DNA from: a virus
DNA length: 64,000 bases
IMG/VR virus record: IMGVR_UViG_3300031703_000002
Coordinates: 1 to 64,000 of that record
Strand: one strand, 5' to 3'
Part shown: positions 1 to 64,000 of the stretch, one piece after another
How positions within the stretch are numbered: position 1 is the first letter of the stretch
Layout: every line of letters begins with the position of its first letter
Notes under the pieces: model-generated
The model's database searches: none
What the model was told of the DNA's origin: nothing
The model's input: the letters and a program-made list of their open reading frames with translations, nothing else
Position numbers and translations under genes: made by a program

Positions 1-41
1 CAACAACTAGTGGAGGTGGAGGAACTGGTTCTACACCATAA
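1..41 (+). CDS. C-terminal end of a truncated upstream gene
   Basis: Only the last twelve codons are inside the window. In the frame that starts at base 3 they read TTSGGGGTGSTP and end with TAA at 39-41. The Gly/Thr-rich tail is common in phage virion proteins, but the product cannot be identified. The next gene starts 22 bases downstream on the same strand, so the two are probably co-transcribed late genes. Confidence 0.5.
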   Translation, partial: TTSGGGGTGSTP

Positions 42-63
42 TAAACGATGAATATATAATAAT

Positions 64-867
64 ATGAATAAATTAAAAAATATATTTGCTAATAAAAACA
101 CTGTTATATTCATAGCAATTGCTTTATTTGCTTTACTGTTTCTTAGACAATGTAATCAAACTGAAAATCTTAAAAGAGAAGTAGAGATTGCTAAAGAAGA
201 TTCTAATAGAAATTTCAATAATTATTTAGCATCAAAGGATACTATCAGAACAATGACTTCCAGTAATGGCAGTTTAGTCTCTGAGATTAGAAGCTATGAA
301 CTTGATTTAAGTGATTTAAAAGATGATCAATCTATATTAATAAAGAAATATAAGAATGCATTAAATATAAATAAAGATTTAAATAAAGTAAATTCATTAT
401 TATCTGCAAACATTGATATTAAAGATAGCATAATAGTAAATACGGTTTCTACAGAGGTAGATTCAGTAACAACTAAATTAACTTTTAATAAGTTTAATGA
501 TTTTGGCGATAGTAATTCTAGAGATCTTAAAGGTATTATGTTTGTAACAAAGGATTCTACTGGATTTAATTACGGGGATGCAACGTTTGACATAACACAT
601 AAAATTAGTTTATTAGCTGCTATTGAAAATATCAACGGTGCTGATCAATTAAAAATATCAACAAAATATCCTGGATTAACTTTCACAGATATTGAAAACA
701 TAAATCTAATAAATACAAAATTGAATAGAAAGCCAGTTAAGAAAGGTGGATTTGCTATAGGATTTGGTATTGGATATGGAATCAACTTAAACAATAATCA
801 GGTCATAAGTACTGGTCCTTCAATAGGCATTGGATTATACTACTCACCAAAATGGTTAAGATTTTAA
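64..867 (+). CDS. membrane-anchored coiled-coil protein, possibly spanin-like
   Basis: The 267-residue protein starts with a short basic segment and one hydrophobic helix at about residues 13-27, followed by Cys30. A long charged helical stretch (about 35-115, likely coiled coil) comes next. The last 40 residues are rich in Gly and aromatic residues (GFAIGFGIGYGINL), a pattern seen in outer-membrane-type beta segments. It lies at the 5' side of tail genes. One N-terminal anchor plus a coiled coil would fit an envelope-spanning lysis protein, but no family is recognised and that role is inference. An AT-rich GATATATAA-like string (50-60) ends three bases before the ATG. Confidence 0.75.
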   Translation: MNKLKNIFANKNTVIFIAIALFALLFLRQCNQTENLKREVEIAKEDSNRNFNNYLASKDTIRTMTSSNGSLVSEIRSYELDLSDLKDDQSILIKKYKNALNINKDLNKVNSLLSANIDIKDSIIVNTVSTEVDSVTTKLTFNKFNDFGDSNSRDLKGIMFVTKDSTGFNYGDATFDITHKISLLAAIENINGADQLKISTKYPGLTFTDIENINLINTKLNRKPVKKGGFAIGFGIGYGINLNNNQVISTGPSIGIGLYYSPKWLRF

Positions 868-881
868 AATAATATAAAAGA

Positions 882-2945
882 ATGGCACAATCATCAAGAT
901 ATTTCTATTTAGACTCTGATATTTTATTAGAGTTTATATACCACGATCAAAGTAATCCTACCAAATATCAAATTGAAGTAGATGATAACGGTAGTGAAGT
1001 AAAATTCCTAGACACTGTCAAAGGAGATCCTTCTAAACAACGCCACTTAATTAATGAATTGGGTAGTGCTGTAGTAAATTTTGATGTTACGTCATCTAGC
1101 GGATATTTGTCTGTAGAGAACTTTGCTGCTAGAACACTTTTATTACAAAACGGTAAAACATATAAGTTTAACTTAAGTCTATTACCAGATCCTTCTGCAT
1201 TCAATTTATCTGGAGCACTTGGAATTTATTCATATTCTTCAACTACAAAGATAGGTCAATTTACACCAACACAAAACGGTACTATTGATTATACATATAC
1301 TGGATTAATAGGTGGTAAAATAATTGTAGACACTAGAGCTAACCCTCTTTTTGCAAACCCTGATGAAAATACTGGTAATGATATCAACCAAACAATTGGA
1401 AGATACCACGCAGTAAAGTCTGATGCTACCGGATCTAAATATGCTTTATTAGGATATGATTCAACTGGAGATTATGATATGTTTAATTACATTAATAATA
1501 ATATTGATTGGACCGGTGGAAATGAAACAGATCTTTTAAATTCACAAACGAATGCAATGGATAATATTAATCATATCAAATATGATAGTATTAGATTACA
1601 CCTTAGAAGTGGATATAGTTTTGCGGCAAGAGGATATGAAGGTTTCTTATTTGAAGTTGCAGCCGCTAGAACATCTGGAGTTAAAAACAATTTAACACAA
1701 TTAGTATACTTAAATACAAGTAACTACGAATACGCAAATCCTAAACCTTTTATTTTAGGTGAAGCACTTTATAGTAAATTCATTGATCTTAAAGTACCTA
1801 CATTAGTACAACAGAATACTGAATTTAATGATTTATTTTATGGAACAGGCGTTATAGGTTCTAGTGATCTAAATCCAACTGCTAACTATGAACTTACATT
1901 TAAGCTTATAGATTCTTTAGAGACATTTAATGGTTATGATTATTTTCAAACAGCTGAAGAAAACAAGTTTACAGTTTCTAGAGAAGATGAATTTCAAGAT
2001 TTTACAGTGGTTGTAGAAGATGCTGATGATGGTGATTACTTTAAAATATACGGAGAAAAGGATGATTCAATTGGAGCATTCGAAGGATATATTCTAAATC
2101 AAATACAAACATCATCCGACGATATTATAGCAATGTTTGATGTAGATGTCTTTGAAACAATAGGTACATCAGAAGTTAAAACATTCCAAACAACTTATAC
2201 TCAATATGATGATTTCAGTACTCCAATAGTTTTTAGACCTGTTATTATTAATAGTAACATAGCATCTAGTTTTTCTATTGATGTTACAATGAGAATATGG
2301 AATCAAACTGATAATACACAGATTGTAAAAAGAGCTAGTTTATCAATTAATCAAGCCGCTAAATATGGTAAGAGATTGAGTAAGCTACGTATTAATTCTC
2401 CGAATCAATTAACTGAAGTTTATAATGTATTACCTGCAATGGCTTCTAATAAAATAGTAGAAGGTATATTTACAGATAATTTACCACAAAGTATTAAGCA
2501 CATACCAACATTTATTGAAAGACATAACGTAATTGCTAGTAGTTCTAATATAATGTTTACTACTAATAATACAAACATAACAACACAAAGCGTTGAAGAA
2601 ATAGATACAAAGCCGTTCGTATCATCTGGTGATTTGAATATTGAAATTTCACCATTTGCAAGTTATTATAAATTTGTAATAGCTAAACAAAGAGGTGGAG
2701 ATATTGAATATGTTTCTTTAACAGGTATAAAGTCTGTTATAATGACGTTTGCGGATGGGAAACAAAAACTTAAATTTAATAACATATCTAATAAAGATAT
2801 TGATATGGAAAGAGGTGAAGTACTCTTTCAAATAAATGAAGCAAACGCAAATACAATAAGAGGCATGCAGAATAAAACATTCTATATCAGTGTCAATAAC
2901 GGAATAGATGAGAACATGATCTTGTCTGGTAAATTTAAAATTTAA
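882..2945 (+). CDS. large virion (tail/baseplate-type) protein, function unknown
   Basis: This 687-residue protein is rich in Asn, Ser, Thr, Tyr and Asp with few Cys, the make-up of a beta-rich virion protein. No signal peptide or membrane segment is seen. It is followed after two bases by a tail-tube-like gene, and both lie in an all-late cluster, so it is probably a tail, baseplate or fibre component. Repeated beta-strand patterns are visible across about residues 330-500. I do not recognise a named family, and T4 baseplate wedge proteins are not clearly matched. Confidence 0.7.
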   Translation: MAQSSRYFYLDSDILLEFIYHDQSNPTKYQIEVDDNGSEVKFLDTVKGDPSKQRHLINELGSAVVNFDVTSSSGYLSVENFAARTLLLQNGKTYKFNLSLLPDPSAFNLSGALGIYSYSSTTKIGQFTPTQNGTIDYTYTGLIGGKIIVDTRANPLFANPDENTGNDINQTIGRYHAVKSDATGSKYALLGYDSTGDYDMFNYINNNIDWTGGNETDLLNSQTNAMDNINHIKYDSIRLHLRSGYSFAARGYEGFLFEVAAARTSGVKNNLTQLVYLNTSNYEYANPKPFILGEALYSKFIDLKVPTLVQQNTEFNDLFYGTGVIGSSDLNPTANYELTFKLIDSLETFNGYDYFQTAEENKFTVSREDEFQDFTVVVEDADDGDYFKIYGEKDDSIGAFEGYILNQIQTSSDDIIAMFDVDVFETIGTSEVKTFQTTYTQYDDFSTPIVFRPVIINSNIASSFSIDVTMRIWNQTDNTQIVKRASLSINQAAKYGKRLSKLRINSPNQLTEVYNVLPAMASNKIVEGIFTDNLPQSIKHIPTFIERHNVIASSSNIMFTTNNTNITTQSVEEIDTKPFVSSGDLNIEISPFASYYKFVIAKQRGGDIEYVSLTGIKSVIMTFADGKQKLKFNNISNKDIDMERGEVLFQINEANANTIRGMQNKTFYISVNNGIDENMILSGKFKI

Positions 2946-2947
2946 AT

Positions 2948-3499
2948 ATGGTTCTTAATAGTAGAAATAACGGTTTTGATTTTAGATTTCCTAGAGGATT
3001 TGTACCCAAAGAGGTAGCCGATAAATATAAGAAATATCTTAATAAGGTTCCAGGTGGATTATTATCTGAACCCGTTGATTTTGTTAATTATAGTATTCAA
3101 GGTATTAATATACCTGGTGTTTCATTTGATCCAATTACACAAGAGGATAACGATGGTACTAAAAGACATCATAGAGGTGCAATGCCAATTCAAAATACAA
3201 TTAACAGAGAATTTACAGTTAGTATGCAACTACTAGATGGTTTTATTAATTATTGGATTATGATGGATACTCTATTATATTATTATGCAAGATCAACTAA
3301 GCAAGCATATACTGAACCTTTAACTTTAAGAATACTAGATGCCGAAGGTGCATCAGTAGCATATTTAGAATTTACTGATTGTATTATGAATTCTATAAAT
3401 GAATTAAGTTTAAACTTTGCAGAAAACGTATCTTCGTTTAACACATTCGATATTACGTTCTTTTATAATAAATTGAATCTACGTTTAGAAGTAGAATAA
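2948..3499 (+). CDS. tail tube-like protein (second tube-fold gene, possibly baseplate tube initiator)
   Basis: The protein has 183 residues. Its segments GINIPGVSFDPI, an INREFTVSMQL strand and a C-terminal FNTFDITFFYNKLNLRLEV resemble the hairpins and closing strands of gp19-type tail tube proteins. A separate gp19 tail tube gene follows the sheath gene at 61729, so this is a tube-fold paralogue. In T4 the extra tube-fold proteins are gp48 and gp54 at the baseplate-tube junction, which suggests an initiator role. Fold assignment is from pattern and context, not an alignment. It starts two bases after the upstream stop. Confidence 0.6.
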   Translation: MVLNSRNNGFDFRFPRGFVPKEVADKYKKYLNKVPGGLLSEPVDFVNYSIQGINIPGVSFDPITQEDNDGTKRHHRGAMPIQNTINREFTVSMQLLDGFINYWIMMDTLLYYYARSTKQAYTEPLTLRILDAEGASVAYLEFTDCIMNSINELSLNFAENVSSFNTFDITFFYNKLNLRLEVE

Positions 3500-3506
3500 A
3501 ATATAG

Positions 3507-3515
3507 GATATATAA
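3507..3515 (+). promoter_or_regulatory. GATATATAA late-promoter-like element
   Basis: This is an exact copy of the GATATATAA box found before many virion genes here. It ends only three bases before the ATG at 3519, so transcription starting there would be nearly leaderless or would serve genes further downstream. Confidence 0.35.
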
Positions 3516-3518
3516 CAT

Positions 3519-3887
3519 ATGAAAACATTTAACAAATACATTGTCGAAGAATCTATTTCTGAAAACGATATGGAACTAATCAACGAAGGACTACAAGAAG
3601 AATGGACTCCGGAATTAGAAGCTAGAATTGATGAAGCACTTGCTTTATTTGATGAGCAATACATGAATGAAGATGGTACATATGACATCGAAAGCTTTAA
3701 CGAAGAAATAACTAATGAAGGATTCTTTGGATCTATTATTGGTGGTCTTACTGGATTTGCACTAGGTAAATCAGTTGGTAAGATGGTTGCTAAAGTCCTT
3801 GGTATACAAAAGGGTATTATTTACGATTTATTAACCTCAAGACTTGTTGGTGCCGCATTAGGTGCTAGTCTTGGTAAAAGAATATAA
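3519..3887 (+). CDS. small CTS-bearing virion protein with Gly/Ala-rich helix
   Basis: The 122-residue protein begins MKTFNKYIVEES, close to the T4 capsid-targeting sequence (MKTYxEFIxE), with a possible gp21-type cleavage after IVE (residues 8-10). Further I/L-x-E sites follow (SISE, LINE). Residues 67-122 form a Gly/Ala-rich region (SIIGGLTGFALGKSVG, LVGAALGASLGKRI), possibly membrane-active helices. It could be an internal head protein delivered with DNA. The function is unknown; packaging is inferred from the N-terminus and the shared motif. Its stop codon abuts the ATG of the resolvase gene. Confidence 0.7.
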   Translation: MKTFNKYIVEESISENDMELINEGLQEEWTPELEARIDEALALFDEQYMNEDGTYDIESFNEEITNEGFFGSIIGGLTGFALGKSVGKMVAKVLGIQKGIIYDLLTSRLVGAALGASLGKRI

Positions 3888-4538
3888 ATGAATTACTTAG
3901 CAGTAGACTTTTCCCTCAATTCCCCTGGAATATGCATATATAATGATAAGAGTAAGAACTTTCATTTTATTAGTTACATAAAACCCAAAACAGGTACTAA
4001 AGCAGAACAGAGACTTCAAGAAGAGATATCATTATTTAGTGATGTTACTTTAGTGAGCCAACCAGATTTTACAAATAAAGAATCATTCTCAAGTGCAGAA
4101 CTTTTAAAGATCAAGCGTTATGATAAGATGGCTGATGATATTATTAATTTAGTATTACAGAACTCTCATGATGGTGATGGTTTTACTATAGCATTTGAAG
4201 GTACTTCTTATGGTTCTAAAATGGGAACTAACAATATGATTGACATGGCGGCTGGCGCTGCAATCCTCAAACTTAAACTTTTAAGAACTTTAAATCCAGA
4301 AGATATTCTAACTGTTGCTCCAACCACTATTAAGAAATTTGCTGGTAAAGGTAATATGAATAAGCTTCAATTATTTGATGCCTTTCAGCAAAATGTGAAC
4401 GAAGACCCAGTCTTGGCTAAAAGCCCTTTGTGGAAATACGTTAAAGGTTTGGAAGTTGAAAAGAAGATCCCAAAACCATTGGACGATTTGGTGGATGCTT
4501 ATTTCTTAGTTGCATACATATCTACACCTCAAGCCTAA
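3888..4538 (+). CDS. RuvC-like Holliday junction resolvase
   Basis: The 216-residue protein has the RNase H-like fold signature of RuvC resolvases: an N-terminal strand with the first catalytic Asp (NYLAVDFSLNSPG, D7), a second acidic strand (IAFEGTSYG, E104) and a C-terminal acidic helix (KPLDDLVDAYFLV, D199/D200/D203). Such enzymes cut branched replication intermediates before packaging. In marine T4-like phages a RuvC-type enzyme can replace T4 endonuclease VII (gp49), the likely situation here. It starts immediately after the preceding stop and is followed by a promoter region rather than another abutting gene. Confidence 0.85.
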   Translation: MNYLAVDFSLNSPGICIYNDKSKNFHFISYIKPKTGTKAEQRLQEEISLFSDVTLVSQPDFTNKESFSSAELLKIKRYDKMADDIINLVLQNSHDGDGFTIAFEGTSYGSKMGTNNMIDMAAGAAILKLKLLRTLNPEDILTVAPTTIKKFAGKGNMNKLQLFDAFQQNVNEDPVLAKSPLWKYVKGLEVEKKIPKPLDDLVDAYFLVAYISTPQA

Positions 4539-4635
4539 TCTATCTTTGACTTTAAGACATTTATTATATGCACGTGGCGCAAAACTGTTTCATAATTACT
4601 AAAAAATAATTAAAAAATAATTAAATAGGCTAGTT

Positions 4636-4665
4636 TTGAAACAAACAGAAAGTGTGATATATAAT
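4636..4665 (+). promoter_or_regulatory. early/middle-type promoter before the small ORF at 4698
   Basis: TTGAAAC at 4636-4642 is separated by 17 bases from TATAAT at 4660-4665. GTTTCA at 4587-4592 forms an inverted repeat with TGAAAC at 4637-4642. The TATAAT also lies in a GATATATAA box (4656-4664), so it may serve both early and late transcription. The rest of the 159-base gap (4539-4697) is AT-rich with no further feature seen. Confidence 0.6.
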
Positions 4666-4697
4666 AGGTAGTTAGCAAGATTAACTAAAATATTAAT

Positions 4698-4880
4698 ATG
4701 CAAAAACTAGTTACAATAGATTACTTCCACCTTAATAAGGTTCTCATAAAAATGGTGAGAAATAACCAGCTTAGTCAAACTGAGCGCGAAGAGTTATTAC
4801 ACAAATCTGGACTGATTAAGTCAGAGAACGGAAAGTGGAAAGAAGATAATGGAGCTATTTTAACCATGGATAATAAATAA
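4698..4880 (+). CDS. small hypothetical protein
   Basis: The 60-residue protein is charged, with a helical core (LSQTEREELLHKSGLI) and no membrane segment. It sits alone between two promoter regions, just upstream of gp32, and its own promoter has the GAAAC-17-TATAAT layout. Small early proteins in this position are often host-takeover or replication accessory factors, but nothing in the sequence shows a function. The start follows an A/T-rich leader. Confidence 0.6.
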   Translation: MQKLVTIDYFHLNKVLIKMVRNNQLSQTEREELLHKSGLIKSENGKWKEDNGAILTMDNK

Positions 4881-4910
4881 GTGAAACTTTGCTAAAGTTA
4901 CATATATAAG
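4881..4910 (+). promoter_or_regulatory. gp32 promoter with overlapping palindrome
   Basis: GTGAAAC (4881-4887) is followed after 17 bases by TATAAG (4905-4910). The spacer holds the perfect inverted repeat AACTTT-GCT-AAAGTT (4885-4899), a possible operator. The leader from here to the gp32 ATG at 4971 is A-rich with several AAACAATT repeats. Confidence 0.6.
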
Positions 4911-4970
4911 TATTGAAAATAATTTCAAGGTAAACAATTAAACAATTAACAAACTAAACAATTTAAAGGT

Positions 4971-5879
4971 ATGAGCGAATCATTTGACATTTTTAATTTG
5001 GGCATCGAAGACGTGGAAACACATCAAGTCCAAGCAAGTACATCTTCACAAGAGATCTACAAACCATCCGCAGACGACGGAAAAGACGGAACTTACAAAG
5101 CACTAATACGTTTTGTACCAAATCCTGAAAATCCTCGTAATTCACTAATTCAAAAATACGTACACTGGTTAACTAATTCTAGTGGTGACGGTAAATTGGT
5201 AGATTCTCCATCAACTATTGGTGAGAAATGCCCTATCGCAGATGTATTTTGGAAACTACGTAAATCAGATTCAGCAGTAGACCGTAAGTCTTCTGAGAAA
5301 CTGAAAAGACGTCAACAATACTACGCATTAGTAAAGATCATTAAAGATCCACAAAACACAGATTTAGAAGGACAATACAAAATCTTCAAATTTGGTTATA
5401 AGATCAAAGAAAAGATCGATGCAGAATTAAAGCCAAACTTTGGTGAACCAACTCAAGTATTTGACCTTTTCGAAGGAAAGAACTTTGAATTAGTTATCAC
5501 TAGACAAGGTGAATATAACAACTATGATACATCTAAATTCTCAGCTAGTCAATCAGCGGTAATTATGGGCGATGCACCAGCAGAGCGTAATAAAGAAACT
5601 ATGACTGCTATTAAAGCAGAATTAGAGTCAGCTCCTTCATTGAAAGGATATGATTACCAAGCATGGGACGAAGATACAAGGTCATTTGTAAATGACGTAT
5701 TAAGAATGTATCTTAATCCAGGTGATTCGATCGGTGAAATGACATCGAGCGCTCCTAGAAAAAAGACTAAAACTGCAACAGCAGTTGCAGAAAAGGCAGC
5801 GCCAACTAAAACAGAATCAACTTCAAGTGTTTCAACAGATGATGATCTAGATTCTTTTTTAGATGACCTTGATATCTAA
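4971..5879 (+). CDS. gp32: gp32 single-stranded DNA-binding protein
   Basis: At 302 residues it matches T4 gp32 (301). The core has the gp32 pattern: KALIRFVPNP at the first OB strand, KYVHWL, CPIADVFWKLRKS, then YYALVKIIKDP and GQYKIFKFGYKIKEKI, and NYDTSKF. The C-terminal tail is acidic (STDDDLDSFLDDLDI), the part that recruits replication and recombination partners in T4. It coats ssDNA for replication, recombination and repair. Of the four T4 zinc ligands (one His, three Cys) only one Cys remains and there is no other Cys, so the zinc site appears lost. The gene overlaps the primase start by 17 bases. Confidence 0.88.
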   Translation: MSESFDIFNLGIEDVETHQVQASTSSQEIYKPSADDGKDGTYKALIRFVPNPENPRNSLIQKYVHWLTNSSGDGKLVDSPSTIGEKCPIADVFWKLRKSDSAVDRKSSEKLKRRQQYYALVKIIKDPQNTDLEGQYKIFKFGYKIKEKIDAELKPNFGEPTQVFDLFEGKNFELVITRQGEYNNYDTSKFSASQSAVIMGDAPAERNKETMTAIKAELESAPSLKGYDYQAWDEDTRSFVNDVLRMYLNPGDSIGEMTSSAPRKKTKTATAVAEKAAPTKTESTSSVSTDDDLDSFLDDLDI

Positions 5880-6939
5880 TATAGAACTTACTGAAGAGTT
5901 AAAGGATAAAATAAGATACGCACTTAAACAAGTAGTATCTCAAGTACATCCTGAACCTAATAAGAAACTACTTAAAGACATGCATGGGCGTATAACCTGT
6001 GCATGTCCTTATTGTGGTGATTCTTATTCGGATGACACTAAGAAAAGAGGCAATATATTCTGGGATACTCTACAGTATCATTGTTACAATTGTAGTCATC
6101 ATACAAATGTTTATACATTTTTAAAAGATCATGATGTTAAGATGGACACATCTGATGCATCTTTCTTGATCATAGATTACATAAAGCAAAACAAGATACA
6201 AGTCAACCCTGAGTCTGTATTAAAGCACCAAGCACTAGAAAAGGTTCATGAATTAGCAATAGACATTGATACGTTTAAAGTAAAATTCAGAGCAAAATCA
6301 ATAGTTCCAGGTGATTGGATATGGTTTCAATTGAAAGATAGATTATTACACAATAGACTTGACGACTTCTTATATTCAGAAAAAGAACACAGATTGTGGA
6401 TTTTAAACTTTAGTAAAGATAACAAAATAATAGGTGCACAGACGCGTAGGATGAAAGGATATGGCCAGAGATATTTGACATATGATTTACCTAAACTCTA
6501 TGAAGAAATGGGAGCACCGCTTGAAATGACTAATGAAGAGTTAAATACTCTTACGAAGATTTCAACATTGTTTGGTATTATGCAATTAAATTTCCAACGG
6601 CCTGTTACATTATTTGAAGGACCATTAGATGCAAAGTTCATGAATAATTCATTAGCGCTTGCAACTGCCGGAAGATCAACTGATGATTTTGATGAAATAC
6701 CAACTGTCAGATATATGTTTGACAATGATATAACTGGTAAAAAGAAAATGGCAGAGAAGCTTAAAAAAGGCAGACCTGTATTCATGTGGGCTAAATTCCT
6801 TAAGGACAGTAAGTTAGATATATATAATATTAAAGATCTAAACGACTTAATGAAGAAATGCTTTGAGCTTAAAATCGATGCTCATAAAAAGATCGATCAA
6901 TATTTCACTTCAAGTCAATTAGATTTATGGTACGTTTAA
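5863..6939 (+). CDS. gp61: DNA primase (gp61-like)
   Basis: The 358-residue protein has an N-terminal zinc-binding domain with Cys48, Cys51, Cys74 and Cys77, then a primase core and a TOPRIM fold: VTLFEGPLDAKFM with Glu252 and YMFDNDITGKKKM with Asp287/Asp289. It would make RNA primers for the lagging strand together with the gp41 helicase encoded at 34435. Length is close to T4 gp61 (342). The start ATG lies inside the end of gp32, implying translational coupling, and the 3' end overlaps the next small gene by 13 bases. Confidence 0.88.
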   Translation: MTLISNIELTEELKDKIRYALKQVVSQVHPEPNKKLLKDMHGRITCACPYCGDSYSDDTKKRGNIFWDTLQYHCYNCSHHTNVYTFLKDHDVKMDTSDASFLIIDYIKQNKIQVNPESVLKHQALEKVHELAIDIDTFKVKFRAKSIVPGDWIWFQLKDRLLHNRLDDFLYSEKEHRLWILNFSKDNKIIGAQTRRMKGYGQRYLTYDLPKLYEEMGAPLEMTNEELNTLTKISTLFGIMQLNFQRPVTLFEGPLDAKFMNNSLALATAGRSTDDFDEIPTVRYMFDNDITGKKKMAEKLKKGRPVFMWAKFLKDSKLDIYNIKDLNDLMKKCFELKIDAHKKIDQYFTSSQLDLWYV

Positions 6940-7148
6940 TAGATATTAACAACATGGTTGAAGACAGTTTTGATGAATTTCAAAAGGACAGTGACAGATT
7001 TAAAGGCATGAAACTCATGATAGATTTTCAGTCATTAGATCTTAGCGTCAATGCCCCAGAAATTGCATTTCCAAAACCTAAATTTAAGAAGAGGCATATT
7101 ACTTCAACATTTATAAAACCTAACCCCAACAAGAAATCATTATTTTAA
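6927..7148 (+). CDS. small hypothetical protein with C-terminal -KKSLF
   Basis: This 73-residue protein is acidic at its N-terminus and basic, Pro/Lys-rich at its C-terminus, ending KPNPNKKSLF. It overlaps the primase gene by 13 bases and is followed one base later by the UvsY-like gene, so it belongs to the replication operon. The terminal SLF resembles the C-terminal ends of several replication proteins in this window and of the RB69 polymerase clamp-binding peptide. No family is recognised. Confidence 0.6.
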   Translation: MVRLIDINNMVEDSFDEFQKDSDRFKGMKLMIDFQSLDLSVNAPEIAFPKPKFKKRHITSTFIKPNPNKKSLF

Positions 7149-7149
7149 T

Positions 7150-7572
7150 ATGAGCAAAGAAAACATATTAGCATTAGATAGGAAGCTGAGCGGTCAAAGA
7201 ACCGAATGGACTAGAATTATCAAAGGATTAGCTCAAAGTTTAAGAAACATAAACGAATTAGAGGTAACCATTGCTGAAGTGCTTTCGTCTAGACAATCGC
7301 TTGTCGAACAGATGTCATATATAAATATGAAAGTTAAGGAACAAAAGGCTAAAATAGCCATTAGATATAGAGAAGCATATATCAGATATTACGAGTACGA
7401 TTACAAGCTTGGTGAAAAGCAGAAAGAAAAGTTTATTGAAACTGACTTAGCCACTGAAAACATGATATTGTCTCATTTAGAAAATCAAGTAGAATTTTTT
7501 AGAGACTCGGTAAAAACCCTAGATAATATGGGATTTGCCATTCGCAATAGACTTTCATTGAAGGATCTATAA
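7150..7572 (+). CDS. uvsY: UvsY-like recombination mediator
   Basis: The 140-residue protein is almost entirely helical and charged. Length (T4 UvsY 137), position directly before uvsW, and an ending like that of T4 UvsY (here DNMGFAIRNRLSLKDL; T4 has a GFAIK segment near its end) support the call. UvsY loads the UvsX recombinase onto gp32-coated ssDNA. Similarity is weak by eye, so synteny carries much of the weight. It lies one base after the upstream gene. Confidence 0.62.
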   Translation: MSKENILALDRKLSGQRTEWTRIIKGLAQSLRNINELEVTIAEVLSSRQSLVEQMSYINMKVKEQKAKIAIRYREAYIRYYEYDYKLGEKQKEKFIETDLATENMILSHLENQVEFFRDSVKTLDNMGFAIRNRLSLKDL

Positions 7573-7597
7573 CGATAAATAAAAATGCTCTTACAAT

Positions 7598-9106
7598 GTG
7601 GAGCTTAGTTTAACTGAAAACAAGCAGCTGCTTCGTATTGACGACGCAACTGAACTAGAATTAGAACAACTCAATATATCTTTGAATAAAAGAATTGAGT
7701 CATGGCGATTTAACCCTCTGGTTAAAAAGGGACTATGGGATGGATACGTATCATATATTAAAGATGATAAGTGGATTCCTGCTGGTTTATGGAGAGAAGT
7801 CATGGGTATATGCAAGGACTATAAGTTTGAGTTTAAACTTAATGGTATTGCAGAGATATTTGATACTGGTATTAATCAAGAAAGATTTAACGAATGGGCT
7901 TTAGCATTCTTTGATAAATCGGAAATCAAACCGAGAGATTATCAATTAGAAGCAGCCTTCAATATATTAAAATTCAAAAGATGTTTAAGTGAATTGGCGA
8001 CTTCTGCCGGTAAAACACTTATATCATTCCTAACCGTAGCATACTTATTAGAACACGAAAAAGCAAAGAAAATACTTTTTATAGTACCTAATGTTTCATT
8101 GGTATTACAAGCCAGTGAAGATTTCTTAGATTATAATTATAGAAATGCTATAGATATTAAAGTACAACAAATTTATAGTGGCCAAAAATTAAGACCAGGT
8201 AGAAACGTTATTATTGGTACATATCAATCACTTGTCAAAAAGGATAAAGCATACTTTGCAGAATTCGATGCAGTTATTGTAGATGAGACACATAAAGCAA
8301 AATCTGCTTCAATTAAAACAATCTTACAAAAATGTCTTAACGCTGATTACAAATTTGGATTGTCAGGTACAATACCAAAAGAAGGTACATTAGACAGACT
8401 GACATTAATGGCATATACTGGCCCTTTGATTACAGAGATCAGTGCAAACTATTTACAAAATGAAGGGTATATTGCTCATTGTAAAGTAAAGGTTATAAAA
8501 ATGGATTATGCACCACAGTCAACTAAGGATGCGTTCAGAGAAATGTCACAGAATAGATATGAATCAAAAGATGTATATAAGTTTGAGCAAAACTATGTGA
8601 TTAACTCACCAGGACGTCTTAATTTCATAACTAATATCATTTCTAAAGTAAAAGGTAATGGTTTAGTTTTATTCCATCGAATTGAACATGGTAAAAAGAT
8701 ATACGAAAAGTTACGTCAAGAAAGTAATAAGACTGTATATTATGTTGATGGTGGAATTGACAAAGATGTTAGAGAAGAACACAAAAAGAAAATGGAAGCA
8801 GGTGAAGAGGTTGTTATTGTTGCATCTTATGGAACTTTCTCAACAGGTATTTCTATTAACAAAATACACAACATATTCTTTACAGAATCATTTAAATCAG
8901 AAGTTGTAATTAGACAATCAATTGGTCGTGGATTAAGACAACACTCATCAAAAGACTTTGTAAACATCATTGATTTCGTAGATGATCTAAGCTCACCTGA
9001 TTGGGATAATTATCTAATGAGACATTCTAAAGAAAGACAACGAATCTACAGGGAACAGAAGTTCCAGTACGATATAAAAAATGTGGATTTTGAAGGAGAT
9101 ATATAA
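7598..9106 (+). CDS. uvsW: UvsW DNA/RNA helicase, GTG start
   Basis: The 502-residue protein equals T4 UvsW in length (503). Superfamily 2 motifs are present: KPRDYQLEAA (about 111-120), Walker A LATSAGKTLIS (133-143), DETH box at 229-232, SGT motif III and a motif VI RQSIGRGLRQ. It unwinds R-loops, D-loops and stalled forks and turns off origin-dependent initiation in T4. Both nearby ATGs (7585, 7596) run into stops at once, so the GTG at 7598 is the only workable start near the 5' end. The last codons (GAT ATA TAA) form a late-promoter-like box. Confidence 0.88.
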   Translation: MELSLTENKQLLRIDDATELELEQLNISLNKRIESWRFNPLVKKGLWDGYVSYIKDDKWIPAGLWREVMGICKDYKFEFKLNGIAEIFDTGINQERFNEWALAFFDKSEIKPRDYQLEAAFNILKFKRCLSELATSAGKTLISFLTVAYLLEHEKAKKILFIVPNVSLVLQASEDFLDYNYRNAIDIKVQQIYSGQKLRPGRNVIIGTYQSLVKKDKAYFAEFDAVIVDETHKAKSASIKTILQKCLNADYKFGLSGTIPKEGTLDRLTLMAYTGPLITEISANYLQNEGYIAHCKVKVIKMDYAPQSTKDAFREMSQNRYESKDVYKFEQNYVINSPGRLNFITNIISKVKGNGLVLFHRIEHGKKIYEKLRQESNKTVYYVDGGIDKDVREEHKKKMEAGEEVVIVASYGTFSTGISINKIHNIFFTESFKSEVVIRQSIGRGLRQHSSKDFVNIIDFVDDLSSPDWDNYLMRHSKERQRIYREQKFQYDIKNVDFEGDI

Positions 9107-9109
9107 TAA
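9098..9109 (+). promoter_or_regulatory. late-promoter-like GATATATAATAA at the uvsW stop
   Basis: The element overlaps the last two codons and stop of uvsW and lies 34 bases upstream of the ATG at 9144, a typical distance in this window. It would drive the block of CTS genes. Confidence 0.5.
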
Positions 9110-9143
9110 AATAATAACTACATACAAAAATAAAAATAATATT

Positions 9144-10730
9144 ATGCAAAAATTAAAATCTTTTGAACAATATGCCACAGAGGCAAAGATTTCAAATGCT
9201 AGAACAGTAGAAGAAGACGCTTCTACAAAAAGATCAAACGAAGCAGAAACTTACAAGAATTTATTATCTGAATTCAAAGTTACATCTGTAAAAGAATTAA
9301 CAGAAGATCAAAGATCTGATTTTTTCATCAAGCTAAGGGATTCAGAAGTTAATGAAGCACTTTCACTTATTGAAGAAGGTACAAGAGGTCAGTTTGGTAA
9401 AATTGACAAAAAAGGTAATATCACTTCAGTTTATACTCATTATGATTCATATCCAGAAAACATTTTACCACTTCTTCAAAAAGATTACAAAAACGGTAAA
9501 AACGTTGACGATGTAATTAAAAGAGGAGATAGTTCTGGTTTAGATGCTATGAATAAAATGAATTTCTATGGAGATAATAGTAAACCATCTACAGGAAGCA
9601 TATCTAATATTTCTAAATATCTAAGAGATGCAAATGATAAAGGTGGAGCAGAATTTGTTTATTTATGGGATGAAGGTAATAAAGAATGGTTAATGGCAGA
9701 TCTTTACGGTAAAGGTCACGATGACGTATATCCTGCATTCGAATCACTTTCAGCTTCAGTAAATGAAGCAATTAAAGTAGAATATAAAAGAGACGCTAAA
9801 AAAGTAGCTACTGTTTATAATAATTTATTCGCTAAGAAATTAACTGATTTAGGTGCAATGTCTAAAGAAGGTAAATTAGGTTGTATTAAATACTTATTTG
9901 AAATGGCAATGGAAGACGCAAACTTTTCAAGAGAAGGTTTCAAGATTTCTAAAAACATTAAAGGATCAATTAAAAGCTTTGAAATTAAAATGTCAGGCTT
10001 AGGTAATTATTTCGTTAAGATTGGTGCAACAACAACTAAGAGAGTATTAGATCAATATTATTCAGATCTTGCAAATGCAGCAAGTTGGGCAGGTATTAGT
10101 ATTGTAGAAGGTACAGCACTTTATTTAGAGAGCATGAAAGAAGAAGCAGCAGGTCAATCATTATTAAATGCATTTAATATGGCATTTGAAGGTAATGAAA
10201 ATATATGCGAAGCAACTGCAGTAATGGATGCAATTGATCCTAAATCTAAAGGACTTGCAAAATTACTAAAGAAGAATAAAGTTACAATGGAAATATTGGA
10301 TATGAACGGACCATCTGGTCATCCAGAAGTTGAACTTACAGGAAAAAGAAAAGATATAACAGCAGTACTCGCAGATGACGAATATGGATGGGATGACGCT
10401 GACTTGGCAGAATACATCGAAGAATCTAAAGTCAATGAAGATATTAAGTGTTCAAATAAAAAAGGACATTCATATAAAGAAATAGACAAAGACGGAACAG
10501 TAGAATGTGAACACTGTGGTTTAAGAAATTCATTATCGGAAGCAGAAATTACTGAAGCTGAAGTTTCTTCAATTGAAGACTTTCAAGAATATGCAACTAC
10601 TGTATTGAAAAAAGCATTCGGTGAAGAATTTGACGAAGCAAAGGCACAAAAGGTAATTGATGGCATTTTAGCTAAATCTGATGGAGATTACGGAACAGCA
10701 GTTGGAATCTTAACAAACTCATTAGGTTAA
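9144..10730 (+). CDS. CTS-bearing putative internal virion protein with zinc-ribbon-like segment
   Basis: The start was placed at 9144, not the in-frame ATG at 9081: the extra 21 codons overlap uvsW and translate the promoter and leader, while 9144 follows an A-rich leader and gives MQKLKSFEQYATEAK, matching the capsid-targeting-like peptide of neighbouring genes. The 528-residue product is acidic and mostly helical. Near the C-terminus a Cys/His cluster (IKCSNKKGHSY, then VECEHCGLRN) could bind zinc, followed by a helical domain. Function is unknown. By analogy with T4 internal proteins it may be packaged in the head and injected. Confidence 0.75.
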   Translation: MQKLKSFEQYATEAKISNARTVEEDASTKRSNEAETYKNLLSEFKVTSVKELTEDQRSDFFIKLRDSEVNEALSLIEEGTRGQFGKIDKKGNITSVYTHYDSYPENILPLLQKDYKNGKNVDDVIKRGDSSGLDAMNKMNFYGDNSKPSTGSISNISKYLRDANDKGGAEFVYLWDEGNKEWLMADLYGKGHDDVYPAFESLSASVNEAIKVEYKRDAKKVATVYNNLFAKKLTDLGAMSKEGKLGCIKYLFEMAMEDANFSREGFKISKNIKGSIKSFEIKMSGLGNYFVKIGATTTKRVLDQYYSDLANAASWAGISIVEGTALYLESMKEEAAGQSLLNAFNMAFEGNENICEATAVMDAIDPKSKGLAKLLKKNKVTMEILDMNGPSGHPEVELTGKRKDITAVLADDEYGWDDADLAEYIEESKVNEDIKCSNKKGHSYKEIDKDGTVECEHCGLRNSLSEAEITEAEVSSIEDFQEYATTVLKKAFGEEFDEAKAQKVIDGILAKSDGDYGTAVGILTNSLG

Positions 10731-10749
10731 AATAATAAAACTCAAAACA

Positions 10750-12033
10750 ATGAAACAATTTCTATCATATCAACAATTTCTAGTTGAAAAAGTAAACGTA
10801 TCTATATTAGACGACTTAATTGTTGAAGGCGGTGCAGCAGGACACATGTCGCATCCTTTCGATGAAAGAGATTTAACATTTGGAGACTTTAAAGAGATCA
10901 TAAGTGCAGGACTTTCTGGTAATTTAACATTCGATGAAGAGCCTACAGAAAAAACGGATGGTCAAAATGTATTCGCTACAGTACAAGACGGAGAAGCTAA
11001 ATTTGCAAGAAACAAAGGTGATATGAAATCTCCAATGTCGTTAGCAGATTTTAAACAGAAGTTTGAAGGACATCCTAGTCCATTAGTACAAGATACATTT
11101 CAATTTGCTGCTGAAGATTTAGCACAAGCATTGATAAAATTACCAAGTAAAGATTTAGAAGTGTTTAACAACGGTAAGAGTTTCATGAATATGGAATTGA
11201 TTTACTCTAAGAACCCTAATGTAATTTACTATGATCGCGATATAATCCAATTTCATGGAATTAAGCACACTGACGGTGAAGGTAATATAATCGGTGACGA
11301 TAACAAATATGCATCTTCAATTGCTAAAGCTCTACAAAAAGTTAAGGCAGATGTTGGTAATACATTTACTGTAATTCCACCCCAAATCGTTAAGATAGGA
11401 AAGGATATTGATTTTGAAAAGAACAAAGATAAATTCATCAAAAAAGTAGAAGACTTAAAAGCTGTATATAAATTAACAGATGCTGATGAAGTTTCTAGAT
11501 ATCACGAAATGTGGTGGAGAGATCAAATAGAATCTAATTTCCCAGATATATCGCAAGATCAAAAAGAAGGTCTATTATTAAGATGGGCATATGGTGATAA
11601 AAAGACGCTTAATTTAAGATCTCTTGATAAAGATCTTGGAAAAGATAAAGCAGCAGCCATTAAGAAATTTGACAAGGAAGATGTTAAAAAGAAATACAAA
11701 GAAAACATTAGACCTTTCGAGGATTTATTCTTAGAACTTGGAAGTGTTATTCTTAAAAATGTAAGTAACTTTGTTGCTGCAAATCCAAGTGATGAAATGC
11801 AAAGGTTACATACTCAAATTAGAACAGAGGCTGACAAGGTTAAAAAGGGTGGAGATATTAAACAAATAGAGAAAGTTGTTTCAGAACTTGAAAGACTTGA
11901 ACGAATCGGAGGTATTGAATCTATTATACCAACTGAAGGTATTGTTTTCATATATAAAGGTAAAACAATGAAACTTACAGGAACATATGCTGCGATAAAT
12001 CAGCTAATGGGTATTATAAAATACGGTAGATAA
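10750..12033 (+). CDS. nucleotidyltransferase of the DNA/RNA ligase superfamily with CTS-like N-terminus
   Basis: The 427-residue protein begins MKQFLSYQQFLVEK, fitting the CTS pattern with a possible cleavage after LVE. Its core shows ligase-superfamily motifs: motif I EKTDGQNV with the presumptive adenylated Lys68 (K-x-D-G), a motif III-like MNMELIY (about 146-152), motif IV EGIVFIY (E396) and motif V MKLTG (K408). Such enzymes form a lysine-AMP intermediate and join or cap nucleic acid ends. The substrate is unknown. The next gene also starts with a ligase-like domain. A packaged ligase would be unusual; the packaging is inference from the N-terminus. Confidence 0.7.
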   Translation: MKQFLSYQQFLVEKVNVSILDDLIVEGGAAGHMSHPFDERDLTFGDFKEIISAGLSGNLTFDEEPTEKTDGQNVFATVQDGEAKFARNKGDMKSPMSLADFKQKFEGHPSPLVQDTFQFAAEDLAQALIKLPSKDLEVFNNGKSFMNMELIYSKNPNVIYYDRDIIQFHGIKHTDGEGNIIGDDNKYASSIAKALQKVKADVGNTFTVIPPQIVKIGKDIDFEKNKDKFIKKVEDLKAVYKLTDADEVSRYHEMWWRDQIESNFPDISQDQKEGLLLRWAYGDKKTLNLRSLDKDLGKDKAAAIKKFDKEDVKKKYKENIRPFEDLFLELGSVILKNVSNFVAANPSDEMQRLHTQIRTEADKVKKGGDIKQIEKVVSELERLERIGGIESIIPTEGIVFIYKGKTMKLTGTYAAINQLMGIIKYGR

Positions 12034-12080
12034 TTAAGATACATAATCTAGATTATTAAATACTGAATACAAAAAACACT

Positions 12081-13928
12081 ATGGCTTTACAAAACTTAAG
12101 AACGTATTATCAATCATCTAACATCAATGACTTCGTGTCAATGTTAGATATTCCATGTGTCGTATCAGAAAAGATACAAGCGTCATCTTTCCATGTTAAA
12201 AGAACTAAAACAGGGTTTGAATACTTCAAAAGTGGTTCAAAACATGCAATGGACAGAGTAGACAGGACGATGATTAAATACTATGAAAGTGGTATTAAGT
12301 ATTTCAATACTATATTAACAGAATTGACTGAAGATATGCCATTGGATTGGAAGTTTGGATTTGATTATATGTTAGATAATAAAACGGTAGATATTGAATA
12401 CGATGCTTTACCCAAAAATCATTTAATATTAACACATATTCAAATATTAAAACCAAATGATTTAACACAAGTCAAAAAGGTTATTAGAGATCCTGTTATT
12501 TTAAATAAATGGGCAGATCTATTAGGAGCACAAAGACCTCCTGTTATATTCCAAGGTAAACTACAATCTAATCAAAAGGATGATCTACTTAATCTTCTAG
12601 AAATATCAGATAAAGATTTTGAAATCAAATACGGATCACAATCTTTTACAAGAACAATATACAACATATTCAACAATGGACTTAATACTCCAGCGTTAAA
12701 TCATTCATTAGATAATGACATTGATGGTTTAATAATTAATTTCTCTGATGGTAAAGGCATGAAAAGCTTTAAATTGGAGAGATTTGATAGAAAGCCACAA
12801 GAAGCAAGAAAACCATCTGATATGTACCAACTTTCAATTTTGGATTTGGTAGAATTTATTACTGCGTTTGACATTACTGCTATTAAGTTAGAAGAAGAAG
12901 AGGCTGATTCAAGATACATTGAAATAATCTCTAATATATTTAATGCGTATGTTGAAAAGAACGCAACAAAATATGTCGGCACTAATTTCAACTCTGCAGA
13001 TTTTTCAGAAAGGAAAGGTTTTGAACTTAATAAAGTATTCATAAAAAATGAAAAGACTTTATCATTAGTTCAGAATGAAATCTTATCAGAATTATTTAAA
13101 ATTGCTTTAGGCAGTTTTAGAAAAACAAGACACAAAGAAACTGACATCATTAATAAAGATTTAATGAATCAGATCAATTCAATAGTAGATGCTATTGAAA
13201 CGTCAGTTATGGCGAAAACCAATGAAAATGATGTTATGAACTTTAAATCATATTTAGTTAATCAAAAACTGCAGTATACAGAAACTCCAATATTAGAAGC
13301 ATTGACAGTTAATTATCCAGAACAAGGTAAAACACCAGTTAACATGTTTGTTGGTAGATTTCAACCGTTTACATTAGGACATATTAAAGTTATAGAAACA
13401 ATTCACAAACAGAATGGATTTCCTGTTGTAATATTCTTAGTTAAGTCTAAGACTAAAAAAGCAGAAGATGCATTTAAGAGACCATTCGACGAAGAAACAC
13501 AAGTCGAAATGATTAAGAATCTAAAAAGCAAATATCCTATAGAAGAAGTATTTGTAATACCGACAGGCGGAATTGATCACATGTTTAATGCAATGAGACC
13601 TAAATACGAACCAGTATTATGGGGAACTGGAAGTGATAGAATGAAAACTTATGGATTCCAAGTAAATAAAGATTCTTATAGAGAAGATCTTGGCGTTAGA
13701 CCTGATTTCGGATTATATGAAATACCAAGAACAGGTAAAAACATTTCAGCAACACAGGTTAGAAACGCAATGTTAGATGACGATGAGAAGTTGTTTAAGA
13801 AGCTTACACCGAAACCAATACATAACATGTATAAAGAATTAAAAGCTAAATTAGAAGAGTCCATGGGAGTCGTAACAGAATCAGAAGACGACACTTTGAC
13901 ATTTGATGAATTTATCAAAAATATATAA
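12081..13928 (+). CDS. fusion of ligase-like domain and NMN adenylyltransferase/cytidylyltransferase-like domain
   Basis: The 615-residue protein has two enzyme modules. The N-terminal half resembles RNA/DNA ligase nucleotidyltransferases: motif I SEKIQASSF (K31), FGFDYM as motif III, DGLIINF (about 215-221) and SFKLERF with K231. The C-terminal third (from about 420) is an HIGH-superfamily nucleotidyltransferase: VGRFQPFTLGH (TLGH at 431-434) and a late NISATQVRNAM like the ISSTxxR motif of NadM-type NMN adenylyltransferases. It could use or make NAD, or charge nucleic acid ends. 'Cytitidyltransferase' genes are known in marine T4-like phages; I do not know a record of this domain pairing. 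A C-terminal acidic tail follows. Confidence 0.75.
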   Translation: MALQNLRTYYQSSNINDFVSMLDIPCVVSEKIQASSFHVKRTKTGFEYFKSGSKHAMDRVDRTMIKYYESGIKYFNTILTELTEDMPLDWKFGFDYMLDNKTVDIEYDALPKNHLILTHIQILKPNDLTQVKKVIRDPVILNKWADLLGAQRPPVIFQGKLQSNQKDDLLNLLEISDKDFEIKYGSQSFTRTIYNIFNNGLNTPALNHSLDNDIDGLIINFSDGKGMKSFKLERFDRKPQEARKPSDMYQLSILDLVEFITAFDITAIKLEEEEADSRYIEIISNIFNAYVEKNATKYVGTNFNSADFSERKGFELNKVFIKNEKTLSLVQNEILSELFKIALGSFRKTRHKETDIINKDLMNQINSIVDAIETSVMAKTNENDVMNFKSYLVNQKLQYTETPILEALTVNYPEQGKTPVNMFVGRFQPFTLGHIKVIETIHKQNGFPVVIFLVKSKTKKAEDAFKRPFDEETQVEMIKNLKSKYPIEEVFVIPTGGIDHMFNAMRPKYEPVLWGTGSDRMKTYGFQVNKDSYREDLGVRPDFGLYEIPRTGKNISATQVRNAMLDDDEKLFKKLTPKPIHNMYKELKAKLEESMGVVTESEDDTLTFDEFIKNI

Positions 13929-13947
13929 TAAAACAAACAAATTAAAA

Positions 13948-15393
13948 ATGGATACATTTGACAATCACATAAATGAAAATTTCGAAGTACATTATTCTGA
14001 TGGGATAAGAGCTGCAAAAAAGTTTAAATCAGAAAAAGATGCAAGAGCATTCATGTCTGATGCTATAGAAAACAAAAAAGGTTTACAAGAAATTGCAATT
14101 TACAAAGCAGGTTCTGGATTCCATTCTACTGCAGATACTAAGGCAGTTATTTCTTTTTGGGGAGAAGGTTCTTATTTAGATAACGTTTCTAAAAAAGATT
14201 CTAAATTAGCAGCTAAGAAATTAGAAGAGTCATTAACTGAAAGACACATCACAGTAAAACGAAAGTATACTGAAAATCACCCAGCAGTTAAAGTTGGTAA
14301 AGCAGCTAAAATCAGAAACAAAGTTTTAGAAGCTATCAAAGATGGTAAAATTACCAAAGAAGAATTCAATACGATTTTAAGAGAAATGACTACGGATTCT
14401 GGCAGATGGATGAGAAGAAACTCTACTTATTTAAATGTAAGCGAAGATGGAATTACACTTTCTAAAACAGGTAAAAGAGTACTTAACGAATTAACTCCGG
14501 TTATAAATACACCAGATATTAATGAAAAGGCAAGTGCTTTTAAAATAGCAAATGCAAATGCAGAAGAAATATTCGGAGAATTCGGAATAGCAACATTATC
14601 ATATGATGAGATTGCAAGAGTAATAAACATAAAGAGAGCTGACAAATTAGCCAAAAAATACGGTGAAGACAGTTTTATGGCATTAACCGAATTAGATATG
14701 GAAGAGCTTTTAAACAAGAATCCAAAATTAGTAATAGAAAATAAACAAAACAATAACATGAAAACAAATTTTATATTTGAAAGCTTTAAAGAATTCACAG
14801 AATCTTTAAACGAGGCTACAAGAAGTCGTTTTAACATCAAGTCGTTAAAAATTGGAAAAAGACAATTTCCATTTCCAGGTATTAAAGAAACAGTAAAGTC
14901 ATTGTGGAATGAAGAAGTTGAAGATTATAAGAATCCAACTAGTATGGATTATATGAATAATCCTTCAGATTTAAAAAAGGTAAAATCAGCAATTTTAAAA
15001 GGTGTTAATGCTAACCTAAAGGAACAGATTCGTGCTGAATGGACAAATGGAGGCGAGGAGCTAGAACTTTCATTAGAATTGAAACATCGTGATTTCATTA
15101 GAGTTACATTAAGAACTGGTCGATTCCAAGAATATTGGAAAGATATGCTTAAAGCCGAAGTAATTTCTACTAGATATTCAGGTAGAGGTAACTATCCAGA
15201 AACAACTGATGTTGGAAAGGGCTCAGTTTCACCAAATTCAATTATAATATATTTAAGAGAAGATGGCGAATATGGTAAGCAGATAAACCACATGCACCGC
15301 GCAGTATCGGACATTCTTGATGTATCGGAATCGGTTATTGATTTTTACAATGGTATACCTCAGATTGCAATAATTGGCTCAGAATCAGATTAA
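13948..15393 (+). CDS. CTS protein with a second internal CTS (probable fusion of two genes)
   Basis: The start was placed at 13948 (after an A-rich leader, giving MDTFDNHINENFE) rather than the upstream ATG at 13903 inside the previous gene. The frame is open for 481 codons but contains, at codon 271 (ATG 14758), a complete second CTS-like N-terminus, MKTNFIFESFKEFTESLNE. The codons before it (ENKQNNN) are a translated A-rich leader like those before separate genes. The first part is a basic helical protein; the second, about 212 residues, is an alpha/beta domain. Internal initiation at 14758 or proteolysis after LNE could yield two products. Functions are unknown. Confidence 0.7.
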   Translation: MDTFDNHINENFEVHYSDGIRAAKKFKSEKDARAFMSDAIENKKGLQEIAIYKAGSGFHSTADTKAVISFWGEGSYLDNVSKKDSKLAAKKLEESLTERHITVKRKYTENHPAVKVGKAAKIRNKVLEAIKDGKITKEEFNTILREMTTDSGRWMRRNSTYLNVSEDGITLSKTGKRVLNELTPVINTPDINEKASAFKIANANAEEIFGEFGIATLSYDEIARVINIKRADKLAKKYGEDSFMALTELDMEELLNKNPKLVIENKQNNNMKTNFIFESFKEFTESLNEATRSRFNIKSLKIGKRQFPFPGIKETVKSLWNEEVEDYKNPTSMDYMNNPSDLKKVKSAILKGVNANLKEQIRAEWTNGGEELELSLELKHRDFIRVTLRTGRFQEYWKDMLKAEVISTRYSGRGNYPETTDVGKGSVSPNSIIIYLREDGEYGKQINHMHRAVSDILDVSESVIDFYNGIPQIAIIGSESD

Positions 15394-15434
15394 AATCATA
15401 TTAAAAACAAAACAATAAACAAAACAATATAAAC

Positions 15435-16427
15435 ATGAAACACAAATTTTTATTCGAATCATTCGAAGAATTCACAGAATCTTTAAATGAATCATTTGCT
15501 TCAGCTATATTAGCGGGCATATTAACAGGTAAAGGCTCTAAAGCTGACAAATCATTAACTAAGGCATTTTATGGTAAAACTAAATTAGCGTTAGACAAAG
15601 TACAAGATGAAGATATTATAGTGACTGATCCAATGACAGCATATAAAGAGAAGTCTGATAACGCAATCGTATTTTATATTTCAGATAATCAAAAAGAAAA
15701 TCCATATGCACCAAGCGACGCATACGAAAGTAGCAAAGTTATACCAGGTGGAGGTTATTTATTAGCACTTGCATCGGGAGATAATAGTTTTTATGAAAAC
15801 ACATGGAAAAGAGGATTGATTAGAACAGGAAATAATCCAGCAGATTCCATAGGTATTTCTAAGAAGTATAAAGGTTGGGATGCAACGGGACTTTATAATG
15901 TTAAAAGAATTGCAGAAGTTGCTGATAGAGCAATTGTAATCAATTTAACATTATTACAACAAAAATATTCAACAGCGAACATAAGAGCTGAAAGAAATTC
16001 TGCTAAATCAGGTGCAATCGCATTCAAATCTGATAAAGATTTCAAATCTGATAACATGACAAGATACCAAGAAATTTTAGCAACTAAAGCTTCAAAATTA
16101 CCATTAGACAAAATGGTTGCAGATGCAATTGATTCATTAGCAGAACAAATCAAATCTGGATTAAAGTCTGGTGAAAAAACAAGATATGGTGATCCGATGA
16201 TTGGTAAATCATCAAAAGGTAAAGAAGTTAAATTAAGAGATGCTTCTCAGCACATGAACAATATATTAGATGACTACTCTAGATATGCTGATTATGTTAG
16301 ACAAGAAGAAGATGAAATCAAAGCATATGGTAAAGCTTCTAATTGGTATGGTAAATCTGCAAAAGAATATGCAAAAAGATGTGCTGATAATATCAAGAAA
16401 ATTGAAGACATGACATACGCTTGGTAA
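15435..16427 (+). CDS. CTS-bearing protein, paralogue of the next gene
   Basis: The 330-residue protein begins MKHKFLFESFEEFTESLNES, a CTS-like peptide with a cleavage-type LNE. Residues after this (FASAILAGILTG) and a central block (QKYSTANIRAERNSAKSGA, then AFKSDKDF and RYQEIL) are closely matched in the following gene, so the two arose by tandem duplication. It is basic and has no membrane segment. Function is unknown; it is likely a head-internal protein. It follows a leader rich in AAACAATA repeats. Confidence 0.75.
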   Translation: MKHKFLFESFEEFTESLNESFASAILAGILTGKGSKADKSLTKAFYGKTKLALDKVQDEDIIVTDPMTAYKEKSDNAIVFYISDNQKENPYAPSDAYESSKVIPGGGYLLALASGDNSFYENTWKRGLIRTGNNPADSIGISKKYKGWDATGLYNVKRIAEVADRAIVINLTLLQQKYSTANIRAERNSAKSGAIAFKSDKDFKSDNMTRYQEILATKASKLPLDKMVADAIDSLAEQIKSGLKSGEKTRYGDPMIGKSSKGKEVKLRDASQHMNNILDDYSRYADYVRQEEDEIKAYGKASNWYGKSAKEYAKRCADNIKKIEDMTYAW

Positions 16428-16459
16428 TAAAACAATAATAAAACAATAATAAAACAGAT

Positions 16460-17509
16460 ATGAAACACATTAAATTATTTGAACAATTCATAAACGAATC
16501 AGATTCATCATTAAACGAAGCATTTGCTTCTACTAAATTAGCAAATATATTAACAGGTGCTAATAAATTACCAGAAGGTCTTCCAGCTGCATTTTACAAA
16601 ATGACTAAACTTAAATTAGATAAAATAAAAGATGAAGATATCATCGAATTGGATCCAATGGTTGCTAGGAGAGAAAAACGAGCAAACGCAGTATACATGT
16701 ACTTTGTAACAGATGAAAAAGAAAACGATTACCATATACAAAATCCATATGATAAAGATGAAGAAATATCAATATACAACGGTGGTATTATTCCAGCAAA
16801 TACTTTATTGGCAATTACTAATGTAGATAATAAATGGATGAATATTGATTGGGCTAAAGATAATAAATACACACGACATGGTTCTAACCTTAAATATGCA
16901 ACTATTGTACCTGATGTTGATGGACATCAAGAACTTCAACAATCTAAAAGGAAAGATTCAGCAGGAATCGACAAAGGAAATACAGGTCTAGATACTGTTA
17001 TGAAAGTAGCAAGAACTGCAGATATATGCTATTGTCTTGATTTAGATATTCTTACTGCAAGATATTCTACGGTAAACCTTAAAGATGAAAGAAAAGCTGC
17101 TCAGAAAGGAGCAACTGCATTCATATCAGATAAAGACTTTAGAAAACAAACACATGCAAGATATCAAGATATCATAGCAGATCGAGCTCTTGCAATGCCA
17201 CTTGATAAGAAAGTTAAAGAAGCGACAGAATTAATAGGTGAGATTATTGCAAACGCAAATGCTCGCGGACATAGAGATTCGAAAGGTGATATTCTGATAG
17301 GTACTGGTAGCCATAAATATAAAATATCAGGTATTTTGCAACACATGGACTTTCTATTGAATAGATTTTCAACATATGTACATTACACTGATCTAGATGC
17401 GCACGAATATAACGCTGGTTATGATATGGCATATCATAAAAGAAATATAAAAGATTGTGCCAAGAAGGTTTGGGATAGTATTAAAGACATTAAAAGATAC
17501 CAAAAATAA
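16460..17509 (+). CDS. CTS-bearing protein, tandem paralogue of the previous gene
   Basis: The 349-residue protein begins MKHIKLFEQFINESDSSLNE, containing two I/L-x-E sites. It shares with its upstream neighbour the FASTKLANILTG segment after the CTS, the DEDIIELDPM block, and ARYSTVNLKDERKAAQKGA with FISDKDF and RYQDI. It diverges in the middle and at the C-terminus. The shared residues around R-Y-S-T and S-D-K-D-F are candidates for an active or binding site, but no enzyme family is recognised. Basic composition fits DNA-associated internal proteins. Confidence 0.75.
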   Translation: MKHIKLFEQFINESDSSLNEAFASTKLANILTGANKLPEGLPAAFYKMTKLKLDKIKDEDIIELDPMVARREKRANAVYMYFVTDEKENDYHIQNPYDKDEEISIYNGGIIPANTLLAITNVDNKWMNIDWAKDNKYTRHGSNLKYATIVPDVDGHQELQQSKRKDSAGIDKGNTGLDTVMKVARTADICYCLDLDILTARYSTVNLKDERKAAQKGATAFISDKDFRKQTHARYQDIIADRALAMPLDKKVKEATELIGEIIANANARGHRDSKGDILIGTGSHKYKISGILQHMDFLLNRFSTYVHYTDLDAHEYNAGYDMAYHKRNIKDCAKKVWDSIKDIKRYQK

Positions 17510-17516
17510 AACAGTT

Positions 17517-17837
17517 ATGAAACGCACTAAATTATACGAGGAATTTATCTCAAAGAAAACAGTAACAGAAGGTAGAAAAACAGTAGATCCTTCTACATTC
17601 GGAGATGATAAATTATCATATGACGATCAATTTAGAGGAAACACTTCATTGGCACAATCTCTTTCTTCAGATCTAGGATTTGATCCTAAAAAACCATGGT
17701 CAGAAGGAATTGGATTTGATAGTACAGATATGTACGCTTCCGGTAAAAAAGATGGAACTGTTTTATCAAATGCATTATCTAGTAAGTTCACATATGCTGA
17801 GTTATTAGACGCAGCTAAAAAGTTTTTAGAAGCTTAA
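17517..17837 (+). CDS. small CTS-bearing protein
   Basis: The start at 17517 was chosen over the in-frame ATG at 17457, which overlaps the previous gene; it gives MKRTKLYEEFISKKTVTEG, matching the CTS pattern with a possible cut after VTE. The remaining residues (106 in total) are polar, with DPSTFGDDKLSYDDQFRGN and a C-terminal helix. It sits one base before the next gene. It is likely an internal head protein; the function is unknown. Confidence 0.68.
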   Translation: MKRTKLYEEFISKKTVTEGRKTVDPSTFGDDKLSYDDQFRGNTSLAQSLSSDLGFDPKKPWSEGIGFDSTDMYASGKKDGTVLSNALSSKFTYAELLDAAKKFLEA

Positions 17838-17838
17838 T

Positions 17839-18657
17839 ATGTCAGATATTAGCAAAAAATTAACAGAAACAGTTTCAACCGCAGCAATGTCAGGTATGGG
17901 TCCAGTAGAATTACCGGGCAACGGAACATTAGGTTCTGGTGATGTACCAGCTGGTAGTGGCGATGCCGAAGAAGAATATAAAAAGAAAAAGAAAAGAATG
18001 AAACACTTAAAAACATTAGAATCTTTCATATCAGAAGGAGTAAATCTTAAACAATCTCATTTGTCATCTGAAGATTATCAAAAAGCTAAAAAACTTAAAG
18101 GTTTTGATGAAGCTGATTGGGAATGGAACGGAGATAAAGGACTTTATTCTAAAGTAAACGAATCTAGAGTTGATAAAACTTCAGATCAAGATAGAATTTA
18201 TTATGACTTTCTATTAACACTAAGAGATTCTGGTAAAACCAATATGTTTGGTGCAGCTCCATATTTACAAAAAGAGTTTGATCTTAGTAAAAGCGAAGCA
18301 AGAAATGTATTAGCAGAATGGATGAAATCATTTAATGAATCTAAAGTTAATGAAGCAGATGCTCAAAAACCAAGAGGCATAGATCAATTTGCAGAAGATA
18401 TGGAATCTGATAAGATGAATCCAGAAATTCATTTAGCTACATTTAGTGGTAAATCATTCAAAGCACAATCAACTGATAAAACATGGGAAGACGGAGTACC
18501 TGTAACTAAGAACTTCACAAGAGGTGGTTATAAGTCTACGAGTCCTAAAGGAGAACACTATATAATTGAAACAGATAGATTCTGGTATTTCGTTATAGGA
18601 AGAATGTGGTTCGCTGTTAAAAGAGCAGATTACGGAACACCTCCATTTGAGTATTAA
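17839..18657 (+). CDS. CTS-containing protein with a 53-residue N-terminal extension
   Basis: The 272-residue frame starts with MSDISKKLTETVSTAAM, a Gly/Pro-rich stretch (GSGDVPAGSGDAEEEY) and a Lys run (KKKKKR). At codon 54 (ATG 17998) comes a CTS-like start, MKHLKTLESFISEG. The rest holds a helical domain (about 115-170) and a C-terminal beta-rich domain ending RADYGTPPFEY. Either the extension is a true part of the protein or a separate short peptide fused to a CTS gene, with 17998 as a second start. A strong terminator follows, making this the last gene of the block. Confidence 0.68.
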   Translation: MSDISKKLTETVSTAAMSGMGPVELPGNGTLGSGDVPAGSGDAEEEYKKKKKRMKHLKTLESFISEGVNLKQSHLSSEDYQKAKKLKGFDEADWEWNGDKGLYSKVNESRVDKTSDQDRIYYDFLLTLRDSGKTNMFGAAPYLQKEFDLSKSEARNVLAEWMKSFNESKVNEADAQKPRGIDQFAEDMESDKMNPEIHLATFSGKSFKAQSTDKTWEDGVPVTKNFTRGGYKSTSPKGEHYIIETDRFWYFVIGRMWFAVKRADYGTPPFEY

Positions 18658-18698
18658 ATCAAAATTATCAACTGTTCGTAAGTTTTACGAAAATAATT

Positions 18699-18728
18699 AG
18701 CCAAACATTTTTTTGTTTGGCTTTTTTT
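18699..18728 (+). terminator. rho-independent terminator
   Basis: A perfect 9-bp stem AGCCAAACA / TGTTTGGCT (18699-18707 and 18714-18722) with a six-T loop is followed by a T run. It closes the CTS gene block before the nucleotide-metabolism cluster. Confidence 0.9.
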
Positions 18729-18768
18729 GTTTATATTAGTAGTATAATAAAACAAGTGATATTGTTAT

Positions 18769-18830
18769 GTTTAGAATAATAGACAAATTGTCCTAGAATT
18801 TCTAAACAAAATGTCAAACCTTCATATAAT
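18769..18830 (+). promoter_or_regulatory. promoter with nested palindrome before the modification cluster
   Basis: GTTTAGAA (18769-18776) and TTCTAAAC (18800-18807) are perfect inverted repeats that enclose a second one, GACAA-A-TTGTC (18782-18792). The right arm CTAAAC is followed after exactly 17 bases by TATAAT (18825-18830), the spacing of other early promoters here; the ATG at 18845 is 14 bases on. This looks like an operator over the -35 region or a structured leader. A separate TATAAT at 18743-18748 has no clear -35 partner. Confidence 0.5.
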
Positions 18831-18844
18831 AATAAACACGAGAC

Positions 18845-19147
18845 ATGAGTAAATTAAATATTTTAGCTGAAGCTAATAAAATTGTTAACGAGCGATCAGA
18901 AGAAAAGGCCAGACAATATGGTCCATTTGAAGAAGGTATGCGTAGAGCTGCTATGGTTTTCAATGGCATGACTGGTAAAGATCTTAACGGATCTGATATG
19001 TATGCTGCACTTGTTGCATTGAAATTAAGCCGACACTCTTATAACTATAAACAAGATAATCTATTAGATGCGGTTGCATATTTAGGTGCTCTTGATAATT
19101 ATGTTGAAAAACATGGTTATGGTGAAACTGAAGATCCTATTAAATAA
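18845..19147 (+). CDS. DUF6378-like (nucleotide-modification-associated) protein
   Basis: The 100-residue protein follows the pattern of small phage proteins of the DUF6378/DUF1599 type: ANKIVNERSEEKARQYGPFEEG near the start, then a helix with MYAALVALKLSRHS and DNLLDAVAYLGALDNY. These helical proteins accompany nucleotide and base-modification genes and resemble all-alpha NTP pyrophosphohydrolases, although the activity is unproven. It is the first gene after the promoter and begins the presumed modification operon. Confidence 0.6.
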   Translation: MSKLNILAEANKIVNERSEEKARQYGPFEEGMRRAAMVFNGMTGKDLNGSDMYAALVALKLSRHSYNYKQDNLLDAVAYLGALDNYVEKHGYGETEDPIK

Positions 19148-19153
19148 TTACAT

Positions 19154-20248
19154 ATGACAGAATTCAAATATCTTACTGACTATATTTCAGATAAGTCTGC
19201 TAAAATTGGAATAGCAGCATTGGTTGGTAAATTAAGTCCAAAAATTAGCTCGCATAAATCAGGTTGGGCATTTCACCTAGCAAATCAATGTGTGAATGCT
19301 GGCTATGAAAACGTAGAAGTGATCACAGATATTACAACAAACTGGGATGACTTTGATGCAATTCTATTAGAACATGGTATGGAATTCAAAGGTACCTTCA
19401 ATATATTCGGAGGCGCTAATGATGATTTATATCATCAAATCATGAGAATTTTTAGCAGTACGTTGATTTATTCTTTACATCATGACATGCCATGTATTGG
19501 CAAGTTGATTGATCAACGATTACATACTGGAACTGATTTGTTTAAACAATTAGGCGATGTACGACCGGATGGATATTCTCAAGTTGATCATATAAAGGAA
19601 ATATGCGCTGTAGATATTCCAAGAATTGATTGCATTGAAAAAACTGATAAACTGTGCTTTGGTGATAGCCATTCATTTAGTCAGTATACACCAGGTTATA
19701 TGACACAACGTCATGATGGTTTGACTATGCATGGCGCACTCAAAAAAGGTTTAGATGCATACATATACCCATGGGTCAAATCTCTTAGGGTTTACATGGG
19801 CAACATTGATGTGCGACACCATTTAATGAGACAAAGTAACCCGTCAGCTTCAGTTAAAACAATACTAATTGACTTTGAAAATGAACTACGTGAAATGTAC
19901 GAACGTGGAATAAAAGAAATAGAAGTTGTTCATGTATTACCAATTGAAAATGAAAGTAGAGCTTTACCAAAAACAGGGTATTATAAAGATACACCATTTG
20001 CAGGAACATGGGCACAAAGAACTGCATTGGTCAAAGAAATCAATGATGGTATAGACAGTATGTGTGAAAGAAATAATTGGCAATCACATAAACATCCAGA
20101 AGTTTATTATAATTCTAAAAATGAATTAACATTTGACGTAATGGAAAAGCCAAAATCAGTTCATATCGCCAGGGAATATTACAGATGGGATTTAACCAGT
20201 AATGAACCTAATGCTAAATTAATTAAACAAACTATGTCACTTTTTTAA
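19154..20248 (+). CDS. SGNH-hydrolase-like protein in the modification cluster
   Basis: The 364-residue protein has an N-terminal alpha/beta region (1-165) and a C-terminal region that begins KLCFGDSHSFSQYTPG, a GDSx block with Ser172, and contains KPKSVHIAREYYRW with His337, a plausible catalytic His of block V. This layout suggests an SGNH/GDSL-type esterase or acyltransferase fold; SGNH-like proteins can transfer or remove acyl groups. No thymidylate synthase motifs are present. Its place among base-modification candidates suggests a role in tailoring a modified base, but that is inference. It ends -MSLF. Confidence 0.5.
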   Translation: MTEFKYLTDYISDKSAKIGIAALVGKLSPKISSHKSGWAFHLANQCVNAGYENVEVITDITTNWDDFDAILLEHGMEFKGTFNIFGGANDDLYHQIMRIFSSTLIYSLHHDMPCIGKLIDQRLHTGTDLFKQLGDVRPDGYSQVDHIKEICAVDIPRIDCIEKTDKLCFGDSHSFSQYTPGYMTQRHDGLTMHGALKKGLDAYIYPWVKSLRVYMGNIDVRHHLMRQSNPSASVKTILIDFENELREMYERGIKEIEVVHVLPIENESRALPKTGYYKDTPFAGTWAQRTALVKEINDGIDSMCERNNWQSHKHPEVYYNSKNELTFDVMEKPKSVHIAREYYRWDLTSNEPNAKLIKQTMSLF

Positions 20249-20251
20249 AAT

Positions 20252-20395
20252 ATGAAAAAATACAAAATACTCATCACACCACATGACGACACTAAAGAAT
20301 CTTATTCGTTTGAAATAAAAACAAAGGATATAGAGTGGGTTATGGAACAATATCAAAGAAATAGAAATCCATTCAAATGGAAAATCATAGAATAA
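20252..20395 (+). CDS. small hypothetical protein
   Basis: The 47-codon ORF starts at ATG 20252, three bases after the SGNH-like stop, and ends one base before the ATG of the next gene, filling the gap exactly. The product (MKKYKILITPHDD at the start, FKWKIIE at the end) is a polar alpha/beta peptide. Tight packing in the operon supports it as a real gene. Function is unknown. Confidence 0.6.
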   Translation: MKKYKILITPHDDTKESYSFEIKTKDIEWVMEQYQRNRNPFKWKIIE

Positions 20396-20396
20396 G

Positions 20397-21623
20397 ATGG
20401 AAATAAAAACTACTAAATATTACGATGAGTTTTTGAGATACTTTGAACTTGCTAAGAAACAGCAAGAGCTTAGTAACTTAGGTATTGTACCACATGAAGA
20501 AAGCGGCATGAATGATCCTTTAATGGAACACGTGCACTTATATGATGTAGTGGAAAGAAAATATGCAGGTTTTAGTCAGATCATAAACGATTGTTTTTAT
20601 GGTTGGACAGAAGATCATCCATATTGGGAACACATGAAAGCCGGCAAAATATTCCCTCAAAGAGAAGAAGTTGCCAAAAACTGGACTGGAAAGCACAAAG
20701 ACTTTGGATTAGAAGAATGGTTATATCTGTTTATTCTACATCGAGTTTGTGGTAGTGCAATTAATTATGCTACCAAACCATCTGGTTATCACAACACAGT
20801 TATCTTTGCATTACATGAATGTAAAACAATTGAAGAAATGTGCGAGGTTATTAAATATCATCCTACGCCATTTTATACTTCAGTTGGTTATCAGTTTCCA
20901 GCATTTCCTAAACCACCAAAGCCTTCAGGTAATGAAGATAGTTTTGTAGGTATGGAATCGTTTACAGAACCTGAATATGTTTACAAAAGAGGCGGAGATT
21001 ATTTCTTATGTGAATTTGCACCAAGACTTTCAAGAGACTTAGCTGTCTTTTTAAGAAGTGACGGTAAAAAAGATTTAAGAGAGATCGGAGAATGGATGTT
21101 TAAGTGGAATGCTGATAATGGCCTAAGAGCTTATAGATTCCAGTATGCTGCAGTTCTTGCAGATTTAGCAGATTGGTATCCAGAATATGTAAACAGAGAA
21201 TCAATGTTTTATTATGGTACAAATGCAGTAGAATGCATTGGATATCTTGCAGATCCTGTTGAAAAGAAAGGTAAAAAGAGTGAAGAATTCTTGGATGCAG
21301 TAATGACAAGAATATACGAAGATACAGGAAGCTTACCATATAATGCTGAAGATGTAGCATGTGATTTTATTAGATGGATTGAAAACTATTTAAGACCGGG
21401 CGCGGCATATAATCATATAGACTTTGATGGTATTTGGAACAGTTCATTTATATTAGATCATCCATATGGAAGACAGAAAGCGATGTTAGAATTAGGTCTA
21501 GTAGACACATTCAATGGTATCACATCATTTCCATCAGATGACAAAGTTATAGCATCTGTTAACCTAACGGCCGCCGAATATAAAAGCAAAATAAATAGTA
21601 TACTACCAACGACATATGAATAA
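20397..21623 (+). CDS. aGPT-PPlase/amino-acid:DNA-transferase-like protein (DNA base hypermodification)
   Basis: The 408-residue helical protein contains LFILHRVCGSAINY followed by a GYHNT motif (H115, R116, G119-S120, N123, Y131-H132-N133). As I recall the family, this is like the HR..GS and N-T signatures of the predicted alpha-glutamyl/putrescinyl thymine pyrophosphorylase and amino-acid:DNA transferase families of phages with hypermodified thymine. Those enzymes add an amino acid or polyamine to phosphorylated 5-hydroxymethyl-dU in DNA. No 5-hmU kinase or hydroxymethylase lies in the window, so the pathway is incomplete here. It overlaps the next gene by 8 bases, suggesting partner proteins. 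The family call is from memory. Confidence 0.5.
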   Translation: MEIKTTKYYDEFLRYFELAKKQQELSNLGIVPHEESGMNDPLMEHVHLYDVVERKYAGFSQIINDCFYGWTEDHPYWEHMKAGKIFPQREEVAKNWTGKHKDFGLEEWLYLFILHRVCGSAINYATKPSGYHNTVIFALHECKTIEEMCEVIKYHPTPFYTSVGYQFPAFPKPPKPSGNEDSFVGMESFTEPEYVYKRGGDYFLCEFAPRLSRDLAVFLRSDGKKDLREIGEWMFKWNADNGLRAYRFQYAAVLADLADWYPEYVNRESMFYYGTNAVECIGYLADPVEKKGKKSEEFLDAVMTRIYEDTGSLPYNAEDVACDFIRWIENYLRPGAAYNHIDFDGIWNSSFILDHPYGRQKAMLELGLVDTFNGITSFPSDDKVIASVNLTAAEYKSKINSILPTTYE

Positions 21624-22755
21624 AGAACAAGAATTGGAAAAGGATACGAAACTTATAATTGAATTTAATCCAAAAAATGGTTCAAGTAATGCAAACTTTT
21701 TAAAAAATAGTTTGTTTGAATTTAACGGAAATGACAAAATGAACAAACACAATATATCATATAAAGGCACTTCTGAAATCCTAATGAAAAAGGGAAAACC
21801 AATGGAAAGTTGGATGAAGGATTGGACTCAAGAAGAAAGATTTGATAAATTCTTTGAATTCTGTCATGCTTTTGATAAGAGACAAGACAGCTTACTTTTA
21901 GAAGATTACCAAATATTCTCACATAGATTACACTGGCATGAACATCCATATTGTTATATGATGAAACATGAAACAGATTTAGAAAAGCTATTATATTATA
22001 CAATAGTATTTTCTTTTAGTAATGAACATTGGGGAACTATTAATAGATTGATCAATGACGGTGAAGTAAAAACAAGAAAACACTTTGTTGAAAACAGACA
22101 TGCTCGTAATGATCTATTTCAAATATATTATCCAAAGGGCACAATAGTTAAGGATTGGTTATTAGAAGGACCTAAAAAAGCAGCCAAAGATATGGCTCAT
22201 ATTTTAGAGAATTTAGAAAGACCATACACTATGATGGAATTTGCTAAAATATTAGAAGCTTATTTTAAAGAACATCAAAACTTTAGAAGTCCATTATATC
22301 CATGTAAAAACACTGCAAGATATGTTGCAATGAGTAGACCGGATCTAGTTGATCCAGAATCAGTGCTTTTTGGTGGAACTGGACATTTTGATGGTATGAT
22401 GCAAATCTTTGGAGGACCAAACTTAAATGGTAAAGTAAAATACTCAATTGACGAAGATGGTCAATTTATAGCAGAGAATAAACATGCTGAAGAATGGATT
22501 AGACAAATGCAAGTTTTATCAGATCATCCAAGTAATCCAATGACTACTCAAACGATGTTAAATGTAGAGGATAAAACATGTTTTTTTTACAAACACATCG
22601 CAATCAGTCATGGTATTAAATCTCCCACTAAAAGAATTCCATATACTTGGATCTTTGATGGAGCATTTAATTTAGCAAAACATCCAACAGAGGATGTTAT
22701 CGTAAACGCAGAAACAACACGTCACATTTGGGGTAAGAATTACCCTAACGAATAA
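21616..22755 (+). CDS. second modification-cluster protein, possible partner of the upstream aGPT-PPlase-like protein
   Basis: The 379-residue protein is translationally coupled to the preceding gene (8-base overlap). Its helical first half (FSHRLHWHEHPYCYMM; IVFSFSNEHWGTINRL) mirrors the general layout of the upstream protein. The second half has conserved-looking PLYPCKNTARYVAMS and VLFGGTGHFDGMMQIFGG (about 226-267), Cys- and Gly-rich stretches that could form a nucleotide or DNA site. It probably belongs to the same thymine-hypermodification machinery (ADDT/aGPT-PPlase type), either as a diverged paralogue or a subunit. Function is inferred mainly from coupling and context. Confidence 0.45.
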   Translation: MNKEQELEKDTKLIIEFNPKNGSSNANFLKNSLFEFNGNDKMNKHNISYKGTSEILMKKGKPMESWMKDWTQEERFDKFFEFCHAFDKRQDSLLLEDYQIFSHRLHWHEHPYCYMMKHETDLEKLLYYTIVFSFSNEHWGTINRLINDGEVKTRKHFVENRHARNDLFQIYYPKGTIVKDWLLEGPKKAAKDMAHILENLERPYTMMEFAKILEAYFKEHQNFRSPLYPCKNTARYVAMSRPDLVDPESVLFGGTGHFDGMMQIFGGPNLNGKVKYSIDEDGQFIAENKHAEEWIRQMQVLSDHPSNPMTTQTMLNVEDKTCFFYKHIAISHGIKSPTKRIPYTWIFDGAFNLAKHPTEDVIVNAETTRHIWGKNYPNE

Positions 22756-22766
22756 ATACAAACAAG

Positions 22767-23444
22767 ATGAAAAATAAAGCAGATGATGCATGGCAAATTC
22801 TAAGAATTCAAGGAGAATTTACAAAAGGATTTGACACTTTTAATGAAATAGATGTACCATGTGTATCGATATTCGGAAGTGCAAGAACAAAACAAGGTAG
22901 TAAATGGTATAACGAAGCAAGAGAATTTGCTAAGCTTATATCATGTGAAGGATTCGGAGTAATTACAGGCGGAGGTCCAGGAATAATGGCTGCAGCAAAT
23001 CACGGAGCTCATGAAGTTTCAGGTAATTCTATAGGAATTGGCATTGAATTGCCATTTGAATCAGGTATGAACAAATATGTTGATTTAGGAATGGAATGCA
23101 GATACTTTTTTACAAGAAAGGTAATGTTCTTAAAATATTCGCAAGGATTCGTTGTATTTCCAGGAGGACTTGGAACTCTAGATGAATTATTTGAAGCAAT
23201 TACATTAGCTCAATGTGGTCACAACGTAAAATACCCAATAGTATTAGTTGGAAAAGATTATTGGTCAGGATTAATTGATTGGCTAAAAGATACTGTATTG
23301 GAAAGTAATAAAATGAGTCCATCGGATTTTGACTTATTTAGAATCGTAGATACTGCAGTGGAAGCAAGAGATAAAATTATGGAATATCACAATAAGGAAA
23401 TGACCGCACCTGGTTATTTAGGTAGCAACAAAACAAACTTTTAA
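22767..23444 (+). CDS. LOG-family nucleotide 5'-monophosphate phosphoribohydrolase-like protein
   Basis: The 225-residue protein carries the LOG family signature: FGSARTKQGS at the start of the Rossmann fold, GGGPGIMAAANHGA and PGGLGTLDELFEAI (the PGGxGTxxE motif with its catalytic Glu). LOG enzymes cleave the N-glycosidic bond of nucleoside monophosphates and are often mis-annotated as lysine decarboxylases. In this operon it may destroy or recycle a nucleotide precursor, for example an unmodified or modified base. It lies 11 bases after the previous gene and three before the PLP enzyme gene. Confidence 0.85.
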   Translation: MKNKADDAWQILRIQGEFTKGFDTFNEIDVPCVSIFGSARTKQGSKWYNEAREFAKLISCEGFGVITGGGPGIMAAANHGAHEVSGNSIGIGIELPFESGMNKYVDLGMECRYFFTRKVMFLKYSQGFVVFPGGLGTLDELFEAITLAQCGHNVKYPIVLVGKDYWSGLIDWLKDTVLESNKMSPSDFDLFRIVDTAVEARDKIMEYHNKEMTAPGYLGSNKTNF

Positions 23445-23447
23445 AAT

Positions 23448-24344
23448 ATGGCACATAACAAACACACAAAAAGTCTAATGAATCAAGATATTAATCTGAT
23501 GATGCCAAATCGTCAAGCTTGGTTAGATTTAGCAGGAGATTGGAAAGATCCATTTTCAGAACCAGTTATCACAGAACATGATGGATTTAAAGTCGTAAGA
23601 GAAGATTTAATGGGATTTGGTTCTAAATGCAGGTTTGGTGATATCTTAGTTCAATCAGCACCAACAGATACATTAGTATATGTACAGCCAAGGTGTGGAT
23701 TTGCAGGTATATCACTTGCATATCTTGCAGAAAAATACAATAAAAAATTAGTATTATTTAGTCCATCACAAAAAGAAATTTCAGATCATCAAGCGATATG
23801 TATTGAACGTGGAGCAGAAATGAAATTTAAAAGAGTTGCTGCTATGCCAAACCTTAACGCACATGCTAAAAGATGGGCAGAAGATAACAACGCAACGTTT
23901 ATTCCACTAGGACTTAAGCACGAATTAGTTACAGCAGCCGCAGTGAAAGTTGCATATGATCTTGCAGAAAAACACGGATATCCAGAAGAAGTTTGGTCAG
24001 CAATTTCTACAGGAGTATTACAAAGATCATTACAGATTGCATGGCCTGATGCAGATTTTCATGCAGTTGCAGTTGCTCGTAATATCAAAACAGGTGAAAG
24101 AGGTAGAGCTGAAATGTGGTCTCATCCTAAACCATTTAATCAAAACGTAAGTCTTGATCAAATGCCACCATTTCCAAGTGCATATAACTACGATGCAAAA
24201 GCATGGGAATTTATGAAGAAACATGGAAAACCAGGAGCATGGTTCTGGAATGTAGGTGGAGATCCTAGACCAGAATCTGATCAAACAAAAATTATAACAG
24301 ACTCTCAAAGAGAATGGGGACAAATTCTAGAAATGGACAGATAA
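23448..24344 (+). CDS. PLP-dependent fold-type II enzyme (ACC deaminase/desulfhydrase-like)
   Basis: The 298-residue protein has the fold-type II pattern FKVVREDLMGFGSKCRFGD, where Lys60 of GSKCR corresponds to the PLP-binding lysine in the GGNKxR motif of ACC deaminase and D-cysteine desulfhydrase. A Rossmann-like strand (LVLFSPSQKE) and a glycine-containing phosphate-site candidate (AISTGVLQRSL) follow. It would act on an amino acid substrate; PLP enzymes occur in known thymine hypermodification pathways, where they process the attached amino acid. The C-terminal region (from about 200) is less typical. The substrate is unknown. Confidence 0.65.
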   Translation: MAHNKHTKSLMNQDINLMMPNRQAWLDLAGDWKDPFSEPVITEHDGFKVVREDLMGFGSKCRFGDILVQSAPTDTLVYVQPRCGFAGISLAYLAEKYNKKLVLFSPSQKEISDHQAICIERGAEMKFKRVAAMPNLNAHAKRWAEDNNATFIPLGLKHELVTAAAVKVAYDLAEKHGYPEEVWSAISTGVLQRSLQIAWPDADFHAVAVARNIKTGERGRAEMWSHPKPFNQNVSLDQMPPFPSAYNYDAKAWEFMKKHGKPGAWFWNVGGDPRPESDQTKIITDSQREWGQILEMDR

Positions 24345-24347
24345 TAG

Positions 24348-24377
24348 TTGAAACTATTAATCAAATACACATATTAT
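24348..24377 (+). promoter_or_regulatory. early-type promoter before dUTPase and polymerase
   Basis: TTGAAAC (24348-24354) is followed after 17 bases by TATTAT (24372-24377); a second AT-rich hexamer, TATAAC, lies at 24381-24386. The ATG of the dUTPase-like gene is at 24399. Confidence 0.55.
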
Positions 24378-24398
24378 TAATATAACAAAAAATACAAA

Positions 24399-24866
24399 AT
24401 GGCAAATATAGACAATGAATGCAAAGATCTTGAAGTAAAAGACTTTTACACCAAATCAACAACACATTTAGCAGACATCATGGAAAACCAAAAAAAGATG
24501 CAAGAGCAGACTTATGGTTTTAACTTTGAAGATATGACGTTACGAGAGGTAATGAATTTCTGGCATGTTAACACTCACGCAGTAGTTGATGAGATACATG
24601 AAATGACAGATGCACTTGGAGGTATTAAAGATGGTTCTGGAAATGCAGTCTGGAAATACTGGAAAAAAGACTTTACAAAATATGATACGATGAAAGTATC
24701 AGATCTTTCCGAAGGTGATAAGAAAGAATTATTTATGGAATGGGTAGATATTCTCCATTTCTTTATTAACTATGCAGCTTCTATTGGCTTGGATGCAAAA
24801 ACAGCATACAACTATTATTTCGCTAAAGCAGAAGAAAATGTAAATCGCCAAAAAAACAACTACTAA
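24399..24866 (+). CDS. dimeric (all-alpha) dUTPase-like nucleotide pyrophosphatase
   Basis: The 155-residue helical protein shows the metal-binding pattern of dimeric dUTPases/MazG-like enzymes: VVDEIHEMTDAL (ExxE) followed by VWKYWKKDF and then MEWVDILHFFINYA (ExxD). It would hydrolyse dUTP or a related dNTP, clearing unwanted nucleotides and supplying dUMP for thymidylate or hydroxymethyl-dUMP synthesis. It lies at the junction between the modification cluster and the polymerase gene, whose ATG follows its stop directly. Confidence 0.78.
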   Translation: MANIDNECKDLEVKDFYTKSTTHLADIMENQKKMQEQTYGFNFEDMTLREVMNFWHVNTHAVVDEIHEMTDALGGIKDGSGNAVWKYWKKDFTKYDTMKVSDLSEGDKKELFMEWVDILHFFINYAASIGLDAKTAYNYYFAKAEENVNRQKNNY

Positions 24867-26285
24867 ATGCTATTAGATATTGAGCAAACCGACAGGGAAC
24901 TAATTATTTCTTACTACGACAAAGAGGGCAAAGTATCATTTAAAAGATATGGCGTTAATCAATTCCAAAATTGGGTAGTAACTAAAGATACTGATAAACA
25001 CAAAGATGCAACATATAGAAATTGGGATGGTAGAGCTCTAAAAAGAGGTTACGCTAAATCATTCAACAAGTTTAGTTTATTATATTTCATGGATTCTCTA
25101 CCAGAAAAAGACAGGGAAGAGATCTACGAATTTAATATGCCACGAACGTACTTTGTAGATATTGAAACAGAAATAGTTGATGGTTTCCCAAAAGCAGAAG
25201 AAGCTAAAACTAGAATTCTATCGTTTTCAATAATTACACCAGAACGTAAAGCAATTGTATTAGGATTAGAAGACATGTCTCAGGAAGATATGAAGAAAAT
25301 ACAGGCAGATACCAACAAACATTTCAAAGACTACGACCAAGATTGGGAATTCTCATATCATAAATTTGATAATGAGTATAATATGTTATATACGTTTTTG
25401 CATAAGTTTTTACCTAAGTTCCCAATGATGACAGGGTGGAATTTCATCAACTATGATTGGCAGTATATAGTCAATAGATGTAAACGATTACAGATCGATA
25501 TGGAGCAAGTGGCAATCACTGGTGCGTTAGATAGAAAGGATAGTCGTCCATTACATATGGGTATTTTAGATTACATGCAATTATATGACAAATATGATAG
25601 ATCGGTTGCTGTTAAAGAATCTAATTCATTAGACTTTGTTTCAGGAGCAGTTTTAGATGTTAAGAAAATTAAATATTCTGGAGGACTTCAAGAACTATAT
25701 GAAAATGATTTTACTAAGTACATTTATTACAACGTAGTCGATTCATGTTTAGTATACTATATAGATCAACAGTTAAAATCGATGGAAGTTCTTTTAACTC
25801 TAGCAACCATTACTAAGATGCCATTATATAAAGCATCATCACCTGTTGCGATTACAGAATCACTACTTGCAAGAAAACTTGCAGAACAGAATAAAAAGAT
25901 TGGTGTAGAATATGGTAAAGCCGATGCTCTTAAAGAAGGTAAATTCGAAGGAGCTTTCGTTAAGCAACCAATTGTTGGATATTATAGTGGAGTAAGTGCA
26001 TTTGATTTTGCATCGCTATATCCTTCAATAATGAGACAATTTAATATTTCCCCCGAATCATATGTTGAGCAAGTACCTGAAGCAGAAATTCCAACAAGAC
26101 GAAAAGACAAAAAGGTAATTGTCTGTGAAAACGGAGTGGTATTCAAAAAAGAAGATTCTATTCTTAAAAAAATATTAGCAGATTTATATGAGCAAAGAAA
26201 GGACTATAAAAAGACCTCTTATGCGTATTACGAGAAGGCTGCTAAGCTAGAAAAGAAATTAAAAAAATTAAATAGAATTAAATAA
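24867..26285 (+). CDS. gp43A: DNA polymerase family B, N-terminal part (split gp43)
   Basis: The 472-residue protein contains the 3'-5' exonuclease motifs (Exo I YFVDIETE with D98/E100; Exo II NFINYDWQY with D197; Exo III YYNVVDSCL with D292) and polymerase motif A (FDFASLYPSIMRQFN, D380). It stops within the fingers after a Lys-rich helix (about 445-472). Motifs B and C are missing here but are encoded at 31360, about 5 kb downstream. Together the halves make 874 residues, close to T4 gp43 (898). The two polypeptides presumably assemble into one polymerase. Confidence 0.92.
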   Translation: MLLDIEQTDRELIISYYDKEGKVSFKRYGVNQFQNWVVTKDTDKHKDATYRNWDGRALKRGYAKSFNKFSLLYFMDSLPEKDREEIYEFNMPRTYFVDIETEIVDGFPKAEEAKTRILSFSIITPERKAIVLGLEDMSQEDMKKIQADTNKHFKDYDQDWEFSYHKFDNEYNMLYTFLHKFLPKFPMMTGWNFINYDWQYIVNRCKRLQIDMEQVAITGALDRKDSRPLHMGILDYMQLYDKYDRSVAVKESNSLDFVSGAVLDVKKIKYSGGLQELYENDFTKYIYYNVVDSCLVYYIDQQLKSMEVLLTLATITKMPLYKASSPVAITESLLARKLAEQNKKIGVEYGKADALKEGKFEGAFVKQPIVGYYSGVSAFDFASLYPSIMRQFNISPESYVEQVPEAEIPTRRKDKKVIVCENGVVFKKEDSILKKILADLYEQRKDYKKTSYAYYEKAAKLEKKLKKLNRIK

Positions 26286-26288
26286 TAC

Positions 26289-26317
26289 TTACATTGTATA
26301 TTTAGTTGATATATAAT
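26289..26317 (+). promoter_or_regulatory. promoter before nrdB
   Basis: TTACAT (26289-26294), 17 bases and TATAAT (26312-26317) fit a sigma-70-like layout. The TATAAT lies within GATATATAA (26308-26316), the late box, so early and late use are both possible. Confidence 0.4.
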
Positions 26318-26342
26318 TAACATCAAAACACTTAACACTTAT

Positions 26343-27320
26343 ATGAGCGATATTTTTCAAAAAAGAGTAAACATTTTACCATATCAATATCCACAGCTTT
26401 TGGCATATAAAGATGCTATCAGACATTCTTATTGGATACATACAGAATTTAATTTTACAACAGATATCGATGACTTTAAAACTAAGATTTCAACCAAAGA
26501 ACGAGAAGTTATTAAAAGATCAATGCTTGCGATTGCGCAAATAGAGGTAAATGTTAAAACTTTCTGGGCAGATCTTTATAAAAGAATGCCAATTACAGAA
26601 ATCGGAGATGTTGGAATGACATTTGCAGAATCTGAAGTAAGACATAAAGATGCATATGCACAGTTACTATTAATCTTAGGACTTGAAAAAGAGTTCGAAC
26701 ATGTTGTAGAGATTCCTGCAATTAAAGACAGAATTGCATACTTGACTAAATATTTAGATGGAACAAGAAGCAGAGACAATAAAATGTACACAAAATCAGT
26801 GTTATTATTTTCTTTATTCATTGAACATGTAAGTTTGTTTAGTCAATTCTTTATTATGATGTCTTTCAATAAAGAGAAGAATCTTTTTAAAGGTATTTCT
26901 AATGTTGTCGAAGCTACAAGTAAAGAAGAAGAAATTCATGGAAACTTTGGATCTGAATTGATCAATATTATTAAAGAAGAGAATCCTGAATGGTTCGATG
27001 AAGAATTCGAACAACTAATAGATTCAGCATGTAAAAAAGCATATGTAGCAGAATGCAAAATATTAGATTGGATATTTGAAAAAGGTGAACTTGATTTCTT
27101 ATCTAAAGAAAATATTAAAAACTTTATTAAAAACAGATTTAACAATTCATTAAATAGAATTGGAATGAAATCAATATTTGATATTGATCTTATTGAATTA
27201 GAAAAATCATTATGGTTTGACGTAGAGATACTATCAACTAAAGAAGGCGATTTCTTTTATAAGAAAAGCGTAGATTACAACAAGAAGTCTAAGTCAATAA
27301 CTGAAGACGATTTATTTTAA
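26343..27320 (+). CDS. nrdB: ribonucleotide reductase class I, beta subunit
   Basis: The 325-residue protein has the ferritin-like RNR small-subunit helices: QIEVNVKTFW with the first ligand as Glu, AESEVRHKDAY holding the ExxH pair and, four residues after the His, a Tyr in the place of the radical tyrosine, a helix with LFIEHVSLF, and KEEEIHGNFG with the second ExxH. The C-terminus ITEDDLF would dock into NrdA. It provides the radical for dNTP synthesis during replication. It is followed by nrdA after 22 bases. The Glu in place of the usual first Asp ligand is common in several bacterial subgroups. Confidence 0.92.
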   Translation: MSDIFQKRVNILPYQYPQLLAYKDAIRHSYWIHTEFNFTTDIDDFKTKISTKEREVIKRSMLAIAQIEVNVKTFWADLYKRMPITEIGDVGMTFAESEVRHKDAYAQLLLILGLEKEFEHVVEIPAIKDRIAYLTKYLDGTRSRDNKMYTKSVLLFSLFIEHVSLFSQFFIMMSFNKEKNLFKGISNVVEATSKEEEIHGNFGSELINIIKEENPEWFDEEFEQLIDSACKKAYVAECKILDWIFEKGELDFLSKENIKNFIKNRFNNSLNRIGMKSIFDIDLIELEKSLWFDVEILSTKEGDFFYKKSVDYNKKSKSITEDDLF

Positions 27321-27342
27321 AATTATTAAAAAACTAAAACAC

Positions 27343-28968
27343 ATGGAATACGAAAAGAATTACTGGCTTAACGAAGACAGTAGGCAATTTCTTTCAAGGG
27401 GTTATATTGACGAAACCCCAGAGCAAAGAATTAAAGATGTCGCAAATACAGCAGAGAGATATTTAAAAATTGATGGATTTGCGAGAAAGTTCGAAGATTA
27501 TATGGAACGCGGATTCTATAGTTTATCAACTCCAGTTTGGATCAACTTTGGAAAAGATAAAGGACTTCCTGTTAGTTGCTATGGATCAAACGTTGATGAT
27601 ACATTAGATAGCATCTTAAATGGAAGTAGAGAAATAGGAATGATGTCAAAATACGGAGGAGGAACTTCTGTATATTTAGGAAATATTAGATCAAGAGGAA
27701 CTAATATTTCAACAGGAGGTACAGCAGATGGACCAGTACACTATGCTAGAATGTATGATACAACAGTTGATGTATGTAAACAATCAGAAGCAAGACGTGG
27801 AGCATGTGCAGCTTGGTTACCAGTAGAACACAATGATATTTTAGAATTCTTAGATATTGGTAGTGAAGGTAATCCTATTCAAAACTTACAATTCGGAGTT
27901 ACTGTTGGTGATGAATGGATTGCAGAAATGAAAGCTGGAGATTCTGATAAGCGTAAAATATGGGCAAAGATTATTCAAAAGAGAAATGAATTTGGCTTTC
28001 CTTATATTATGTTTAAAGATAATTCAAACAACAATTCACCATATAAAGAATTAGGTTTAGAAATCACAGCATCTAATTTATGTAGTGAGATTCAGTTACC
28101 AACAGATTCTTTTAATTCATTCGTATGTTGCTTAGGTTCTATTAACCTTTTACACTGGGATGAAATTAAAGATACTGATGCAATCGAAACATACACATTA
28201 TTCTTAAATGCAGTAATGGATGAATTCGTTAAGAAATCTACAAATATGCCAGGTATGGCAAGAGCACATCGTTTTGCTGAACAACACAGAGCATTGGGAT
28301 TAGGCGTACTTGGATACCACTCGTTATTTCAATCTAAATTAATTACATTTGATTCTATTCAAGCAAAGGGATTAAATCATGATATATTTAGTACTTTAAA
28401 AGAAAGAAGTGAAAAAGCATCTAAATGGTTACATGACGAAAGAGGTTACAGATCAATTAGACCTGGATTTGCAAACACAACATTGCTTGCAGTTGCACCA
28501 ACTAAATCAAGTTCTTTTATATTAGGACAAGTTTCTATGGGTATTGAACCAATCAAATCTAATTATTTTATTAAAGATTTGGCAAAGTCAAAGACTATCT
28601 ATAAGAACCCATTCCTTATTGAAGAATTAATCAAATATGATTTAAATACTCCACAAGTTTGGGAAGATATTTTAAAAAGAGATGGATCTGTCCAACACTT
28701 AGACTTTCCAACTAAAGAAGTTTTCAAATCATTTGTTGAGTTATCTCCAAAAGAAATCGTATTACAAGCGGCACAGAGACAAAAGTTCATTGATCAATCA
28801 CAATCGTTAAACATTATGATACATCCAAGCGTACCAGCAAAGGATATTAATCAATTGTATTTATATGCACATGAAGAAGGCGTTAAGACGCTTTACTATC
28901 AATTTAGTCAAAGTTCAGCGCAATCATTTGCAAGAGATATTCTTGAATGTTCAAGTTGCGAGGGTTAA
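27343..28968 (+). CDS. nrdA: ribonucleotide reductase class I, alpha subunit without ATP-cone
   Basis: The 541-residue catalytic subunit shows the active-site cysteines: LPVSCYGSN, ASNLCSEIQLP with the thiyl-radical Cys and neighbouring Asn/Glu, and FVCCLGSINL. It also has GGGTSVYLGNIR, a C-terminal TLYYQ radical-transfer Tyr pair and a CxxC tail (LECSSCEG). At 541 residues it is much shorter than E. coli NrdA (about 760), and the N-terminus begins directly in the helical domain with no ATP-cone, so overall dATP feedback control is probably absent. That would suit a phage needing high dNTP output. Confidence 0.92.
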   Translation: MEYEKNYWLNEDSRQFLSRGYIDETPEQRIKDVANTAERYLKIDGFARKFEDYMERGFYSLSTPVWINFGKDKGLPVSCYGSNVDDTLDSILNGSREIGMMSKYGGGTSVYLGNIRSRGTNISTGGTADGPVHYARMYDTTVDVCKQSEARRGACAAWLPVEHNDILEFLDIGSEGNPIQNLQFGVTVGDEWIAEMKAGDSDKRKIWAKIIQKRNEFGFPYIMFKDNSNNNSPYKELGLEITASNLCSEIQLPTDSFNSFVCCLGSINLLHWDEIKDTDAIETYTLFLNAVMDEFVKKSTNMPGMARAHRFAEQHRALGLGVLGYHSLFQSKLITFDSIQAKGLNHDIFSTLKERSEKASKWLHDERGYRSIRPGFANTTLLAVAPTKSSSFILGQVSMGIEPIKSNYFIKDLAKSKTIYKNPFLIEELIKYDLNTPQVWEDILKRDGSVQHLDFPTKEVFKSFVELSPKEIVLQAAQRQKFIDQSQSLNIMIHPSVPAKDINQLYLYAHEEGVKTLYYQFSQSSAQSFARDILECSSCEG

Positions 28969-28974
28969 AATAAA

Positions 28975-29060
28975 GGTGTGGTTTGAATACCACTCTTAGG
29001 ACCGAAACTAGTTTTCGGATAGAAGCCGGGGGTTCGCTACTTCCCGGCTTCGTTTTGTTT
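28975..29060 (+). ncRNA. three-hairpin structured RNA ending in a strong terminator
   Basis: Right after nrdA are three consecutive hairpins: GTGGT/ACCAC (28978-28993), CCGAAA/TTTCGG (29002-29018) and GAAGCCGGG/CCCGGCTTC (29022-29051, 12-base loop) with a T-rich tail. The last is a clear terminator. The region is much richer in G+C than its surroundings. It resembles a tRNA in having three arms, but there is no acceptor stem and the T-loop does not fit. It may be only a terminator with upstream stems, or a small RNA processed from the nrd transcript. Confidence 0.55.
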
Positions 29061-29071
29061 AAAGAAAAATA

Positions 29072-29080
29072 GATATATAA
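29072..29080 (+). promoter_or_regulatory. late promoter GATATATAA before the CTS gene trio
   Basis: This exact late box lies directly after the nrdA terminator and 32 bases before the ATG at 29113, with nothing else between, so it is a good example of an isolated late promoter. Confidence 0.6.
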
Positions 29081-29096
29081 CCTAATAATACAACAA

Positions 29097-29152
29097 ACAA
29101 AACAAAACAATTATGAAACACGTAAAATTATTTGAAGCATTTGCTTCAACAG
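29097..29152 (+). repeat. leader-plus-CTS repeat, copy 1
   Basis: The A-rich leader and the first dozen codons (MKHVKLFEAFAST) are nearly identical at DNA level to copies at 29850 and 30187. The three are direct repeats able to recombine. Confidence 0.75.
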
Positions 29153-29424
29153 TAAACGAAGCAAAATCTTATAAGAAAGAATTCAAAGAGATCAAAGATT
29201 ACTTCCATAATGTAACGCTAGACGGAAACCAAATAACAGTATGGGATTTTGAAGAAAACAAAGACTACGCAGTGGTATTCACATGGTATCCTGAAGAAGA
29301 AACAGCAAATGGTGAAGACCAAAGGATTGCAAGGTCTGATGATGGCGACAAAATTAAAACAGCAGAAGACTTCATAGATTTCGTTAATGATCATGCGCCA
29401 GAAGAAGAAGAAAACTGGGACTAA
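29113..29424 (+). CDS. small acidic CTS-bearing protein
   Basis: The 103-residue protein begins MKHVKLFEAFASTVNEAK, CTS-like with a possible cut after VNE. The rest is acidic (WDFEENKDYAVVF; a HAPEEEENWD end) with a small alpha/beta fold ending in an acidic tail. Related sequence patterns appear in the C-terminal half of the next gene (W-D, Y-x-x-x-F and the D-F-I/T terminal helix), so they are likely relatives. It is probably a small packaged or core protein; the function is unknown. Confidence 0.7.
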   Translation: MKHVKLFEAFASTVNEAKSYKKEFKEIKDYFHNVTLDGNQITVWDFEENKDYAVVFTWYPEEETANGEDQRIARSDDGDKIKTAEDFIDFVNDHAPEEEENWD

Positions 29425-29444
29425 ATAAATTAAAATATAATATT

Positions 29445-30173
29445 ATGGCAAAAGCATTCGCAGTAACAGAAAATACACCAGATTATGGAGTAATACACTT
29501 GTATTTAAATCAAGGTGCAGCTAAAAAGAAATTAGCAGAACTAGAAAAAGCACAAAAAGAAGATCCTGATTTTGATGATGATGAAGTTGAATTTGAAATG
29601 AACGATTTTAAATTAACAGATGGTACAGCATATGGTCATAAATCAGAAGGATCTATAGAATACGGAGATGCTCCTGAAGATTCATTTGAAGAAAGAAAAG
29701 AAGATGCAGCTGAATATTCTGAATGGGGCGCAGTTGTCGATTTAGCAAAACACAAGTATGTTCAAATTTACGTAGGATCTGCAATAGAGGTTGCACCATC
29801 AAAGGCATCAGTTTTTATTTATGAAGCAGATGAAATATCAGAACATGTTAAACAAAACAAAACAATTATGAAACACGTAAAATTATTCGAAGCGTTTGTT
29901 GCAAATATCAACGAAGCTAAAGTAAACCTTAAGAAAGAATTTAAAAACTTAGAAAATCAATATGATGCATCATTCGATGGTGATATTATATCAATTGTTG
30001 GTGAAAATCCATTTGATGATGGCAACGAATACACATTCAATTGGGATGGTACTGCAGTTTGGTCAGACGAAGATAACTACGGTGGTCAAGAATGGTCAAG
30101 TGAAGTAACATCAGTTGATGATTTCACATCTTTAATAGATGGTGGTTCAATTGACGGCGGAGACTGGCAATAA
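29445..30173 (+). CDS. fused protein: N-terminal unknown domain plus internal CTS module
   Basis: The 242-codon frame has an acidic N-terminal domain (MAKAFAVTENTPDYG to about residue 135) without CTS. It then runs through a translated A-rich leader (KQNKTI) into a second start, ATG 29868, MKHVKLFEAFVANINEAK, followed by an acidic domain like that of the preceding gene. A one-base change near 29850 would restore a TAA before 29868, so this looks like two genes joined by a small indel, or one gene with an internal start. A sequencing error in the A-rich stretch must also be considered. Confidence 0.65.
   Translation: MAKAFAVTENTPDYGVIHLYLNQGAAKKKLAELEKAQKEDPDFDDDEVEFEMNDFKLTDGTAYGHKSEGSIEYGDAPEDSFEERKEDAAEYSEWGAVVDLAKHKYVQIYVGSAIEVAPSKASVFIYEADEISEHVKQNKTIMKHVKLFEAFVANINEAKVNLKKEFKNLENQYDASFDGDIISIVGENPFDDGNEYTFNWDGTAVWSDEDNYGGQEWSSEVTSVDDFTSLIDGGSIDGGDWQ
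29850..29906 (+). repeat. leader-plus-CTS repeat, copy 2 (inside an ORF)
   Basis: This segment matches copy 1 at 29097 through the leader and the MKHVKLFEAF codons, but here it is read through in frame from the upstream gene. Confidence 0.7.
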
Positions 30174-30186
30174 TACAAAATAATAC

Positions 30187-30243
30187 AAAACAAAACAAAA
30201 TAATTATGAAACATGTAAAATTATTTGAAGCATTTGCTTCAAC
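30187..30243 (+). repeat. leader-plus-CTS repeat, copy 3
   Basis: The leader with AAAACAAAACAAAATAATT and the codons for MKHVKLFEAFAST match copy 1 almost exactly. Confidence 0.75.
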
Positions 30244-30490
30244 ATTAAACGAGAAATATTCATCATCAGACATTAAAAAACTTAGAGTGTTTACTGATGA
30301 GGTTGCAGATGACATTTATGATTCATATGAAGATGAATTCATGGATGGTAAATTAGACGAAGACGATTTTAGCCAAGAAGTAATGTTTGATTACATATCT
30401 GATTGGGGTGAAAATAATGAAATGACAGTTAAAGAAATCATTGCTGATTTTTACTGGAAAGATTTACGAGATGAATTAGGTCTTAGATAA
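30206..30490 (+). CDS. small acidic CTS-bearing protein
   Basis: The 94-residue protein begins MKHVKLFEAFASTLNEKY, with LNE as possible cleavage site. The remainder is acidic and helical (VFTDEVADDIYDSYEDEF; KEIIADFYWKDLRDEL). After removal of the peptide a product of about 78 residues would remain. It is the last gene before a strong terminator. The function is unknown; like its neighbours it is a candidate internal head protein. Confidence 0.7.
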   Translation: MKHVKLFEAFASTLNEKYSSSDIKKLRVFTDEVADDIYDSYEDEFMDGKLDEDDFSQEVMFDYISDWGENNEMTVKEIIADFYWKDLRDELGLR

Positions 30491-30516
30491 TATTAAAATT
30501 TAAAGTAAAATTAACC

Positions 30517-30550
30517 AAAGGACATACCATAACAGTATGTCCTTTTTTTA
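30517..30550 (+). terminator. rho-independent terminator
   Basis: AAAGGACATAC pairs perfectly with GTATGTCCTTT around a 7-base loop, followed by Ts. It ends the late CTS trio ahead of the sliding clamp gene. Confidence 0.92.
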
Positions 30551-30579
30551 TGAAACTATTTCATAGTTATAGGTATAAT
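30550..30579 (+). promoter_or_regulatory. sliding clamp promoter with overlapping palindrome
   Basis: TGAAAC (30551-30556) is followed after 17 bases by TATAAT (30574-30579). The -35 element sits in the palindrome TGAAA-CTA-TTTCA (30551-30563). Confidence 0.65.
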
Positions 30580-30612
30580 ATTCAAATATCATTATCTAAA
30601 TAAATAACAATT

Positions 30613-31356
30613 ATGAAATTACAAATTGATCGCATTGACCAACATGCACTAACAGAGTTTATCAATCGCGTTAAACTAATCGACTCATTCATTTATATGA
30701 AAATAAAAGAGGGTCAAATCCATTCAACTGTTTATCTTCCACAAAGAGATGCTGTAAAGCACCACTCTATTGCTGCAGATAAAATCTTCCAAGTAAGTGA
30801 ATGGCCAGATACAGACAAAGAAATGAAGATTGCATTCTTTGAGGGTAACAAAGTTATTGAAGCTATTAAACACTTCGAACACGATGCTATCAAAGGTGAA
30901 TTCGAATTCATTGAAAACGATGAAGAATTCGTAGCATCAACATTACGTATCTTTAATGACGAATTAGAAATTACATTATCATGTTCAGAACCTTCTTTAG
31001 GATTTAAAGATCTTTCAAAAGAACAACGTGATACTATTTTTGCAAGACAAGATTCTAATTTTGATTTTAAATTAGATACACATTCAATCGGAAAAGTTAA
31101 AAACCTATTTGGTTTAGACAAAGACGAAACATTCGGTATCAAATCTGATGTTGCAGGAATTAATGTAAGCGGGAAATCATTTAATGTAGTACTTACGCCC
31201 GATACAAGTGGTAATGGTGCAGTTACAGTTTACAAGAAGTATTTAAATCTATTAGACAAAGAAGAACAAACTGTATATGTTTCAGATTCTAAGGTAGTTT
31301 TCGAATCAAACGATTCAGAAACTCTTTTGACAATCTCTACATGCCAAACTGCATAA
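30613..31356 (+). CDS. gp45: sliding clamp (gp45-like)
   Basis: The 247-residue protein is acidic and has the alternating strand pattern of a trimeric sliding clamp: ALTEFINRVKLIDSFIYMKI at the start, KMKIAFFEG-type central strands, SCSEPSLGFKDL in the interdomain region, and a C-terminal domain ending VVFESNDSETLLTIS. T4 gp45 has 228 residues. It lies four bases before the polymerase C-terminal ORF, whose product it would tether. In T4 gp45 also activates late transcription with gp33 and gp55, both of which have candidates here. Confidence 0.78.
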   Translation: MKLQIDRIDQHALTEFINRVKLIDSFIYMKIKEGQIHSTVYLPQRDAVKHHSIAADKIFQVSEWPDTDKEMKIAFFEGNKVIEAIKHFEHDAIKGEFEFIENDEEFVASTLRIFNDELEITLSCSEPSLGFKDLSKEQRDTIFARQDSNFDFKLDTHSIGKVKNLFGLDKDETFGIKSDVAGINVSGKSFNVVLTPDTSGNGAVTVYKKYLNLLDKEEQTVYVSDSKVVFESNDSETLLTISTCQTA

Positions 31357-31359
31357 TAA

Positions 31360-32568
31360 ATGAATATAGAAGAGTTAGAAAATAAATCAATTGATCAACT
31401 AACAGATGATGAGGCGAAGTTGCTTGTAGACCACTACAAGCAGCTTTCTGCTAAATTCACTGCTTATGAACAGGCTGTAAAACTAAGTCTTAACTCTATT
31501 TATGGTGCATTCGGTAACAAATGGTTTCACTTTTTCAACATCGACATAGCAGAATCTATAACTAAACAAGGTAAAAATGCAATTCTTTATTCTGAAACAA
31601 TACTTAACAAATATGTTAATGATTTTTGGCACAAGGACACTGCAGTCCATAATCACTTCAATATTAAAGTCAAGGGTAAGATTGAAAAACCCTCAGTAAT
31701 TTATATTGATACTGATTCATGTTATGTACAGTTTCAAGATTTATACGAATCTATTATTTGGGAAGATGAATCTAAGAAGATGGAAATTGATGTGTTTATT
31801 CTTGCGTTCTATGCATTTAGATTAAGAGACTACATCACAAAGTGCATGGAGAAATATGCAGATGTTAGAAACACAGATAACTTCTTAATGTTTGAATTAG
31901 AATCTCTTGCATATAATGGAATTTGGATGTCAAAGAAAAAATACATTCAAAACATTGCATGGGACGATAAACTAGCAGTAACAGATAGACATCCATCTCT
32001 TAAGAAAGTAAAAACAATTGGTTTTGATACAATACAATCATCAACACCTAAGTTTGCTAGAGAACGTTTAGTAGAATGCCTTAAGATATTGTTTAGATCA
32101 GAAATACAACCAACTGCAACAGAGTTACAATTGCTTGTAGAGTATATGAAAAAATGTAAGAAAGAATTCAAATTAACTGACATAGATAATATTTCATTTA
32201 ATAAGAGAACTAACAACATTGATAAGTATATCTTAGATGATCAAGAAGAATTACAGATTGGGCTAAAATGTCCAGCAAATGTAAAAGCAGCAGGATACTA
32301 TAATTATATTTTAAATAATAATAAGAAGTATAAAAATAAGTATAAGCTGATTGGAAATGGTGAAAAGCTTAAGATCTACAATTGTATTGGTACAATCAGT
32401 GAGGTTTATGCATTTCTACCAAACGAACATCCTTATGAAATTGCACCAAAAGTGGACTACGATACTCAATTTGAGAAAGCAATGATTGATCCATTGAATA
32501 GAGTGCTTACGGCAATAGGATTACAAACGCTAGACACTAACCTAATTTACGCTTCGGCATTATTTTAA
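31360..32568 (+). CDS. gp43B: DNA polymerase family B, C-terminal part (split gp43)
   Basis: The 402-residue protein begins in the fingers and contains polymerase motif B (KLSLNSIYGAFGN, about 41-53) and motif C (IYIDTDSCY, D117/D119), followed by thumb-type sequence and a C-terminal ALF that may bind the clamp. It lacks exonuclease and motif A, which are in the ORF at 24867. It is encoded directly behind gp45, so its synthesis is coupled to the clamp. An intact active site requires both halves. Its own start (MNIEELENKSIDQL) has an acidic helix that could pair with the basic helix at the end of the N-terminal half. Confidence 0.92.
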   Translation: MNIEELENKSIDQLTDDEAKLLVDHYKQLSAKFTAYEQAVKLSLNSIYGAFGNKWFHFFNIDIAESITKQGKNAILYSETILNKYVNDFWHKDTAVHNHFNIKVKGKIEKPSVIYIDTDSCYVQFQDLYESIIWEDESKKMEIDVFILAFYAFRLRDYITKCMEKYADVRNTDNFLMFELESLAYNGIWMSKKKYIQNIAWDDKLAVTDRHPSLKKVKTIGFDTIQSSTPKFARERLVECLKILFRSEIQPTATELQLLVEYMKKCKKEFKLTDIDNISFNKRTNNIDKYILDDQEELQIGLKCPANVKAAGYYNYILNNNKKYKNKYKLIGNGEKLKIYNCIGTISEVYAFLPNEHPYEIAPKVDYDTQFEKAMIDPLNRVLTAIGLQTLDTNLIYASALF

Positions 32569-32572
32569 CATT

Positions 32573-32749
32573 ATGGAATTAAAAGAACTAATATATTTAC
32601 TAGAAAAGGAAAATCCAAACAACATGACATTTGGCCAAAAGGTCAGAGAACTTGTATGGAAAATGAAAAAAGCTCAAAGTCAAGAAATTGCTGATGAGCA
32701 ACTAAGTGGACAAATAGATATGTTTGAAAAGAAACAATTATGGAAGTAA
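32573..32749 (+). CDS. small protein with PIP-like QIDMF motif
   Basis: The 58-codon ORF starts at ATG 32573, four bases after the polymerase stop, and overlaps the next small ORF by ten bases. The helical, charged product ends SGQIDMFEKKQLWK; Q-x-x-M-F resembles clamp-interacting peptides. Position right after gp45 and polymerase fits an accessory replication factor, but no family is recognised. Confidence 0.55.
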   Translation: MELKELIYLLEKENPNNMTFGQKVRELVWKMKKAQSQEIADEQLSGQIDMFEKKQLWK

Positions 32750-32916
32750 ATTTAACAACCGAACAACAGGAATATGTTGACGAGTACACTCTTATTTTAA
32801 ATAGATTGTCAAGTATTCAAGAAAGAATAATTGCTCTAAAGGAAGAGGCTGATACAACCGTAGCAGAATTGAATGAACTTAGGCTTCGAGAGCGTGAGGC
32901 GTTTCCTGAACAATAA
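32740..32916 (+). CDS. small coiled-coil protein
   Basis: The 58-codon ORF starts inside the end of the previous one (ATG 32740) and stops at 32916, at the uvsX promoter. The product is almost wholly an amphipathic helix (LILNRLSSIQERIIALKEEA), probably a coiled coil. Tight overlap with neighbours supports expression. Function is unknown. Confidence 0.55.
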   Translation: MEVNLTTEQQEYVDEYTLILNRLSSIQERIIALKEEADTTVAELNELRLREREAFPEQ

Positions 32917-32944
32917 GAAACAATTCAATGTTTCATCATATAAT
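32916..32944 (+). promoter_or_regulatory. uvsX promoter with GAAAC/GTTTC inverted repeat
   Basis: AGAAAC (32916-32921), 17 bases and TATAAT (32939-32944). GAAAC (32917-32921) and GTTTC (32930-32934) form an inverted repeat within the promoter. Confidence 0.62.
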
Positions 32945-32964
32945 ATAAAAATAACAATATAAAA

Positions 32965-34071
32965 ATGGCAAAAAAAGATTTTAGCTTCAAAGACTTAAAC
33001 AAAGAATTGGCTGATTTGAATCCATTGGGTTCAATAATGGAAAATTCCACATTTAGTGAAGTTACAGAGTGGATCGACACTGGTAATTATCATTTAAATG
33101 CATGCGTGAGTGGTTCACTTTTCGGCGGTTGGCCTAATAGTAGAACATGTTCAATTGCAGGACCATCAGGTACAGGAAAAACATTCTTAGTTTTAAACTC
33201 TGTAAAAAGAGCAATAGAAATGGGATATTTTGTAATCTATTATGATTCAGAAGCAGCAGTTGATAAAGATCAAATGGTTAAGTTTGGTATTGATGTTTCT
33301 AAAGTAAATTATCAACCAATTAATACTGTACAAGAATTCAGAACTTCAGTTACTACATTAACAAGTAAGATGCAAGAAGTTAAGAGAAATGGTGGTACAA
33401 CGCCAAAGATCATGATGATTCTTGATTCTGCAGGTAACTTAGCTACACAAAAAGAAATTGATGATGCTAGATCTGGTAGTGAAAAGGCAGATATGACAAG
33501 ATCTAAGGTTTTAAAATCTATATTCAGGATCATAATGACGCCTCTCGCAGATCTTAAGATACCTTTCATTTTTACTAATCATACATATCAAACACAAGAC
33601 TTTATCTCAAGGCAAGTAGCCGGAGGTGGTACAGGACCTGAATATGCTGCGTCAATCGTATTATATTTAGGTAAAGCACAACTAAAAGAATCTAGTGGTG
33701 AAAAAGCAGGGATTATTGTAACAGCTAAACCTAATAAGAATAGATTTGCTAAACCACATAACATTAAATTTCATTTACACTTTACAGAAGGAATGAATGC
33801 ATATGTTGGATTAGAACAGTATATTGATTGGGAAGAAATAGGTATTGCAAAAGGTACTATTGAAAAAGGTGTTAAAACTCCAAAATCTACAGCAAGAAAT
33901 TGGATTTGTAAACATTTAGATGAAACTGTTCCAACTAGAGAATTCTTCTCTGAAAAAGTATTTACCAAAGAGATATTAGATAAAATTGAATTAAGAATTA
34001 AACCTGTATTCAATTATAATACCGAAGGTAGAGAAATTGATCTTGAATCTATATTAGAAGATGAAGATTAA
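32965..34071 (+). CDS. uvsX: UvsX RecA-like recombinase
   Basis: The 368-residue protein has a Walker A motif (IAGPSGTGKTFL, about 64-75), a Walker B-like strand (KIMMILDSAGNL) and a RecA-family segment FIFTNHTYQT, with the UvsX-type N-terminus for filament contact. It catalyses strand exchange for recombination-dependent replication with UvsY, gp32 and gp46/47. The C-terminus is acidic (ESILEDED). Length is close to T4 UvsX (391). The gene overlaps the next ORF by 11 bases. Confidence 0.92.
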   Translation: MAKKDFSFKDLNKELADLNPLGSIMENSTFSEVTEWIDTGNYHLNACVSGSLFGGWPNSRTCSIAGPSGTGKTFLVLNSVKRAIEMGYFVIYYDSEAAVDKDQMVKFGIDVSKVNYQPINTVQEFRTSVTTLTSKMQEVKRNGGTTPKIMMILDSAGNLATQKEIDDARSGSEKADMTRSKVLKSIFRIIMTPLADLKIPFIFTNHTYQTQDFISRQVAGGGTGPEYAASIVLYLGKAQLKESSGEKAGIIVTAKPNKNRFAKPHNIKFHLHFTEGMNAYVGLEQYIDWEEIGIAKGTIEKGVKTPKSTARNWICKHLDETVPTREFFSEKVFTKEILDKIELRIKPVFNYNTEGREIDLESILEDED

Positions 34072-34360
34072 TGAAGATAAGTTACCTATAAAATATGTCT
34101 TAGGCATCGAGAGTGACTTACCAGGTTACCCGACTGCCTTCGATTTATTATTATCAGAAATAAAACTATGTGTTAGGATGCCAGACAGGCATAAAGGTAA
34201 CTTTACATTACATGCACTGAAAACATATAGATTTCCGGAAACAGAGGAATCTCATTTATTAGAATCTATTACAGAATTAGTAAAATTAGATTTAGTAGAT
34301 GTACTCAACACTGAGCAAGATAAGTTATCTTGGAAAATAAAAACAAACCCTTTTGAATAA
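34061..34360 (+). CDS. hypothetical protein between uvsX and gp41
   Basis: The 99-residue protein overlaps the uvsX end by 11 bases and precedes the helicase gene by 74 bases. It is a small alpha/beta protein (YVLGIESDLPGYPTAF; FTLHALKTYRFPET) with no recognised motif. Its position matches T4 gene 40, but no similarity can be claimed. It is likely a minor recombination or replication accessory. Confidence 0.6.
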   Translation: MKINEDKLPIKYVLGIESDLPGYPTAFDLLLSEIKLCVRMPDRHKGNFTLHALKTYRFPETEESHLLESITELVKLDLVDVLNTEQDKLSWKIKTNPFE

Positions 34361-34381
34361 CTCAAAACTACAGGGTATAAA
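34353..34381 (+). promoter_or_regulatory. possible promoter before gp41
   Basis: TTGAAT (34353-34358), 17 bases and TATAAA (34376-34381) resemble the early promoters. A second TATAAA lies at 34402-34407 without an upstream partner. The call is weaker than for uvsX or gp45. Confidence 0.4.
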
Positions 34382-34434
34382 AACAAAATATGTTTCGCAC
34401 ATATAAAAAACAATAACTTCAACATTTAATAACT

Positions 34435-35751
34435 ATGCAATTCGGACAAGACTTTGAAAAAATATTCTTTAGATTCTCTTTAATTAAGACAAAGTACTTA
34501 AAGAGTATTAAAAGCGGATTTTACACATCACAGGAAATTGATATATTAAGTCAATTGTCTAATAAGTTCTTTGAGAAGTTTAACGAAACTCCAAAAAGAG
34601 AACAACTTCTTTTGCTTATTCAAAGAAATGAAAAGGCTAAAGCTAAAATATCAGAAGAGATATTAAATCTTATATTTGAAGTTGACTTAGATCAATATGA
34701 CGAAGAATGGTTAACGTCTACAGCTGAAGCATGGATTAAATGGAGAACATTTGATACTTCATTAATCGATACTATTGAATTCATTAAAACAACTCAGGTA
34801 ACTCCTGAAAATGTAGATAGTATTGTTACTAAAGTTAAGGGTCTTATTAATGATAGAAATAACTTATCATTTAATTCAGATTTAGGTTTAGATTTCTTTG
34901 ATGTAGATTCACATGATCAAAAGGATTCAGAAAAGGTTAGTACTGGTTACAATTTCTTAGATAGAATGTTAGGCGGTGGTTATGACAAAGGTGGTAACTT
35001 AATTGTGTATGCAGGTGAACAAAACATTGGTAAGTCAATATACTTAGCAAACGATGCAGCGAACTTCGTTAAGATGGGAACAAATACAGTAGTAGTTACT
35101 GCAGAGATGGCAGCACATAAATTCGTAAAACGTATTGGTGCTAATCTTTTAACTATTGAGATTAACGAATATGGTGATAAGGCTAAAAACAAAGATCATA
35201 TTAAAAGAAGATTAGAAACTGTAGGCGATGGTTTAACACCGCCTGGATCTTTATTTGTAAAACAGTTTCCAACATCACAAGCAACTGTATTAGATATTGA
35301 AGCATATGTTAATCAAATAGAAGAAGAAAGACAAATTAAAGTAGGTGCAGTCGTAATTGATTACATCAACATTCTTGCAAACTACAGAAACCAAAATACT
35401 GAGAATACTTATATGAAGATCAAGCAAATTGCAGAAGATCTTAGAGCAATGGGTATTCGTAATAATTGGTTAATAGTTACAGCAACACAGATTACTAGAA
35501 ATGGTTATAATTCAAGTGATATTGGAATGACAGACATTGCAGAATCTGCGGGTCTTTCACATACAGCCGATGTTATGCTTGGTATTATACAAGATGATAT
35601 GATGAGAGCTAACTCAGAATACTGGTTAAAGGTATTAAAAATTAGAGATGGAGAAGGAAAAGGAACCAAGTGTAAATTAAATATTAATTGGAATTACATG
35701 AGGTTGATCGAGACAGAGGAAACTACAAATTCAAACTTACACAGTATATAA
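34435..35751 (+). CDS. gp41: replicative DNA helicase (gp41-like, DnaB family)
   Basis: The 438-residue protein has a helical N-terminal domain and a RecA-fold C-terminal domain: TGYNFLDRMLGGGYDKGG, Walker A GEQNIGKS (194-201), VVVTAEMAAHK as the DnaB H1a-like segment, Walker B VGAVVIDYINIL and TATQITRNG. It unwinds the fork and works with the primase encoded at 5863. T4 gp41 has 475 residues. Its end lies two bases before the next gene. Confidence 0.9.
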   Translation: MQFGQDFEKIFFRFSLIKTKYLKSIKSGFYTSQEIDILSQLSNKFFEKFNETPKREQLLLLIQRNEKAKAKISEEILNLIFEVDLDQYDEEWLTSTAEAWIKWRTFDTSLIDTIEFIKTTQVTPENVDSIVTKVKGLINDRNNLSFNSDLGLDFFDVDSHDQKDSEKVSTGYNFLDRMLGGGYDKGGNLIVYAGEQNIGKSIYLANDAANFVKMGTNTVVVTAEMAAHKFVKRIGANLLTIEINEYGDKAKNKDHIKRRLETVGDGLTPPGSLFVKQFPTSQATVLDIEAYVNQIEEERQIKVGAVVIDYINILANYRNQNTENTYMKIKQIAEDLRAMGIRNNWLIVTATQITRNGYNSSDIGMTDIAESAGLSHTADVMLGIIQDDMMRANSEYWLKVLKIRDGEGKGTKCKLNINWNYMRLIETEETTNSNLHSI

Positions 35752-35753
35752 TT

Positions 35754-36188
35754 ATGGCACACGATAAAATATTTAACAACAATTTCGAATCACCAGACAC
35801 AGAGTTTACAACTATAAAATTCGAACTAGATCCTAATGTCAAAGACAATAAGGACGAAGAAGATAAAATTCACTATGATTTAATCGCAAGAAGAATTCAT
35901 GAATTAATTGAATCATCGAGATTTAAGGTATTTAACAAAGTAGATGAATTAGGTAAATGTACCTCTTTAAAGAAGGCAGACATAAACGACATTTATGGAT
36001 ATGTTATCGATGAAATGTCCATAAAAAACAGTCGTATTGATTTATTCAGCGAGCTATGCGTCTATTTCGATATTAATCCAACTAAATTTTACAGTTCACT
36101 CTCCAATGTATATAAAGAAGATTTAATACAAGAATTAGATTTGAAAACAGGTATATTAAAGAGAAAGAATATAATGAAACTTTTTTAG
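35754..36188 (+). CDS. gp33-like late transcription coactivator (candidate)
   Basis: The start was set at 35754 (MAHDKIFNNNF) rather than 35688, which would overlap gp41 by 64 bases. The 144-residue helical protein has the layout of gp33-type coactivators: an acidic N-terminus, a helix with YGYVIDEMSIKNSRIDLF, and a segment CVYFDINPTKFYSSLS followed by a basic tail ending NIMKLF. T4 gp33 links gp45 to RNA polymerase at late promoters and has a C-terminal clamp-binding peptide, which KLF could represent. gp55 and gp45 are also present in the window. The assignment is by pattern and context. Confidence 0.5.
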   Translation: MAHDKIFNNNFESPDTEFTTIKFELDPNVKDNKDEEDKIHYDLIARRIHELIESSRFKVFNKVDELGKCTSLKKADINDIYGYVIDEMSIKNSRIDLFSELCVYFDINPTKFYSSLSNVYKEDLIQELDLKTGILKRKNIMKLF

Positions 36189-36189
36189 A

Positions 36190-37305
36190 ATGATAGAAGC
36201 ACATGTTTTAAAGAAAGGCGCAGGAAGAGTTTGGATACTCGGAGATTTGCATTTTGGTGTAAGAGCTAATTCTATGGAATGGCTAGAAATTCAAAAGCAA
36301 TTTTTTGAAGATGTGTTTCTACCGAATCTTAGAGCTAACGTAAAACCAGGCGATGTACTAGTACAAGTCGGTGATACCTTTGATAATAGACAATCTATTA
36401 ATATAAGGGTATTAAACTACGCGGTAACTTTATTTGAAGAACTTGGTAAAATTCTACCAGTTCATGTCATTTGTGGTAATCACGATATTTGGGCTAAGAA
36501 CTCAAACGAAGTAACTTCAATAGATTCACTTAAATGGATACCAAACGTACAGATCTATAAAGAACCTAAAATGATGGAATGGCATGGTAGGAAGGTATTA
36601 ATGATGCCATGGAGAAGAGATGCTGATCACGAAACAGAAACACTTGTAGAATACCCAACAGCAGAAATAGTATTTTGTCATTCGGAAGTTAAAGGTATTT
36701 ATTTAAACGCTAAAGTTAAAAATCAACACGGAACAGACTCAAACATATATGACAGATATTTAAGAGTTTATTCTGGGCATATTCATTTTAGACAAGAAAA
36801 AGGTAAGTTATTAATGGTTGGTACTCCATATCAATTGACAAGATCTGATGCAAATAATGCTAAAGGATTTGACCTAGTAGATTTAGAAGACATGTCAGAG
36901 ACATTTTATGTAAATGATATATCACCTAAGTTCATGAAATATAACATCATGCAGCTATATGATATGCCACTTGGAACGTTTAAACATCAGATCAAAAACA
37001 ATTTTGTAGATTTATTCGTCCCATCAAAGATCGCAACAACAAATGCATTAAGTCAACTTATTAATAAGATACAAAATATTAGTAGAAAACTTGAACCGAA
37101 TATTTATCAAGAAGATAATTATATCGATAAGGATTTTCATGATATGGATGATGTAGAAGAAATGTATAAGAATTACAGTATAATGAATTTATGTAATGTA
37201 TATGTTGAAAGTTTAGGTGATGATGAAGAAACTAAAAGCAGACTAAAAGAAAAACTAATGGCACTATATAATCAATGTGCTCATAATAACGGTATAGAAA
37301 TATGA
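36190..37305 (+). CDS. gp47: recombination endonuclease subunit gp47 (SbcD/Mre11-like)
   Basis: The 371-residue protein has the calcineurin-like phosphoesterase motifs: WILGDLHFG (D19, H21), VQVGDTFDNR, VICGNHDIW, then CHSEVKG and YSGHIHF. With gp46 it forms the Mre11-Rad50-type complex that resects double-strand ends for recombination-dependent replication and, in T4, helps degrade host DNA. The stop overlaps the gp46 start by four bases, as expected for a two-subunit complex. Confidence 0.92.
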   Translation: MIEAHVLKKGAGRVWILGDLHFGVRANSMEWLEIQKQFFEDVFLPNLRANVKPGDVLVQVGDTFDNRQSINIRVLNYAVTLFEELGKILPVHVICGNHDIWAKNSNEVTSIDSLKWIPNVQIYKEPKMMEWHGRKVLMMPWRRDADHETETLVEYPTAEIVFCHSEVKGIYLNAKVKNQHGTDSNIYDRYLRVYSGHIHFRQEKGKLLMVGTPYQLTRSDANNAKGFDLVDLEDMSETFYVNDISPKFMKYNIMQLYDMPLGTFKHQIKNNFVDLFVPSKIATTNALSQLINKIQNISRKLEPNIYQEDNYIDKDFHDMDDVEEMYKNYSIMNLCNVYVESLGDDEETKSRLKEKLMALYNQCAHNNGIEI

Positions 37306-38972
37306 GAATAGATTTTATAGAATTTAAAAACTTTGCATCTTACGGTAATCAATTACAAAGAATAGAGTTTGAAGAAGATGCTTCTGAATTGTTTTTGACA
37401 CTTGGAAAGAATGGCGATGGTAAAACTACTATTGCTAATGCTATTATATACGCGTTATATGGAAGAGTCGAAGGCGTTAAACTTGCAGATCTTCCTAATA
37501 GGATTAACAAAGAATTACACGTTAAGATCGCATTAAAATGCGGTTCTATAAATGTTATAATAGAAAGAGGTTTAATGCCTACTAAATTTAGTGTTAAATT
37601 AAATGGTGTAGAATTTGATAAGGCTGGTAAGAAATCAGTACAGGACTATTTAGAAGACGAGATATACGGTATACCATATCATGTATTTAAAAACATTATA
37701 ATTTTATCAGTTAATGATTTTAAGTCATTTTTGACAATGTCTAATCAAGATAAAAAACAAATTATTGATAAGATGTTTGGTTTCTCTATTCTTAATGATA
37801 TGCAAACCTCTATTAAAATGGAGAGAAAGAATATCAAAACAGATATAGATTCATACGAATCAGAGTTAAACCAAATTATAGATTCTATAGGATCTGTAAA
37901 AGGTAAACTTAATACATTACTAGAAGAATCACAAGAAAAGAACAATTCTAAAATAGATGAATTAAAAACAAATTTAATTCAACTTAATGAAAGCGTTAAG
38001 GCATTAGATCTAGAAAAGACTGGAATTGACAAAGAGATCAAATATGATACAACTGTTTATGAAACGGTAAGATCTGATGCATCTACATTAAAACATGAAA
38101 TTGAATATCTTAAGAAAAAGTTAGATTTATATGAGAGTGGAAAATGCCCTACATGTGAAACTGAATTAGATAGTCAATGGCACATGGATCAAAAGGAACA
38201 TTTTTGTACTAAAATTGAAACTGATACCAATCGTATCAAAGAACTTAAAGAATCATTAACAAGTGTCAAATCAAATATTGATCAATTAAGAATCAATAAA
38301 AATGTATTAGAACAAAGAGCATCAGATATTAGATACAATATGAAATCTTTTAAATCTGAATTGCTTAAAATAAAAGATACACCAGATGATTCTCAGTTTG
38401 AACACCTTAAGACTTTGATTACAGACTTTGAACAAAAAGAATCTACTAAATCTGGTAATAAAGATACATTGAATGCAGAATATGCATTTATGGAAATTGT
38501 TGAAAGGGTTTTAGGTGAAGATGGTGTTAAAAATCTTGCAGTCAAAACTATTTTACCAGGATTAAATTCAAATATTGCAGCGATGAGTCAAACAATGCAC
38601 TTACCGTTCCATATTAGATTTGATGAGAAATTCAATTGTATTATTAATCACTTAGGTGAAGATATTAATCCAATGACACTTTCTACTGGTGAGAGAAAGA
38701 AAGCAGATTTTATTATTATCATTGCAATCATCAAGATACTTAAATTAAGATTCCCTCAATTAAACTTATTGTTCTTAGATGAATTATTAAGTTCTGTAGA
38801 CAATGATGGAGTATATAACATATTGAAAATTCTTAATCAAGTCATAAAAGAAAATAAGATAAATACCTTTGTGATAAACCACTCAGTTTTACCACATGAG
38901 ATATTTGATAAGAAAATTGAGATTTATCGTGAAAACGGGTTCTCTAAGTTTACTATAGAAACAATTGAATAA
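37302..38972 (+). CDS. gp46: recombination endonuclease subunit gp46 (SbcC/Rad50-like)
   Basis: The 556-residue SMC-type ATPase has Walker A LGKNGDGKTTIAN (34-46), long coiled coils, a zinc hook GKCPTCE in the middle, the ABC signature LSTGERKKADF and Walker B LLFLDELLSSVD. T4 gp46 has 560 residues. It works with gp47, which is translationally coupled upstream. The late-type gene at 38991 starts 18 bases after its end, so transcription switches class here. Confidence 0.93.
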   Translation: MRIDFIEFKNFASYGNQLQRIEFEEDASELFLTLGKNGDGKTTIANAIIYALYGRVEGVKLADLPNRINKELHVKIALKCGSINVIIERGLMPTKFSVKLNGVEFDKAGKKSVQDYLEDEIYGIPYHVFKNIIILSVNDFKSFLTMSNQDKKQIIDKMFGFSILNDMQTSIKMERKNIKTDIDSYESELNQIIDSIGSVKGKLNTLLEESQEKNNSKIDELKTNLIQLNESVKALDLEKTGIDKEIKYDTTVYETVRSDASTLKHEIEYLKKKLDLYESGKCPTCETELDSQWHMDQKEHFCTKIETDTNRIKELKESLTSVKSNIDQLRINKNVLEQRASDIRYNMKSFKSELLKIKDTPDDSQFEHLKTLITDFEQKESTKSGNKDTLNAEYAFMEIVERVLGEDGVKNLAVKTILPGLNSNIAAMSQTMHLPFHIRFDEKFNCIINHLGEDINPMTLSTGERKKADFIIIIAIIKILKLRFPQLNLLFLDELLSSVDNDGVYNILKILNQVIKENKINTFVINHSVLPHEIFDKKIEIYRENGFSKFTIETIE

Positions 38973-38977
38973 AAATA

Positions 38978-38987
38978 GAATATATAG
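38978..38987 (+). promoter_or_regulatory. late-box-like GAATATATAG
   Basis: This near match to the late element lies three bases before the ATG at 38991, at the boundary between replication and virion genes. The short distance makes its use uncertain. Confidence 0.3.
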
Positions 38988-38990
38988 TTA

Positions 38991-40082
38991 ATGGCAACAT
39001 ATAATTTAAAATACAACAAAGACGACAGTGTTATTAGACACGTTATTGTAGGTCTTTTAGCTGATCTAAATAGTAAGCTTAGTTTTTGGAGACAAGTCTC
39101 TAATGACGAAAGGGCTATTATAGATGTACCATTTTTCTATGCCGTTGCTGGAGATGAGAATTTTATAAAAGATAACTTTTTGTTTTCCAATATGAATGGA
39201 GAAAGCTGTGATCCTGATGGAACATTTGCAGATGGGAATTATGATAAAGTACCAAGAGGTATTGTTAACTTAACTTCATTTTCAGTAGATCCTGGAAAAC
39301 TAGTCAATAAAAGAAATCTCGGTAATTATACTATGATGAATAATCAAGGTTTAATGGAAGGGTATGTTGCAGAATTCGAAATGATTCCATGTGTAATTGG
39401 TGTAGATATTGAAATATTATTATCTAGTCAATTAGATATGTTTAAGGTTACTGAATCAATCATCAAAAATATGTACAAGGCTAATTTCTATCACATAGAC
39501 GCAGGTCACATAGATGATGGTATGTATAGAATTTCATCGGAATACATGATGCCAGACGATTACACACAGGACAAGCCAATCGAATATGGATTTGATGATA
39601 AAGAAAACCACAAAATAACATTTAGTTTAGAGATCAGTACATTTATACCTTCATTTGATTTTGAAGACGACATTTATACTAAATTTACAAGAACTGTATA
39701 TACTGGTGGTGTTACTGGAAATTATGGAGATCCTAACAAAGTAGCTTTAGATCCATCTTCAATATATGAAGGTGAATTACCAAATCCATTAACATACACT
39801 GATTCTACTTGTGCAATATATACATGGGACGCAGATTCTACTTCATGGATTTTAACACAAACTGCTCCAATTACTGAGTGCACAATCGACACATCATTAC
39901 TTGGTACAGAATTAACTACAAATTCTCAATTATTGAGAACTTCAAGCAGAAGAAAGAATTCAAATAGAATATTTAAGTTCGGTAATACATCTGATATTGC
40001 AGAAGGAACGCCAGATAGGTTGAAACCTTCATTTGGTGATCCATTAGACGTTTCATCTACTGATCTACCATTCAACGAATAA
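38991..40082 (+). CDS. gp15-like tail completion/sheath stabiliser protein
   Basis: The 363-residue protein follows the layout of T4 gp15: VIVGLLADLNSKLSFWRQ, a strand IIDVPFFYAVAGDENF, a middle section VAEFEMIPCVIGVDIEILL and DMFKVTESIIKNMYKANF, then the domain ending in an extended C-terminal tail. gp15 caps the tail and joins it to the head. The tail beyond about residue 255 is longer than in T4 (272 in total). The match is by pattern, not alignment. It is the first late gene after gp46. Confidence 0.5.
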   Translation: MATYNLKYNKDDSVIRHVIVGLLADLNSKLSFWRQVSNDERAIIDVPFFYAVAGDENFIKDNFLFSNMNGESCDPDGTFADGNYDKVPRGIVNLTSFSVDPGKLVNKRNLGNYTMMNNQGLMEGYVAEFEMIPCVIGVDIEILLSSQLDMFKVTESIIKNMYKANFYHIDAGHIDDGMYRISSEYMMPDDYTQDKPIEYGFDDKENHKITFSLEISTFIPSFDFEDDIYTKFTRTVYTGGVTGNYGDPNKVALDPSSIYEGELPNPLTYTDSTCAIYTWDADSTSWILTQTAPITECTIDTSLLGTELTTNSQLLRTSSRRKNSNRIFKFGNTSDIAEGTPDRLKPSFGDPLDVSSTDLPFNE

Positions 40083-40088
40083 ACAAAA

Positions 40089-40099
40089 GATATATATAA
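40089..40099 (+). promoter_or_regulatory. late promoter GATATATATAA
   Basis: A late-type box with one extra TA lies 17 bases before the ATG at 40117 in a short intergenic region. Confidence 0.5.
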
Positions 40100-40116
40100 A
40101 AAATTAAACAACACAA

Positions 40117-41301
40117 ATGGCAAAATTAAACAAAGGAATTATTTCACCAGTCATAGAGTCAAAACAAGGTTTTGTATTTCACGCGGGCGGACAAAATTTC
40201 AAAATGACAGGAAGTCATATAGAAAAAGTTGCAAACGTTTCTGAAGATTTCAAATCATTAGTTAAAGCAAACAATACGTTTAGTATAACTAACGAGGGTA
40301 TTTCATTCTACTACGATTATAATAACAAGAAAACTATTTCCAATATTGACGAATCAGCATTAACTAATTTCGATACATTAGTTGGCTTAAATGAAAAAAT
40401 TGATTTCTTAAATGAAAACATTAAATCATATAAGAAATCTGGTAAAAAAGTAGCAGTTACTGAAGTTAAAAAAGAATTAGAACTTTTAGAATCAACAAGA
40501 ACTGATTTACTTAAAAATTCAATTATCGTTAATTTCTCATATAATGTTACTGAAAAGAAATTCTATGCAGGTAATATTGAGTTAGTACATACTGATTCTA
40601 TGATTTTATCAGAATCTTTATTAGCGTCAGCTTACATTAAGTACGAAGATAAAGAAACAATTAATTTATTTGAATTCGCTTGTAAAAACTTTAATAACTA
40701 CAGTGTATTAGATTTCATTAATGAATCAACTGACGGAGACGTTAGGGTTTTAGCAATGAGAACAGAAGACAACATGTTTGTTTATAGATTCAACGAGTCT
40801 ACTAAGATTGAGAAATTTACTAAATTACTAGCAGATGCTGCAGTTGAATATGTTGCTGAAAACACTGGAGCAGATATTACACCAATGGTTGAAGACATCT
40901 TAGAATCTTACAAAGAACGCAGAGCTCTTAAAACTCAGAAAACTCAATTGATGTATGAAATGATTGCATTTTTGAAAGATCAGAAAGGCAGATTATCTGA
41001 AGCTAACAGAAACTTACCAGATATTAAAGCAGCAGATCATTTATTAAATTCTGAAATCGAAAGAATTACAGAAGAATTAAACGATTTACAAAACGAAGAT
41101 TTCTTAACTAGAGATGATGGATATGTTACTGCAGAAACTACAGTAGAATCTGAAGATTTACCTAAAGGATCTAAAGTTAAAGTTGATGCTCTTGAATTTA
41201 CCGGAAAGGGTAAATCAGACATATTAACAGTATTCGTAAACGACGAACCACAGAGAATAGAGAAAAACAAACTTCAAATTTCTGTTGAAGATTCTATTTA
41301 A
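40117..41301 (+). CDS. virion-associated protein of unknown function
   Basis: The 394-residue protein starts with a beta-rich domain (residues 1-160, GFVFHAGGQNFKMTG) and continues with helical and coiled-coil regions (about 250-340, SYKERRALKTQKTQLMYEM). The C-terminus is a small beta domain (PKGSKVKVDALEF). It has its own late promoter and terminator, so it is expressed as a single late gene. No T4 counterpart is recognised. Confidence 0.7.
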   Translation: MAKLNKGIISPVIESKQGFVFHAGGQNFKMTGSHIEKVANVSEDFKSLVKANNTFSITNEGISFYYDYNNKKTISNIDESALTNFDTLVGLNEKIDFLNENIKSYKKSGKKVAVTEVKKELELLESTRTDLLKNSIIVNFSYNVTEKKFYAGNIELVHTDSMILSESLLASAYIKYEDKETINLFEFACKNFNNYSVLDFINESTDGDVRVLAMRTEDNMFVYRFNESTKIEKFTKLLADAAVEYVAENTGADITPMVEDILESYKERRALKTQKTQLMYEMIAFLKDQKGRLSEANRNLPDIKAADHLLNSEIERITEELNDLQNEDFLTRDDGYVTAETTVESEDLPKGSKVKVDALEFTGKGKSDILTVFVNDEPQRIEKNKLQISVEDSI

Positions 41302-41324
41302 TCTAACCATATAACTATTTAAAT

Positions 41325-41355
41325 AAGCCCATTTGGAAACAATTGGGCTTTTTTT
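41325..41355 (+). terminator. rho-independent terminator
   Basis: AAGCCCA (41325-41331) pairs with TGGGCTT (41344-41350) and is followed by seven Ts. It separates the virion gene from gp55. Confidence 0.85.
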
Positions 41356-41382
41356 AGTATAATATTAAACATACATTACACT

Positions 41383-41766
41383 ATGGCTAAAAAAAGCAAA
41401 AATTACCTAAATAATAAAGATTTATATAATCAAATGGTCCTTTCAAAAGATGCCGACAAACTCACACCGACTGCAGAGAAGATGTTAGTGTTGTTAGCCG
41501 AAAGAACTATTAACAAATTAAACTATGTTAACAGTGATGATCGGGATGATTGTCTACAGTTTGCAATATTAGATCTTTTGAAATACTGGAGAAATTTCAA
41601 CCCTAAATATCCAAATGCATTTGCATACTTTACAGAGATTGCAAAGAGAGGATATGCTAAAGGATGGAATAAAATTCACCCACAAAAATACAAAGGCACA
41701 TTATCAATAGATCGTATCACAACAGGTGGTGGAAGCGATGATGGTGGTGGAATGTTCAACATCTAA
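41383..41766 (+). CDS. gp55: late transcription sigma factor gp55
   Basis: The 127-residue protein is a minimal sigma-70 region 2: DDCLQFAILDLLKYWRNFNP followed by NAFAYFTEIAKRGYAKGWNK, as in T4 gp55 (185 residues), which recognises the single TATAAATA late box. It would direct host RNA polymerase to the GATATATAA elements in this window. The Gly/Asp-rich C-terminus ends GGGMFNI, where MF may contact the clamp. It abuts gp4, whose ATG follows its stop immediately. Confidence 0.85.
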   Translation: MAKKSKNYLNNKDLYNQMVLSKDADKLTPTAEKMLVLLAERTINKLNYVNSDDRDDCLQFAILDLLKYWRNFNPKYPNAFAYFTEIAKRGYAKGWNKIHPQKYKGTLSIDRITTGGGSDDGGGMFNI

Positions 41767-42240
41767 ATGTCAATAAAAAATCTTAAACCATCTAATAATT
41801 CAGGTTTTATACAAGGATACTTTACACCAAAGAATCCTGACAAGTATATAGGACCACTCCCGATAATCTATAGATCATCATGGGAAAGGAAGTTTATGAT
41901 TATATGTGATAATAGAGAAGACGTAATTAAATGGTCAAGTGAACCTGTAGAAATACGGTACATATGGTCATTTGATAAAAGAGAACACAAATACTACCCA
42001 GATTTCTATATGAAAACTAGCGGACTTGATGGAGATACAGAATTCTTGGTTGAAATTAAACCAGAAGCACAAATCACTATCCCAAAGCCACCGACTAAGA
42101 ACAGTCAAAAGGCACTGAAATCATATAAGTTTTTGGCAGAGCAGTATGTAAAAAATAGAGATAAATATAAATATGCGAAGGCGTATGCTGACAACAGAGG
42201 TTGGAGGTTTATAGTCTTAACAGAAAAGTCTCTTAAATAA
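41767..42240 (+). CDS. gp4: head completion protein gp4 (nuclease-like)
   Basis: The 157-residue protein matches the T4 gp4 (gp50/65) pattern: an N-terminal GYFTPKNPDKYIG, then YRSSWERKFM, VIKWSSEPVEIRY, the KYYPDFYM strand with catalytic-type Asp and EFLVEIKPEAQ, which is the D...ExK arrangement of a restriction-endonuclease-like fold. It acts on filled heads before tail joining. T4 gp4 has 150 residues. The stop overlaps the next start (TAATG). Confidence 0.85.
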   Translation: MSIKNLKPSNNSGFIQGYFTPKNPDKYIGPLPIIYRSSWERKFMIICDNREDVIKWSSEPVEIRYIWSFDKREHKYYPDFYMKTSGLDGDTEFLVEIKPEAQITIPKPPTKNSQKALKSYKFLAEQYVKNRDKYKYAKAYADNRGWRFIVLTEKSLK

Positions 42241-42866
42241 TGGGTAAGATAAAGAAAGATATTAAGGATTTAAGCAAAGAAGCTGGCGGAAAAGTCAAAG
42301 CACGTAAAAGCGCTGAGAAATGGTTTGCTAAGGCTGTCAAGTCCGTTAAGGATCATACTGTATCAAAACATGGTAAACCATTTAAAACAGGTATGATTCA
42401 TGTATTTAGATATGAAAAACCCAAACACATGAAAACATTACCATGGTGGGATATGAATCCAGTAGTACTTGCATTAGAACCACATTCGAGCGGAACAGAT
42501 GTTGGTATTAATCTAAATTTATTACCAGTTCAATTTAAAGAGGATTTATTAGATATGGTATATGATCGTATGTCTGGTCAAATAAAATCAAGCACTGGTA
42601 GATCTAAAGAAAACAACGCAAAAACACAAAGTGAAATAAAACTAATATACAAAGATATTGTAAAATTCTTAGTACATTTTGGATTTGATTTTGCTATTAG
42701 ACAATATATACCAGAGTTGAAAAAGAACCAGAAAGTAGTTTCATATGAAAGTTGGGCAAAGATCGCATTGTGTGATTTCCAAGATCTATATGGTATTGGA
42801 ATCAACGAGGTCAAGAAAGCATTCAGAGAGCACCTAAAAACGCGCTCAAAAAGAAAAGATATATAA
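42240..42866 (+). CDS. conserved T4-like morphogenesis-region protein, function unknown
   Basis: The 208-residue basic protein starts in the stop of gp4 (TAATG) and is therefore coupled to it. It has a Lys-rich helical N-terminus, then MIHVFRYEKPKH, PWWDMNPVVLALEP and DVGINLNLLP, followed by a helical C-terminal half. The central pattern (a tyrosine strand, a W/Y-D-x-x-P turn and an N-L-x-L-L-P motif) recalls hypothetical proteins in marine T4-like phages. The product may be a neck or completion factor, but I cannot name it. The terminal codons KDI-stop form a late box. Confidence 0.65.
   Translation: MGKIKKDIKDLSKEAGGKVKARKSAEKWFAKAVKSVKDHTVSKHGKPFKTGMIHVFRYEKPKHMKTLPWWDMNPVVLALEPHSSGTDVGINLNLLPVQFKEDLLDMVYDRMSGQIKSSTGRSKENNAKTQSEIKLIYKDIVKFLVHFGFDFAIRQYIPELKKNQKVVSYESWAKIALCDFQDLYGIGINEVKKAFREHLKTRSKRKDI
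42858..42866 (+). promoter_or_regulatory. late promoter GATATATAA before the portal gene
   Basis: The element is made by the last two codons and stop of the upstream gene and lies 26 bases before the gp20 ATG. Confidence 0.55.
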
Positions 42867-42892
42867 TAACAAGAACATAATAATATAATAGT

Positions 42893-44485
42893 ATGGCAGG
42901 ATTTAACGATAGAAACGGACCACTAAGTAACGGATCAAAACCCTTTAGCATTTCAAATGCTTTGAAGTCTTTATCCTCATTCGGTATGCGATATGACGAC
43001 TTAGTATTAAGACAGTCACAAGCAATCGGCCCAATGGAAGCAGAAATTGGCTATGGTCAAATGAATCCATTTGGCGTTGACAACGATGACATCTATGGTG
43101 CATTCGCAGCAATGTCAATGACAGATACTAATCTTAGATCTAATATACCGTTCTTTGATACAGCATATGAAGGTAAAAGAGATGAACTTAGAAAATTCTC
43201 ACTTAATGATGAGGTTGAAGATATCTTAGATATTCTTTGTGATGAATCAATAGTATACGATAATAAAAACTTTTTCTGTTACCCAGAAATATTAGGATTG
43301 GATGTTTCAGACGACGTTGATAAAGATCTTAATAAATATTTTAGACAACTGTATCACTATTTTGGGTTTAACTCAGATCAATCAGCATGGTACTTCTTTA
43401 GAAAATTCTTAATTGATGGATATTTAGCATTTGAGATTATTTATTCACCAGATCAACAAGAGATTATAGGATTTAAAGAAATAGATCCAATTACACTTAT
43501 TCCTGGATATAACCACGAAGATGGTAAGAAAGTTTGGGTACAATATAAAGATGATCCAGTTAAAGAAAGAAAGTTATATGATTCTCAAATAATCTATATT
43601 TCATATTCTTCAATAACAACAACATCAAGAGTTTCATATATTGAGAGATTAACAAGATCATTCAACTTGTTAAGAATAATGGAACACACAAGAGTTATAT
43701 GGGCAGTAACTAACGCTTCATTTAGAATGAAGTTTGTTATACCTGTCGGTGGTAAATCTAAGACTAGAGCAAAGCAATCGCTTTCTCAGTTAATGAACTC
43801 TTATAAAGAATCAGTTGATTTTGATTGGGAATCAGGAACACTAGCAACAGATGGTAAACCAATGTTACAATTTAGTAAAGAGTATTGGCTGCCTTCTAAA
43901 GATGGTGAATCACCAGAAATTGAAACATTAAACAGTGAAGGACCAGATCTTTCAGATACAGAAGCACTTAAATACTTCTCAGACAAATTAAAACACGTTT
44001 CAAAAATACCTTACTCTAGATTCTTATATGAAGATGGTGGTGGAGATTTCAATCTTGCTGCTGATGGTATGATTAGAGATGAAATTAAGTTTGGTAAATT
44101 TATCAAACGTTTAAGATCTACATTCATGGAAATTTTATCTAAGCCTTTGTTTATTCAAATGTGTCTTAAATATCCTGAATTCACAAACGATCCACAATTC
44201 AAATCACAAGTCGCATTACGATTTAATGAAGAAAATGTATTCTCAGAATTAAAAGACATGGAATTAATGGAGAAACGTTTAGACTTTATTGCTACAATGA
44301 GAGACTCATTAATGACAACAAATCAAGAAACAATGGAAGAAGAATATTACTTCGATCAAGAATACTTAGTTAAGAAATATCTTAAATTAAGTGATGATGA
44401 AATTAGAGGTAATGAAGCAGCCAAATCTAAATTAAAGAAAACGACTGCTGAAGAGCCAGAGGCTGAAGATCCATTCGCAATGTAA
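42893..44485 (+). CDS. gp20: portal protein gp20
   Basis: At 530 residues it matches T4 gp20 (524). Typical portal segments are seen: DEVEDILDILCDESIVYD, WYFFRKFLIDGYLAFEIIY, RIMEHTRVIWAVTNASFRM and PYSRFLYEDGGGDFNLAADG. The dodecameric portal nucleates head assembly and is the channel for DNA packaging by gp17. The gene order gp20, small acidic core protein, gp21, gp22, gp23 copies T4 (20-67-68-21-22-23). Confidence 0.93.
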   Translation: MAGFNDRNGPLSNGSKPFSISNALKSLSSFGMRYDDLVLRQSQAIGPMEAEIGYGQMNPFGVDNDDIYGAFAAMSMTDTNLRSNIPFFDTAYEGKRDELRKFSLNDEVEDILDILCDESIVYDNKNFFCYPEILGLDVSDDVDKDLNKYFRQLYHYFGFNSDQSAWYFFRKFLIDGYLAFEIIYSPDQQEIIGFKEIDPITLIPGYNHEDGKKVWVQYKDDPVKERKLYDSQIIYISYSSITTTSRVSYIERLTRSFNLLRIMEHTRVIWAVTNASFRMKFVIPVGGKSKTRAKQSLSQLMNSYKESVDFDWESGTLATDGKPMLQFSKEYWLPSKDGESPEIETLNSEGPDLSDTEALKYFSDKLKHVSKIPYSRFLYEDGGGDFNLAADGMIRDEIKFGKFIKRLRSTFMEILSKPLFIQMCLKYPEFTNDPQFKSQVALRFNEENVFSELKDMELMEKRLDFIATMRDSLMTTNQETMEEEYYFDQEYLVKKYLKLSDDEIRGNEAAKSKLKKTTAEEPEAEDPFAM

Positions 44486-44500
44486 CACACTATTAAAAAA

Positions 44501-44510
44501 GATATATAGA
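44501..44510 (+). promoter_or_regulatory. late-box-like GATATATAGA
   Basis: The box lies two bases before the ATG at 44513. As at 3507, the distance is too short for a normal leader. Confidence 0.35.
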
Positions 44511-44512
44511 TT

Positions 44513-44851
44513 ATGAAAATTATTAAAACATTTGAAGACTTCATTACAGAAGATGCAATGAGAGCCGGAGAAGATTCCAAGATAATTATTGACGATATTA
44601 AATTAGATTCAGGTTCTACTATAAAATCTGCAGAGATTTTAGGAGCTGTAACAGCATCAATGACTGACGATGAATTTAAACAATATTTTTATGATAGTTA
44701 TGGTGAAAACGCTTTCGCAGAAGGTGAAATTGACCAATTAGTTAAGATATACAATGATATAGCTGCAGAAGAACTAGAAGCTGAAAAAGAAGCTGAAAAG
44801 GAAGGCGGAGAAGGCGAAGAGGATGAAGAGGATCCATTAGCAGGATTGTAA
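44513..44851 (+). CDS. prohead core protein (gp67/gp68-like) with CTS
   Basis: The 112-residue protein begins MKIIKTFEDFITED, CTS-like with a gp21-type cut after ITE, and ends in a strongly acidic tail (KEGGEGEEDEEDPLAGL). T4 gp67 is also a small acidic core protein encoded between gp20 and gp21, which supports the call. In T4 such core proteins are cut to small peptides during head maturation. That the N-terminus here is a core-targeting peptide supports a head role for the wider CTS family in this window. Confidence 0.7.
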   Translation: MKIIKTFEDFITEDAMRAGEDSKIIIDDIKLDSGSTIKSAEILGAVTASMTDDEFKQYFYDSYGENAFAEGEIDQLVKIYNDIAAEELEAEKEAEKEGGEGEEDEEDPLAGL

Positions 44852-44875
44852 TAAGATATTTAGATAATAAAGTAT

Positions 44876-44887
44876 GATATATATTAA
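44876..44887 (+). promoter_or_regulatory. late-type box GATATATATTAA before the protease gene
   Basis: A variant of the late element lies 20 bases before the ATG at 44908. Confidence 0.45.
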
Positions 44888-44907
44888 AAATAGAAAAATA
44901 AAACATT

Positions 44908-46968
44908 ATGAAAAATACTAACGATTTATTAATCGTCGAGATGTCTTCATCAGCTCTAAGTGTAACAACTTCAGAGAACAAAGATTACATTCTTGAAGGT
45001 ATTTTTGGTCAAATCGATCAAAAAAACAAAAACAACCGTATATACACTGAGTCGGAGTATGTTCCACAAATTGAAGCATTACAAGCTAAAATTAAAGCTA
45101 GTAAGTTATTGGGCGAATTAGATCATCCTGCACAATTTGACATTTCTTTAAAGAATGTATCACATATCATTGAAGAACTTGTATATGACAAAGATAGTAA
45201 AGAAGTAAGAGGACGTATCAAATTATTAGATACAGACGCTGGAAGACAAGCTAAAGCTTTAGTAGATGCTGGTGTTCCTTTACAGATTTCATCTAGAGCT
45301 GCAGGTGCAGTTGAATCTAACGGACAAGTAAAGATTAAACAATTATTTACTTATGATCTAGTTGCTGATCCAGGTTTTGAAAACGCAGAGTTAAAGAGAG
45401 TTAACGAAACGTATGGTTATTCAAACGCAGGAAATTTAGCAATTTACGAAATGAATGGCACAGAAGCTATTGATAACCAACCTATTAAAAACACAAACAC
45501 ACAAATAAAAGAAAATAAAAACATGGCAGAATTTGTAAAATCCGAGGATTTCAATAAGTACTCTGAGTATTTGGCGAATGAGATCAAGACATTAAAAGAA
45601 TCTATCGAAACTAAAAATGAAGAAGTTTCAGAAGATAAAACAGTACAAAACTTGAAAGATCATAGTGATCACGTTGTAGAAAACGTTAATCAATTAACAG
45701 AATACGTAGAATACATCGCTGGTAAATTAGACGATAACATTCAATATTCTGAACATGTTGCTGAGAAAACAGATCAAAGTATTTCATATGCTGAATCTTT
45801 AGCAGAAACATTAGATAACAATATCTCTTATACAGAGCATGTTGCTGAAGCAGTTTCTAAAGTTAAAGACTTCGCTAATTATTTAGCAGAAGCACATAAC
45901 GAAGGAAGTACTTCTCACGAATCTTTATTAGAGTATGTTGAATACTTAAAAGAAAACTTACAATCAGTTTCTGAATATGCAGAGTATATTGCAGAATCAT
46001 TAAACGAAACAGTTATTGAAGTACCAGTTAACGCTGAAGCTGAAGAAACTGAAGAGGAAGAAGTTGAAGCAGCTGATAAAGTTGAAGGTGAAGAAGTTGC
46101 TAAAGAAGTAGCAGAAGCTGAAGCTCCTGCAAAAGACGCTGACGAAGCTGAAGAAACTGAAGAAATCGAAAACATCGGTGATAATTCTGAAGAAGGCGCA
46201 GTAGCTGCTGATTCTGATAAAGCTGGTAAAGAAGTTGAAGAAATCGAAGGTGAAGAAGTTGAAGCAGGAGATAATTCAAAAGAAGGTGATACTAAAGGTG
46301 AAGTAAATGGAGAAGACGCTGAAGATTTAGAATCTGACGCAATTAAATCTGATTCAGAAATTGAAGCAGAAACCAAAGCAGCTAAAGCTGGTGAAGGTGA
46401 AGAAGAAACTGAAGGTGAAGAAGGAGCATTAGATCCATTAGAATCTTACAAAAGCGAAATCTCATCTAAATTAGATAAATTAGTAGAAAATGCTACAGCA
46501 AAAGAAAATGAAAATCCTTCATTCTTTAGAGTTGTATCATCTACGACAAGAGAAAAGTATAACGCATTAAATGAATCAGCTAAAACAGAAGTTAGAAATA
46601 CAGTTTCTCAAAGAGGCTTTATGACTGAATCTGAAATCTCATCATTAATGAATAACGCAGAGCTTATTGTTGAAAACAAAGGTGCACAACCATTGTTTAT
46701 TACTGCAATGCCAGCGGAATACAGCGCAGCATGGGAAAACTTATCTGAATCTAAACAGAATCAAATAACAGCACAAGCTAAATACCACTCATTAAAAACT
46801 GAATACCAAGTTGCTAATTTCTGGCAAACTAGAGACTTAAGAGATACTAAAGTTGAAATGGAAAAAGTTGCAATGGTAACAGAATCTAAGGATGAAGCGC
46901 CTAAATCTACCATCGGTTACGATGTTACAGAAATGGCTGAAGCATTCAAAAAGAGATTTAACAAATAA
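44908..46968 (+). CDS. gp21-gp22: prohead protease gp21 fused in frame to scaffold protein gp22
   Basis: One 686-codon frame carries both genes. Residues 1-165 are the gp21-type serine protease: LLGELDHPAQF with catalytic His73, and LQISSRAAGAV with Ser128/Ser129, then YDLVADPGF. After a linker that translates an A-rich leader (TQIKENKN) comes an internal ATG at 45523 (codon 206, MAEFVKSEDFNKY). The rest is scaffold-like: a 14-residue coiled-coil repeat (Y-x-E-x-x-A-E-x-x-D-x-x-I-x, about 235-320), an acidic Glu/Ala-rich middle and a helical C-terminus. Internal initiation would give free scaffold in excess, as with lambda gpC/Nu3. Confidence 0.85.
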   Translation: MKNTNDLLIVEMSSSALSVTTSENKDYILEGIFGQIDQKNKNNRIYTESEYVPQIEALQAKIKASKLLGELDHPAQFDISLKNVSHIIEELVYDKDSKEVRGRIKLLDTDAGRQAKALVDAGVPLQISSRAAGAVESNGQVKIKQLFTYDLVADPGFENAELKRVNETYGYSNAGNLAIYEMNGTEAIDNQPIKNTNTQIKENKNMAEFVKSEDFNKYSEYLANEIKTLKESIETKNEEVSEDKTVQNLKDHSDHVVENVNQLTEYVEYIAGKLDDNIQYSEHVAEKTDQSISYAESLAETLDNNISYTEHVAEAVSKVKDFANYLAEAHNEGSTSHESLLEYVEYLKENLQSVSEYAEYIAESLNETVIEVPVNAEAEETEEEEVEAADKVEGEEVAKEVAEAEAPAKDADEAEETEEIENIGDNSEEGAVAADSDKAGKEVEEIEGEEVEAGDNSKEGDTKGEVNGEDAEDLESDAIKSDSEIEAETKAAKAGEGEEETEGEEGALDPLESYKSEISSKLDKLVENATAKENENPSFFRVVSSTTREKYNALNESAKTEVRNTVSQRGFMTESEISSLMNNAELIVENKGAQPLFITAMPAEYSAAWENLSESKQNQITAQAKYHSLKTEYQVANFWQTRDLRDTKVEMEKVAMVTESKDEAPKSTIGYDVTEMAEAFKKRFNK

Positions 46969-46974
46969 AACATA

Positions 46975-46986
46975 GATATATAAATA
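46975..46986 (+). promoter_or_regulatory. late promoter of the major capsid gene
   Basis: GATATATAAATA includes the exact T4 late box TATAAATA (46979-46986). It is followed by a leader of nearly 100 bases to the ATG at 47083, the longest late leader here. Confidence 0.65.
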
Positions 46987-47082
46987 ACAATCGACGATAA
47001 AGGGTGACAGAAGCAGAACACCCATTGAATGTCGAGTTTTTAACTAAACACAAACAAACAAACAAAAAAACATTCTCAAATT

Positions 47083-48462
47083 ATGAATTTATTAAACGAA
47101 GCTGAGATCAAAAATACATGGGCACCGATAATCTCGGAAGCTACAGGTATTAACGAATCTAGCAAATTAGCATGGATGTCGACTTACTGTCACAACCATA
47201 AACTTTACGAAGACGCGAACATCATGTCTTTAAACCCTAACATGAACTTAGCAGGTATGGGTGCAGTATCTTTCCCTTCAGCAGTATCTAACGGTGCAGC
47301 AGGTGGTGAAAATGGTTCTGGTGACAAGTCTCCGACTTTATTACCATTAGCAATGCAAGTAGCTGCTCAAACTATCGGTTTAGACTTAGTACCAGTAGTA
47401 CCAATGGCAGGACCAATGGGATTATTGTCTTACTTAGACTTTACTTACGAAGGTGGAAAAGTTGACGGAAACGTTACACCTACTTATATTAAAGGTGCAG
47501 TTGATGCAGTTGCTGCAGGTAACGATGTATTAGTTGGAACTTCTAGAATTGATGGAAAATCAATTATCAAAATTGTTGATGCATTAGACGGTGAAGCAAA
47601 TATAGCTGCAAGATATGCAGGTGCTGAATTAGTTAAAGCTTTAGAAGATCACATTCCTGGATTCTCAGGTGCTGATGCAAACGATAAGCCAATGTCAAGA
47701 GATCTTGGTGAATCTACTCCTGATAAAGTAATGGGTCTTTCTTTATTCTCTAAAAGTGTTGCTGCTGAAACTTTCCAAGTTGCTGCTGCAGTTACAAGAG
47801 AGCAAGTACAAGATTTAAAACAATTCGGTGTTGATGCTGTTGCTCAAGTAGAAGCAGTTTTAACTAACGAATTAACTCAATCTATCAATACTCACATTTT
47901 ATCTAAAATGAGATCTATTGCTGGTGAAGGTACTTTAGCTGGAAACTTAGAATTAGTTTACACTCAAGGTGGAAACACTTACGGTGATGTTAATAGAAGA
48001 ATCTTAACACACGTTTTAGCCGCTGCAAACTTAATTGCTAACAGAGGTAGAAGAGGTGCTGGTAACTTCGCTGTAGTTGATGCAAAAGTTGCTTCAGCTT
48101 TACAAGGTGTTGCAGGATTTGTATCTAACCCAATGGCTAACACATTTAACCAAGTTGCAGGAGCAATCTACCCAGTAGGTTCTGTTGCTGGAATCAATGT
48201 TTACACTGATCCTAACATGGCTTTCGAAGGTGTTACTGCTGGAGGTAAAACTACACATGAAGTATTAGTTGGTAGAAAAGGTGATGGTAACGGTGCTGGA
48301 TTAATTTTCATGCCTTACTTAATGGCTGAATCAGTTCAAATGATCGCAGAAGGAACAATGGCTCCGAAAGTAGCTGTTAAATCTAGATACGCATTAGTTG
48401 AAGCTGGATTCCACCCAGGTACACAATACGAAAAATTCTATGTTGAAGGTTTAGCACTATAA
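47083..48462 (+). CDS. gp23: major capsid protein gp23
   Basis: The 459-residue protein follows gp22 and has gp23 features: an N-terminal arm (NTWAPIISEATGINESS) with gp21-type sites, a segment SLNPNMNLAGMGAVSFPSA, LLPLAMQVAAQTIGLDLVPV, the long helix region with REQVQDLKQFGVDAVAQ, and RRILTHVLAAANLIANRGR. It forms the hexamers of the head shell. T4 gp23 has 521 residues. Codon use is biased to GCT/GTT and similar, as in a highly expressed gene, and it has its own late promoter and terminator. Confidence 0.92.
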   Translation: MNLLNEAEIKNTWAPIISEATGINESSKLAWMSTYCHNHKLYEDANIMSLNPNMNLAGMGAVSFPSAVSNGAAGGENGSGDKSPTLLPLAMQVAAQTIGLDLVPVVPMAGPMGLLSYLDFTYEGGKVDGNVTPTYIKGAVDAVAAGNDVLVGTSRIDGKSIIKIVDALDGEANIAARYAGAELVKALEDHIPGFSGADANDKPMSRDLGESTPDKVMGLSLFSKSVAAETFQVAAAVTREQVQDLKQFGVDAVAQVEAVLTNELTQSINTHILSKMRSIAGEGTLAGNLELVYTQGGNTYGDVNRRILTHVLAAANLIANRGRRGAGNFAVVDAKVASALQGVAGFVSNPMANTFNQVAGAIYPVGSVAGINVYTDPNMAFEGVTAGGKTTHEVLVGRKGDGNGAGLIFMPYLMAESVQMIAEGTMAPKVAVKSRYALVEAGFHPGTQYEKFYVEGLAL

Positions 48463-48492
48463 TCTTAAACTAGAATAATTAATATTATTATT

Positions 48493-48524
48493 AAAAGGTC
48501 ATCTTCGGATGACCTTTTTTTTGT
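48493..48524 (+). terminator. rho-independent terminator with TTCG loop
   Basis: AAAAGGTCATC and GATGACCTTTT pair around a TTCG tetraloop and end in a T run. It follows the major capsid gene. Confidence 0.95.
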
Positions 48525-48548
48525 TGTAAACTTTCCAAAATTAAATTA

Positions 48549-48559
48549 GATATATAATA
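48549..48559 (+). promoter_or_regulatory. late promoter GATATATAATA
   Basis: A clean late box after the gp23 terminator lies 33 bases before the ATG at 48593. Confidence 0.58.
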
Positions 48560-48592
48560 TAATAATGCTAAATAGAAAATAAAATAACAATT

Positions 48593-50161
48593 ATGAAATT
48601 AAAATCTAAATTAAAGCTTTACGAACAATTCGTAAACGAGAACATGCCAACGAACAAGTCGGTTGATCAAGTATCTATTGACACTGTAACTCCAGGCGAC
48701 ACAGTTAGAACTGAAGTAATAAGAGACGTTGATACAATTCTAAATACACTGACAGAATTATCTGATAGAATTGGAACAGTTGGTGAATCTACTGAATTAG
48801 AATCAGAAATTAATGATCTTTTTGAAGAACTTTTTGAATTAACTAATCTTACTTCGGTTAATGAAGGTTTATTAGATTTTATAAAATCTCCAATTAAATT
48901 CACAAAAATTAAAGCTAACCTTAAAAAATATCAGAAAGCATTAGTTCAATCTGCAATTAATGATCTTGATTTTGCAAAGAAAAAGGAAGCTACAAAAGAA
49001 AAAACAGATGCAGCTGATTGGAAAAAGAAATTAGAAGTTCTTAATCAAGCAAATAAAGCTAAAAATCAAGCACTTTCAGATCAGTCTTCTGCCATAAGCG
49101 ACAGAATTAAAGAATTAACTGGCGGTGATGAAGGTTTAGCTAAAGTCGCTAGCTTAGGTAAAACTAAAGCTAAATTAATAGCTGCTAAAACAGTTATGAA
49201 AGCAACATCAGGTGAAGAAGCTAAACAACTTAAATTAGAAATTTCTACACTAGAAGATAGAATTGCTGATGATACTCAATCATTAAAGGATTATACATCA
49301 GCACAGGGTGATGCTCCAGCTGCTGAACAAACACCGGCAGAAGCAGAAGCTGCTGCAGATGCAAAATCAAAATCTCAGATGTCTGATAAAGATGATGCTA
49401 AAAAGGTACCAGCTGCAAATGATGACGAAGCCACTGCTAAAAAAGCTGATGATAAAAAGAAAAAAGAGGAAAAAGACGCAGCTGATAAGGTAAAGGCTGA
49501 TGAGAAGAAAGAAGCTGCAAAAGTTGCTGTTGAAGCAGCGCAAACTAAATATGATGAAGCAAAGGACGGTGATGATGAAGCTAAAAAATTAACAGCTAAT
49601 GTTGAATTATTAAAAGCAAAATTAAAACAAGATGATGTTGATGGTAGTGATGACTTAGAAAAAAGTAAAAAACTAGTAGCTGATTTAGGAAAAGCACAAG
49701 AAGATTTAAAAGCACTAAGCGGATCTAAGAATCTTAAAGTTGCAACAAAACCCGTAGATAAAGATGGAAAGCCTATCGTGCCTAAAACACCAAATGAAAA
49801 CGAATCATTAGATACACCAACTGGTGATGATCTTAATGAAGCGACATTATCAGGATTACAATCATATTCAGATGAAGAAGACGAAGATGGAAAACCAGAT
49901 TATTCTTATATTAAAGATAAAGGTAAAGAAATTGGAGTTGAAGTTACTATAGATATTGATCCATTCGGAGACGGTTATGATGAAATGACAATGACCGGTG
50001 ATAAAGGTTCTATTATGAAACTAGCCGGTATGACAGGTCATGCTGATTTCGTTAAAGACGGAACATATGAAATAGAAGAATCAGTTGCAGTAGAATTACC
50101 TAAAACTATTAAATTAGATGAAGGTTTAACAATCGCTCAACGATTCGCAAAATTAATGTAA
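48593..50161 (+). CDS. large CTS-bearing Lys/Ala-rich internal head protein candidate
   Basis: The 522-residue protein begins MKLKSKLKLYEQFVNENMP, CTS-like with VNE as possible cut site. It then has an acidic helical part, SVNEGLLDFIKSPIKFTKI (about 95-115), long Lys/Ala/Asp-rich coiled coils (115-390) that look like low-complexity linkers, and a C-terminal alpha/beta domain (about 415-505, with ITIDIDPFG-type strands) ending TIAQRFAKLM. Its place after gp23, with its own promoter, and its composition suggest an abundant head core or DNA-associated protein. The function is unknown. Confidence 0.7.
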   Translation: MKLKSKLKLYEQFVNENMPTNKSVDQVSIDTVTPGDTVRTEVIRDVDTILNTLTELSDRIGTVGESTELESEINDLFEELFELTNLTSVNEGLLDFIKSPIKFTKIKANLKKYQKALVQSAINDLDFAKKKEATKEKTDAADWKKKLEVLNQANKAKNQALSDQSSAISDRIKELTGGDEGLAKVASLGKTKAKLIAAKTVMKATSGEEAKQLKLEISTLEDRIADDTQSLKDYTSAQGDAPAAEQTPAEAEAAADAKSKSQMSDKDDAKKVPAANDDEATAKKADDKKKKEEKDAADKVKADEKKEAAKVAVEAAQTKYDEAKDGDDEAKKLTANVELLKAKLKQDDVDGSDDLEKSKKLVADLGKAQEDLKALSGSKNLKVATKPVDKDGKPIVPKTPNENESLDTPTGDDLNEATLSGLQSYSDEEDEDGKPDYSYIKDKGKEIGVEVTIDIDPFGDGYDEMTMTGDKGSIMKLAGMTGHADFVKDGTYEIEESVAVELPKTIKLDEGLTIAQRFAKLM

Positions 50162-50164
50162 TAT

Positions 50165-50689
50165 TTAAAGAGAGCGTTTAGCGTTCTTTTTAGCAAGTCT
50201 AAGAAACTCTTGTCTCTCATCGAGCAAGAGTTTTTTACATTTCTTGCGAAACTCAATTGAAGATTTTAAGATACGGCTATCAATCATCGGAGCCTTTAAG
50301 ATATCATAATACTCAGGATGTAAGAAGTTCTCCAAATCAAAATTCATAAACTTAGCTTTGATTGGTTTAAGACTTATTGCACAAATCCACTCAACAGTAT
50401 TACAATTATCATGTAATGTAACTAGATCAACCAATATACCATTACTATGATCCCAGTACTTTTTAGTTAAAATAACACTACGAACTGCAGGTTTTTGCAT
50501 TCTAAGGACACATGTTACAAATCTATCATCGTCTGACCATCGTTTTATATGCCTGTGGTCTACTAGGAACTTCCTGTAGAGCTTTGCTAGAGGTGCAAGT
50601 ATAATACCGTAACGATTTCTAGGATTTGGACCTGACGTACGTGTGATGTTTATATGCGAATATGATTTACCCATTAATATATTTATCAT
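50165..50689 (-). CDS. hypothetical protein, the only minus-strand gene
   Basis: This 174-codon frame fills the 530-base space between the CTS gene and gp44, where the + strand has no ORF of note, and runs opposite to all other genes. The product is basic (NPRNRYGIILAPLAKLYRKF; RKKCKKLLLDERQEF) with several Cys, and could bind nucleic acid. ATG 50674 (MGKSYSHINI) is an alternative start, five codons in. It converges tail-to-tail with the upstream gene, 3 bases apart, and is divergent from gp44. No family is recognised. Confidence 0.6.
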   Translation of the reverse strand: MINILMGKSYSHINITRTSGPNPRNRYGIILAPLAKLYRKFLVDHRHIKRWSDDDRFVTCVLRMQKPAVRSVILTKKYWDHSNGILVDLVTLHDNCNTVEWICAISLKPIKAKFMNFDLENFLHPEYYDILKAPMIDSRILKSSIEFRKKCKKLLLDERQEFLRLAKKNAKRSL

Positions 50690-50719
50690 TGAAACATTTT
50701 GCGGCTTTAGCAGTATAAC
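50690..50719 (+). promoter_or_regulatory. gp44 promoter
   Basis: TGAAAC (50690-50695) is followed after 18 bases by TATAAC (50714-50719), close to the 17-base spacing of other early promoters. The gp44 ATG is at 50739. A minus-strand promoter for the divergent gene probably shares this region. Confidence 0.5.
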
Positions 50720-50738
50720 ATGTAAATATACTTTATAT

Positions 50739-51695
50739 ATGAAATCAGTAAATCAACTCTTTACAGAGAAATACAGACCATCGACATTAGATGAACTAAT
50801 ATTACCAGAAAGGGTAATGTCAAAATTCAACGATGGCCTTGTCCAGAATATGTTATTTGCAGGATCACCAGGAACTGGTAAGACATCTTGCGCAAAAGCA
50901 ATCGTCAATCAATTTAAACTACCGTATTTGTATATCAATGCATCTACAGATACTTCAGTTGATGTGATTAGAACCAGAATTACAGATTTCTGTTCTACTG
51001 TTTCAATCATGGATGAGCCGGGAATGTTTAAGGTGGTTATATTAGATGAGGTCGATGGAGTATCGGATCAATTCTTTAAAGCACTTCGTGCAACTATGGA
51101 AACATTCTCTTCAAATTCAAGATTTATTGCAACTTGTAATTACATTAATAAATTACCAGATCCAATTCTTAGTCGTTTTGAAGTTATCGATTTTGATTTT
51201 GATAAAGCAGAAGAAACAGAACTAACAAAGAAATATATCAAGAGAGTATATGAAATTTGTGGTAAAGAAGGTATGACAATTGAAAAACCAGCATTGGTTG
51301 AATTTGTTAAACGTAACTTTCCAGATTTAAGAACTACTCTTAATAAACTACAGGGATATAAAACACAAGGTACTACCAATATCACAGCGGTGGATGTGAA
51401 GAAGTTCAATTCAGTTTATAAAGATGTATTTGAATTAATCTTTAACGAGACAGATCCTGCTAAAAACTACCAAGCATTAGTAGGAAATTATGCAAATAGA
51501 GTAGATGATGTACTACAAACATTGGGTGCAGAATTCATCGAGTATATTCAGCAGGAAAAAGGACAATATATAAAACATATACCATCTATTATCATAACAG
51601 TTGCAAAACACCAAGCACAAAGGACTCATGTAATTGATCCTGTAATAACGATGTTAAGCTGTGTATATGAAATACAAAGTATAATTAATTCATAA
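50739..51695 (+). CDS. gp44: clamp loader large subunit gp44 (AAA+ ATPase)
   Basis: The start was moved from 50643 to 50739 (MKSVNQLFTEKYRP), which gives 318 residues, equal to T4 gp44 (319), and avoids overlap with the minus-strand gene and promoter. Motifs are TEKYRPSTLDELILP at the N-terminus, Walker A FAGSPGTGKTS, Walker B VVILDEVDGV, sensor 1 FIATCNYINKLP and the SRF motif (LSRFEVIDF). With the gp62-type subunit it opens gp45 onto primed DNA. Confidence 0.92.
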   Translation: MKSVNQLFTEKYRPSTLDELILPERVMSKFNDGLVQNMLFAGSPGTGKTSCAKAIVNQFKLPYLYINASTDTSVDVIRTRITDFCSTVSIMDEPGMFKVVILDEVDGVSDQFFKALRATMETFSSNSRFIATCNYINKLPDPILSRFEVIDFDFDKAEETELTKKYIKRVYEICGKEGMTIEKPALVEFVKRNFPDLRTTLNKLQGYKTQGTTNITAVDVKKFNSVYKDVFELIFNETDPAKNYQALVGNYANRVDDVLQTLGAEFIEYIQQEKGQYIKHIPSIIITVAKHQAQRTHVIDPVITMLSCVYEIQSIINS

Positions 51696-51741
51696 TAATT
51701 AATAATAGTCATAGTATTAGACTAAGTAAAGAAATAAAAAT

Positions 51742-53013
51742 ATGAAAGTGGGAAAACACACACTATTGATCGACGGAAACTATTTTGTATTCAGTAGGCT
51801 TTTTGTTTTACCAAAACCTAAAACAGGACAACTGTTAGGCGATGATAAACAAAAGTCTCAGTTTATGAGAAAGTTAGCCATTGACTTTGCATCAGAGATG
51901 CGAAAGTTAAAAATGTTTGTAGATGACGTGGTTTTGACAGTAGATTCAAAATCATGGCGTAAAGACCTTTATCCAGAAGCGGATTATAAGGGTACAAGAA
52001 CACAAAGCAGCAGTGTAAACTGGACTGCAGTATATTCAGTATATGAAGAATTTCAAAAGATTCTTGAAGCTAAAGGCGTTACAGTACATCAAATACAAGG
52101 AGCAGAAGCAGATGATGTTATTTTCGGATGGTCAACTGCACTTAATAATAGAGGTAAATCATGTTTAGTATGGTCAGGTGATAGAGATCTTATCCAATTG
52201 GTTAATTACTCTAAAACTAACGATGCGCACACATTGTGGTATTACAATACTAAAAAGTCTTTGTATGCATATGAAGGTTTTGAAAGAGACATGGAAGATT
52301 CAGTAACTGGATCAATGGACAATGATGATTTCCTTTTTAATATGGGAGGTGCAAGTTTAGCCAGAGATTCATACCAAAATAGTGTATTAAAATGGATCAA
52401 AGATCTTAAAATAAACATAACAGAAGTTGATTGTGATAGATTTATTTTCAACAAGATTTTAATAGGTGATAAATCTGATAATATACCATCAGTAGTTACT
52501 TGGCAAAAAGAAATGAAAAATGGTAAGCTTAGAACTTATTCAATCACTGAGAAATCAGCAGATATTATTTATGATCAGTTTGTTAAAGAATTAGATAATT
52601 TCACAATTGAGTACTTGTTTAATCAAGATTCTAGAAACAATTTAGTAGATATTATTTACAGAGTTATCGGACACAGTACATCAACATTGATTAAAGCATC
52701 TCTTGCTAATAATATAGCATTAATGTTATTACATATCAAAACTATTCCAGATTCGATTCAGCGTGCAATTTATGATGCAATTGATAAAGATTGGGAAGGA
52801 GCACTAGAAAAACCAGAACAATTCATGGATATGGAAAAGATCTTAGAAGGAACATCTTGGTTAGAAGATAAAGGTGGGTTTGGTCCAGATGCATTTGCAG
52901 GTATGGATATTCCAAAAGAAAAAACAGTTAAGGCAGCTCCTATGAAATTAGTTGGTAAAAAGACTGACACTTATAAAGAGCCAACGAATGCACCTAGCAA
53001 AAAATTATTCTAA
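51742..53013 (+). CDS. rnh: RNase H / 5'-3' exonuclease (FEN family)
   Basis: The 423-residue protein has FEN/T4 RNase H motifs: LLIDGNYFVFSRLF, VVLTVDSKSWRKDLYPEADYKG, QIQGAEADDVIFGW, VWSGDRDLIQLV and ILIGDKSDNIPSV. It removes RNA primers from Okazaki fragments. It is longer than T4 RNase H (305): an extra domain and a Pro/Lys-rich tail ending APSKKLF extend the C-terminus, possibly a clamp-binding peptide. It sits in an operon with the clamp loader genes. Confidence 0.9.
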   Translation: MKVGKHTLLIDGNYFVFSRLFVLPKPKTGQLLGDDKQKSQFMRKLAIDFASEMRKLKMFVDDVVLTVDSKSWRKDLYPEADYKGTRTQSSSVNWTAVYSVYEEFQKILEAKGVTVHQIQGAEADDVIFGWSTALNNRGKSCLVWSGDRDLIQLVNYSKTNDAHTLWYYNTKKSLYAYEGFERDMEDSVTGSMDNDDFLFNMGGASLARDSYQNSVLKWIKDLKINITEVDCDRFIFNKILIGDKSDNIPSVVTWQKEMKNGKLRTYSITEKSADIIYDQFVKELDNFTIEYLFNQDSRNNLVDIIYRVIGHSTSTLIKASLANNIALMLLHIKTIPDSIQRAIYDAIDKDWEGALEKPEQFMDMEKILEGTSWLEDKGGFGPDAFAGMDIPKEKTVKAAPMKLVGKKTDTYKEPTNAPSKKLF

Positions 53014-53189
53014 TGACGCACGAAGATCTTACAGATATCGAACTTATATTAATAGAAGCAAACGCTTATAACTTAAGAGATGAAGTTAAAGAACTTGCTG
53101 TTGAATTAATAGATAAATATAAGAGCCTTTTAGAAAAAGATGCATATGCGATTGCATTTAAACGAACAACCACAATACTCAACATATAA
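53013..53189 (+). CDS. small hypothetical protein
   Basis: The 58-codon ORF begins at an ATG that overlaps the rnh stop (TAATG at 53011-53015) and ends five bases before the next gene. The product is a helical, acidic peptide (IELILIEANAYNLRDEV; LAVELIDKYKSLLEKD). Stop-start overlap indicates coupling to rnh. Function is unknown. Confidence 0.6.
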   Translation: MTHEDLTDIELILIEANAYNLRDEVKELAVELIDKYKSLLEKDAYAIAFKRTTTILNI

Positions 53190-53194
53190 ACAAT

Positions 53195-53623
53195 ATGCTA
53201 GACGAAACTAAACTATTTGATTTTGTGAAAATTATGTTCACGAAACCAGATCAATATAACAATATTAAAAATCATGCAAAGAAACGTCATCATTTTATGA
53301 TCAATCGCTTCTTTGCAATTAAATATCCTGCGAACGCAAATATGTTTAATCTAAATGGTATAAACGGCGGCAACGTGGTTCAATCATGGGCAATGGTAGC
53401 ACAAAGATTTAAAGGTGTTCCTGGATGGTTTTATACAAAGACCAAAAAAGCACCGAAAATACAGCTAGATAAATATACTCCATCAGAAGCTGCAGTTAGT
53501 TTTTTCTTATTAAAAAATGAAATTGGGCTGCGTGAATTCAATGAATTGAAAATACATGCAAAGGCAGAACTGTTTAATGATTTAAAAAATATAGAAAGAC
53601 AACAAGATGTTTATAGAAAATAG
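53195..53623 (+). CDS. clamp loader small subunit gp62-like protein (candidate)
   Basis: The 142-residue protein starts LFDFVKIMFTKPDQYN and contains RHHFMINRFFAIKYP. This resembles, as I recall them, marine T4-like gp62 proteins, which begin with FDFV..I..TK and have a P/H-F-M-V/I-N-R segment. gp62 bridges the gp44 tetramer in the clamp loader. The gene lies downstream of gp44 and rnh in the same transcription unit, which supports the call. It overlaps the next ORF by 17 bases. Confidence 0.5.
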   Translation: MLDETKLFDFVKIMFTKPDQYNNIKNHAKKRHHFMINRFFAIKYPANANMFNLNGINGGNVVQSWAMVAQRFKGVPGWFYTKTKKAPKIQLDKYTPSEAAVSFFLLKNEIGLREFNELKIHAKAELFNDLKNIERQQDVYRK

Positions 53624-54257
53624 AGATATTTTTACAGAGGTTATTGATATTACGCTATATAAATACAATTCTATAGATGTTAAATTGTGGGGTTTAATTC
53701 AGCGCAGTATTAATACTAAAAGAATAACAACAGATTCGTATTTGATATCAGTAGATGACATGAGTGAATTTATTAATAAATGGTTTGCGTCAGATGTTAG
53801 TAGATTTCAATCGGTTAATGAAGTATCAATACACAAAGAAGCGACTTCTATTTATTTTATTTGGCAAATGTTGAATAATATAAAAAATTTAACTTGGATT
53901 AAAGTAACTTTAAACAAGAATTTGAGTTATAGTAGAATAGTAAATATTGATCAGATTAAAACAATTAAGTATAATATTAAAACAATTAGAGGATCTCTAA
54001 GGCTCTTTGATTTATTTGATACTCGTGAATTAAACATAACTAATGACATATTAGAGCGTTGTAAACTATTATCAAATAATCAAATGTACAGTGTATTTAA
54101 GTTAAAGAAGTTCATGACGATTCTTGATATGTATTTGACAGATGATTCTGCGAACGAAACATTCGGTGTCATAAATGCAATAATTCAAAAATTAGAGCCA
54201 TTTGAAGCAGATGATCCAGAAATACTTTTAATAACGGATAGAAATTCTGATATATAA
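53607..54257 (+). CDS. hypothetical protein at the end of the clamp-loader operon
   Basis: The 216-residue protein overlaps the gp62-like gene by 17 bases, so it is translationally coupled to it. It is mostly helical with hydrophobic residues spread evenly (KLWGLIQRSINTKRI; FMTILDMYLTDDSA) and no Cys-rich or membrane motif. The last codons NSDI-stop create a late box for the following virion gene. It could be a replication accessory or a neck protein (gp13 would be expected near here), but neither is supported by a motif. Confidence 0.6.
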   Translation: MFIENRDIFTEVIDITLYKYNSIDVKLWGLIQRSINTKRITTDSYLISVDDMSEFINKWFASDVSRFQSVNEVSIHKEATSIYFIWQMLNNIKNLTWIKVTLNKNLSYSRIVNIDQIKTIKYNIKTIRGSLRLFDLFDTRELNITNDILERCKLLSNNQMYSVFKLKKFMTILDMYLTDDSANETFGVINAIIQKLEPFEADDPEILLITDRNSDI

Positions 54258-54260
54258 TAA
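54249..54260 (+). promoter_or_regulatory. late promoter GATATATAATAA at the stop of the upstream gene
   Basis: The element overlaps the last two codons and stop of the gene ending at 54257 and lies 26 bases before the ATG at 54287. Confidence 0.55.
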
Positions 54261-54286
54261 AAATAAGACTTGTAGTCATTACGTTA

Positions 54287-56236
54287 ATGGTAAATAACTT
54301 TACATCAGATCAAATAGGCGATGCATTCCTCGCTAAATTAATTACTCCATATGAAAATGTCACTGACATTAATTCATGGAACATAATAGCAGGTGTAAAT
54401 ACTCCTAATACGGTAGGTACTTTAGCAATGACAGCGGGTGACTCTATTGTAGTTGGAAATCTTACTAATCTTGATTTAACAACTGGTGATAAAATAATAG
54501 TAGGAAATACAGAATTCGAAGTAGCATTTATTATTAATGCATTTACATTTACAGTAGTAACACCTCCGATATTTACAGGAACAGCACTTCAATTTTACAA
54601 ACCACTGGATGCTAATAACTCATTTGATTATGAATTCAAATGGTCACAAGAGCCATTGAACAGTGATGGTGGTATCATGTCAGAGTACGCACCACTGAAC
54701 ATTACAAATGGAGCTGCAGATTTATTAGGTCTTGTATTTGATCCTCTTAAACCACTTTGGATTACTGTTAGATTTACTGTTAATAGATTATCAACAGCAC
54801 ATTCGTTATCATTATTAAGTATTACTTTTAATTTAGAAACAGTAGAAGGCGTAATAGTATCATGTCCACAATATTGTACTGATTGTACAGATCCAGCAGC
54901 AATGAATGGATGTGCAAATATTACGGTAGAATGTTCTGAAAATTTATTTGATCCATATGCTTTACAAAAGCCTACGAATTTATATAAACAACTATCTGAT
55001 GTATCAACTAATATATTTGGACACAAGGTCAAATACTTTAGAGTAGAACCTGATAAAAGATCAAGTGACGTTATATTAATGGAGTATTCACTTTATAATG
55101 TAAAAGAAAACAAGGAGATCAAGATAATGGTACCTGATAACGAAATGCCATCTAATGAATTTAGATTTGACATATATGGAATGGGTTTCGAAGATTTTGA
55201 AATTCATATAACATCAGCCCAATTTGAAGCAGCTTTCGGTACAGGAAAACAACCTAGAATGAGAGATTACTTGTACTTTCCACTTAATAATAGAATGTAT
55301 GAAGTTAGTGGCGTATCATTTGCAGATGAATTTAATTTGACAACAACATATTGGAGAGTATTACTTAAGAAGTACGAAGATAGAACAAGTACAATACATA
55401 CTGATGATACAACAGAGACAGCTCTTACAGATTTAGTAACAGGCTTAGATGAAGTATTTGGAGAACAAGTACAAGAAGAATATACAAAAGTTACAAAGCC
55501 AGAACAATATCAAACAGTATTCACCGAGGTTGGTGATGGAACTAGAGATAGAATTCACAATGGCCTAAGTATATTAGATACTGAGATCAGAAACAAATGG
55601 ACTATAGTTAGTAAAAATGCATACGATCTTAGTAGTATTAAAGATATTGGAATAGAAGCGTTAGTTTACAAAAGAAAATCAGTATTGGCAGCAGATTCCA
55701 ATTTAGCAGTTACAGTATGGTTTAAACCTAACTTAACAGTAACAAATCCAAGTGCAACCATATTAGATGGTTTAATTAACGATAAAGGTTTAAAGATAAC
55801 AACATCCAACGATGCAGTGTCTGTTCAAATAAACAACGATGTACATCAATTTACATATGATACACCAGTTGCTTCAGATGCATGGTATGGATTAGTATTC
55901 AATTTAAATAACAAATATAATAAAATATCAACAACTGTATTTAAGTTAGAGCCTGGTAATAATTTATTACCAAGTAATACAACACAGAACAGTATCACGA
56001 AGATATTAGATGAAACCAAATCTATAGCGTCATATGGATGGTCAACTAGTAAACAATATGCTCTTATGCCAGGACAATTAAAACTGACTAATATAAGAAT
56101 GTTTACAAAACCAATTGAAGCTGAACAAAGACTTAATATATTGCAACAATACATTGTCAGAGATAATCACCTTGCAACTATTATAGATAACGCAATACCT
56201 TCGATCCAACTGAGACGCTACAATCAAAACAGATAA
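54287..56236 (+). CDS. neck-type (gp14-like) protein with C-terminal LamG-like domain
   Basis: The 649-residue virion protein has an N-terminal beta-rich domain, a cysteine cluster (about 200-220, PQYCTDCTDPAAMNGC) and a middle domain with DYLYFPLNNRMYEVSGV and TTYWRVLLKKYEDR, similar in style to the gp14 neck protein of T4-like phages. The last 180 residues (about 460-640) resemble a concanavalin/LamG-like jelly roll (LAVTVWFKPN; SDAWYGLVFNLNN; LTNIRMFTKPI). Location just before gp16-gp19 agrees with T4 order (13-14-15-16-17). The LamG-like part may bind sugars. The gp14 call is tentative. Confidence 0.55.
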   Translation: MVNNFTSDQIGDAFLAKLITPYENVTDINSWNIIAGVNTPNTVGTLAMTAGDSIVVGNLTNLDLTTGDKIIVGNTEFEVAFIINAFTFTVVTPPIFTGTALQFYKPLDANNSFDYEFKWSQEPLNSDGGIMSEYAPLNITNGAADLLGLVFDPLKPLWITVRFTVNRLSTAHSLSLLSITFNLETVEGVIVSCPQYCTDCTDPAAMNGCANITVECSENLFDPYALQKPTNLYKQLSDVSTNIFGHKVKYFRVEPDKRSSDVILMEYSLYNVKENKEIKIMVPDNEMPSNEFRFDIYGMGFEDFEIHITSAQFEAAFGTGKQPRMRDYLYFPLNNRMYEVSGVSFADEFNLTTTYWRVLLKKYEDRTSTIHTDDTTETALTDLVTGLDEVFGEQVQEEYTKVTKPEQYQTVFTEVGDGTRDRIHNGLSILDTEIRNKWTIVSKNAYDLSSIKDIGIEALVYKRKSVLAADSNLAVTVWFKPNLTVTNPSATILDGLINDKGLKITTSNDAVSVQINNDVHQFTYDTPVASDAWYGLVFNLNNKYNKISTTVFKLEPGNNLLPSNTTQNSITKILDETKSIASYGWSTSKQYALMPGQLKLTNIRMFTKPIEAEQRLNILQQYIVRDNHLATIIDNAIPSIQLRRYNQNR

Positions 56237-56254
56237 GCGTATCCAAGATAGGTT

Positions 56255-56263
56255 GATATATAA
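56255..56263 (+). promoter_or_regulatory. late promoter GATATATAA before the terminase genes
   Basis: An exact late box lies 17 bases before the gp16 ATG at 56281; a second TATAAATAA follows at 56266-56274. Confidence 0.58.
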
Positions 56264-56280
56264 CCTATAAATAATAATTT

Positions 56281-56946
56281 ATGAGCGAAGAAAAGAAAAA
56301 GAATATATCTGAACAAGCGGATCAAATTCGCCAAGAGTTAGATGACTTGATAGGAAATACAGGAATGATGGATGTAGAAACAGATCCAGTCGACCTTCCA
56401 ATTAAACAACCACGCACAGATTCAGTGCCTCGTGTTAGTTATGTTGAATTAAAATCAGCAGCAACTAAAAAGGCACAGAAAACAATAACAGCTCTTATGA
56501 AATTTTATCTCGATGCAGATATTATTGAAAGAGATGAATATATTAGAGCCAAAAAAGAAATGGATGAGATGACTATGTCGTCTTTGATCTATCAACTACA
56601 AGCTGGCGAGAGAGCATTAACTACACTTTTACAAACAATTGACGATGGTGAATTAGCACCAAGAATGTTTGAAGTTCTTGCAACTTTACAAAAATCAATG
56701 TTAGATATTATTAAATCGCAGACAATGTATTTAATGGCTTCAGAAGAATCTACTAAAAGAATTGCTCGTGATATAGAAATCTATAGAAAAAGAGACGATG
56801 TAAAAGAAATAGAAAGTTCTGGTGGAAACACAAAGGATAAGAATATACAAAGAGGTACGAAGGATCTAATGTCTGCAATTCAAAAGGGTATTAAAAGTAG
56901 TACTGAAGAAAGCGACATAGAAGACATAGAAATTACAGAAGAATAA
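56281..56946 (+). CDS. gp16: terminase small subunit gp16
   Basis: The 221-residue, mostly helical protein precedes the terminase large subunit by one base. It has an acidic N-terminus, a coiled-coil centre (KKAQKTITALMKFYLDADII; SSLIYQLQAGERALTTLL) and an acidic C-terminus, as in ring-forming small terminases. It recognises the concatemer and stimulates gp17. T4 gp16 is 164 residues, so this one has extra tails. The call depends on context and overall form. Confidence 0.75.
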   Translation: MSEEKKKNISEQADQIRQELDDLIGNTGMMDVETDPVDLPIKQPRTDSVPRVSYVELKSAATKKAQKTITALMKFYLDADIIERDEYIRAKKEMDEMTMSSLIYQLQAGERALTTLLQTIDDGELAPRMFEVLATLQKSMLDIIKSQTMYLMASEESTKRIARDIEIYRKRDDVKEIESSGGNTKDKNIQRGTKDLMSAIQKGIKSSTEESDIEDIEITEE

Positions 56947-56947
56947 A

Positions 56948-58780
56948 ATGGCAAACGATTCATACGTCGGTGATAATAAATGGATACCAAAGGACGAGAG
57001 CGATGTAGATTCAGGCAAAATTGTTTGGTCTACTAAACAAGTTGACGATCTTATGGTTGCAATGGATCAAGGTTTTAGACCTAAAGTTGCTATGCCATTT
57101 TATGAGGGTAAAACATTCCTAAAAAAAGGTAATCTAGTATTTGAATATACTGATGAAGAAATAAGTGAGTTAGCAAAGTGTGCTACTGACATTGTCCATT
57201 TTGCAGAAACATACGCAGTTGTAATGACTGATAATGGTATTCAACAAGTAAAGCTTAGAGAATATCAAAAGACAATGTTGAGAAACTTTCAAGAAGAAAG
57301 ATTCAATATTGTATTAGCATCACGTCAGATGGGTAAAACAGTTACCGCATCTATATTTAATGCATGGTACTTAATATTCAATACAGATAAGAACACATTA
57401 CTACTTGCCAATAAATCAGATTCAACAAAAGAAATTATAGATAAGGCGAAAGTTGTAGTTGAGAACGTTCCATTCTTTATGAAACCAGGTATCGTTAAAT
57501 ATGATGTAATGAATGTTAAGTGTGATAATGGTTGTAGATTAGTAGGACAAGCTACCACAGCGAAAGCAGGTATTGGTTTTACAATTCATAATCTATATCT
57601 TGATGAGTTTGCACATATTCACCCAACGATTGTGGATGCGTTCTATGAGAATGTTTATCCAACGTTATCAGCATCTAAGGTATCTCGTATTACAATAACA
57701 TCAACGCCTAATGGATTTAATAAATTCTATCAAATATATGCGGCAGCAGATAGAGGCGAAAACGAATATAAGCCAATGCGAATTGACTGGTGGGAACATC
57801 CAGACAGAGATGATGCATGGTATGAAAGAGAACTTGGAAATTTAGGTTCTATAGAAGCATTTAATAGACAGTACGGAAATGAATTCGTTTCATCTTCTAA
57901 TCTATTATTAGATCCTATTGATTTAAAGAAAATGCGAAAGCGAGTACAGAAATATGTACACCATGATTTTGAAATATTTGATGACACAGGAATAGATACA
58001 AATGGTTTTTTATTATTTGATCCAACATTCGACATAGAAACAGTACAAGATAAAGATAAATTCTGGGTATTTTCTGTAGATATTGCAGAAGGAAACGGAG
58101 GAGATCATTCAGTTATTAATATATTTGAATTAATACCGATGTCTGTTGGTGAAATAGAAGCACAATTGAATCCAGGTGCAATGTATGATTTCTTTAAATT
58201 AAATCAGATAGGGATATTCAGGTCCAACGAACATGTCATTGAAGATTTTGCTAAAGTACTTTATATCTTAGCATGTGATATCTTTTATAATGAGAATGTT
58301 AAGATGATCGTAGAATACAACACATATGGGTCTATATTATTCCAATACTTAAGATCTGTATTCCCGCAAAGAAATGATTTTGATGATGATATGGTAGTTA
58401 AGTTTAGACATAGACATGATTCTAAGACTTTAAAACATGGACTTAAAATTAAATCAGATAATAAAGCTATATTTTGTCAGAATTTTTCAAAACTGTATAA
58501 AATAAATAGGATAAATATAACAGATGAAACGACTATAAACGAAGCAAGTCTTTTTGGTGGTTTACCAAGAGGCGGGTATGGAGCTCAAATGGGAAATGAC
58601 GATGCAGTCATGACAGTTATAAGTTCTACTGAGTTTTTTAACACAACTGATTATGCAGATTGTGTAGAAGAACTTCTAGATTTTATAGATCCAGACATTC
58701 ACGATAAGATGGAGATGGTATTATATAAAGATAATAAATCCGATGGAGATTTACAATATGACATATATGACCTGATCTAA
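56948..58780 (+). CDS. gp17: terminase large subunit gp17
   Basis: At 610 residues it equals T4 gp17. The ATPase domain has ASRQMGKTVTAS (Walker A, SRQMGKT 125-131), LYLDEFAHIH (Walker B) and ITSTPNGFNKFY (coupling motif). The RNase H-like nuclease domain has FSVDIAEGNGGDHS with the first catalytic Asp, VEYNTYGS, and a final GNDDAVM. It cuts and translocates DNA into the head through the portal. Confidence 0.95.
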   Translation: MANDSYVGDNKWIPKDESDVDSGKIVWSTKQVDDLMVAMDQGFRPKVAMPFYEGKTFLKKGNLVFEYTDEEISELAKCATDIVHFAETYAVVMTDNGIQQVKLREYQKTMLRNFQEERFNIVLASRQMGKTVTASIFNAWYLIFNTDKNTLLLANKSDSTKEIIDKAKVVVENVPFFMKPGIVKYDVMNVKCDNGCRLVGQATTAKAGIGFTIHNLYLDEFAHIHPTIVDAFYENVYPTLSASKVSRITITSTPNGFNKFYQIYAAADRGENEYKPMRIDWWEHPDRDDAWYERELGNLGSIEAFNRQYGNEFVSSSNLLLDPIDLKKMRKRVQKYVHHDFEIFDDTGIDTNGFLLFDPTFDIETVQDKDKFWVFSVDIAEGNGGDHSVINIFELIPMSVGEIEAQLNPGAMYDFFKLNQIGIFRSNEHVIEDFAKVLYILACDIFYNENVKMIVEYNTYGSILFQYLRSVFPQRNDFDDDMVVKFRHRHDSKTLKHGLKIKSDNKAIFCQNFSKLYKINRINITDETTINEASLFGGLPRGGYGAQMGNDDAVMTVISSTEFFNTTDYADCVEELLDFIDPDIHDKMEMVLYKDNKSDGDLQYDIYDLI

Positions 58781-58801
58781 ATAAATTTCGAAATAAGAGT
58801 A

Positions 58802-58810
58802 GATATATAA
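58802..58810 (+). promoter_or_regulatory. late promoter GATATATAA before the sheath gene
   Basis: An exact late box lies 30 bases before the gp18 ATG. Confidence 0.6.
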
Positions 58811-58840
58811 TAAAAGTAAAAAAACAAAAATAGAAAAATT

Positions 58841-61693
58841 ATGGCACTAAGTCCTCAATTACTACAGTTCAAGAGCTCAGGCGTATATCGCTTAGAGTTT
58901 GACAAATCACAAACGGTAAACATTCCAGCAGAAACTATTAGATTAGTTGTAGGATCCTCTAAAAAAGGACCTTATAACACTCCGGTATTTATTGAAAATA
59001 TTGAGCAATTCACTCAAGTATTCGGTGGTATCGACAAATCTTTAGAAAAGAAAGGTATGTATTTCCACAGATCATGTATCGAAACTCTTTCAAGAGGACC
59101 GATCTTGGCTTTAAATTTAACAGTAAAAGACGCAGCAGACAGAATTGCATTGGTATCGCCAGCAACTAACTCTTCACAAGAAGGATTAGCAGCTACAACG
59201 GCATCGGTTCAATACAGTACAGTGTTTGATACAGATAAATTTTGGGTACCATCTGATATAAAAACATTAACAGCAGCAAATAATATTTCTGCAACTTCAG
59301 ACAACGCAATTTCATTCGCGAACATCAAACAAGAACCTATTACAGTTATCATAAGACAAGCTGCTAATACTGCAGGTTTTGAAATGACAGCAAGAGAATG
59401 GTATGGTGAAGGAAACGTACCAGAAGGTATTGAAGATTTAGATTACGTATCTGATTACATGGTAGACGTATTTGTATTTAAAGGATCTTTCGATGCTTCT
59501 ATATTACAAAATGACCCTACATACGGTGCATTCTTTACTGAAAAAGGTTTAGAAAGATCTAAATTAGCTAGCTTTACAGCTTTGAGAGAAGTTAGTTTAG
59601 TAGCACAATATTCTGGATCAGTTATTCCTGAATTTCAAGATCAAGAAGGTCGTCAATTATACATTGAGACTTTAATTAACTTGGAAGCAAGAAGAACAGG
59701 TTTATTCTGTGCAATCAATGAAGAAGCTTTAGGTTCTATCGATTTCGTTGGTAATGACTTTAACATCTATCAAGATTACAAGGTATTATCACATAGAGTT
59801 GAACAAGATGCAACACCTAATGCTATTCCAACTGATAAAATAACAGAAGTTTCTGCAAATGAAGTAGTTTTAAAAACTGCAACAATTGGTGATTTACTAA
59901 CAGCAGGTATTAGTGACAACGGATATTTAAGAGCAGCAGTTGCAGGAGAATTTACAAAGATTTCTTCAATTGCTCAAGATGCAGGAGATGTTAGAATTAC
60001 AACAGAAGCAAATATTAAACCAAATGTATATGAAGAATTTGCAGATCTTACTGCAGGTACTTTTAATTCAGGAGCAGTAACTGTTGTTGACGGAGAAATA
60101 CATATTGCAAGCCCTGCAGGTAACGGAATTAACGCAGGTGCATTAATCGCAGCAAACGGTGTTGTACAAGGTAACTTCTTATTAGCATCAAACGGTGTAG
60201 ATTATATAGCTATCGCAACATTAGACGAAGAATACTCGTCACCTAACGGAAACGTTATAAGAATTGTAGCCGCAGGTGGAGGATCATTTAGTTCAACATA
60301 CGCAGCACCAATAGCAACATCAATTACAGCAAAAGCAAGAACAGCTAGTACAAGTTTTGAATTTACTACAATTGCACCAAATACTAGAGCAGTAATATTA
60401 CCTACACAATTAAGCGGTTATGGTTTCATACATGAATCTGGATCACCAATATTTAAATTATCTTCTCTAGTAGCAAATGATACATTTGATTGGAAGACAG
60501 TTAAAGTAGGAATGTATGTACCAGCAAAAGACGGTAAATTGGCTAGAATTAAAAGAATTATTAAGACAGTATCAGACGATACACTTTCTAATATTTATGA
60601 ATTCCAATGTCATAGACAACTTGTTGAAAGACCAGCATATACACTTAAGAGATATGAGGAAAGTACAACAACTTATACAATGTTCCCATTAGCGGCGGCA
60701 ACTCAACAGCCAAAGTCAATTTCTCAATTATTAACTCAATTGAAACCAGGTAATGGTTTATCTAATACGTTAATAGACAAAGATGCAATAACATTCAGAT
60801 ATGTAGTTGATACATTTGGTTCTTTAGAATCAGGTACTATTCTTAATAAAGAAGAAATTACTCAATTATGTAAAGAAAGACAAAATGCTTCTGCAATTCT
60901 TAATGCACCTATGGTGAAAGAATTTAAAGCAGCAACTAATCCTTCTTTCAAAAATTCTTTAGGAGCATTTGATACAAGATTAGTAGCAACAGGTGGAAAC
61001 TTAGAACTTAACCCTACTGCAATCTATACATTACCAAGTCTTAATGAAGGTGCAAACTTCGGTTTCTACTATTCACCAGGACTTAATATCTCAGAAAACG
61101 GTAGAACTAAAGTAATTCCACCAGCAGCATACGTATCTAACAACTATATCGACAAATATTTAGACGCATTACCATGGTCTATTATTGCAGGACCAAGAAG
61201 AGGTGTTGTAGGAGGTACAGGTGTACAAGGTTTAGAATTTGCATTTGATAAAAATGATAGAGATAACTTAGAGCCATTTGGTATTAACCCAATCGTATTC
61301 GAAAGAGGAGTTGGTTTAACTATTAAAGGTAATAAAACTGCACAACAATCAATTCAATCAGCATTATCTTCTGCTCACGTAAGAGAAGCGATGATCTATA
61401 TTGAAGATGGTTTAGCAGAAATCTTGAAAAACTATTTATTCGAGTTCAATAACGCTCAAACTAGATTAGAGATTAAGACTTTAGCAGATTCATTTATGGA
61501 ATCAGTTAAGAAAGACGGAGGTGTATACGATTATAGAAACATCATGGATGGATCTAACAACACTAACGATGTAATTGATCACAACATGGGTATTTTAGAT
61601 ACTTTTGTTGAGCCAGTTAAAGGTCTTGAAATCTTAGTATCGAGAGTAACTATCTTGAATACAGGAGAAATAGCAACTGGGAACTTTGCATAA
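58841..61693 (+). CDS. gp18: tail sheath protein gp18, enlarged
   Basis: The sheath identity comes from the N-terminus (VNIPAETIRLVVGSSKKGPY; EQFTQVFGG) and a C-terminal region with PWSIIAGPRRGVV, INPIVFERGVGLTIKGNKT, REAMIYIEDGLAEIL and FVEPVKGLEILV, typical of contractile sheath subunits. At 950 residues it is about 290 longer than T4 gp18 (659). The extra sequence is mainly an Ala/Thr/Ser/Gly-rich beta region at about residues 330-520, likely domains displayed on the outside of the tail. It is followed by gp19. Confidence 0.92.
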   Translation: MALSPQLLQFKSSGVYRLEFDKSQTVNIPAETIRLVVGSSKKGPYNTPVFIENIEQFTQVFGGIDKSLEKKGMYFHRSCIETLSRGPILALNLTVKDAADRIALVSPATNSSQEGLAATTASVQYSTVFDTDKFWVPSDIKTLTAANNISATSDNAISFANIKQEPITVIIRQAANTAGFEMTAREWYGEGNVPEGIEDLDYVSDYMVDVFVFKGSFDASILQNDPTYGAFFTEKGLERSKLASFTALREVSLVAQYSGSVIPEFQDQEGRQLYIETLINLEARRTGLFCAINEEALGSIDFVGNDFNIYQDYKVLSHRVEQDATPNAIPTDKITEVSANEVVLKTATIGDLLTAGISDNGYLRAAVAGEFTKISSIAQDAGDVRITTEANIKPNVYEEFADLTAGTFNSGAVTVVDGEIHIASPAGNGINAGALIAANGVVQGNFLLASNGVDYIAIATLDEEYSSPNGNVIRIVAAGGGSFSSTYAAPIATSITAKARTASTSFEFTTIAPNTRAVILPTQLSGYGFIHESGSPIFKLSSLVANDTFDWKTVKVGMYVPAKDGKLARIKRIIKTVSDDTLSNIYEFQCHRQLVERPAYTLKRYEESTTTYTMFPLAAATQQPKSISQLLTQLKPGNGLSNTLIDKDAITFRYVVDTFGSLESGTILNKEEITQLCKERQNASAILNAPMVKEFKAATNPSFKNSLGAFDTRLVATGGNLELNPTAIYTLPSLNEGANFGFYYSPGLNISENGRTKVIPPAAYVSNNYIDKYLDALPWSIIAGPRRGVVGGTGVQGLEFAFDKNDRDNLEPFGINPIVFERGVGLTIKGNKTAQQSIQSALSSAHVREAMIYIEDGLAEILKNYLFEFNNAQTRLEIKTLADSFMESVKKDGGVYDYRNIMDGSNNTNDVIDHNMGILDTFVEPVKGLEILVSRVTILNTGEIATGNFA

Positions 61694-61701
61694 CAAAATA
61701 A

Positions 61702-61710
61702 GATATATAA
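61702..61710 (+). promoter_or_regulatory. late promoter GATATATAA before the tail tube gene
   Basis: An exact late box lies 18 bases before the gp19 ATG. A separate promoter would allow more tube than sheath transcript. Confidence 0.58.
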
Positions 61711-61728
61711 AATAAACACATACAAATT

Positions 61729-62286
61729 ATGGCATTACCACACTATTCAGAAGATCAAACACAAAAGAAAGGGAAGAACTTCGAACCTGTACAAGCTAAC
61801 CTTTTTGAGGTAACTATTTTACCTCCAGACGGTGTTGCTGGACAAGAACTATTATTGCAACATGTTAATACTATTGGAGGATTAGCAGCATTGCATAAAG
61901 ATATTTCACCTATCACTCAAAAGTATAAACAAGCTACTAGATCATTCGCTGGTACAGTAGATGATACTTCGATAGATGTAGCTATTAACTTTTCATTGAA
62001 CTTAAATGATTCTAACCAAGCGTACTTATATAAAACATTACGTCAATGGTACAGAGCACAATATAATCCAGAAACTGGTGAAATGGGCTTGAAGAAGAAT
62101 TATGTAGGAACAATTGTAATAGTTCAATTTAACAGAGAAGGTGATATTTTCAGAAAAATCACTTTAGATGACTGTTTCATTATTTCAGGACTTTCATTTA
62201 CAGATTCACTTGATTATTCATCAGGAGATGTACAAACATTAGATATCACATGGAGATCTGATGTATATGCAGAAGAAGTAAACTAA
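61729..62286 (+). CDS. gp19: tail tube protein gp19
   Basis: The 185-residue protein directly follows the sheath gene, as in T4 (gp19 163 residues). It shows the tube pattern: QANLFEVTILPPDG, a KQATRSFAGTVDDTSIDV hairpin, LYKTLRQWYRAQYNPETG, and the closing DVQTLDITWRSDVY strand. It polymerises inside the sheath from the baseplate. A second tube-like gene is at 2948. A terminator follows. Confidence 0.9.
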   Translation: MALPHYSEDQTQKKGKNFEPVQANLFEVTILPPDGVAGQELLLQHVNTIGGLAALHKDISPITQKYKQATRSFAGTVDDTSIDVAINFSLNLNDSNQAYLYKTLRQWYRAQYNPETGEMGLKKNYVGTIVIVQFNREGDIFRKITLDDCFIISGLSFTDSLDYSSGDVQTLDITWRSDVYAEEVN

Positions 62287-62294
62287 TTAAACTT

Positions 62295-62330
62295 AATAAG
62301 AAGGCTTCGCAAGAAACCTTCTTATTTTTT
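62295..62330 (+). terminator. rho-independent terminator
   Basis: AATAAGAAGG and CCTTCTTATT form a 10-bp stem with a 12-base loop, followed by Ts, after gp19. Confidence 0.9.
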
Positions 62331-62370
62331 GTAAAATAAATATAATATATTATTAACATACCAAAATATT

Positions 62371-62589
62371 ATGAATAACCACAAATTAACAAAAAAGCTT
62401 CAAGTTCTTCTTAGCGAGATTGAAGTGGCCGCAGTTAATCGATGTATTTTAAATGATGCGTTGGAGACTGAAAACCGGCCAGTTTCTGTTAGCGCATGGA
62501 TACGAGATTTAATAAAAAGAGAATTAAGTATCAAAGCCGTCGAACAGAAGTCTTTTATTAAAAATAAGCTAAAAAATCTAAATAAATAA
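62371..62589 (+). CDS. ribbon-helix-helix-like small DNA-binding protein
   Basis: The 72-residue basic protein has the outline of a ribbon-helix-helix regulator: a short N-terminal strand region (KKLQVLLSEIEVAAV), then PVSVSAWIRDLIKRELS as the conserved turn and second helix, and a Lys-rich tail. It stands alone between a terminator and gp26, so it is probably regulated separately. It could bind one of the promoter palindromes seen in the early region, though nothing links them directly. Recognition is by pattern. Confidence 0.55.
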   Translation: MNNHKLTKKLQVLLSEIEVAAVNRCILNDALETENRPVSVSAWIRDLIKRELSIKAVEQKSFIKNKLKNLNK

Positions 62590-62593
62590 TAAC

Positions 62594-63598
62594 ATGAACG
62601 AAAAAGTAAACAAAAACGAAGAAGCTGCAAAAGCGATGTTAGAAGCCAAAGATCAAATTAACTCAAAGGCAACTGACAGTCAAGCAACTGAAACGGTCGC
62701 AGCAGAAATGCTAGAGACAGTAGACTCTAATGGATTAGGTAAAGTCAACATGGATAACTTTGGACAAGCAAGACCTGAAAAGTCTGCAGACCAGTTTTTA
62801 GGATGGATGAATCTTGATCAAGAAACTCTGCCATCAAAGGGTAAATTCTATCCACGTGATACTGTGATTAAAATCAGATCTGCGAGAGCTGCTGAAATTA
62901 GACACTTTTCTACAATGGATGAGAACAACTACATTGATATGGAAGAGAAATTGAATCACATCGTGGAGATGTGTACTCAGATCACTGCAAACGATAAGAG
63001 ATTATCTTACAAGGATATTTTAGAAGAAGATAGAATTGTAATTCTATTGACTATTAGAGATCTTACCTTTCCAGAACCAGAGAATAAATTAATTCTTAAA
63101 GGTAAAACTGAACACACTAAAAAAACAGTAGATATCGAACTAGCAACTAAATATTTAGTTGCCACAGTAGTCCCTACTGAAATAGAAGCTTACTATAGTT
63201 CTAAAGACAGAACATATGTTATTAAAACTAGATCAGCTGGTGAAGTTATGATGCGTCCACCTTCAATTGGTGTAATGCAAGAAATAACTAAGTATTTAAA
63301 AGACAGGCAGGAAAAAGAAATAGAATTCGATAAAGCATTTATACAAATATTACCGTATATCACGCCAGATTGGAGACAACTTAATTTACCTAGAATTTTC
63401 AATTTAGAAGTTGACTATAAAGCATGGAACGAAAAGAAATTCATGGTTATCTATAGACTAGCAGAAAAAATGAAAATTGGAGTTGAAACAACACTTGAAA
63501 TGGAATTCGATGGGGAGATCGCGAAAGCCCCTCTTGACTTCCCAGGTGGCATCAAAAGTCTTTTCATTATTTCAGATCTCGCTGGAGAATTACTTTAA
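62594..63598 (+). CDS. gp26: T4 gp26-like baseplate hub / tail assembly protein
   Basis: The 334-residue protein starts four bases after the RHH-like gene. After a polar N-terminus (1-70) the conserved part begins LPSKGKFYPRDTVIKI, then RAAEIRHFSTMDENNYIDM, LNHIVEMCTQI, DRIVILLTIRDLTFPEPEN, matching T4 baseplate hub gp26-type proteins (T4_baseplate family). It ends GELL-stop at CTT-TAA with GGAG just upstream, and a second ORF in the +1 frame overlaps its end, an arrangement seen for tail assembly chaperones. Confidence 0.75.
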   Translation: MNEKVNKNEEAAKAMLEAKDQINSKATDSQATETVAAEMLETVDSNGLGKVNMDNFGQARPEKSADQFLGWMNLDQETLPSKGKFYPRDTVIKIRSARAAEIRHFSTMDENNYIDMEEKLNHIVEMCTQITANDKRLSYKDILEEDRIVILLTIRDLTFPEPENKLILKGKTEHTKKTVDIELATKYLVATVVPTEIEAYYSSKDRTYVIKTRSAGEVMMRPPSIGVMQEITKYLKDRQEKEIEFDKAFIQILPYITPDWRQLNLPRIFNLEVDYKAWNEKKFMVIYRLAEKMKIGVETTLEMEFDGEIAKAPLDFPGGIKSLFIISDLAGELL

Positions 63599-63845
63599 GA
63601 CTAAGTTCTATCTGGGTATACATCTCAGAATGCAACCGTCAGAGATCGAAAATATGTACTACTACGAGTTTTGGTATTATTTAAAGAATCTTTCGGAATA
63701 CATTAAAGAGAAGAATAATCAGAACAAGGATCAGGAAGAACAGTCGGCGCAGCAACAGAGCGATATGAGCTCTAAGTACAAAACGCCTTCGATGCCTAAG
63801 ATCCCACAGATGAGTGCACCTTCAATGAAGATGCCCAAATTCTAA
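63546..63845 (+). CDS. overlapping downstream ORF (gp51-like or frameshift extension of gp26)
   Basis: This frame is +1 relative to the upstream gene and overlaps its end. Its conserved-looking core is YLGIHLRMQPSEIENMYYYE followed by FWYYLKNL, then a Gln/Lys-rich linker and a Met/Pro tail (PSMPKIPQMSAPSMKMPKF). No well-placed ATG exists: 63477 and 63510 lie deep in the upstream gene, 63630 would cut the core, and 63546 is GTG. It may not start separately; a +1 shift at CTT-TAA (63593-63598) would join it to gp26. In T4 gp51 helps assemble the hub. Confidence 0.6.
   Translation: MASKVFSLFQISLENYFKTKFYLGIHLRMQPSEIENMYYYEFWYYLKNLSEYIKEKNNQNKDQEEQSAQQQSDMSSKYKTPSMPKIPQMSAPSMKMPKF
63584..63598 (+). 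promoter_or_regulatory. candidate +1 frameshift signal (recoding site)
   Basis: GGAGA (63584-63588), four bases and CTT TAA G resemble the RF2 (prfB) shift site, where a Shine-Dalgarno-like run precedes CTT TGA. Slipping by one base at CTT enters the overlapping ORF in the correct frame. Confidence 0.4.
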
Positions 63846-63846
63846 A

Positions 63847-63855
63847 GATATATAA
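63847..63855 (+). promoter_or_regulatory. late-type box GATATATAA
   Basis: An exact late box just after the previous stop, but a terminator lies within 15 bases downstream, so it may be inactive or attenuated. Confidence 0.35.
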
Positions 63856-63866
63856 AGAGTACATAG

Positions 63867-63895
63867 ACAAACGCTACATTAGTAGCGTTTGTTTT
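63867..63895 (+). terminator. rho-independent terminator
   Basis: ACAAACGCTAC and GTAGCGTTTGT form a perfect 11-bp stem with an ATTA loop and a short T tail after the overlapping ORF. Confidence 0.9.
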
Positions 63896-63920
63896 ATACT
63901 AAAAAAGATATACACATAAA

Positions 63921-64000
63921 TTGGCAGCACTAATACCACCATTTTTAGCCAGCGCATTCGAAAGAATGGGTTCAGGTAATAAATTCTTAGAACAGATAAC
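63921..64000 (+). CDS. N-terminus of a virion gene, TTG start, truncated by the window end
   Basis: After the terminator and a box GATATACACATAAAT (63907-63921), a frame opens at TTG 63921 and reads (M)AALIPPFLASAFERMGSG and onward to the window edge without a stop. The peptide has a hydrophobic N-terminal helix. The next in-frame ATG (63966) would remove it. Position after the gp26-like pair suggests a tail or baseplate gene, perhaps the tape measure, but too little is visible to name it. Confidence 0.45.
   Translation, partial: MAALIPPFLASAFERMGSGNKFLEQI

Follow-up and report, generated by a model that had tools for sequence, protein, structure and literature searches.

Many proteins of a lineage of uncultured T4-like phages share a short peptide, mostly at their N-termini, and this peptide is very probably a capsid-targeting sequence of the T4 kind, whose cargo would be packaged, cleaved and injected. 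Judged by sequence comparison, the expansion of this tag is the known system of T4, greatly enlarged. In T4 the tag is found on three small proteins, whereas the lineage studied here has about 20 tagged proteins per virus and more than 150 clusters, with enzymes and anti-defence domains among them. To our knowledge, the injected proteins of T4-like phages are known for just a few proteins from few isolates. Should the tag prove to be an address label, sequence alone would suffice to identify cargo, and these clusters become candidate injected proteins.

Tag copies in the window and the T4 signal

We analysed a window of 64 kb, that is, the whole stretch of viral DNA considered. A sequence-only reading had listed at least 14 tag copies in it, and on translation all 14 positions yield the peptides claimed (Table 1). 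Across the 64 kb, two strict forms of the motif match at 8 and 9 ATG codons, compared with a mean of 0.05 over order-1 shuffles of the window. Not every copy follows the proposed form M-K-x(3-4)-[FY]-E-x-F-x(0-6)-[ILV]-x-E. M-K starts are present in 12 of the 14 tags, the exceptions being 9144 and 13948; [FY]E is absent from 3519, 10750 and 13948 and is replaced by LE in 17998. Placement at the N-terminus holds for 11 copies, where the tag start is the gene's own start, but the copies at 14758, 17998 and 29868 begin at in-frame internal Met codons. For the genes at 17517 and 9144 longer starts are possible.

Table 1. Tagged genes and head genes in the window
Feature	Coordinates	Strand	Remarks
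122-aa tagged protein MKTFNKYIVE/ES	3519..3887	+	C-terminal glycine-zipper segment; GATATATA at 3507
528-aa tagged protein MQKLKSFEQYATE	9144..10730	+	opens tagged cluster; family lineage-wide; GATATATA at 9098
Tagged RNA/DNA-ligase-like nucleotidyltransferase MKQFLSYQQFLVE	10750..12033	+	
Ligase-like and NMN-adenylyltransferase-like protein	12081..13928	+	no N-terminal tag; candidate C-terminal mirror tag VVTE/SEDDTLTFDEFIKNI
Predicted C-terminal tag GVVTESEDDTLTFDEFIKNI	13866..13925	+	T-F/Y-x-x-F conserved, 19 full-length homologues
481-aa tagged protein MDTFDNHINE	13948..15393	+	second Met-tag inside at 14758, MKTNFIFESFKEFTESLNE
330-aa tagged protein MKHKFLFESFEEFTESLNE	15435..16427	+	paralogue of 16460
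Tagged paralogue of 15435, MKHIKLFEQFINE	16460..17509	+	
106-aa tagged protein MKRTKLYEEFISKKTVTE	17517..17837	+	
272-aa ORF	17839..18657	+	Met-tag inside at 17998, MKHLKTLESFISE, kept in relatives
103-aa tagged protein MKHVKLFEAFASTVNE	29113..29424	+	GATATATA at 29072
242-aa ORF	29445..30173	+	Met-tag inside at 29868, MKHVKLFEAFVANINE
94-aa tagged protein MKHVKLFEAFASTLNE	30206..30490	+	
T4-type portal protein	42893..44485	+	phrog_213, E=5e-74
112-aa tagged core-position protein MKIIKTFEDFITE	44513..44851	+	acidic C-terminus; GATATATA at 44501
S77 prohead protease	44908..46968	+	PF03420, E=1.9e-11; phrog_207
Major capsid protein	47083..48462	+	phrog_138
522-aa tagged protein MKLKSKLKLYEQFVNE	48593..50161	+	3' of capsid gene; GATATATA at 48549

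The tagged proteins had been called unrelated. They do fall into at least ten unrelated families, but 15435 and 16460 are paralogous (37% identity), and thus not all are unrelated; the tags 29113, 29868 and 30206 have up to about 43 N-terminal residues in common. About six further tagged genes lie beyond the window in a 150-kb contig of the same virus, which is 99.99% identical to the window record across 80 kb. The total for this virus is about 20, so that the earlier figure of about a dozen cargo proteins was, if anything, low.

One possibility is that the tagged proteins all go back to a single protein and, as they diverged, retained its start alone. The paralogous pair and the shared N-terminal residues would fit such an origin. 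However, the cargo folds (ferritin, GNAT, NUDIX, zeta-toxin, Tad3, 2H phosphoesterase, ATP-grasp) are unrelated, and the same Tad3 domain is found with and without the tag. This refutes common descent of the whole set, which we regard as hardly credible.

In the internal protein IPIII of T4 (MKTYQEFIAE), residues 4 and 7 serve in targeting, and residues 8 and 10 are required for processing (PMC9026906). In the canonical tags of the lineage, residue 7 is F or Y and residue 10 is F in 150 of 150 cases, both being required by the search pattern; E13 is likewise present in all 150, and 148 of them have I, L or V at residue 11. The spacing of F/Y7, F10 and E13 equals that of the IPIII residues, so the previously noted likeness to the T4 signal extends residue by residue to the targeting and processing positions. 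F10 is also invariant in an alignment of 143 proteins and in 21 homologues of 10750. The tag at 3519 is identical to that of IPIII in length and register, and the long spacer before xxE in 29113 and 30206 has a counterpart in T4 IPI (MKTFKEFTSTTTPVSTITE). The MK start, the aromatic-x-x-F, the [ILV]-x-E site and the T4-type protease and portal are all shared with the T4 internal proteins. When 100 kb of T4 was searched with a related pattern, ipII and ipIII were the sole matches. The nearest isolate with an annotated genome is Tenacibaculum phage PTm1, and a scan of 100 kb of its sequence gave no match to the tag pattern. Unlike in T4, most tags of the lineage have an extension of 2-6 residues (HIKL type) ahead of the aromatic residue; a predicted tag also lies at a C-terminus, and others lie within polyproteins.

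The injected ADP-ribosyltransferase Alt of T4 is packaged with the DNA and reportedly cut by gp21 at both ends (PMC9026906), but it starts with MELITELFDE, which does not conform to the MK-F-x-x-F type. The tagged proteins studied here yielded no clear ADP-ribosyltransferase; a candidate (YHAT- and YHFT-like starts, G004) was rejected, as it gave just a sub-threshold match to Tpt1/KptA (E=0.023). The anti-defence Dar proteins of P1, e.g. DarB, enter the head via an N-terminal signal (PMC9024508). However, they have no consensus among them, whereas one consensus is common to all cargo of the lineage. In phiKZ-like phages and SPN3US, many head proteins, including ejection proteins, are cut by the prohead protease after x-E (PMC5694885), but these mostly have propeptides of more than 100 residues and A-X-E specificity, with no common short tag.

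Spread of the tag and selection on the peptide

The peptide search across related viruses that had been suggested as a check returned 326 distinct tagged proteins in 151 clusters; the sample was small, and the lineage totals are at least these. Singletons account for 102 clusters, and most clusters are without any known relative. When 143 representatives are aligned, conservation is confined to MKHIKLFExFxNE, and mean column identity is 4%; tag length ranges from 10 to 19 residues. At least 120 viral stretches contain the canonical tag DNA pattern, which has no match in 84,980 bacterial and archaeal genomes. Eight independent relatives with 1,189 genes were scanned for the core [FY][EQN]xF[ILV]xE, whose density in the first 20 residues is 32-fold that in the rest of the protein; 55 matches are N-terminal and 24 internal, and of the latter several begin at an in-frame Met. 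No near relative of window positions 9000-19000 was found among 50,697 phage records.

Tag peptides are encoded with little constraint on the DNA. The 77 peptides compared correspond to 140 different DNA 39-mers, and codon use is near background at residues 7, 9, 10, 12 and 13. This free synonymous variation means that it is the peptide, not its coding DNA, that is under selection. It argues against a shared start that is a DNA or RNA element (a translation enhancer or recombination cassette) and not a protein signal, as might be suspected from the enrichment of AAA-rich early codons at residues 2 and 5 and from a few repeats of 85-100 bp with 84-92% identity, at least one of which spans two tag starts. 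Identity of tag DNA within a genome (0.764) is hardly above that between genomes (0.749), so the tags have not been homogenised, and the DNA upstream is unrelated. An origin as a DNA cassette or by recombination was rejected on these grounds, and we consider a DNA or RNA element very improbable.

T4-type head genes and a predicted route into the head

The genome encodes a T4-type head and a gp21-type (S77) protease. The latter has a long scaffold-like C-terminal region and a conserved LLIVE near its N-terminus; the N-terminal xNE sites of the major capsid protein (NLLNEAE) are conserved. The S77 protease was found in 14 of 17 tested tag-bearing records of at least 100 kb. The protein encoded between portal and protease is tagged in all homologues listed. 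It had been described as a tagged gp67-like core protein: the tag and the position stand, but gp67 of T4 itself has no such N-terminus, and thus the label rests on position and acidity.

The GATATATA element is strand-specific (18:0 in the record) and lies directly 5' of capsid and tail genes and of five tagged genes or clusters. It precedes 19 of 74 tagged genes against 145 of 1086 others (Fisher P=0.006). It is also found upstream of nrdB (26308), and hence is not exclusive to late genes. Counted against the capsid-targeting reading were this copy, the several tags inside longer ORFs, the tag-free 100 kb of PTm1, the untagged gp67 of T4 and xNE sites that are not clearly enriched.

Under the capsid-targeting reading, tagged proteins would bind the prohead core via aromatic-x-x-F late in infection, during head assembly, and the S77 protease would cut after the following [ILV]-x-E. 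The mature cargo would remain inside the head until it passes, along with the DNA, into the next host, where it could act before expression of any phage gene. One address would thereby serve a large, fast-changing cargo set, anti-defence homologues included.

The tag might instead dock cargo to another phage factor (membrane site, replication body or chaperone), for late action of unpackaged proteins in the same cell. Some of the cargo, namely ligase-like, NMN adenylyltransferase and NUDIX enzymes, would be useful in replication. However, this is improbable given the tag on the core-position protein, the recurrence of precisely those residues that T4 uses for targeting and processing, the invariant E after [ILV]-x, as for prohead proteases, and the tendency of tagged genes to follow an element that precedes capsid genes. 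A minor though real possibility is that the proteins are targeted to the prohead mostly as scaffold or core fillers governing head size and shape, and not as injected effectors. Genes 44513 and 48593, which relatives have retained, lie on either side of the protease and capsid genes, and the T4 internal proteins influence head assembly too (PMC9026906). On the other hand, the majority of tagged families are variable and of rare occurrence, as the singletons indicate, and many tagged proteins have enzyme or anti-defence folds.

Anti-defence and other probable cargo

Pfam models for Tad3 (PF25185) and Acb1 (PF23474) were applied with a cut-off of 27 bits. Tagged Tad3 proteins (anti-Thoeris) were found elsewhere in the lineage (L273:1372-2118, 78.4 bits; L082:8804-9397, 75.3 bits; match E=4.8e-22), and the genome of the studied virus encodes the same Tad3 untagged. 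Tagged Acb1-like proteins (L273:2435-2971, 27.3 bits; L260:2293-2832, 29.4 bits) contain both HxT motifs (HCT, HMT). The scores of two relatives are under the cut-off, and PF13563 gives a similar score; thus, from the sequence, the assignment as 2H phosphoesterase is sure, and that as Acb1 (anti-CBASS) is likely. Homologues of Tad3 and Acb1 elsewhere (Vibrio phage phi50-12, Maribacter phage Molly) begin directly with the domain and have no tag.

We infer that the cargo proteins are injected effectors, and the tagged Tad3 and Acb1-like proteins of relatives make this reading specific. Their presence among the few recognisable cargo proteins suggests that the unknown cargo is enriched for inhibitors of early-acting immunity. 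Since a near-identical tag occurs on many unrelated proteins, likely immunity inhibitors included, an arsenal made in advance is probably injected by these viruses along with the DNA. T4 IPIII offers a parallel, as it acts in the cytoplasm and is required on strain ECOR17 (PMC9391042). If the proteins are indeed loaded as such an arsenal, the tag could serve as bait in metagenome searches for novel proteins of anti-defence and host takeover.

The ligase-like protein at 12081-13928 appears to carry a mirror image of the tag at its C-terminus, a new feature that the sequence-only reading had missed. Packaging tags, possibly at either protein end, may be of use in engineering protein-loaded phages of marine bacteria. 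On balance, we favour a broader scheme, in which a lineage-wide, exchangeable head address, placed at the N-terminus, at the C-terminus or between polyprotein domains, would load about 10-20 proteins per virion, Thoeris and CBASS inhibitors included, as a pre-expressed counter-defence arsenal.

Extra internal protease sites were rejected as a criterion for recognising cargo ([ILV]NE[AS], 0.43 per 1000 residues in tagged proteins vs 0.30). In the family of 10750, E13 is as invariant among the 21 homologues as F10, and so is E26, which belongs to a second xxE site. Ligase motifs I (KxDG), IV (EGxVF) and V (KxTG) are conserved, with K68TDG71, E396G397, F400, K408 and T410 invariant. The top 40 Foldseek matches are nearly all RNA/DNA ligases or capping enzymes, although weak (best E 0.016), and a sequence profile found no ligase in PDB. 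No deposited phage has a member of the 15435 family, its fold has no match among PDB or viral structures, and in relatives it forms the C-terminal domain of long polyproteins. AlphaFold models have low confidence in the tag region, with residues 1-19 of 15435 and residues 9-32 of 10750 modelled as disordered, and confidence improves directly after it; in 15435 a helix-rich fold follows from about residue 24.

The N-terminal tag and its distribution

All 14 tag peptides listed in the sequence-only reading are present at their positions. ATG-started copies number 8 and 9 in the window under two strict regular expressions, versus 0.05 expected in shuffled sequence. In T4 IPIII (MKTYQEFIAE) residues 4 and 7 control targeting, and residues 8 and 10 control processing (PMC9026906). 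The tag of 3519, MKTFNKYIVE, matches this peptide in length and register. Most other tags have 3-6 residues inserted before the aromatic residue (MKHIKLFEQFINE), and some have 3-9 residues inserted after F (MKHVKLFEAFASTVNE), as does T4 IPI (MKTFKEFTSTTTPVSTITE). In 150 canonical tags, selected by a pattern that itself demands most of these residues, K2, K5, F10 and E13 are unchanging and only F or Y stands at residue 7. Alignments give the independent support: all 143 cluster representatives have F10, and the 21 homologues of 10750, with identity down to 29%, all keep F10, E13 and a second site, E26.

The 80-kb virus record containing the window is 99.99% identical over its whole length to a 150-kb contig of the same virus, which contains about six further tagged genes; two of these encode a GNAT and an ATP-grasp domain, respectively. 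Among annotated capsid proteins, the nearest relatives come from Prevotella Lak phages and Tenacibaculum phage PTm1. Tagged proteins were found throughout ten long relatives. When MKH-x-K-x-[FY]-E-x-F-x-NE was searched for as a degenerate DNA pattern, at least 120 viral stretches matched and none of 84,980 bacterial and archaeal genomes did. The 326 distinct tagged proteins form 151 clusters, 102 of them singletons; the 143 aligned representatives share the consensus MKHIKLFExFxNE and then almost nothing (mean column identity 4%). Of 17 tag-bearing records tested that are 100 kb or longer, 14 encode the S77 protease. A related pattern matched only ipII and ipIII in 100 kb of T4; in PTm1 (100 kb scanned) and a cyanophage (50 kb scanned) it picked out nothing that was convincing as a tag.

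The coding sequences speak against a DNA or RNA element as the conserved unit: 77 tag peptides are encoded by 140 different 39-base sequences, codon use at residues 7, 9, 10, 12 and 13 is near background, and the tag DNA shows no within-genome homogenisation.

Head module and probable late expression

The small acidic protein between the portal and protease genes carries the tag at its start, as had been proposed, and its homologues retain it. In nearly all relatives the S77 protease has LLIVE close to its N-terminus, which recalls the LIE-9 site noted in T4 gp21 (PMC9026906). The capsid proteins of the lineage retain xNE near the start. The capsid-targeting interpretation is well supported.

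The motif GATATATA has 18 occurrences in the record, every one of them on the coding strand, and all relatives show this strand bias. It directly precedes the portal, protease, capsid, sheath and tube genes and the tagged genes 3519, 9144, 29113, 44513 and 48593; nrdB is likewise preceded by it. It lies within 70 bases of 19/74 tagged genes versus 145/1086 others (P=0.006), and is likely a late-promoter element of the lineage.

Features of the window and related stretches
Feature	Position	Strand	Remark
Glycine-zipper protein	3519-3887		conservation of C-terminal part reaches Prevotella Lak phages; may be ejected and membrane-active
Ligase-like protein	12081-13928		NMN-adenylyltransferase-like domain at C-terminal end
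In-frame internal Met-tags	14758, 17998, 29868		similar tags in relatives, after A-rich, Asn/Lys-rich linkers
Portal	42893		T4-like head module
Small acidic protein	44513		between portal and protease; starts MKIIKTFEDFITE
S77 protease	44908		long scaffold-like part; T4-like head module
Major capsid protein	47083		T4-like head module
GATATATA	e.g. 3507, 9098, 29072, 42858, 44501, 44876, 46975, 48549, 58802, 61702	coding	upstream of virion genes
Untagged Tad3	G000 (record containing the window) 72804-73400 (L082:8804-9397)		outside the window
Tagged ferritin-like protein	L193:5667-6224		MKTFDNFRKKDSVNE; possible packaged iron-storage or DNA-protection protein
T4 ipI and gene 57B	L276:33591-34410		adjoining

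Tagged proteins would be made late, use the aromatic-x-x-F face to bind the prohead core and be cut by the S77 protease after x-E. The mature cargo would stay in the head, be ejected together with the DNA and act ahead of phage gene expression. Precedents exist in T4, where IPI inhibits a restriction enzyme (PMC9026906) and where IPIII is required on one E. coli strain and functions there without its tag (PMC9391042). Limited literature searches turned up no account of a tag expanded in this way. Capsid targeting of this kind is known from T4; what is new is its scale, its cargo, and its internal and proposed C-terminal forms.

Proposed C-terminal tag and internal tags

The protein encoded at 12081-13928 lies between 10750 and 13948; it lacks an N-terminal tag and ends with VVTE-SEDD-TLTFDEFIKNI. 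All 19 full-length members of its family end with [ML]T[FY]xxF, in most cases shortly preceded by xxE; identity of the homologues to the window protein is about 50-80%. A scan of ORF C-termini gave 19 matches, 16 of them from this family, versus 1 at offsets of 10-30 residues. We propose that this is a C-terminal mirror tag, in which the cleavage site comes before the address. Cleavage at the C-terminus has also been reported for T4 Alt.

Relatives carry polyproteins that combine the 13948 and 15435 domains and have an internal Met-tag following an Asn/Lys-rich linker. Such tags may therefore release the domains via the protease, or mark internal starts.

Candidate cargo domains

Few tagged proteins are recognised by Pfam. 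The domains observed are Tad3 (anti-Thoeris), Acb1-like (anti-CBASS) 2H phosphoesterase, ferritin, GNAT, NUDIX, zeta-toxin-like kinase, NMN adenylyltransferase, ATP-grasp and AAA. In two stretches (L273 and L274) the tagged Tad3 and Acb1-like genes are separated by one short tagged gene.

The untagged Tad3 of the window's own virus is 44% identical to the tagged Tad3 of other contigs. Both it and the homologue from Vibrio phage phi50-12 align to tagged Tad3 only past its first ~40 residues. These alignments give the clearest indication that the tag is a module joined to domains. Six Acb1-like loci in the examined set have the tag. The Maribacter phage homologue lacks it, and two huge-phage homologues start with KKYLEFMKE and KKYKQFIKE, a looser version of it.

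10750 contains ligase-type nucleotidyltransferase motifs, and RNA and DNA ligases rank first, as weak matches, when its model is compared with solved structures. The models of 15435 and 10750 have low confidence over the tag, and the confident part starts soon after. Microcystis phage Mel-JY01 has an NMNAT-like domain fused ahead of a 10750-type ligase domain, an arrangement that hints at a shared role in NAD or RNA repair.

The product of T4 gene 57B, which has been described as Acb1, has a faintly tag-like start, MMEFKDFSTG.

Follow-up and report, generated by a model that had tools for sequence, protein, structure and literature searches.

A conserved gene cassette of uncultured T4-related phages as a candidate pathway for hypermodifying 5-hydroxymethylcytosine

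Genes at the locus

The window (the whole 64,000-nucleotide stretch of viral DNA analyzed here) contains seven almost contiguous ORFs on a single strand. A preliminary description had listed them as seven consecutive genes lying directly before the polymerase, and the ORF check of the window confirmed this arrangement; the polymerase itself, which by tblastn matches phage DNA polymerases such as Sphingomonas phage PAU gp105, is broken into two ORFs. Because the seven ORFs are conserved across more than 100 viral loci, we consider them genuine genes. They are listed below with three neighboring genes that provide context.

18845–19147, + strand: DUF6378 protein (100 aa; PF19905, E 8.9e-12)
19154–20248, + strand: SGNH-hydrolase-like protein (364 aa; GDSH, G[NS]IDxR and SVH blocks)
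20397–21623, + strand: protein A (408 aa; all-alpha, DNA-glycosylase/ADDT-type predicted fold)
21616–22755, + strand: protein B (379 aa; amino acid:DNA-transferase-type predicted fold)
22767–23444, + strand: LOG-family 5'-monophosphate phosphoribohydrolase (PF03641, E 2.2e-31)
23448–24344, + strand: M6 gp52-type PLP enzyme of fold-type II (phrog_7093, E 2.2e-39; Lys60 in GSKCR)
24399–24866, + strand: T4 gp56-family dCTP/dUTP pyrophosphatase (BLASTP to T4 gp56, 30%, E 2e-17)
24867–26285, + strand: split family-B DNA polymerase, N-terminal part (context; tblastn to phage DNA polymerases)
32965–34071, + strand: UvsX homologue (context; T4 UvsX 33%, E 6e-35; G001:99364-100467)
34435–35751, + strand: gp41 helicase homologue (context; T4 gp41 30%, E 8e-42; G001:100834-102147)

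Several of the original family assignments held. The first gene is indeed DUF6378-like (PF19905, E 9e-12), and its product is probably a nucleotide-pool or modification-associated helper. The LOG assignment is secure at the family level (PF03641, 109 bits against a cut-off of 27), and the protein is closest to generic type-II LOG structures (5zi9, E 4e-68). The predicted Schiff-base lysine of the PLP enzyme, Lys60 in GSKCR, is invariant in the family alignment. This enzyme and gp52 of Pseudomonas phage M6 share PHROG 7093, and direct comparison of the two by hhalign gave an E value of 1.7e-6 over 219 columns, or 1e-10 with deeper profiles. In M6, gp52 lies beside the ADDT gp51 and near the HMUDK gp55, within the thymidine hypermodification cluster of that phage (gp51 ADDT, gp52 PLP, gp53 radical SAM, gp55 HMUDK, gp58 TS-family).

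Two assignments stood only in part. The 19154 protein has the motif blocks expected of its SGNH-like label (GDSH and SVH are invariant in the alignment, and the G-[NS]-I-D-x-R block III carries N or S), but it has no Pfam or PDB match and hits only PHROGs of unknown function; its motifs are consistent with an SGNH-type hydrolase. The 24399 protein, previously called a dimeric dUTPase, belongs to the T4 gp56 dCTPase/dUTPase family, which is found in 1,395 phage records, mostly T4-like. Activity on dUTP does occur in this family (gp56 acts on dUTP too), but the plain dUTPase label does not stand. In the lineage of the window, the gp56-family gene adjoins the PLP gene.

Predicted folds of proteins A and B

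Neither A nor B has a sequence match in Pfam, PHROG or the PDB. Alignments of A (A1 and A5) and of B (A2 and A6) matched no Pfam family, including ADDT (PF18724), and no gene in 20 related records matched the ADDT profile. Against an M6-type ADDT profile, A and B reached E values of at least 0.16 at best by hmmsearch, and comparisons with the M6 ADDT and HMUDK families by profile-profile methods and hmmsearch, using shallow and deeper alignments, revealed nothing significant. PDB sequence searches with the A, B, SGNH and PLP profiles yielded nothing useful. By eye, blocks resembling GGTGH / AGPGA and EDxxCxF appear to be shared with ADDT/HMUDK; we make no claim for them.

AlphaFold2 models of A (pLDDT 81) and B (pLDDT 78) were compared with known structures. 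The best 23 matches of A in the VIA search were all AGOG/OGG DNA glycosylases, with Z scores of 4.0–8.0 and AGOG at the top with 8.0, so that A resembles HhH-GPD DNA glycosylases in predicted fold; its best PDB matches were 8-oxoguanine glycosylases. Against BFVD, ADDT-domain proteins took ranks 1 and 4, and A also matched aGPT-PPlase clade 1 and the helical domain of the PhiW-14 hmdU kinase. The best VIA match of B was 8z2m (Z 9.1, rmsd 4.2, 226 residues; the next match had Z 6.8), which is PaMx11 gp46/PUGT, a phage 5-phosphomethyl-dU glycinyltransferase, although the two proteins share 11% identity and no profile match, and B is about 90 residues longer. For helical models, Z scores below about 13 can mislead, and values of 8–9 may reflect only a common arrangement. 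We propose from these models that A may be a base-flipping activating or transfer enzyme with a DNA-glycosylase/ADDT-type fold, and that B may be an amino-acid transferase acting on the activated base. The preliminary description had likened A and B to the aGPT-PPlase and ADDT families and had named failure to match them as evidence against its reading; the outcome is split, with no match by sequence and a match by predicted fold.

The conserved cassette and the target base

We assembled 39 non-redundant viral loci extending 5 kb either side of A. The cassette core consists of A, B, the PLP enzyme and the SGNH-like protein: PLP and SGNH genes lie near A in 39/39 loci, and B does so in 28. Because there are phages without B, B is not essential everywhere. 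The core genes are shuffled between loci into several orders, and the lineages that carry them are distant, their polymerases being only ~29% identical. In 30 of the 39 loci, a DUF6378 gene is found no further than 5 kb from A, and loci of a second phage lineage, group 2, have a DUF1599-like ORF (c13) nearby. The LOG gene is accessory (7/39 loci) and does not define the locus. Pattern searches matched A 141 times and B 277 times in environmental virus contigs, where the cassette is therefore common. In 50,697 phage records, tblastn found no homologue of A or B and only three distant matches to the PLP enzyme, so isolate-based surveys would miss the cassette. A search of bacterial genomes found A and the cassette on four MAG contigs, which are apparently phage contigs placed in the wrong bins.

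The genes around the cassette bear on which base is modified. In group 2, it sits between a T4-type gp42 and uvsX–gp41: the order gp42-(deaminase)-cassette-uvsX-gp41 compares with gp42-beta-gt-uvsX-gp40-gp41 in T4, which places the cassette in the slot of the T4 beta-glucosyltransferase. The gp42 orthologues (E 8e-91 to T4 dCMP hydroxymethylase) adjoin the cassette in 16/27 group-2 loci and on two MAG contigs, and no beta-gt homologue was found in any cassette locus searched. Of the T4 hmC pathway (gp42, gp56, beta-gt), gp42 homologues occur in cassette-bearing relatives of the window phage and a gp56 homologue in the window itself, with a four-gene cassette instead of the glucosyltransferase.

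At TS position 177, all nine aligned cassette-linked hydroxymethylases have Asp, the dCMP type, whereas M6 gp58 has Asn. In contrast to MilA, the same enzymes retain the Ser that is deoxy-specific (MRSND). The cassette resembles M6 in that its PLP enzyme is homologous to gp52 and the PLP gene has a gene for an ADDT-fold protein next to it, but it has no sequence match to ADDT/HMUDK and an extra core gene, the SGNH-like one. An Asn-to-Asp change at TS 177 has been found to mark dCMP use and modified-C contigs (PMC8670742). In the MetaGPA 5-carbamoyloxymethylcytosine system, the gene that further modifies hmC has an Asp177-type TS homologue and a dCMP deaminase as neighbors (PMC8670742). The cassette would share with that system further modification of hmC in such a neighborhood; the MetaGPA system uses a carbamoyltransferase, and the parts of its report available to us do not describe A, B, PLP or SGNH (PMC8670742).

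The preliminary description had proposed thymine as the target and suggested looking for a 5-hmU kinase and a dUMP hydroxymethylase elsewhere in the genome. Neither was found in 20 related, possibly incomplete records: a PF00303 search recognized no candidate dUMP-type hydroxymethylase, although some records may be fragments, and HMUDK_hel (PF18723), which matched the M6 positive control, had no match in G000–G019, which may likewise include fragments. Together with the undetected ADDT genes, the dCMP-type hydroxymethylases, the beta-gt position beside gp42 and the adjacent gp56 dCTPase, this weighs against thymine. A search for a TET/JBP route to hmC also gave no match, but its control was equally silent. 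No TS-family gene was present in the window phage contigs (80 and 150 kb) or in a close relative, G009 (165 kb); because ThyX is missing from them too, these contigs and G009 may be incomplete.

A proposed pathway and its alternatives

With two ADDT/DNA-glycosylase-fold proteins and an M6 gp52-type PLP enzyme, this is very likely a DNA-base hypermodification locus, as first suggested, and the modified base is probably cytosine, not thymine. We favor, with a probability of roughly 0.6, a model in which A, B, PLP and SGNH form a post-replicative, amino-acid-type pathway acting on 5-hydroxymethylcytosine. Gene identities, predicted folds, co-localization, synteny and the specificity residue are its observed basis; the chemical steps are a proposal. 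A dCMP hydroxymethylase (gp42-type or Asp-type TS2) would generate hm-dCMP, and gp56 would remove dCTP, so that replication in the window phage would put hmC into DNA. The glycosylase-fold proteins A and B would flip the base, and one may activate the hydroxymethyl group while the other swaps it for an amino acid; PUGT/ADDT enzymes reportedly put an amino acid onto phosphomethyl-dU. The PLP enzyme could then process the DNA-bound amino acid. The weakest step is the trimming or transfer of a group on the modified base, which we tentatively assign to the SGNH-like protein. In outline, this would be M6/ViI chemistry shifted from thymine to cytosine.

Some observations count against this cytosine model: the window phage contigs and G009 lack a TS-family gene, no kinase able to activate hmC was recognized in G000–G019, A and B have no sequence similarity to ADDT/HMUDK by any profile method, the Z scores of 8–9 may stem only from an arrangement that helical models have in common, gp56 also takes dUTP, and some phages lack B. 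In the rival thymine pathway, 5-hydroxymethyl-dU in DNA would be phosphorylated, replaced by an amino acid and processed by PLP. In its favor, B resembles a 5-phosphomethyl-dU enzyme in fold, the PLP enzyme belongs to the M6 gp52 family, the gp56 family removes dUTP as well, and the window phage contigs have no TS-family hydroxymethylase of any type. Nonetheless, we consider thymine unlikely, given that no dUMP-type hydroxymethylase, HMUDK or ADDT gene was recognized in 20 possibly incomplete records, that the linked hydroxymethylases are all of the dCMP Asp type, and that the cassette occupies the beta-gt slot beside gp42. It is also rather unlikely that A and B flip hmC and modify it with an acyl, amine or sulfur group that SGNH would transfer from a small-molecule donor made available by PLP. 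The DNA-glycosylase fold suggests base flipping and is silent on the donor; acyl groups are common substrates of SGNH enzymes, and small sulfur or amino compounds are frequent products of PLP enzymes of fold-type II. However, the structure closest to B is an amino-acid transferase, and the PLP enzyme is nearest to M6 gp52, which is encoded beside an ADDT.

Two further explanations start from the glycosylase fold itself. A and B could be conventional phage DNA glycosylases that serve in repair or attack host DNA, with PLP and SGNH as mere neighbors, as the 8-oxoguanine glycosylase matches of A and a UDG-like gene upstream in part of group 2 might suggest. This is very improbable in light of the constant company of PLP and SGNH with A across distant lineages and shuffled orders, and repair needs no DNA-modification-type PLP enzyme. 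Less probable still is base exchange, in which LOG would free a (hydroxymethyl)cytosine-type base for insertion by the glycosylase-fold proteins through transglycosylation. The MilA/MilB pair of mildiomycin is a model for LOG release of a hydroxymethylcytosine-type base, and in G005 and G010 the LOG gene adjoins an Asp-type hydroxymethylase or lies close to one. We set aside a MilA/MilB-like pathway because LOG is too rare in the cassette; in addition, LOG is closest to generic type-II enzymes, and the hydroxymethylases keep their deoxy-specific Ser.

To our knowledge, no amino-acid-modified cytosine occurs in DNA; the hmC decorations we know of in phage DNA are sugars and carbamoyl, and amino-acid additions are known to us only on thymine. 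The fullest form of our proposal, to which we give slightly less than an even chance, is that widespread uncultured T4-related phages replace cytosine with an amino-acid-derived hypermodified 5-hydroxymethylcytosine, made by a new glycosylase-fold family pair with M6 gp52-type PLP and SGNH-like enzymes in place of the T4 glucosyltransferase. If true, this would be a new DNA base, with amino-acid chemistry moved onto cytosine by new base-flipping enzymes that have no recognized sequence relatives, and a new chemical armor on virus DNA, probably a shield against restriction and CRISPR. Because of the linked hydroxymethylases, the prediction of hmC and not hmU is directly testable.

A partial parallel is found in Aeromonas phage 44RR2.8t, which carries gp42. 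Its ORF233c is a single fused protein, unlike the separate genes of the cassette: a homologue of the SGNH-like protein forms the N-terminal half, and HMUDK_hel is a weak match (E 0.0036; E 4e-4) to the C-terminal half.

Composition of the locus and its conservation among viruses

The seven open reading frames that had been proposed as a thymine hypermodification locus (18845-24866) lie at the coordinates originally assigned, all on the + strand (first position, or range where both ends are given):

18845, +: DUF6378-like protein (DUF6378)
19154, +: SGNH-like protein (SGNH)
20397, +: protein A
21616, +: protein B
22767, +: LOG nucleotidase (LOG)
23448, +: PLP enzyme (PLP)
24399-24866, +: T4 gp56 homologue (dCTPase)

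The window belongs to a virus contig of 80,140 bases, and the same genes are present at 100% identity in a contig of 149,989 bases. The next ORF encodes the first part of a family-B DNA polymerase that is split in two and has its nearest named relative in Sphingomonas phage PAU. NrdB, NrdA and a clamp-like ORF separate the two polymerase ORFs (24867-26285 and 31360-32568); in PAU the polymerase genes also appear to be two and separated (gp105, gp110).

Searching viral contigs with A and B yielded more than 200 loci, of which 39 were left after removal of duplicates and with at least 5 kb on either side of A. Within 5 kb of A, PLP and SGNH were found in all 39 non-redundant loci, DUF6378 in 30, B in 28, dCTPase in 25 and LOG in 7; because the loci were chosen via A or B, the presence of PLP and SGNH counts as independent information. 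One clade lacks B and retains the other cassette genes, even in contigs of up to 149 kb. Gene order differs by lineage (DUF6378-SGNH-A-B-PLP-dCTPase; A-B-SGNH-PLP; A-PLP-B-SGNH; A-B-PLP-SGNH), and the lineages are far apart, with polymerase identity of about 29%. The stability of the set despite this shuffling points to A, PLP, SGNH and usually B (the cassette) as a single functional unit, to which LOG is accessory.

The PLP enzyme and its relatives

PLP matched phrog_7093 (E 2.2e-39), the family that includes gp52 of phage M6. Direct comparison with gp52 by hhalign gave an E value of 1.7e-6 over 219 columns (1e-10 with deeper alignments); both proteins carry the C-terminal motif PFP..YD.KAW..FWN.G, and Lys60 is invariant across the PLP family. 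In M6, gp52 comes after the ADDT gene gp51, with the HMUDK gene gp55 nearby, and PMC6449724 reports 5-(2-aminoethyl)deoxyuridine in M6 DNA. In Erythrobacter phage R6L, a ParB-DNA methyltransferase protein (gp1) is interrupted by a related gp52-like domain, a second tie between this PLP subfamily and DNA modification. The locus is likely a base-hypermodification cassette.

A gp52-like PLP domain also adjoins ParB-like genes in Microcystis phage Mae-JY30. In G005, a relative of the window phage, a second PALP-family enzyme (phrog_11528), ThyA, LOG and an Asp-type hydroxymethylase lie close together (L295, 7774-13451).

The target base

In a second cassette-bearing lineage (group 2; A about 57-70% identical to that of the window), an orthologue of T4 gp42, the dCMP hydroxymethylase, lies immediately upstream of the cassette (E 8e-91 to 1b49). 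Among the 27 non-redundant group-2 loci whose upstream sequence exceeds 2.5 kb, 16 have it, and the arrangement recurs in two MAG contigs. The full order, gp42-dCMP deaminase-(UDG-like)-cassette-uvsX-gp41, matches T4 gp42-beta-gt-uvsX-gp40-gp41, placing the cassette in the slot of the T4 enzyme that decorates 5-hydroxymethylcytosine (hmC); none of the cassette loci examined yielded a beta-gt homologue. The UDG-superfamily gene, seen in part of group 2 (for example L155, 9601-10011), lies between dCMP deaminase and A.

In the window's own lineage (group 1), four relatives (G005, G008, G010 and G019) encode a second TS-family protein; in G019 it is closest to dCMP hydroxymethylase (1b49, E 2e-18). 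The position of TS residue 177 is Asp in T4 gp42, in every aligned group-2 protein and in these four, whereas M6 gp58 has Asn. Replacement of Asn by Asp at this position is known to switch the substrate from dUMP to dCMP and, according to PMC8670742, marks modified-cytosine contigs; the conserved MRSND serine fits a deoxy substrate (PMC5175136). The supposed dimeric dUTPase adjoining PLP proved to be a homologue of T4 gp56, annotated in T4 as removing both dCTP and dUTP. The Asp-type hydroxymethylase of G019 is encoded between a ClpA-like ATPase and a ClpP-like protease (L297, 11130-15561).

Neither a TS-family protein nor ThyX was found in the 150-kb contig of the window phage or in its relative G009 (165 kb). 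Both may be incomplete, since G010 (256 kb), where ThyA spans the contig ends as it would in a circular genome, encodes ThyA as well as an Asp-type hydroxymethylase; the base of the window phage is thus inferred from relatives. The kinship of PLP to M6 gp52 would suit thymine hypermodification as originally proposed, and the gp42 arrangement and Asp-type proteins speak for cytosine. We consider the thymine version unlikely and a move of the cassette's target from thymine to cytosine probable. We put an amino-acid-type modification of hmC at roughly 60%.

Proteins A and B and a proposed pathway

Neither A nor B had a sequence match in Pfam, PHROGs or PDB, whether each was searched singly or as a family (23-32 diverse members), including the ADDT (PF18724) and HMUDK_hel (PF18723) models that M6 gp51 and gp55 do match. 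AlphaFold2 models were fair (pLDDT 81 for A, 78 for B). In VIA-align, A ranked DNA glycosylases on top (AGOG, Z 8.0), and B was closest to the 5-phosphomethyl-dU glycinyltransferase of phage PaMx11 (8z2m; Z 9.1, 226 residues, 4.2 Å, 11% identity), followed by a queuine-salvage enzyme (Z 6.8) and AGOG (Z 6.5). The best BFVD match of A was a 60% identical protein labelled "Amino acid:DNA transferase domain-containing"; lower matches were a second ADDT-domain protein, the PhiW-14 hmdU-kinase helical domain and aGPT-PPlase clade 1. For helical proteins, Z scores of 8-9 are moderate evidence. The aGPT-PPlase/ADDT-like character given to A and B in the preliminary description is therefore supported in fold, but membership of the sequence family is unproven.

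Predicted folds and the M6 and PaMx11 pathways suggest a scheme in which replication would bring hmC into DNA and A and B would flip the base. One of them, possibly A, may activate the hydroxymethyl group, and the other would add an amino acid, which PLP would then process on the DNA; SGNH might trim or transfer a group. A PF18723 profile search of 20 related virus records (G000-G019) found no recognised kinase, and the M6 control matched. In Aeromonas phage 44RR2.8t, which has gp42, ORF233c (L146, 4959-7346; 795 aa) joins an SGNH-like domain to a C-terminal domain weakly matching HMUDK_hel, a fusion that ties SGNH to the same chemistry.

Elsewhere in the window, several ORFs at 13903-17509 and 29113-30490 have a common leader like MKH(V/I)KLFE(A/Q)F...NEA, which recalls the capsid-targeting sequence of T4 internal head proteins.
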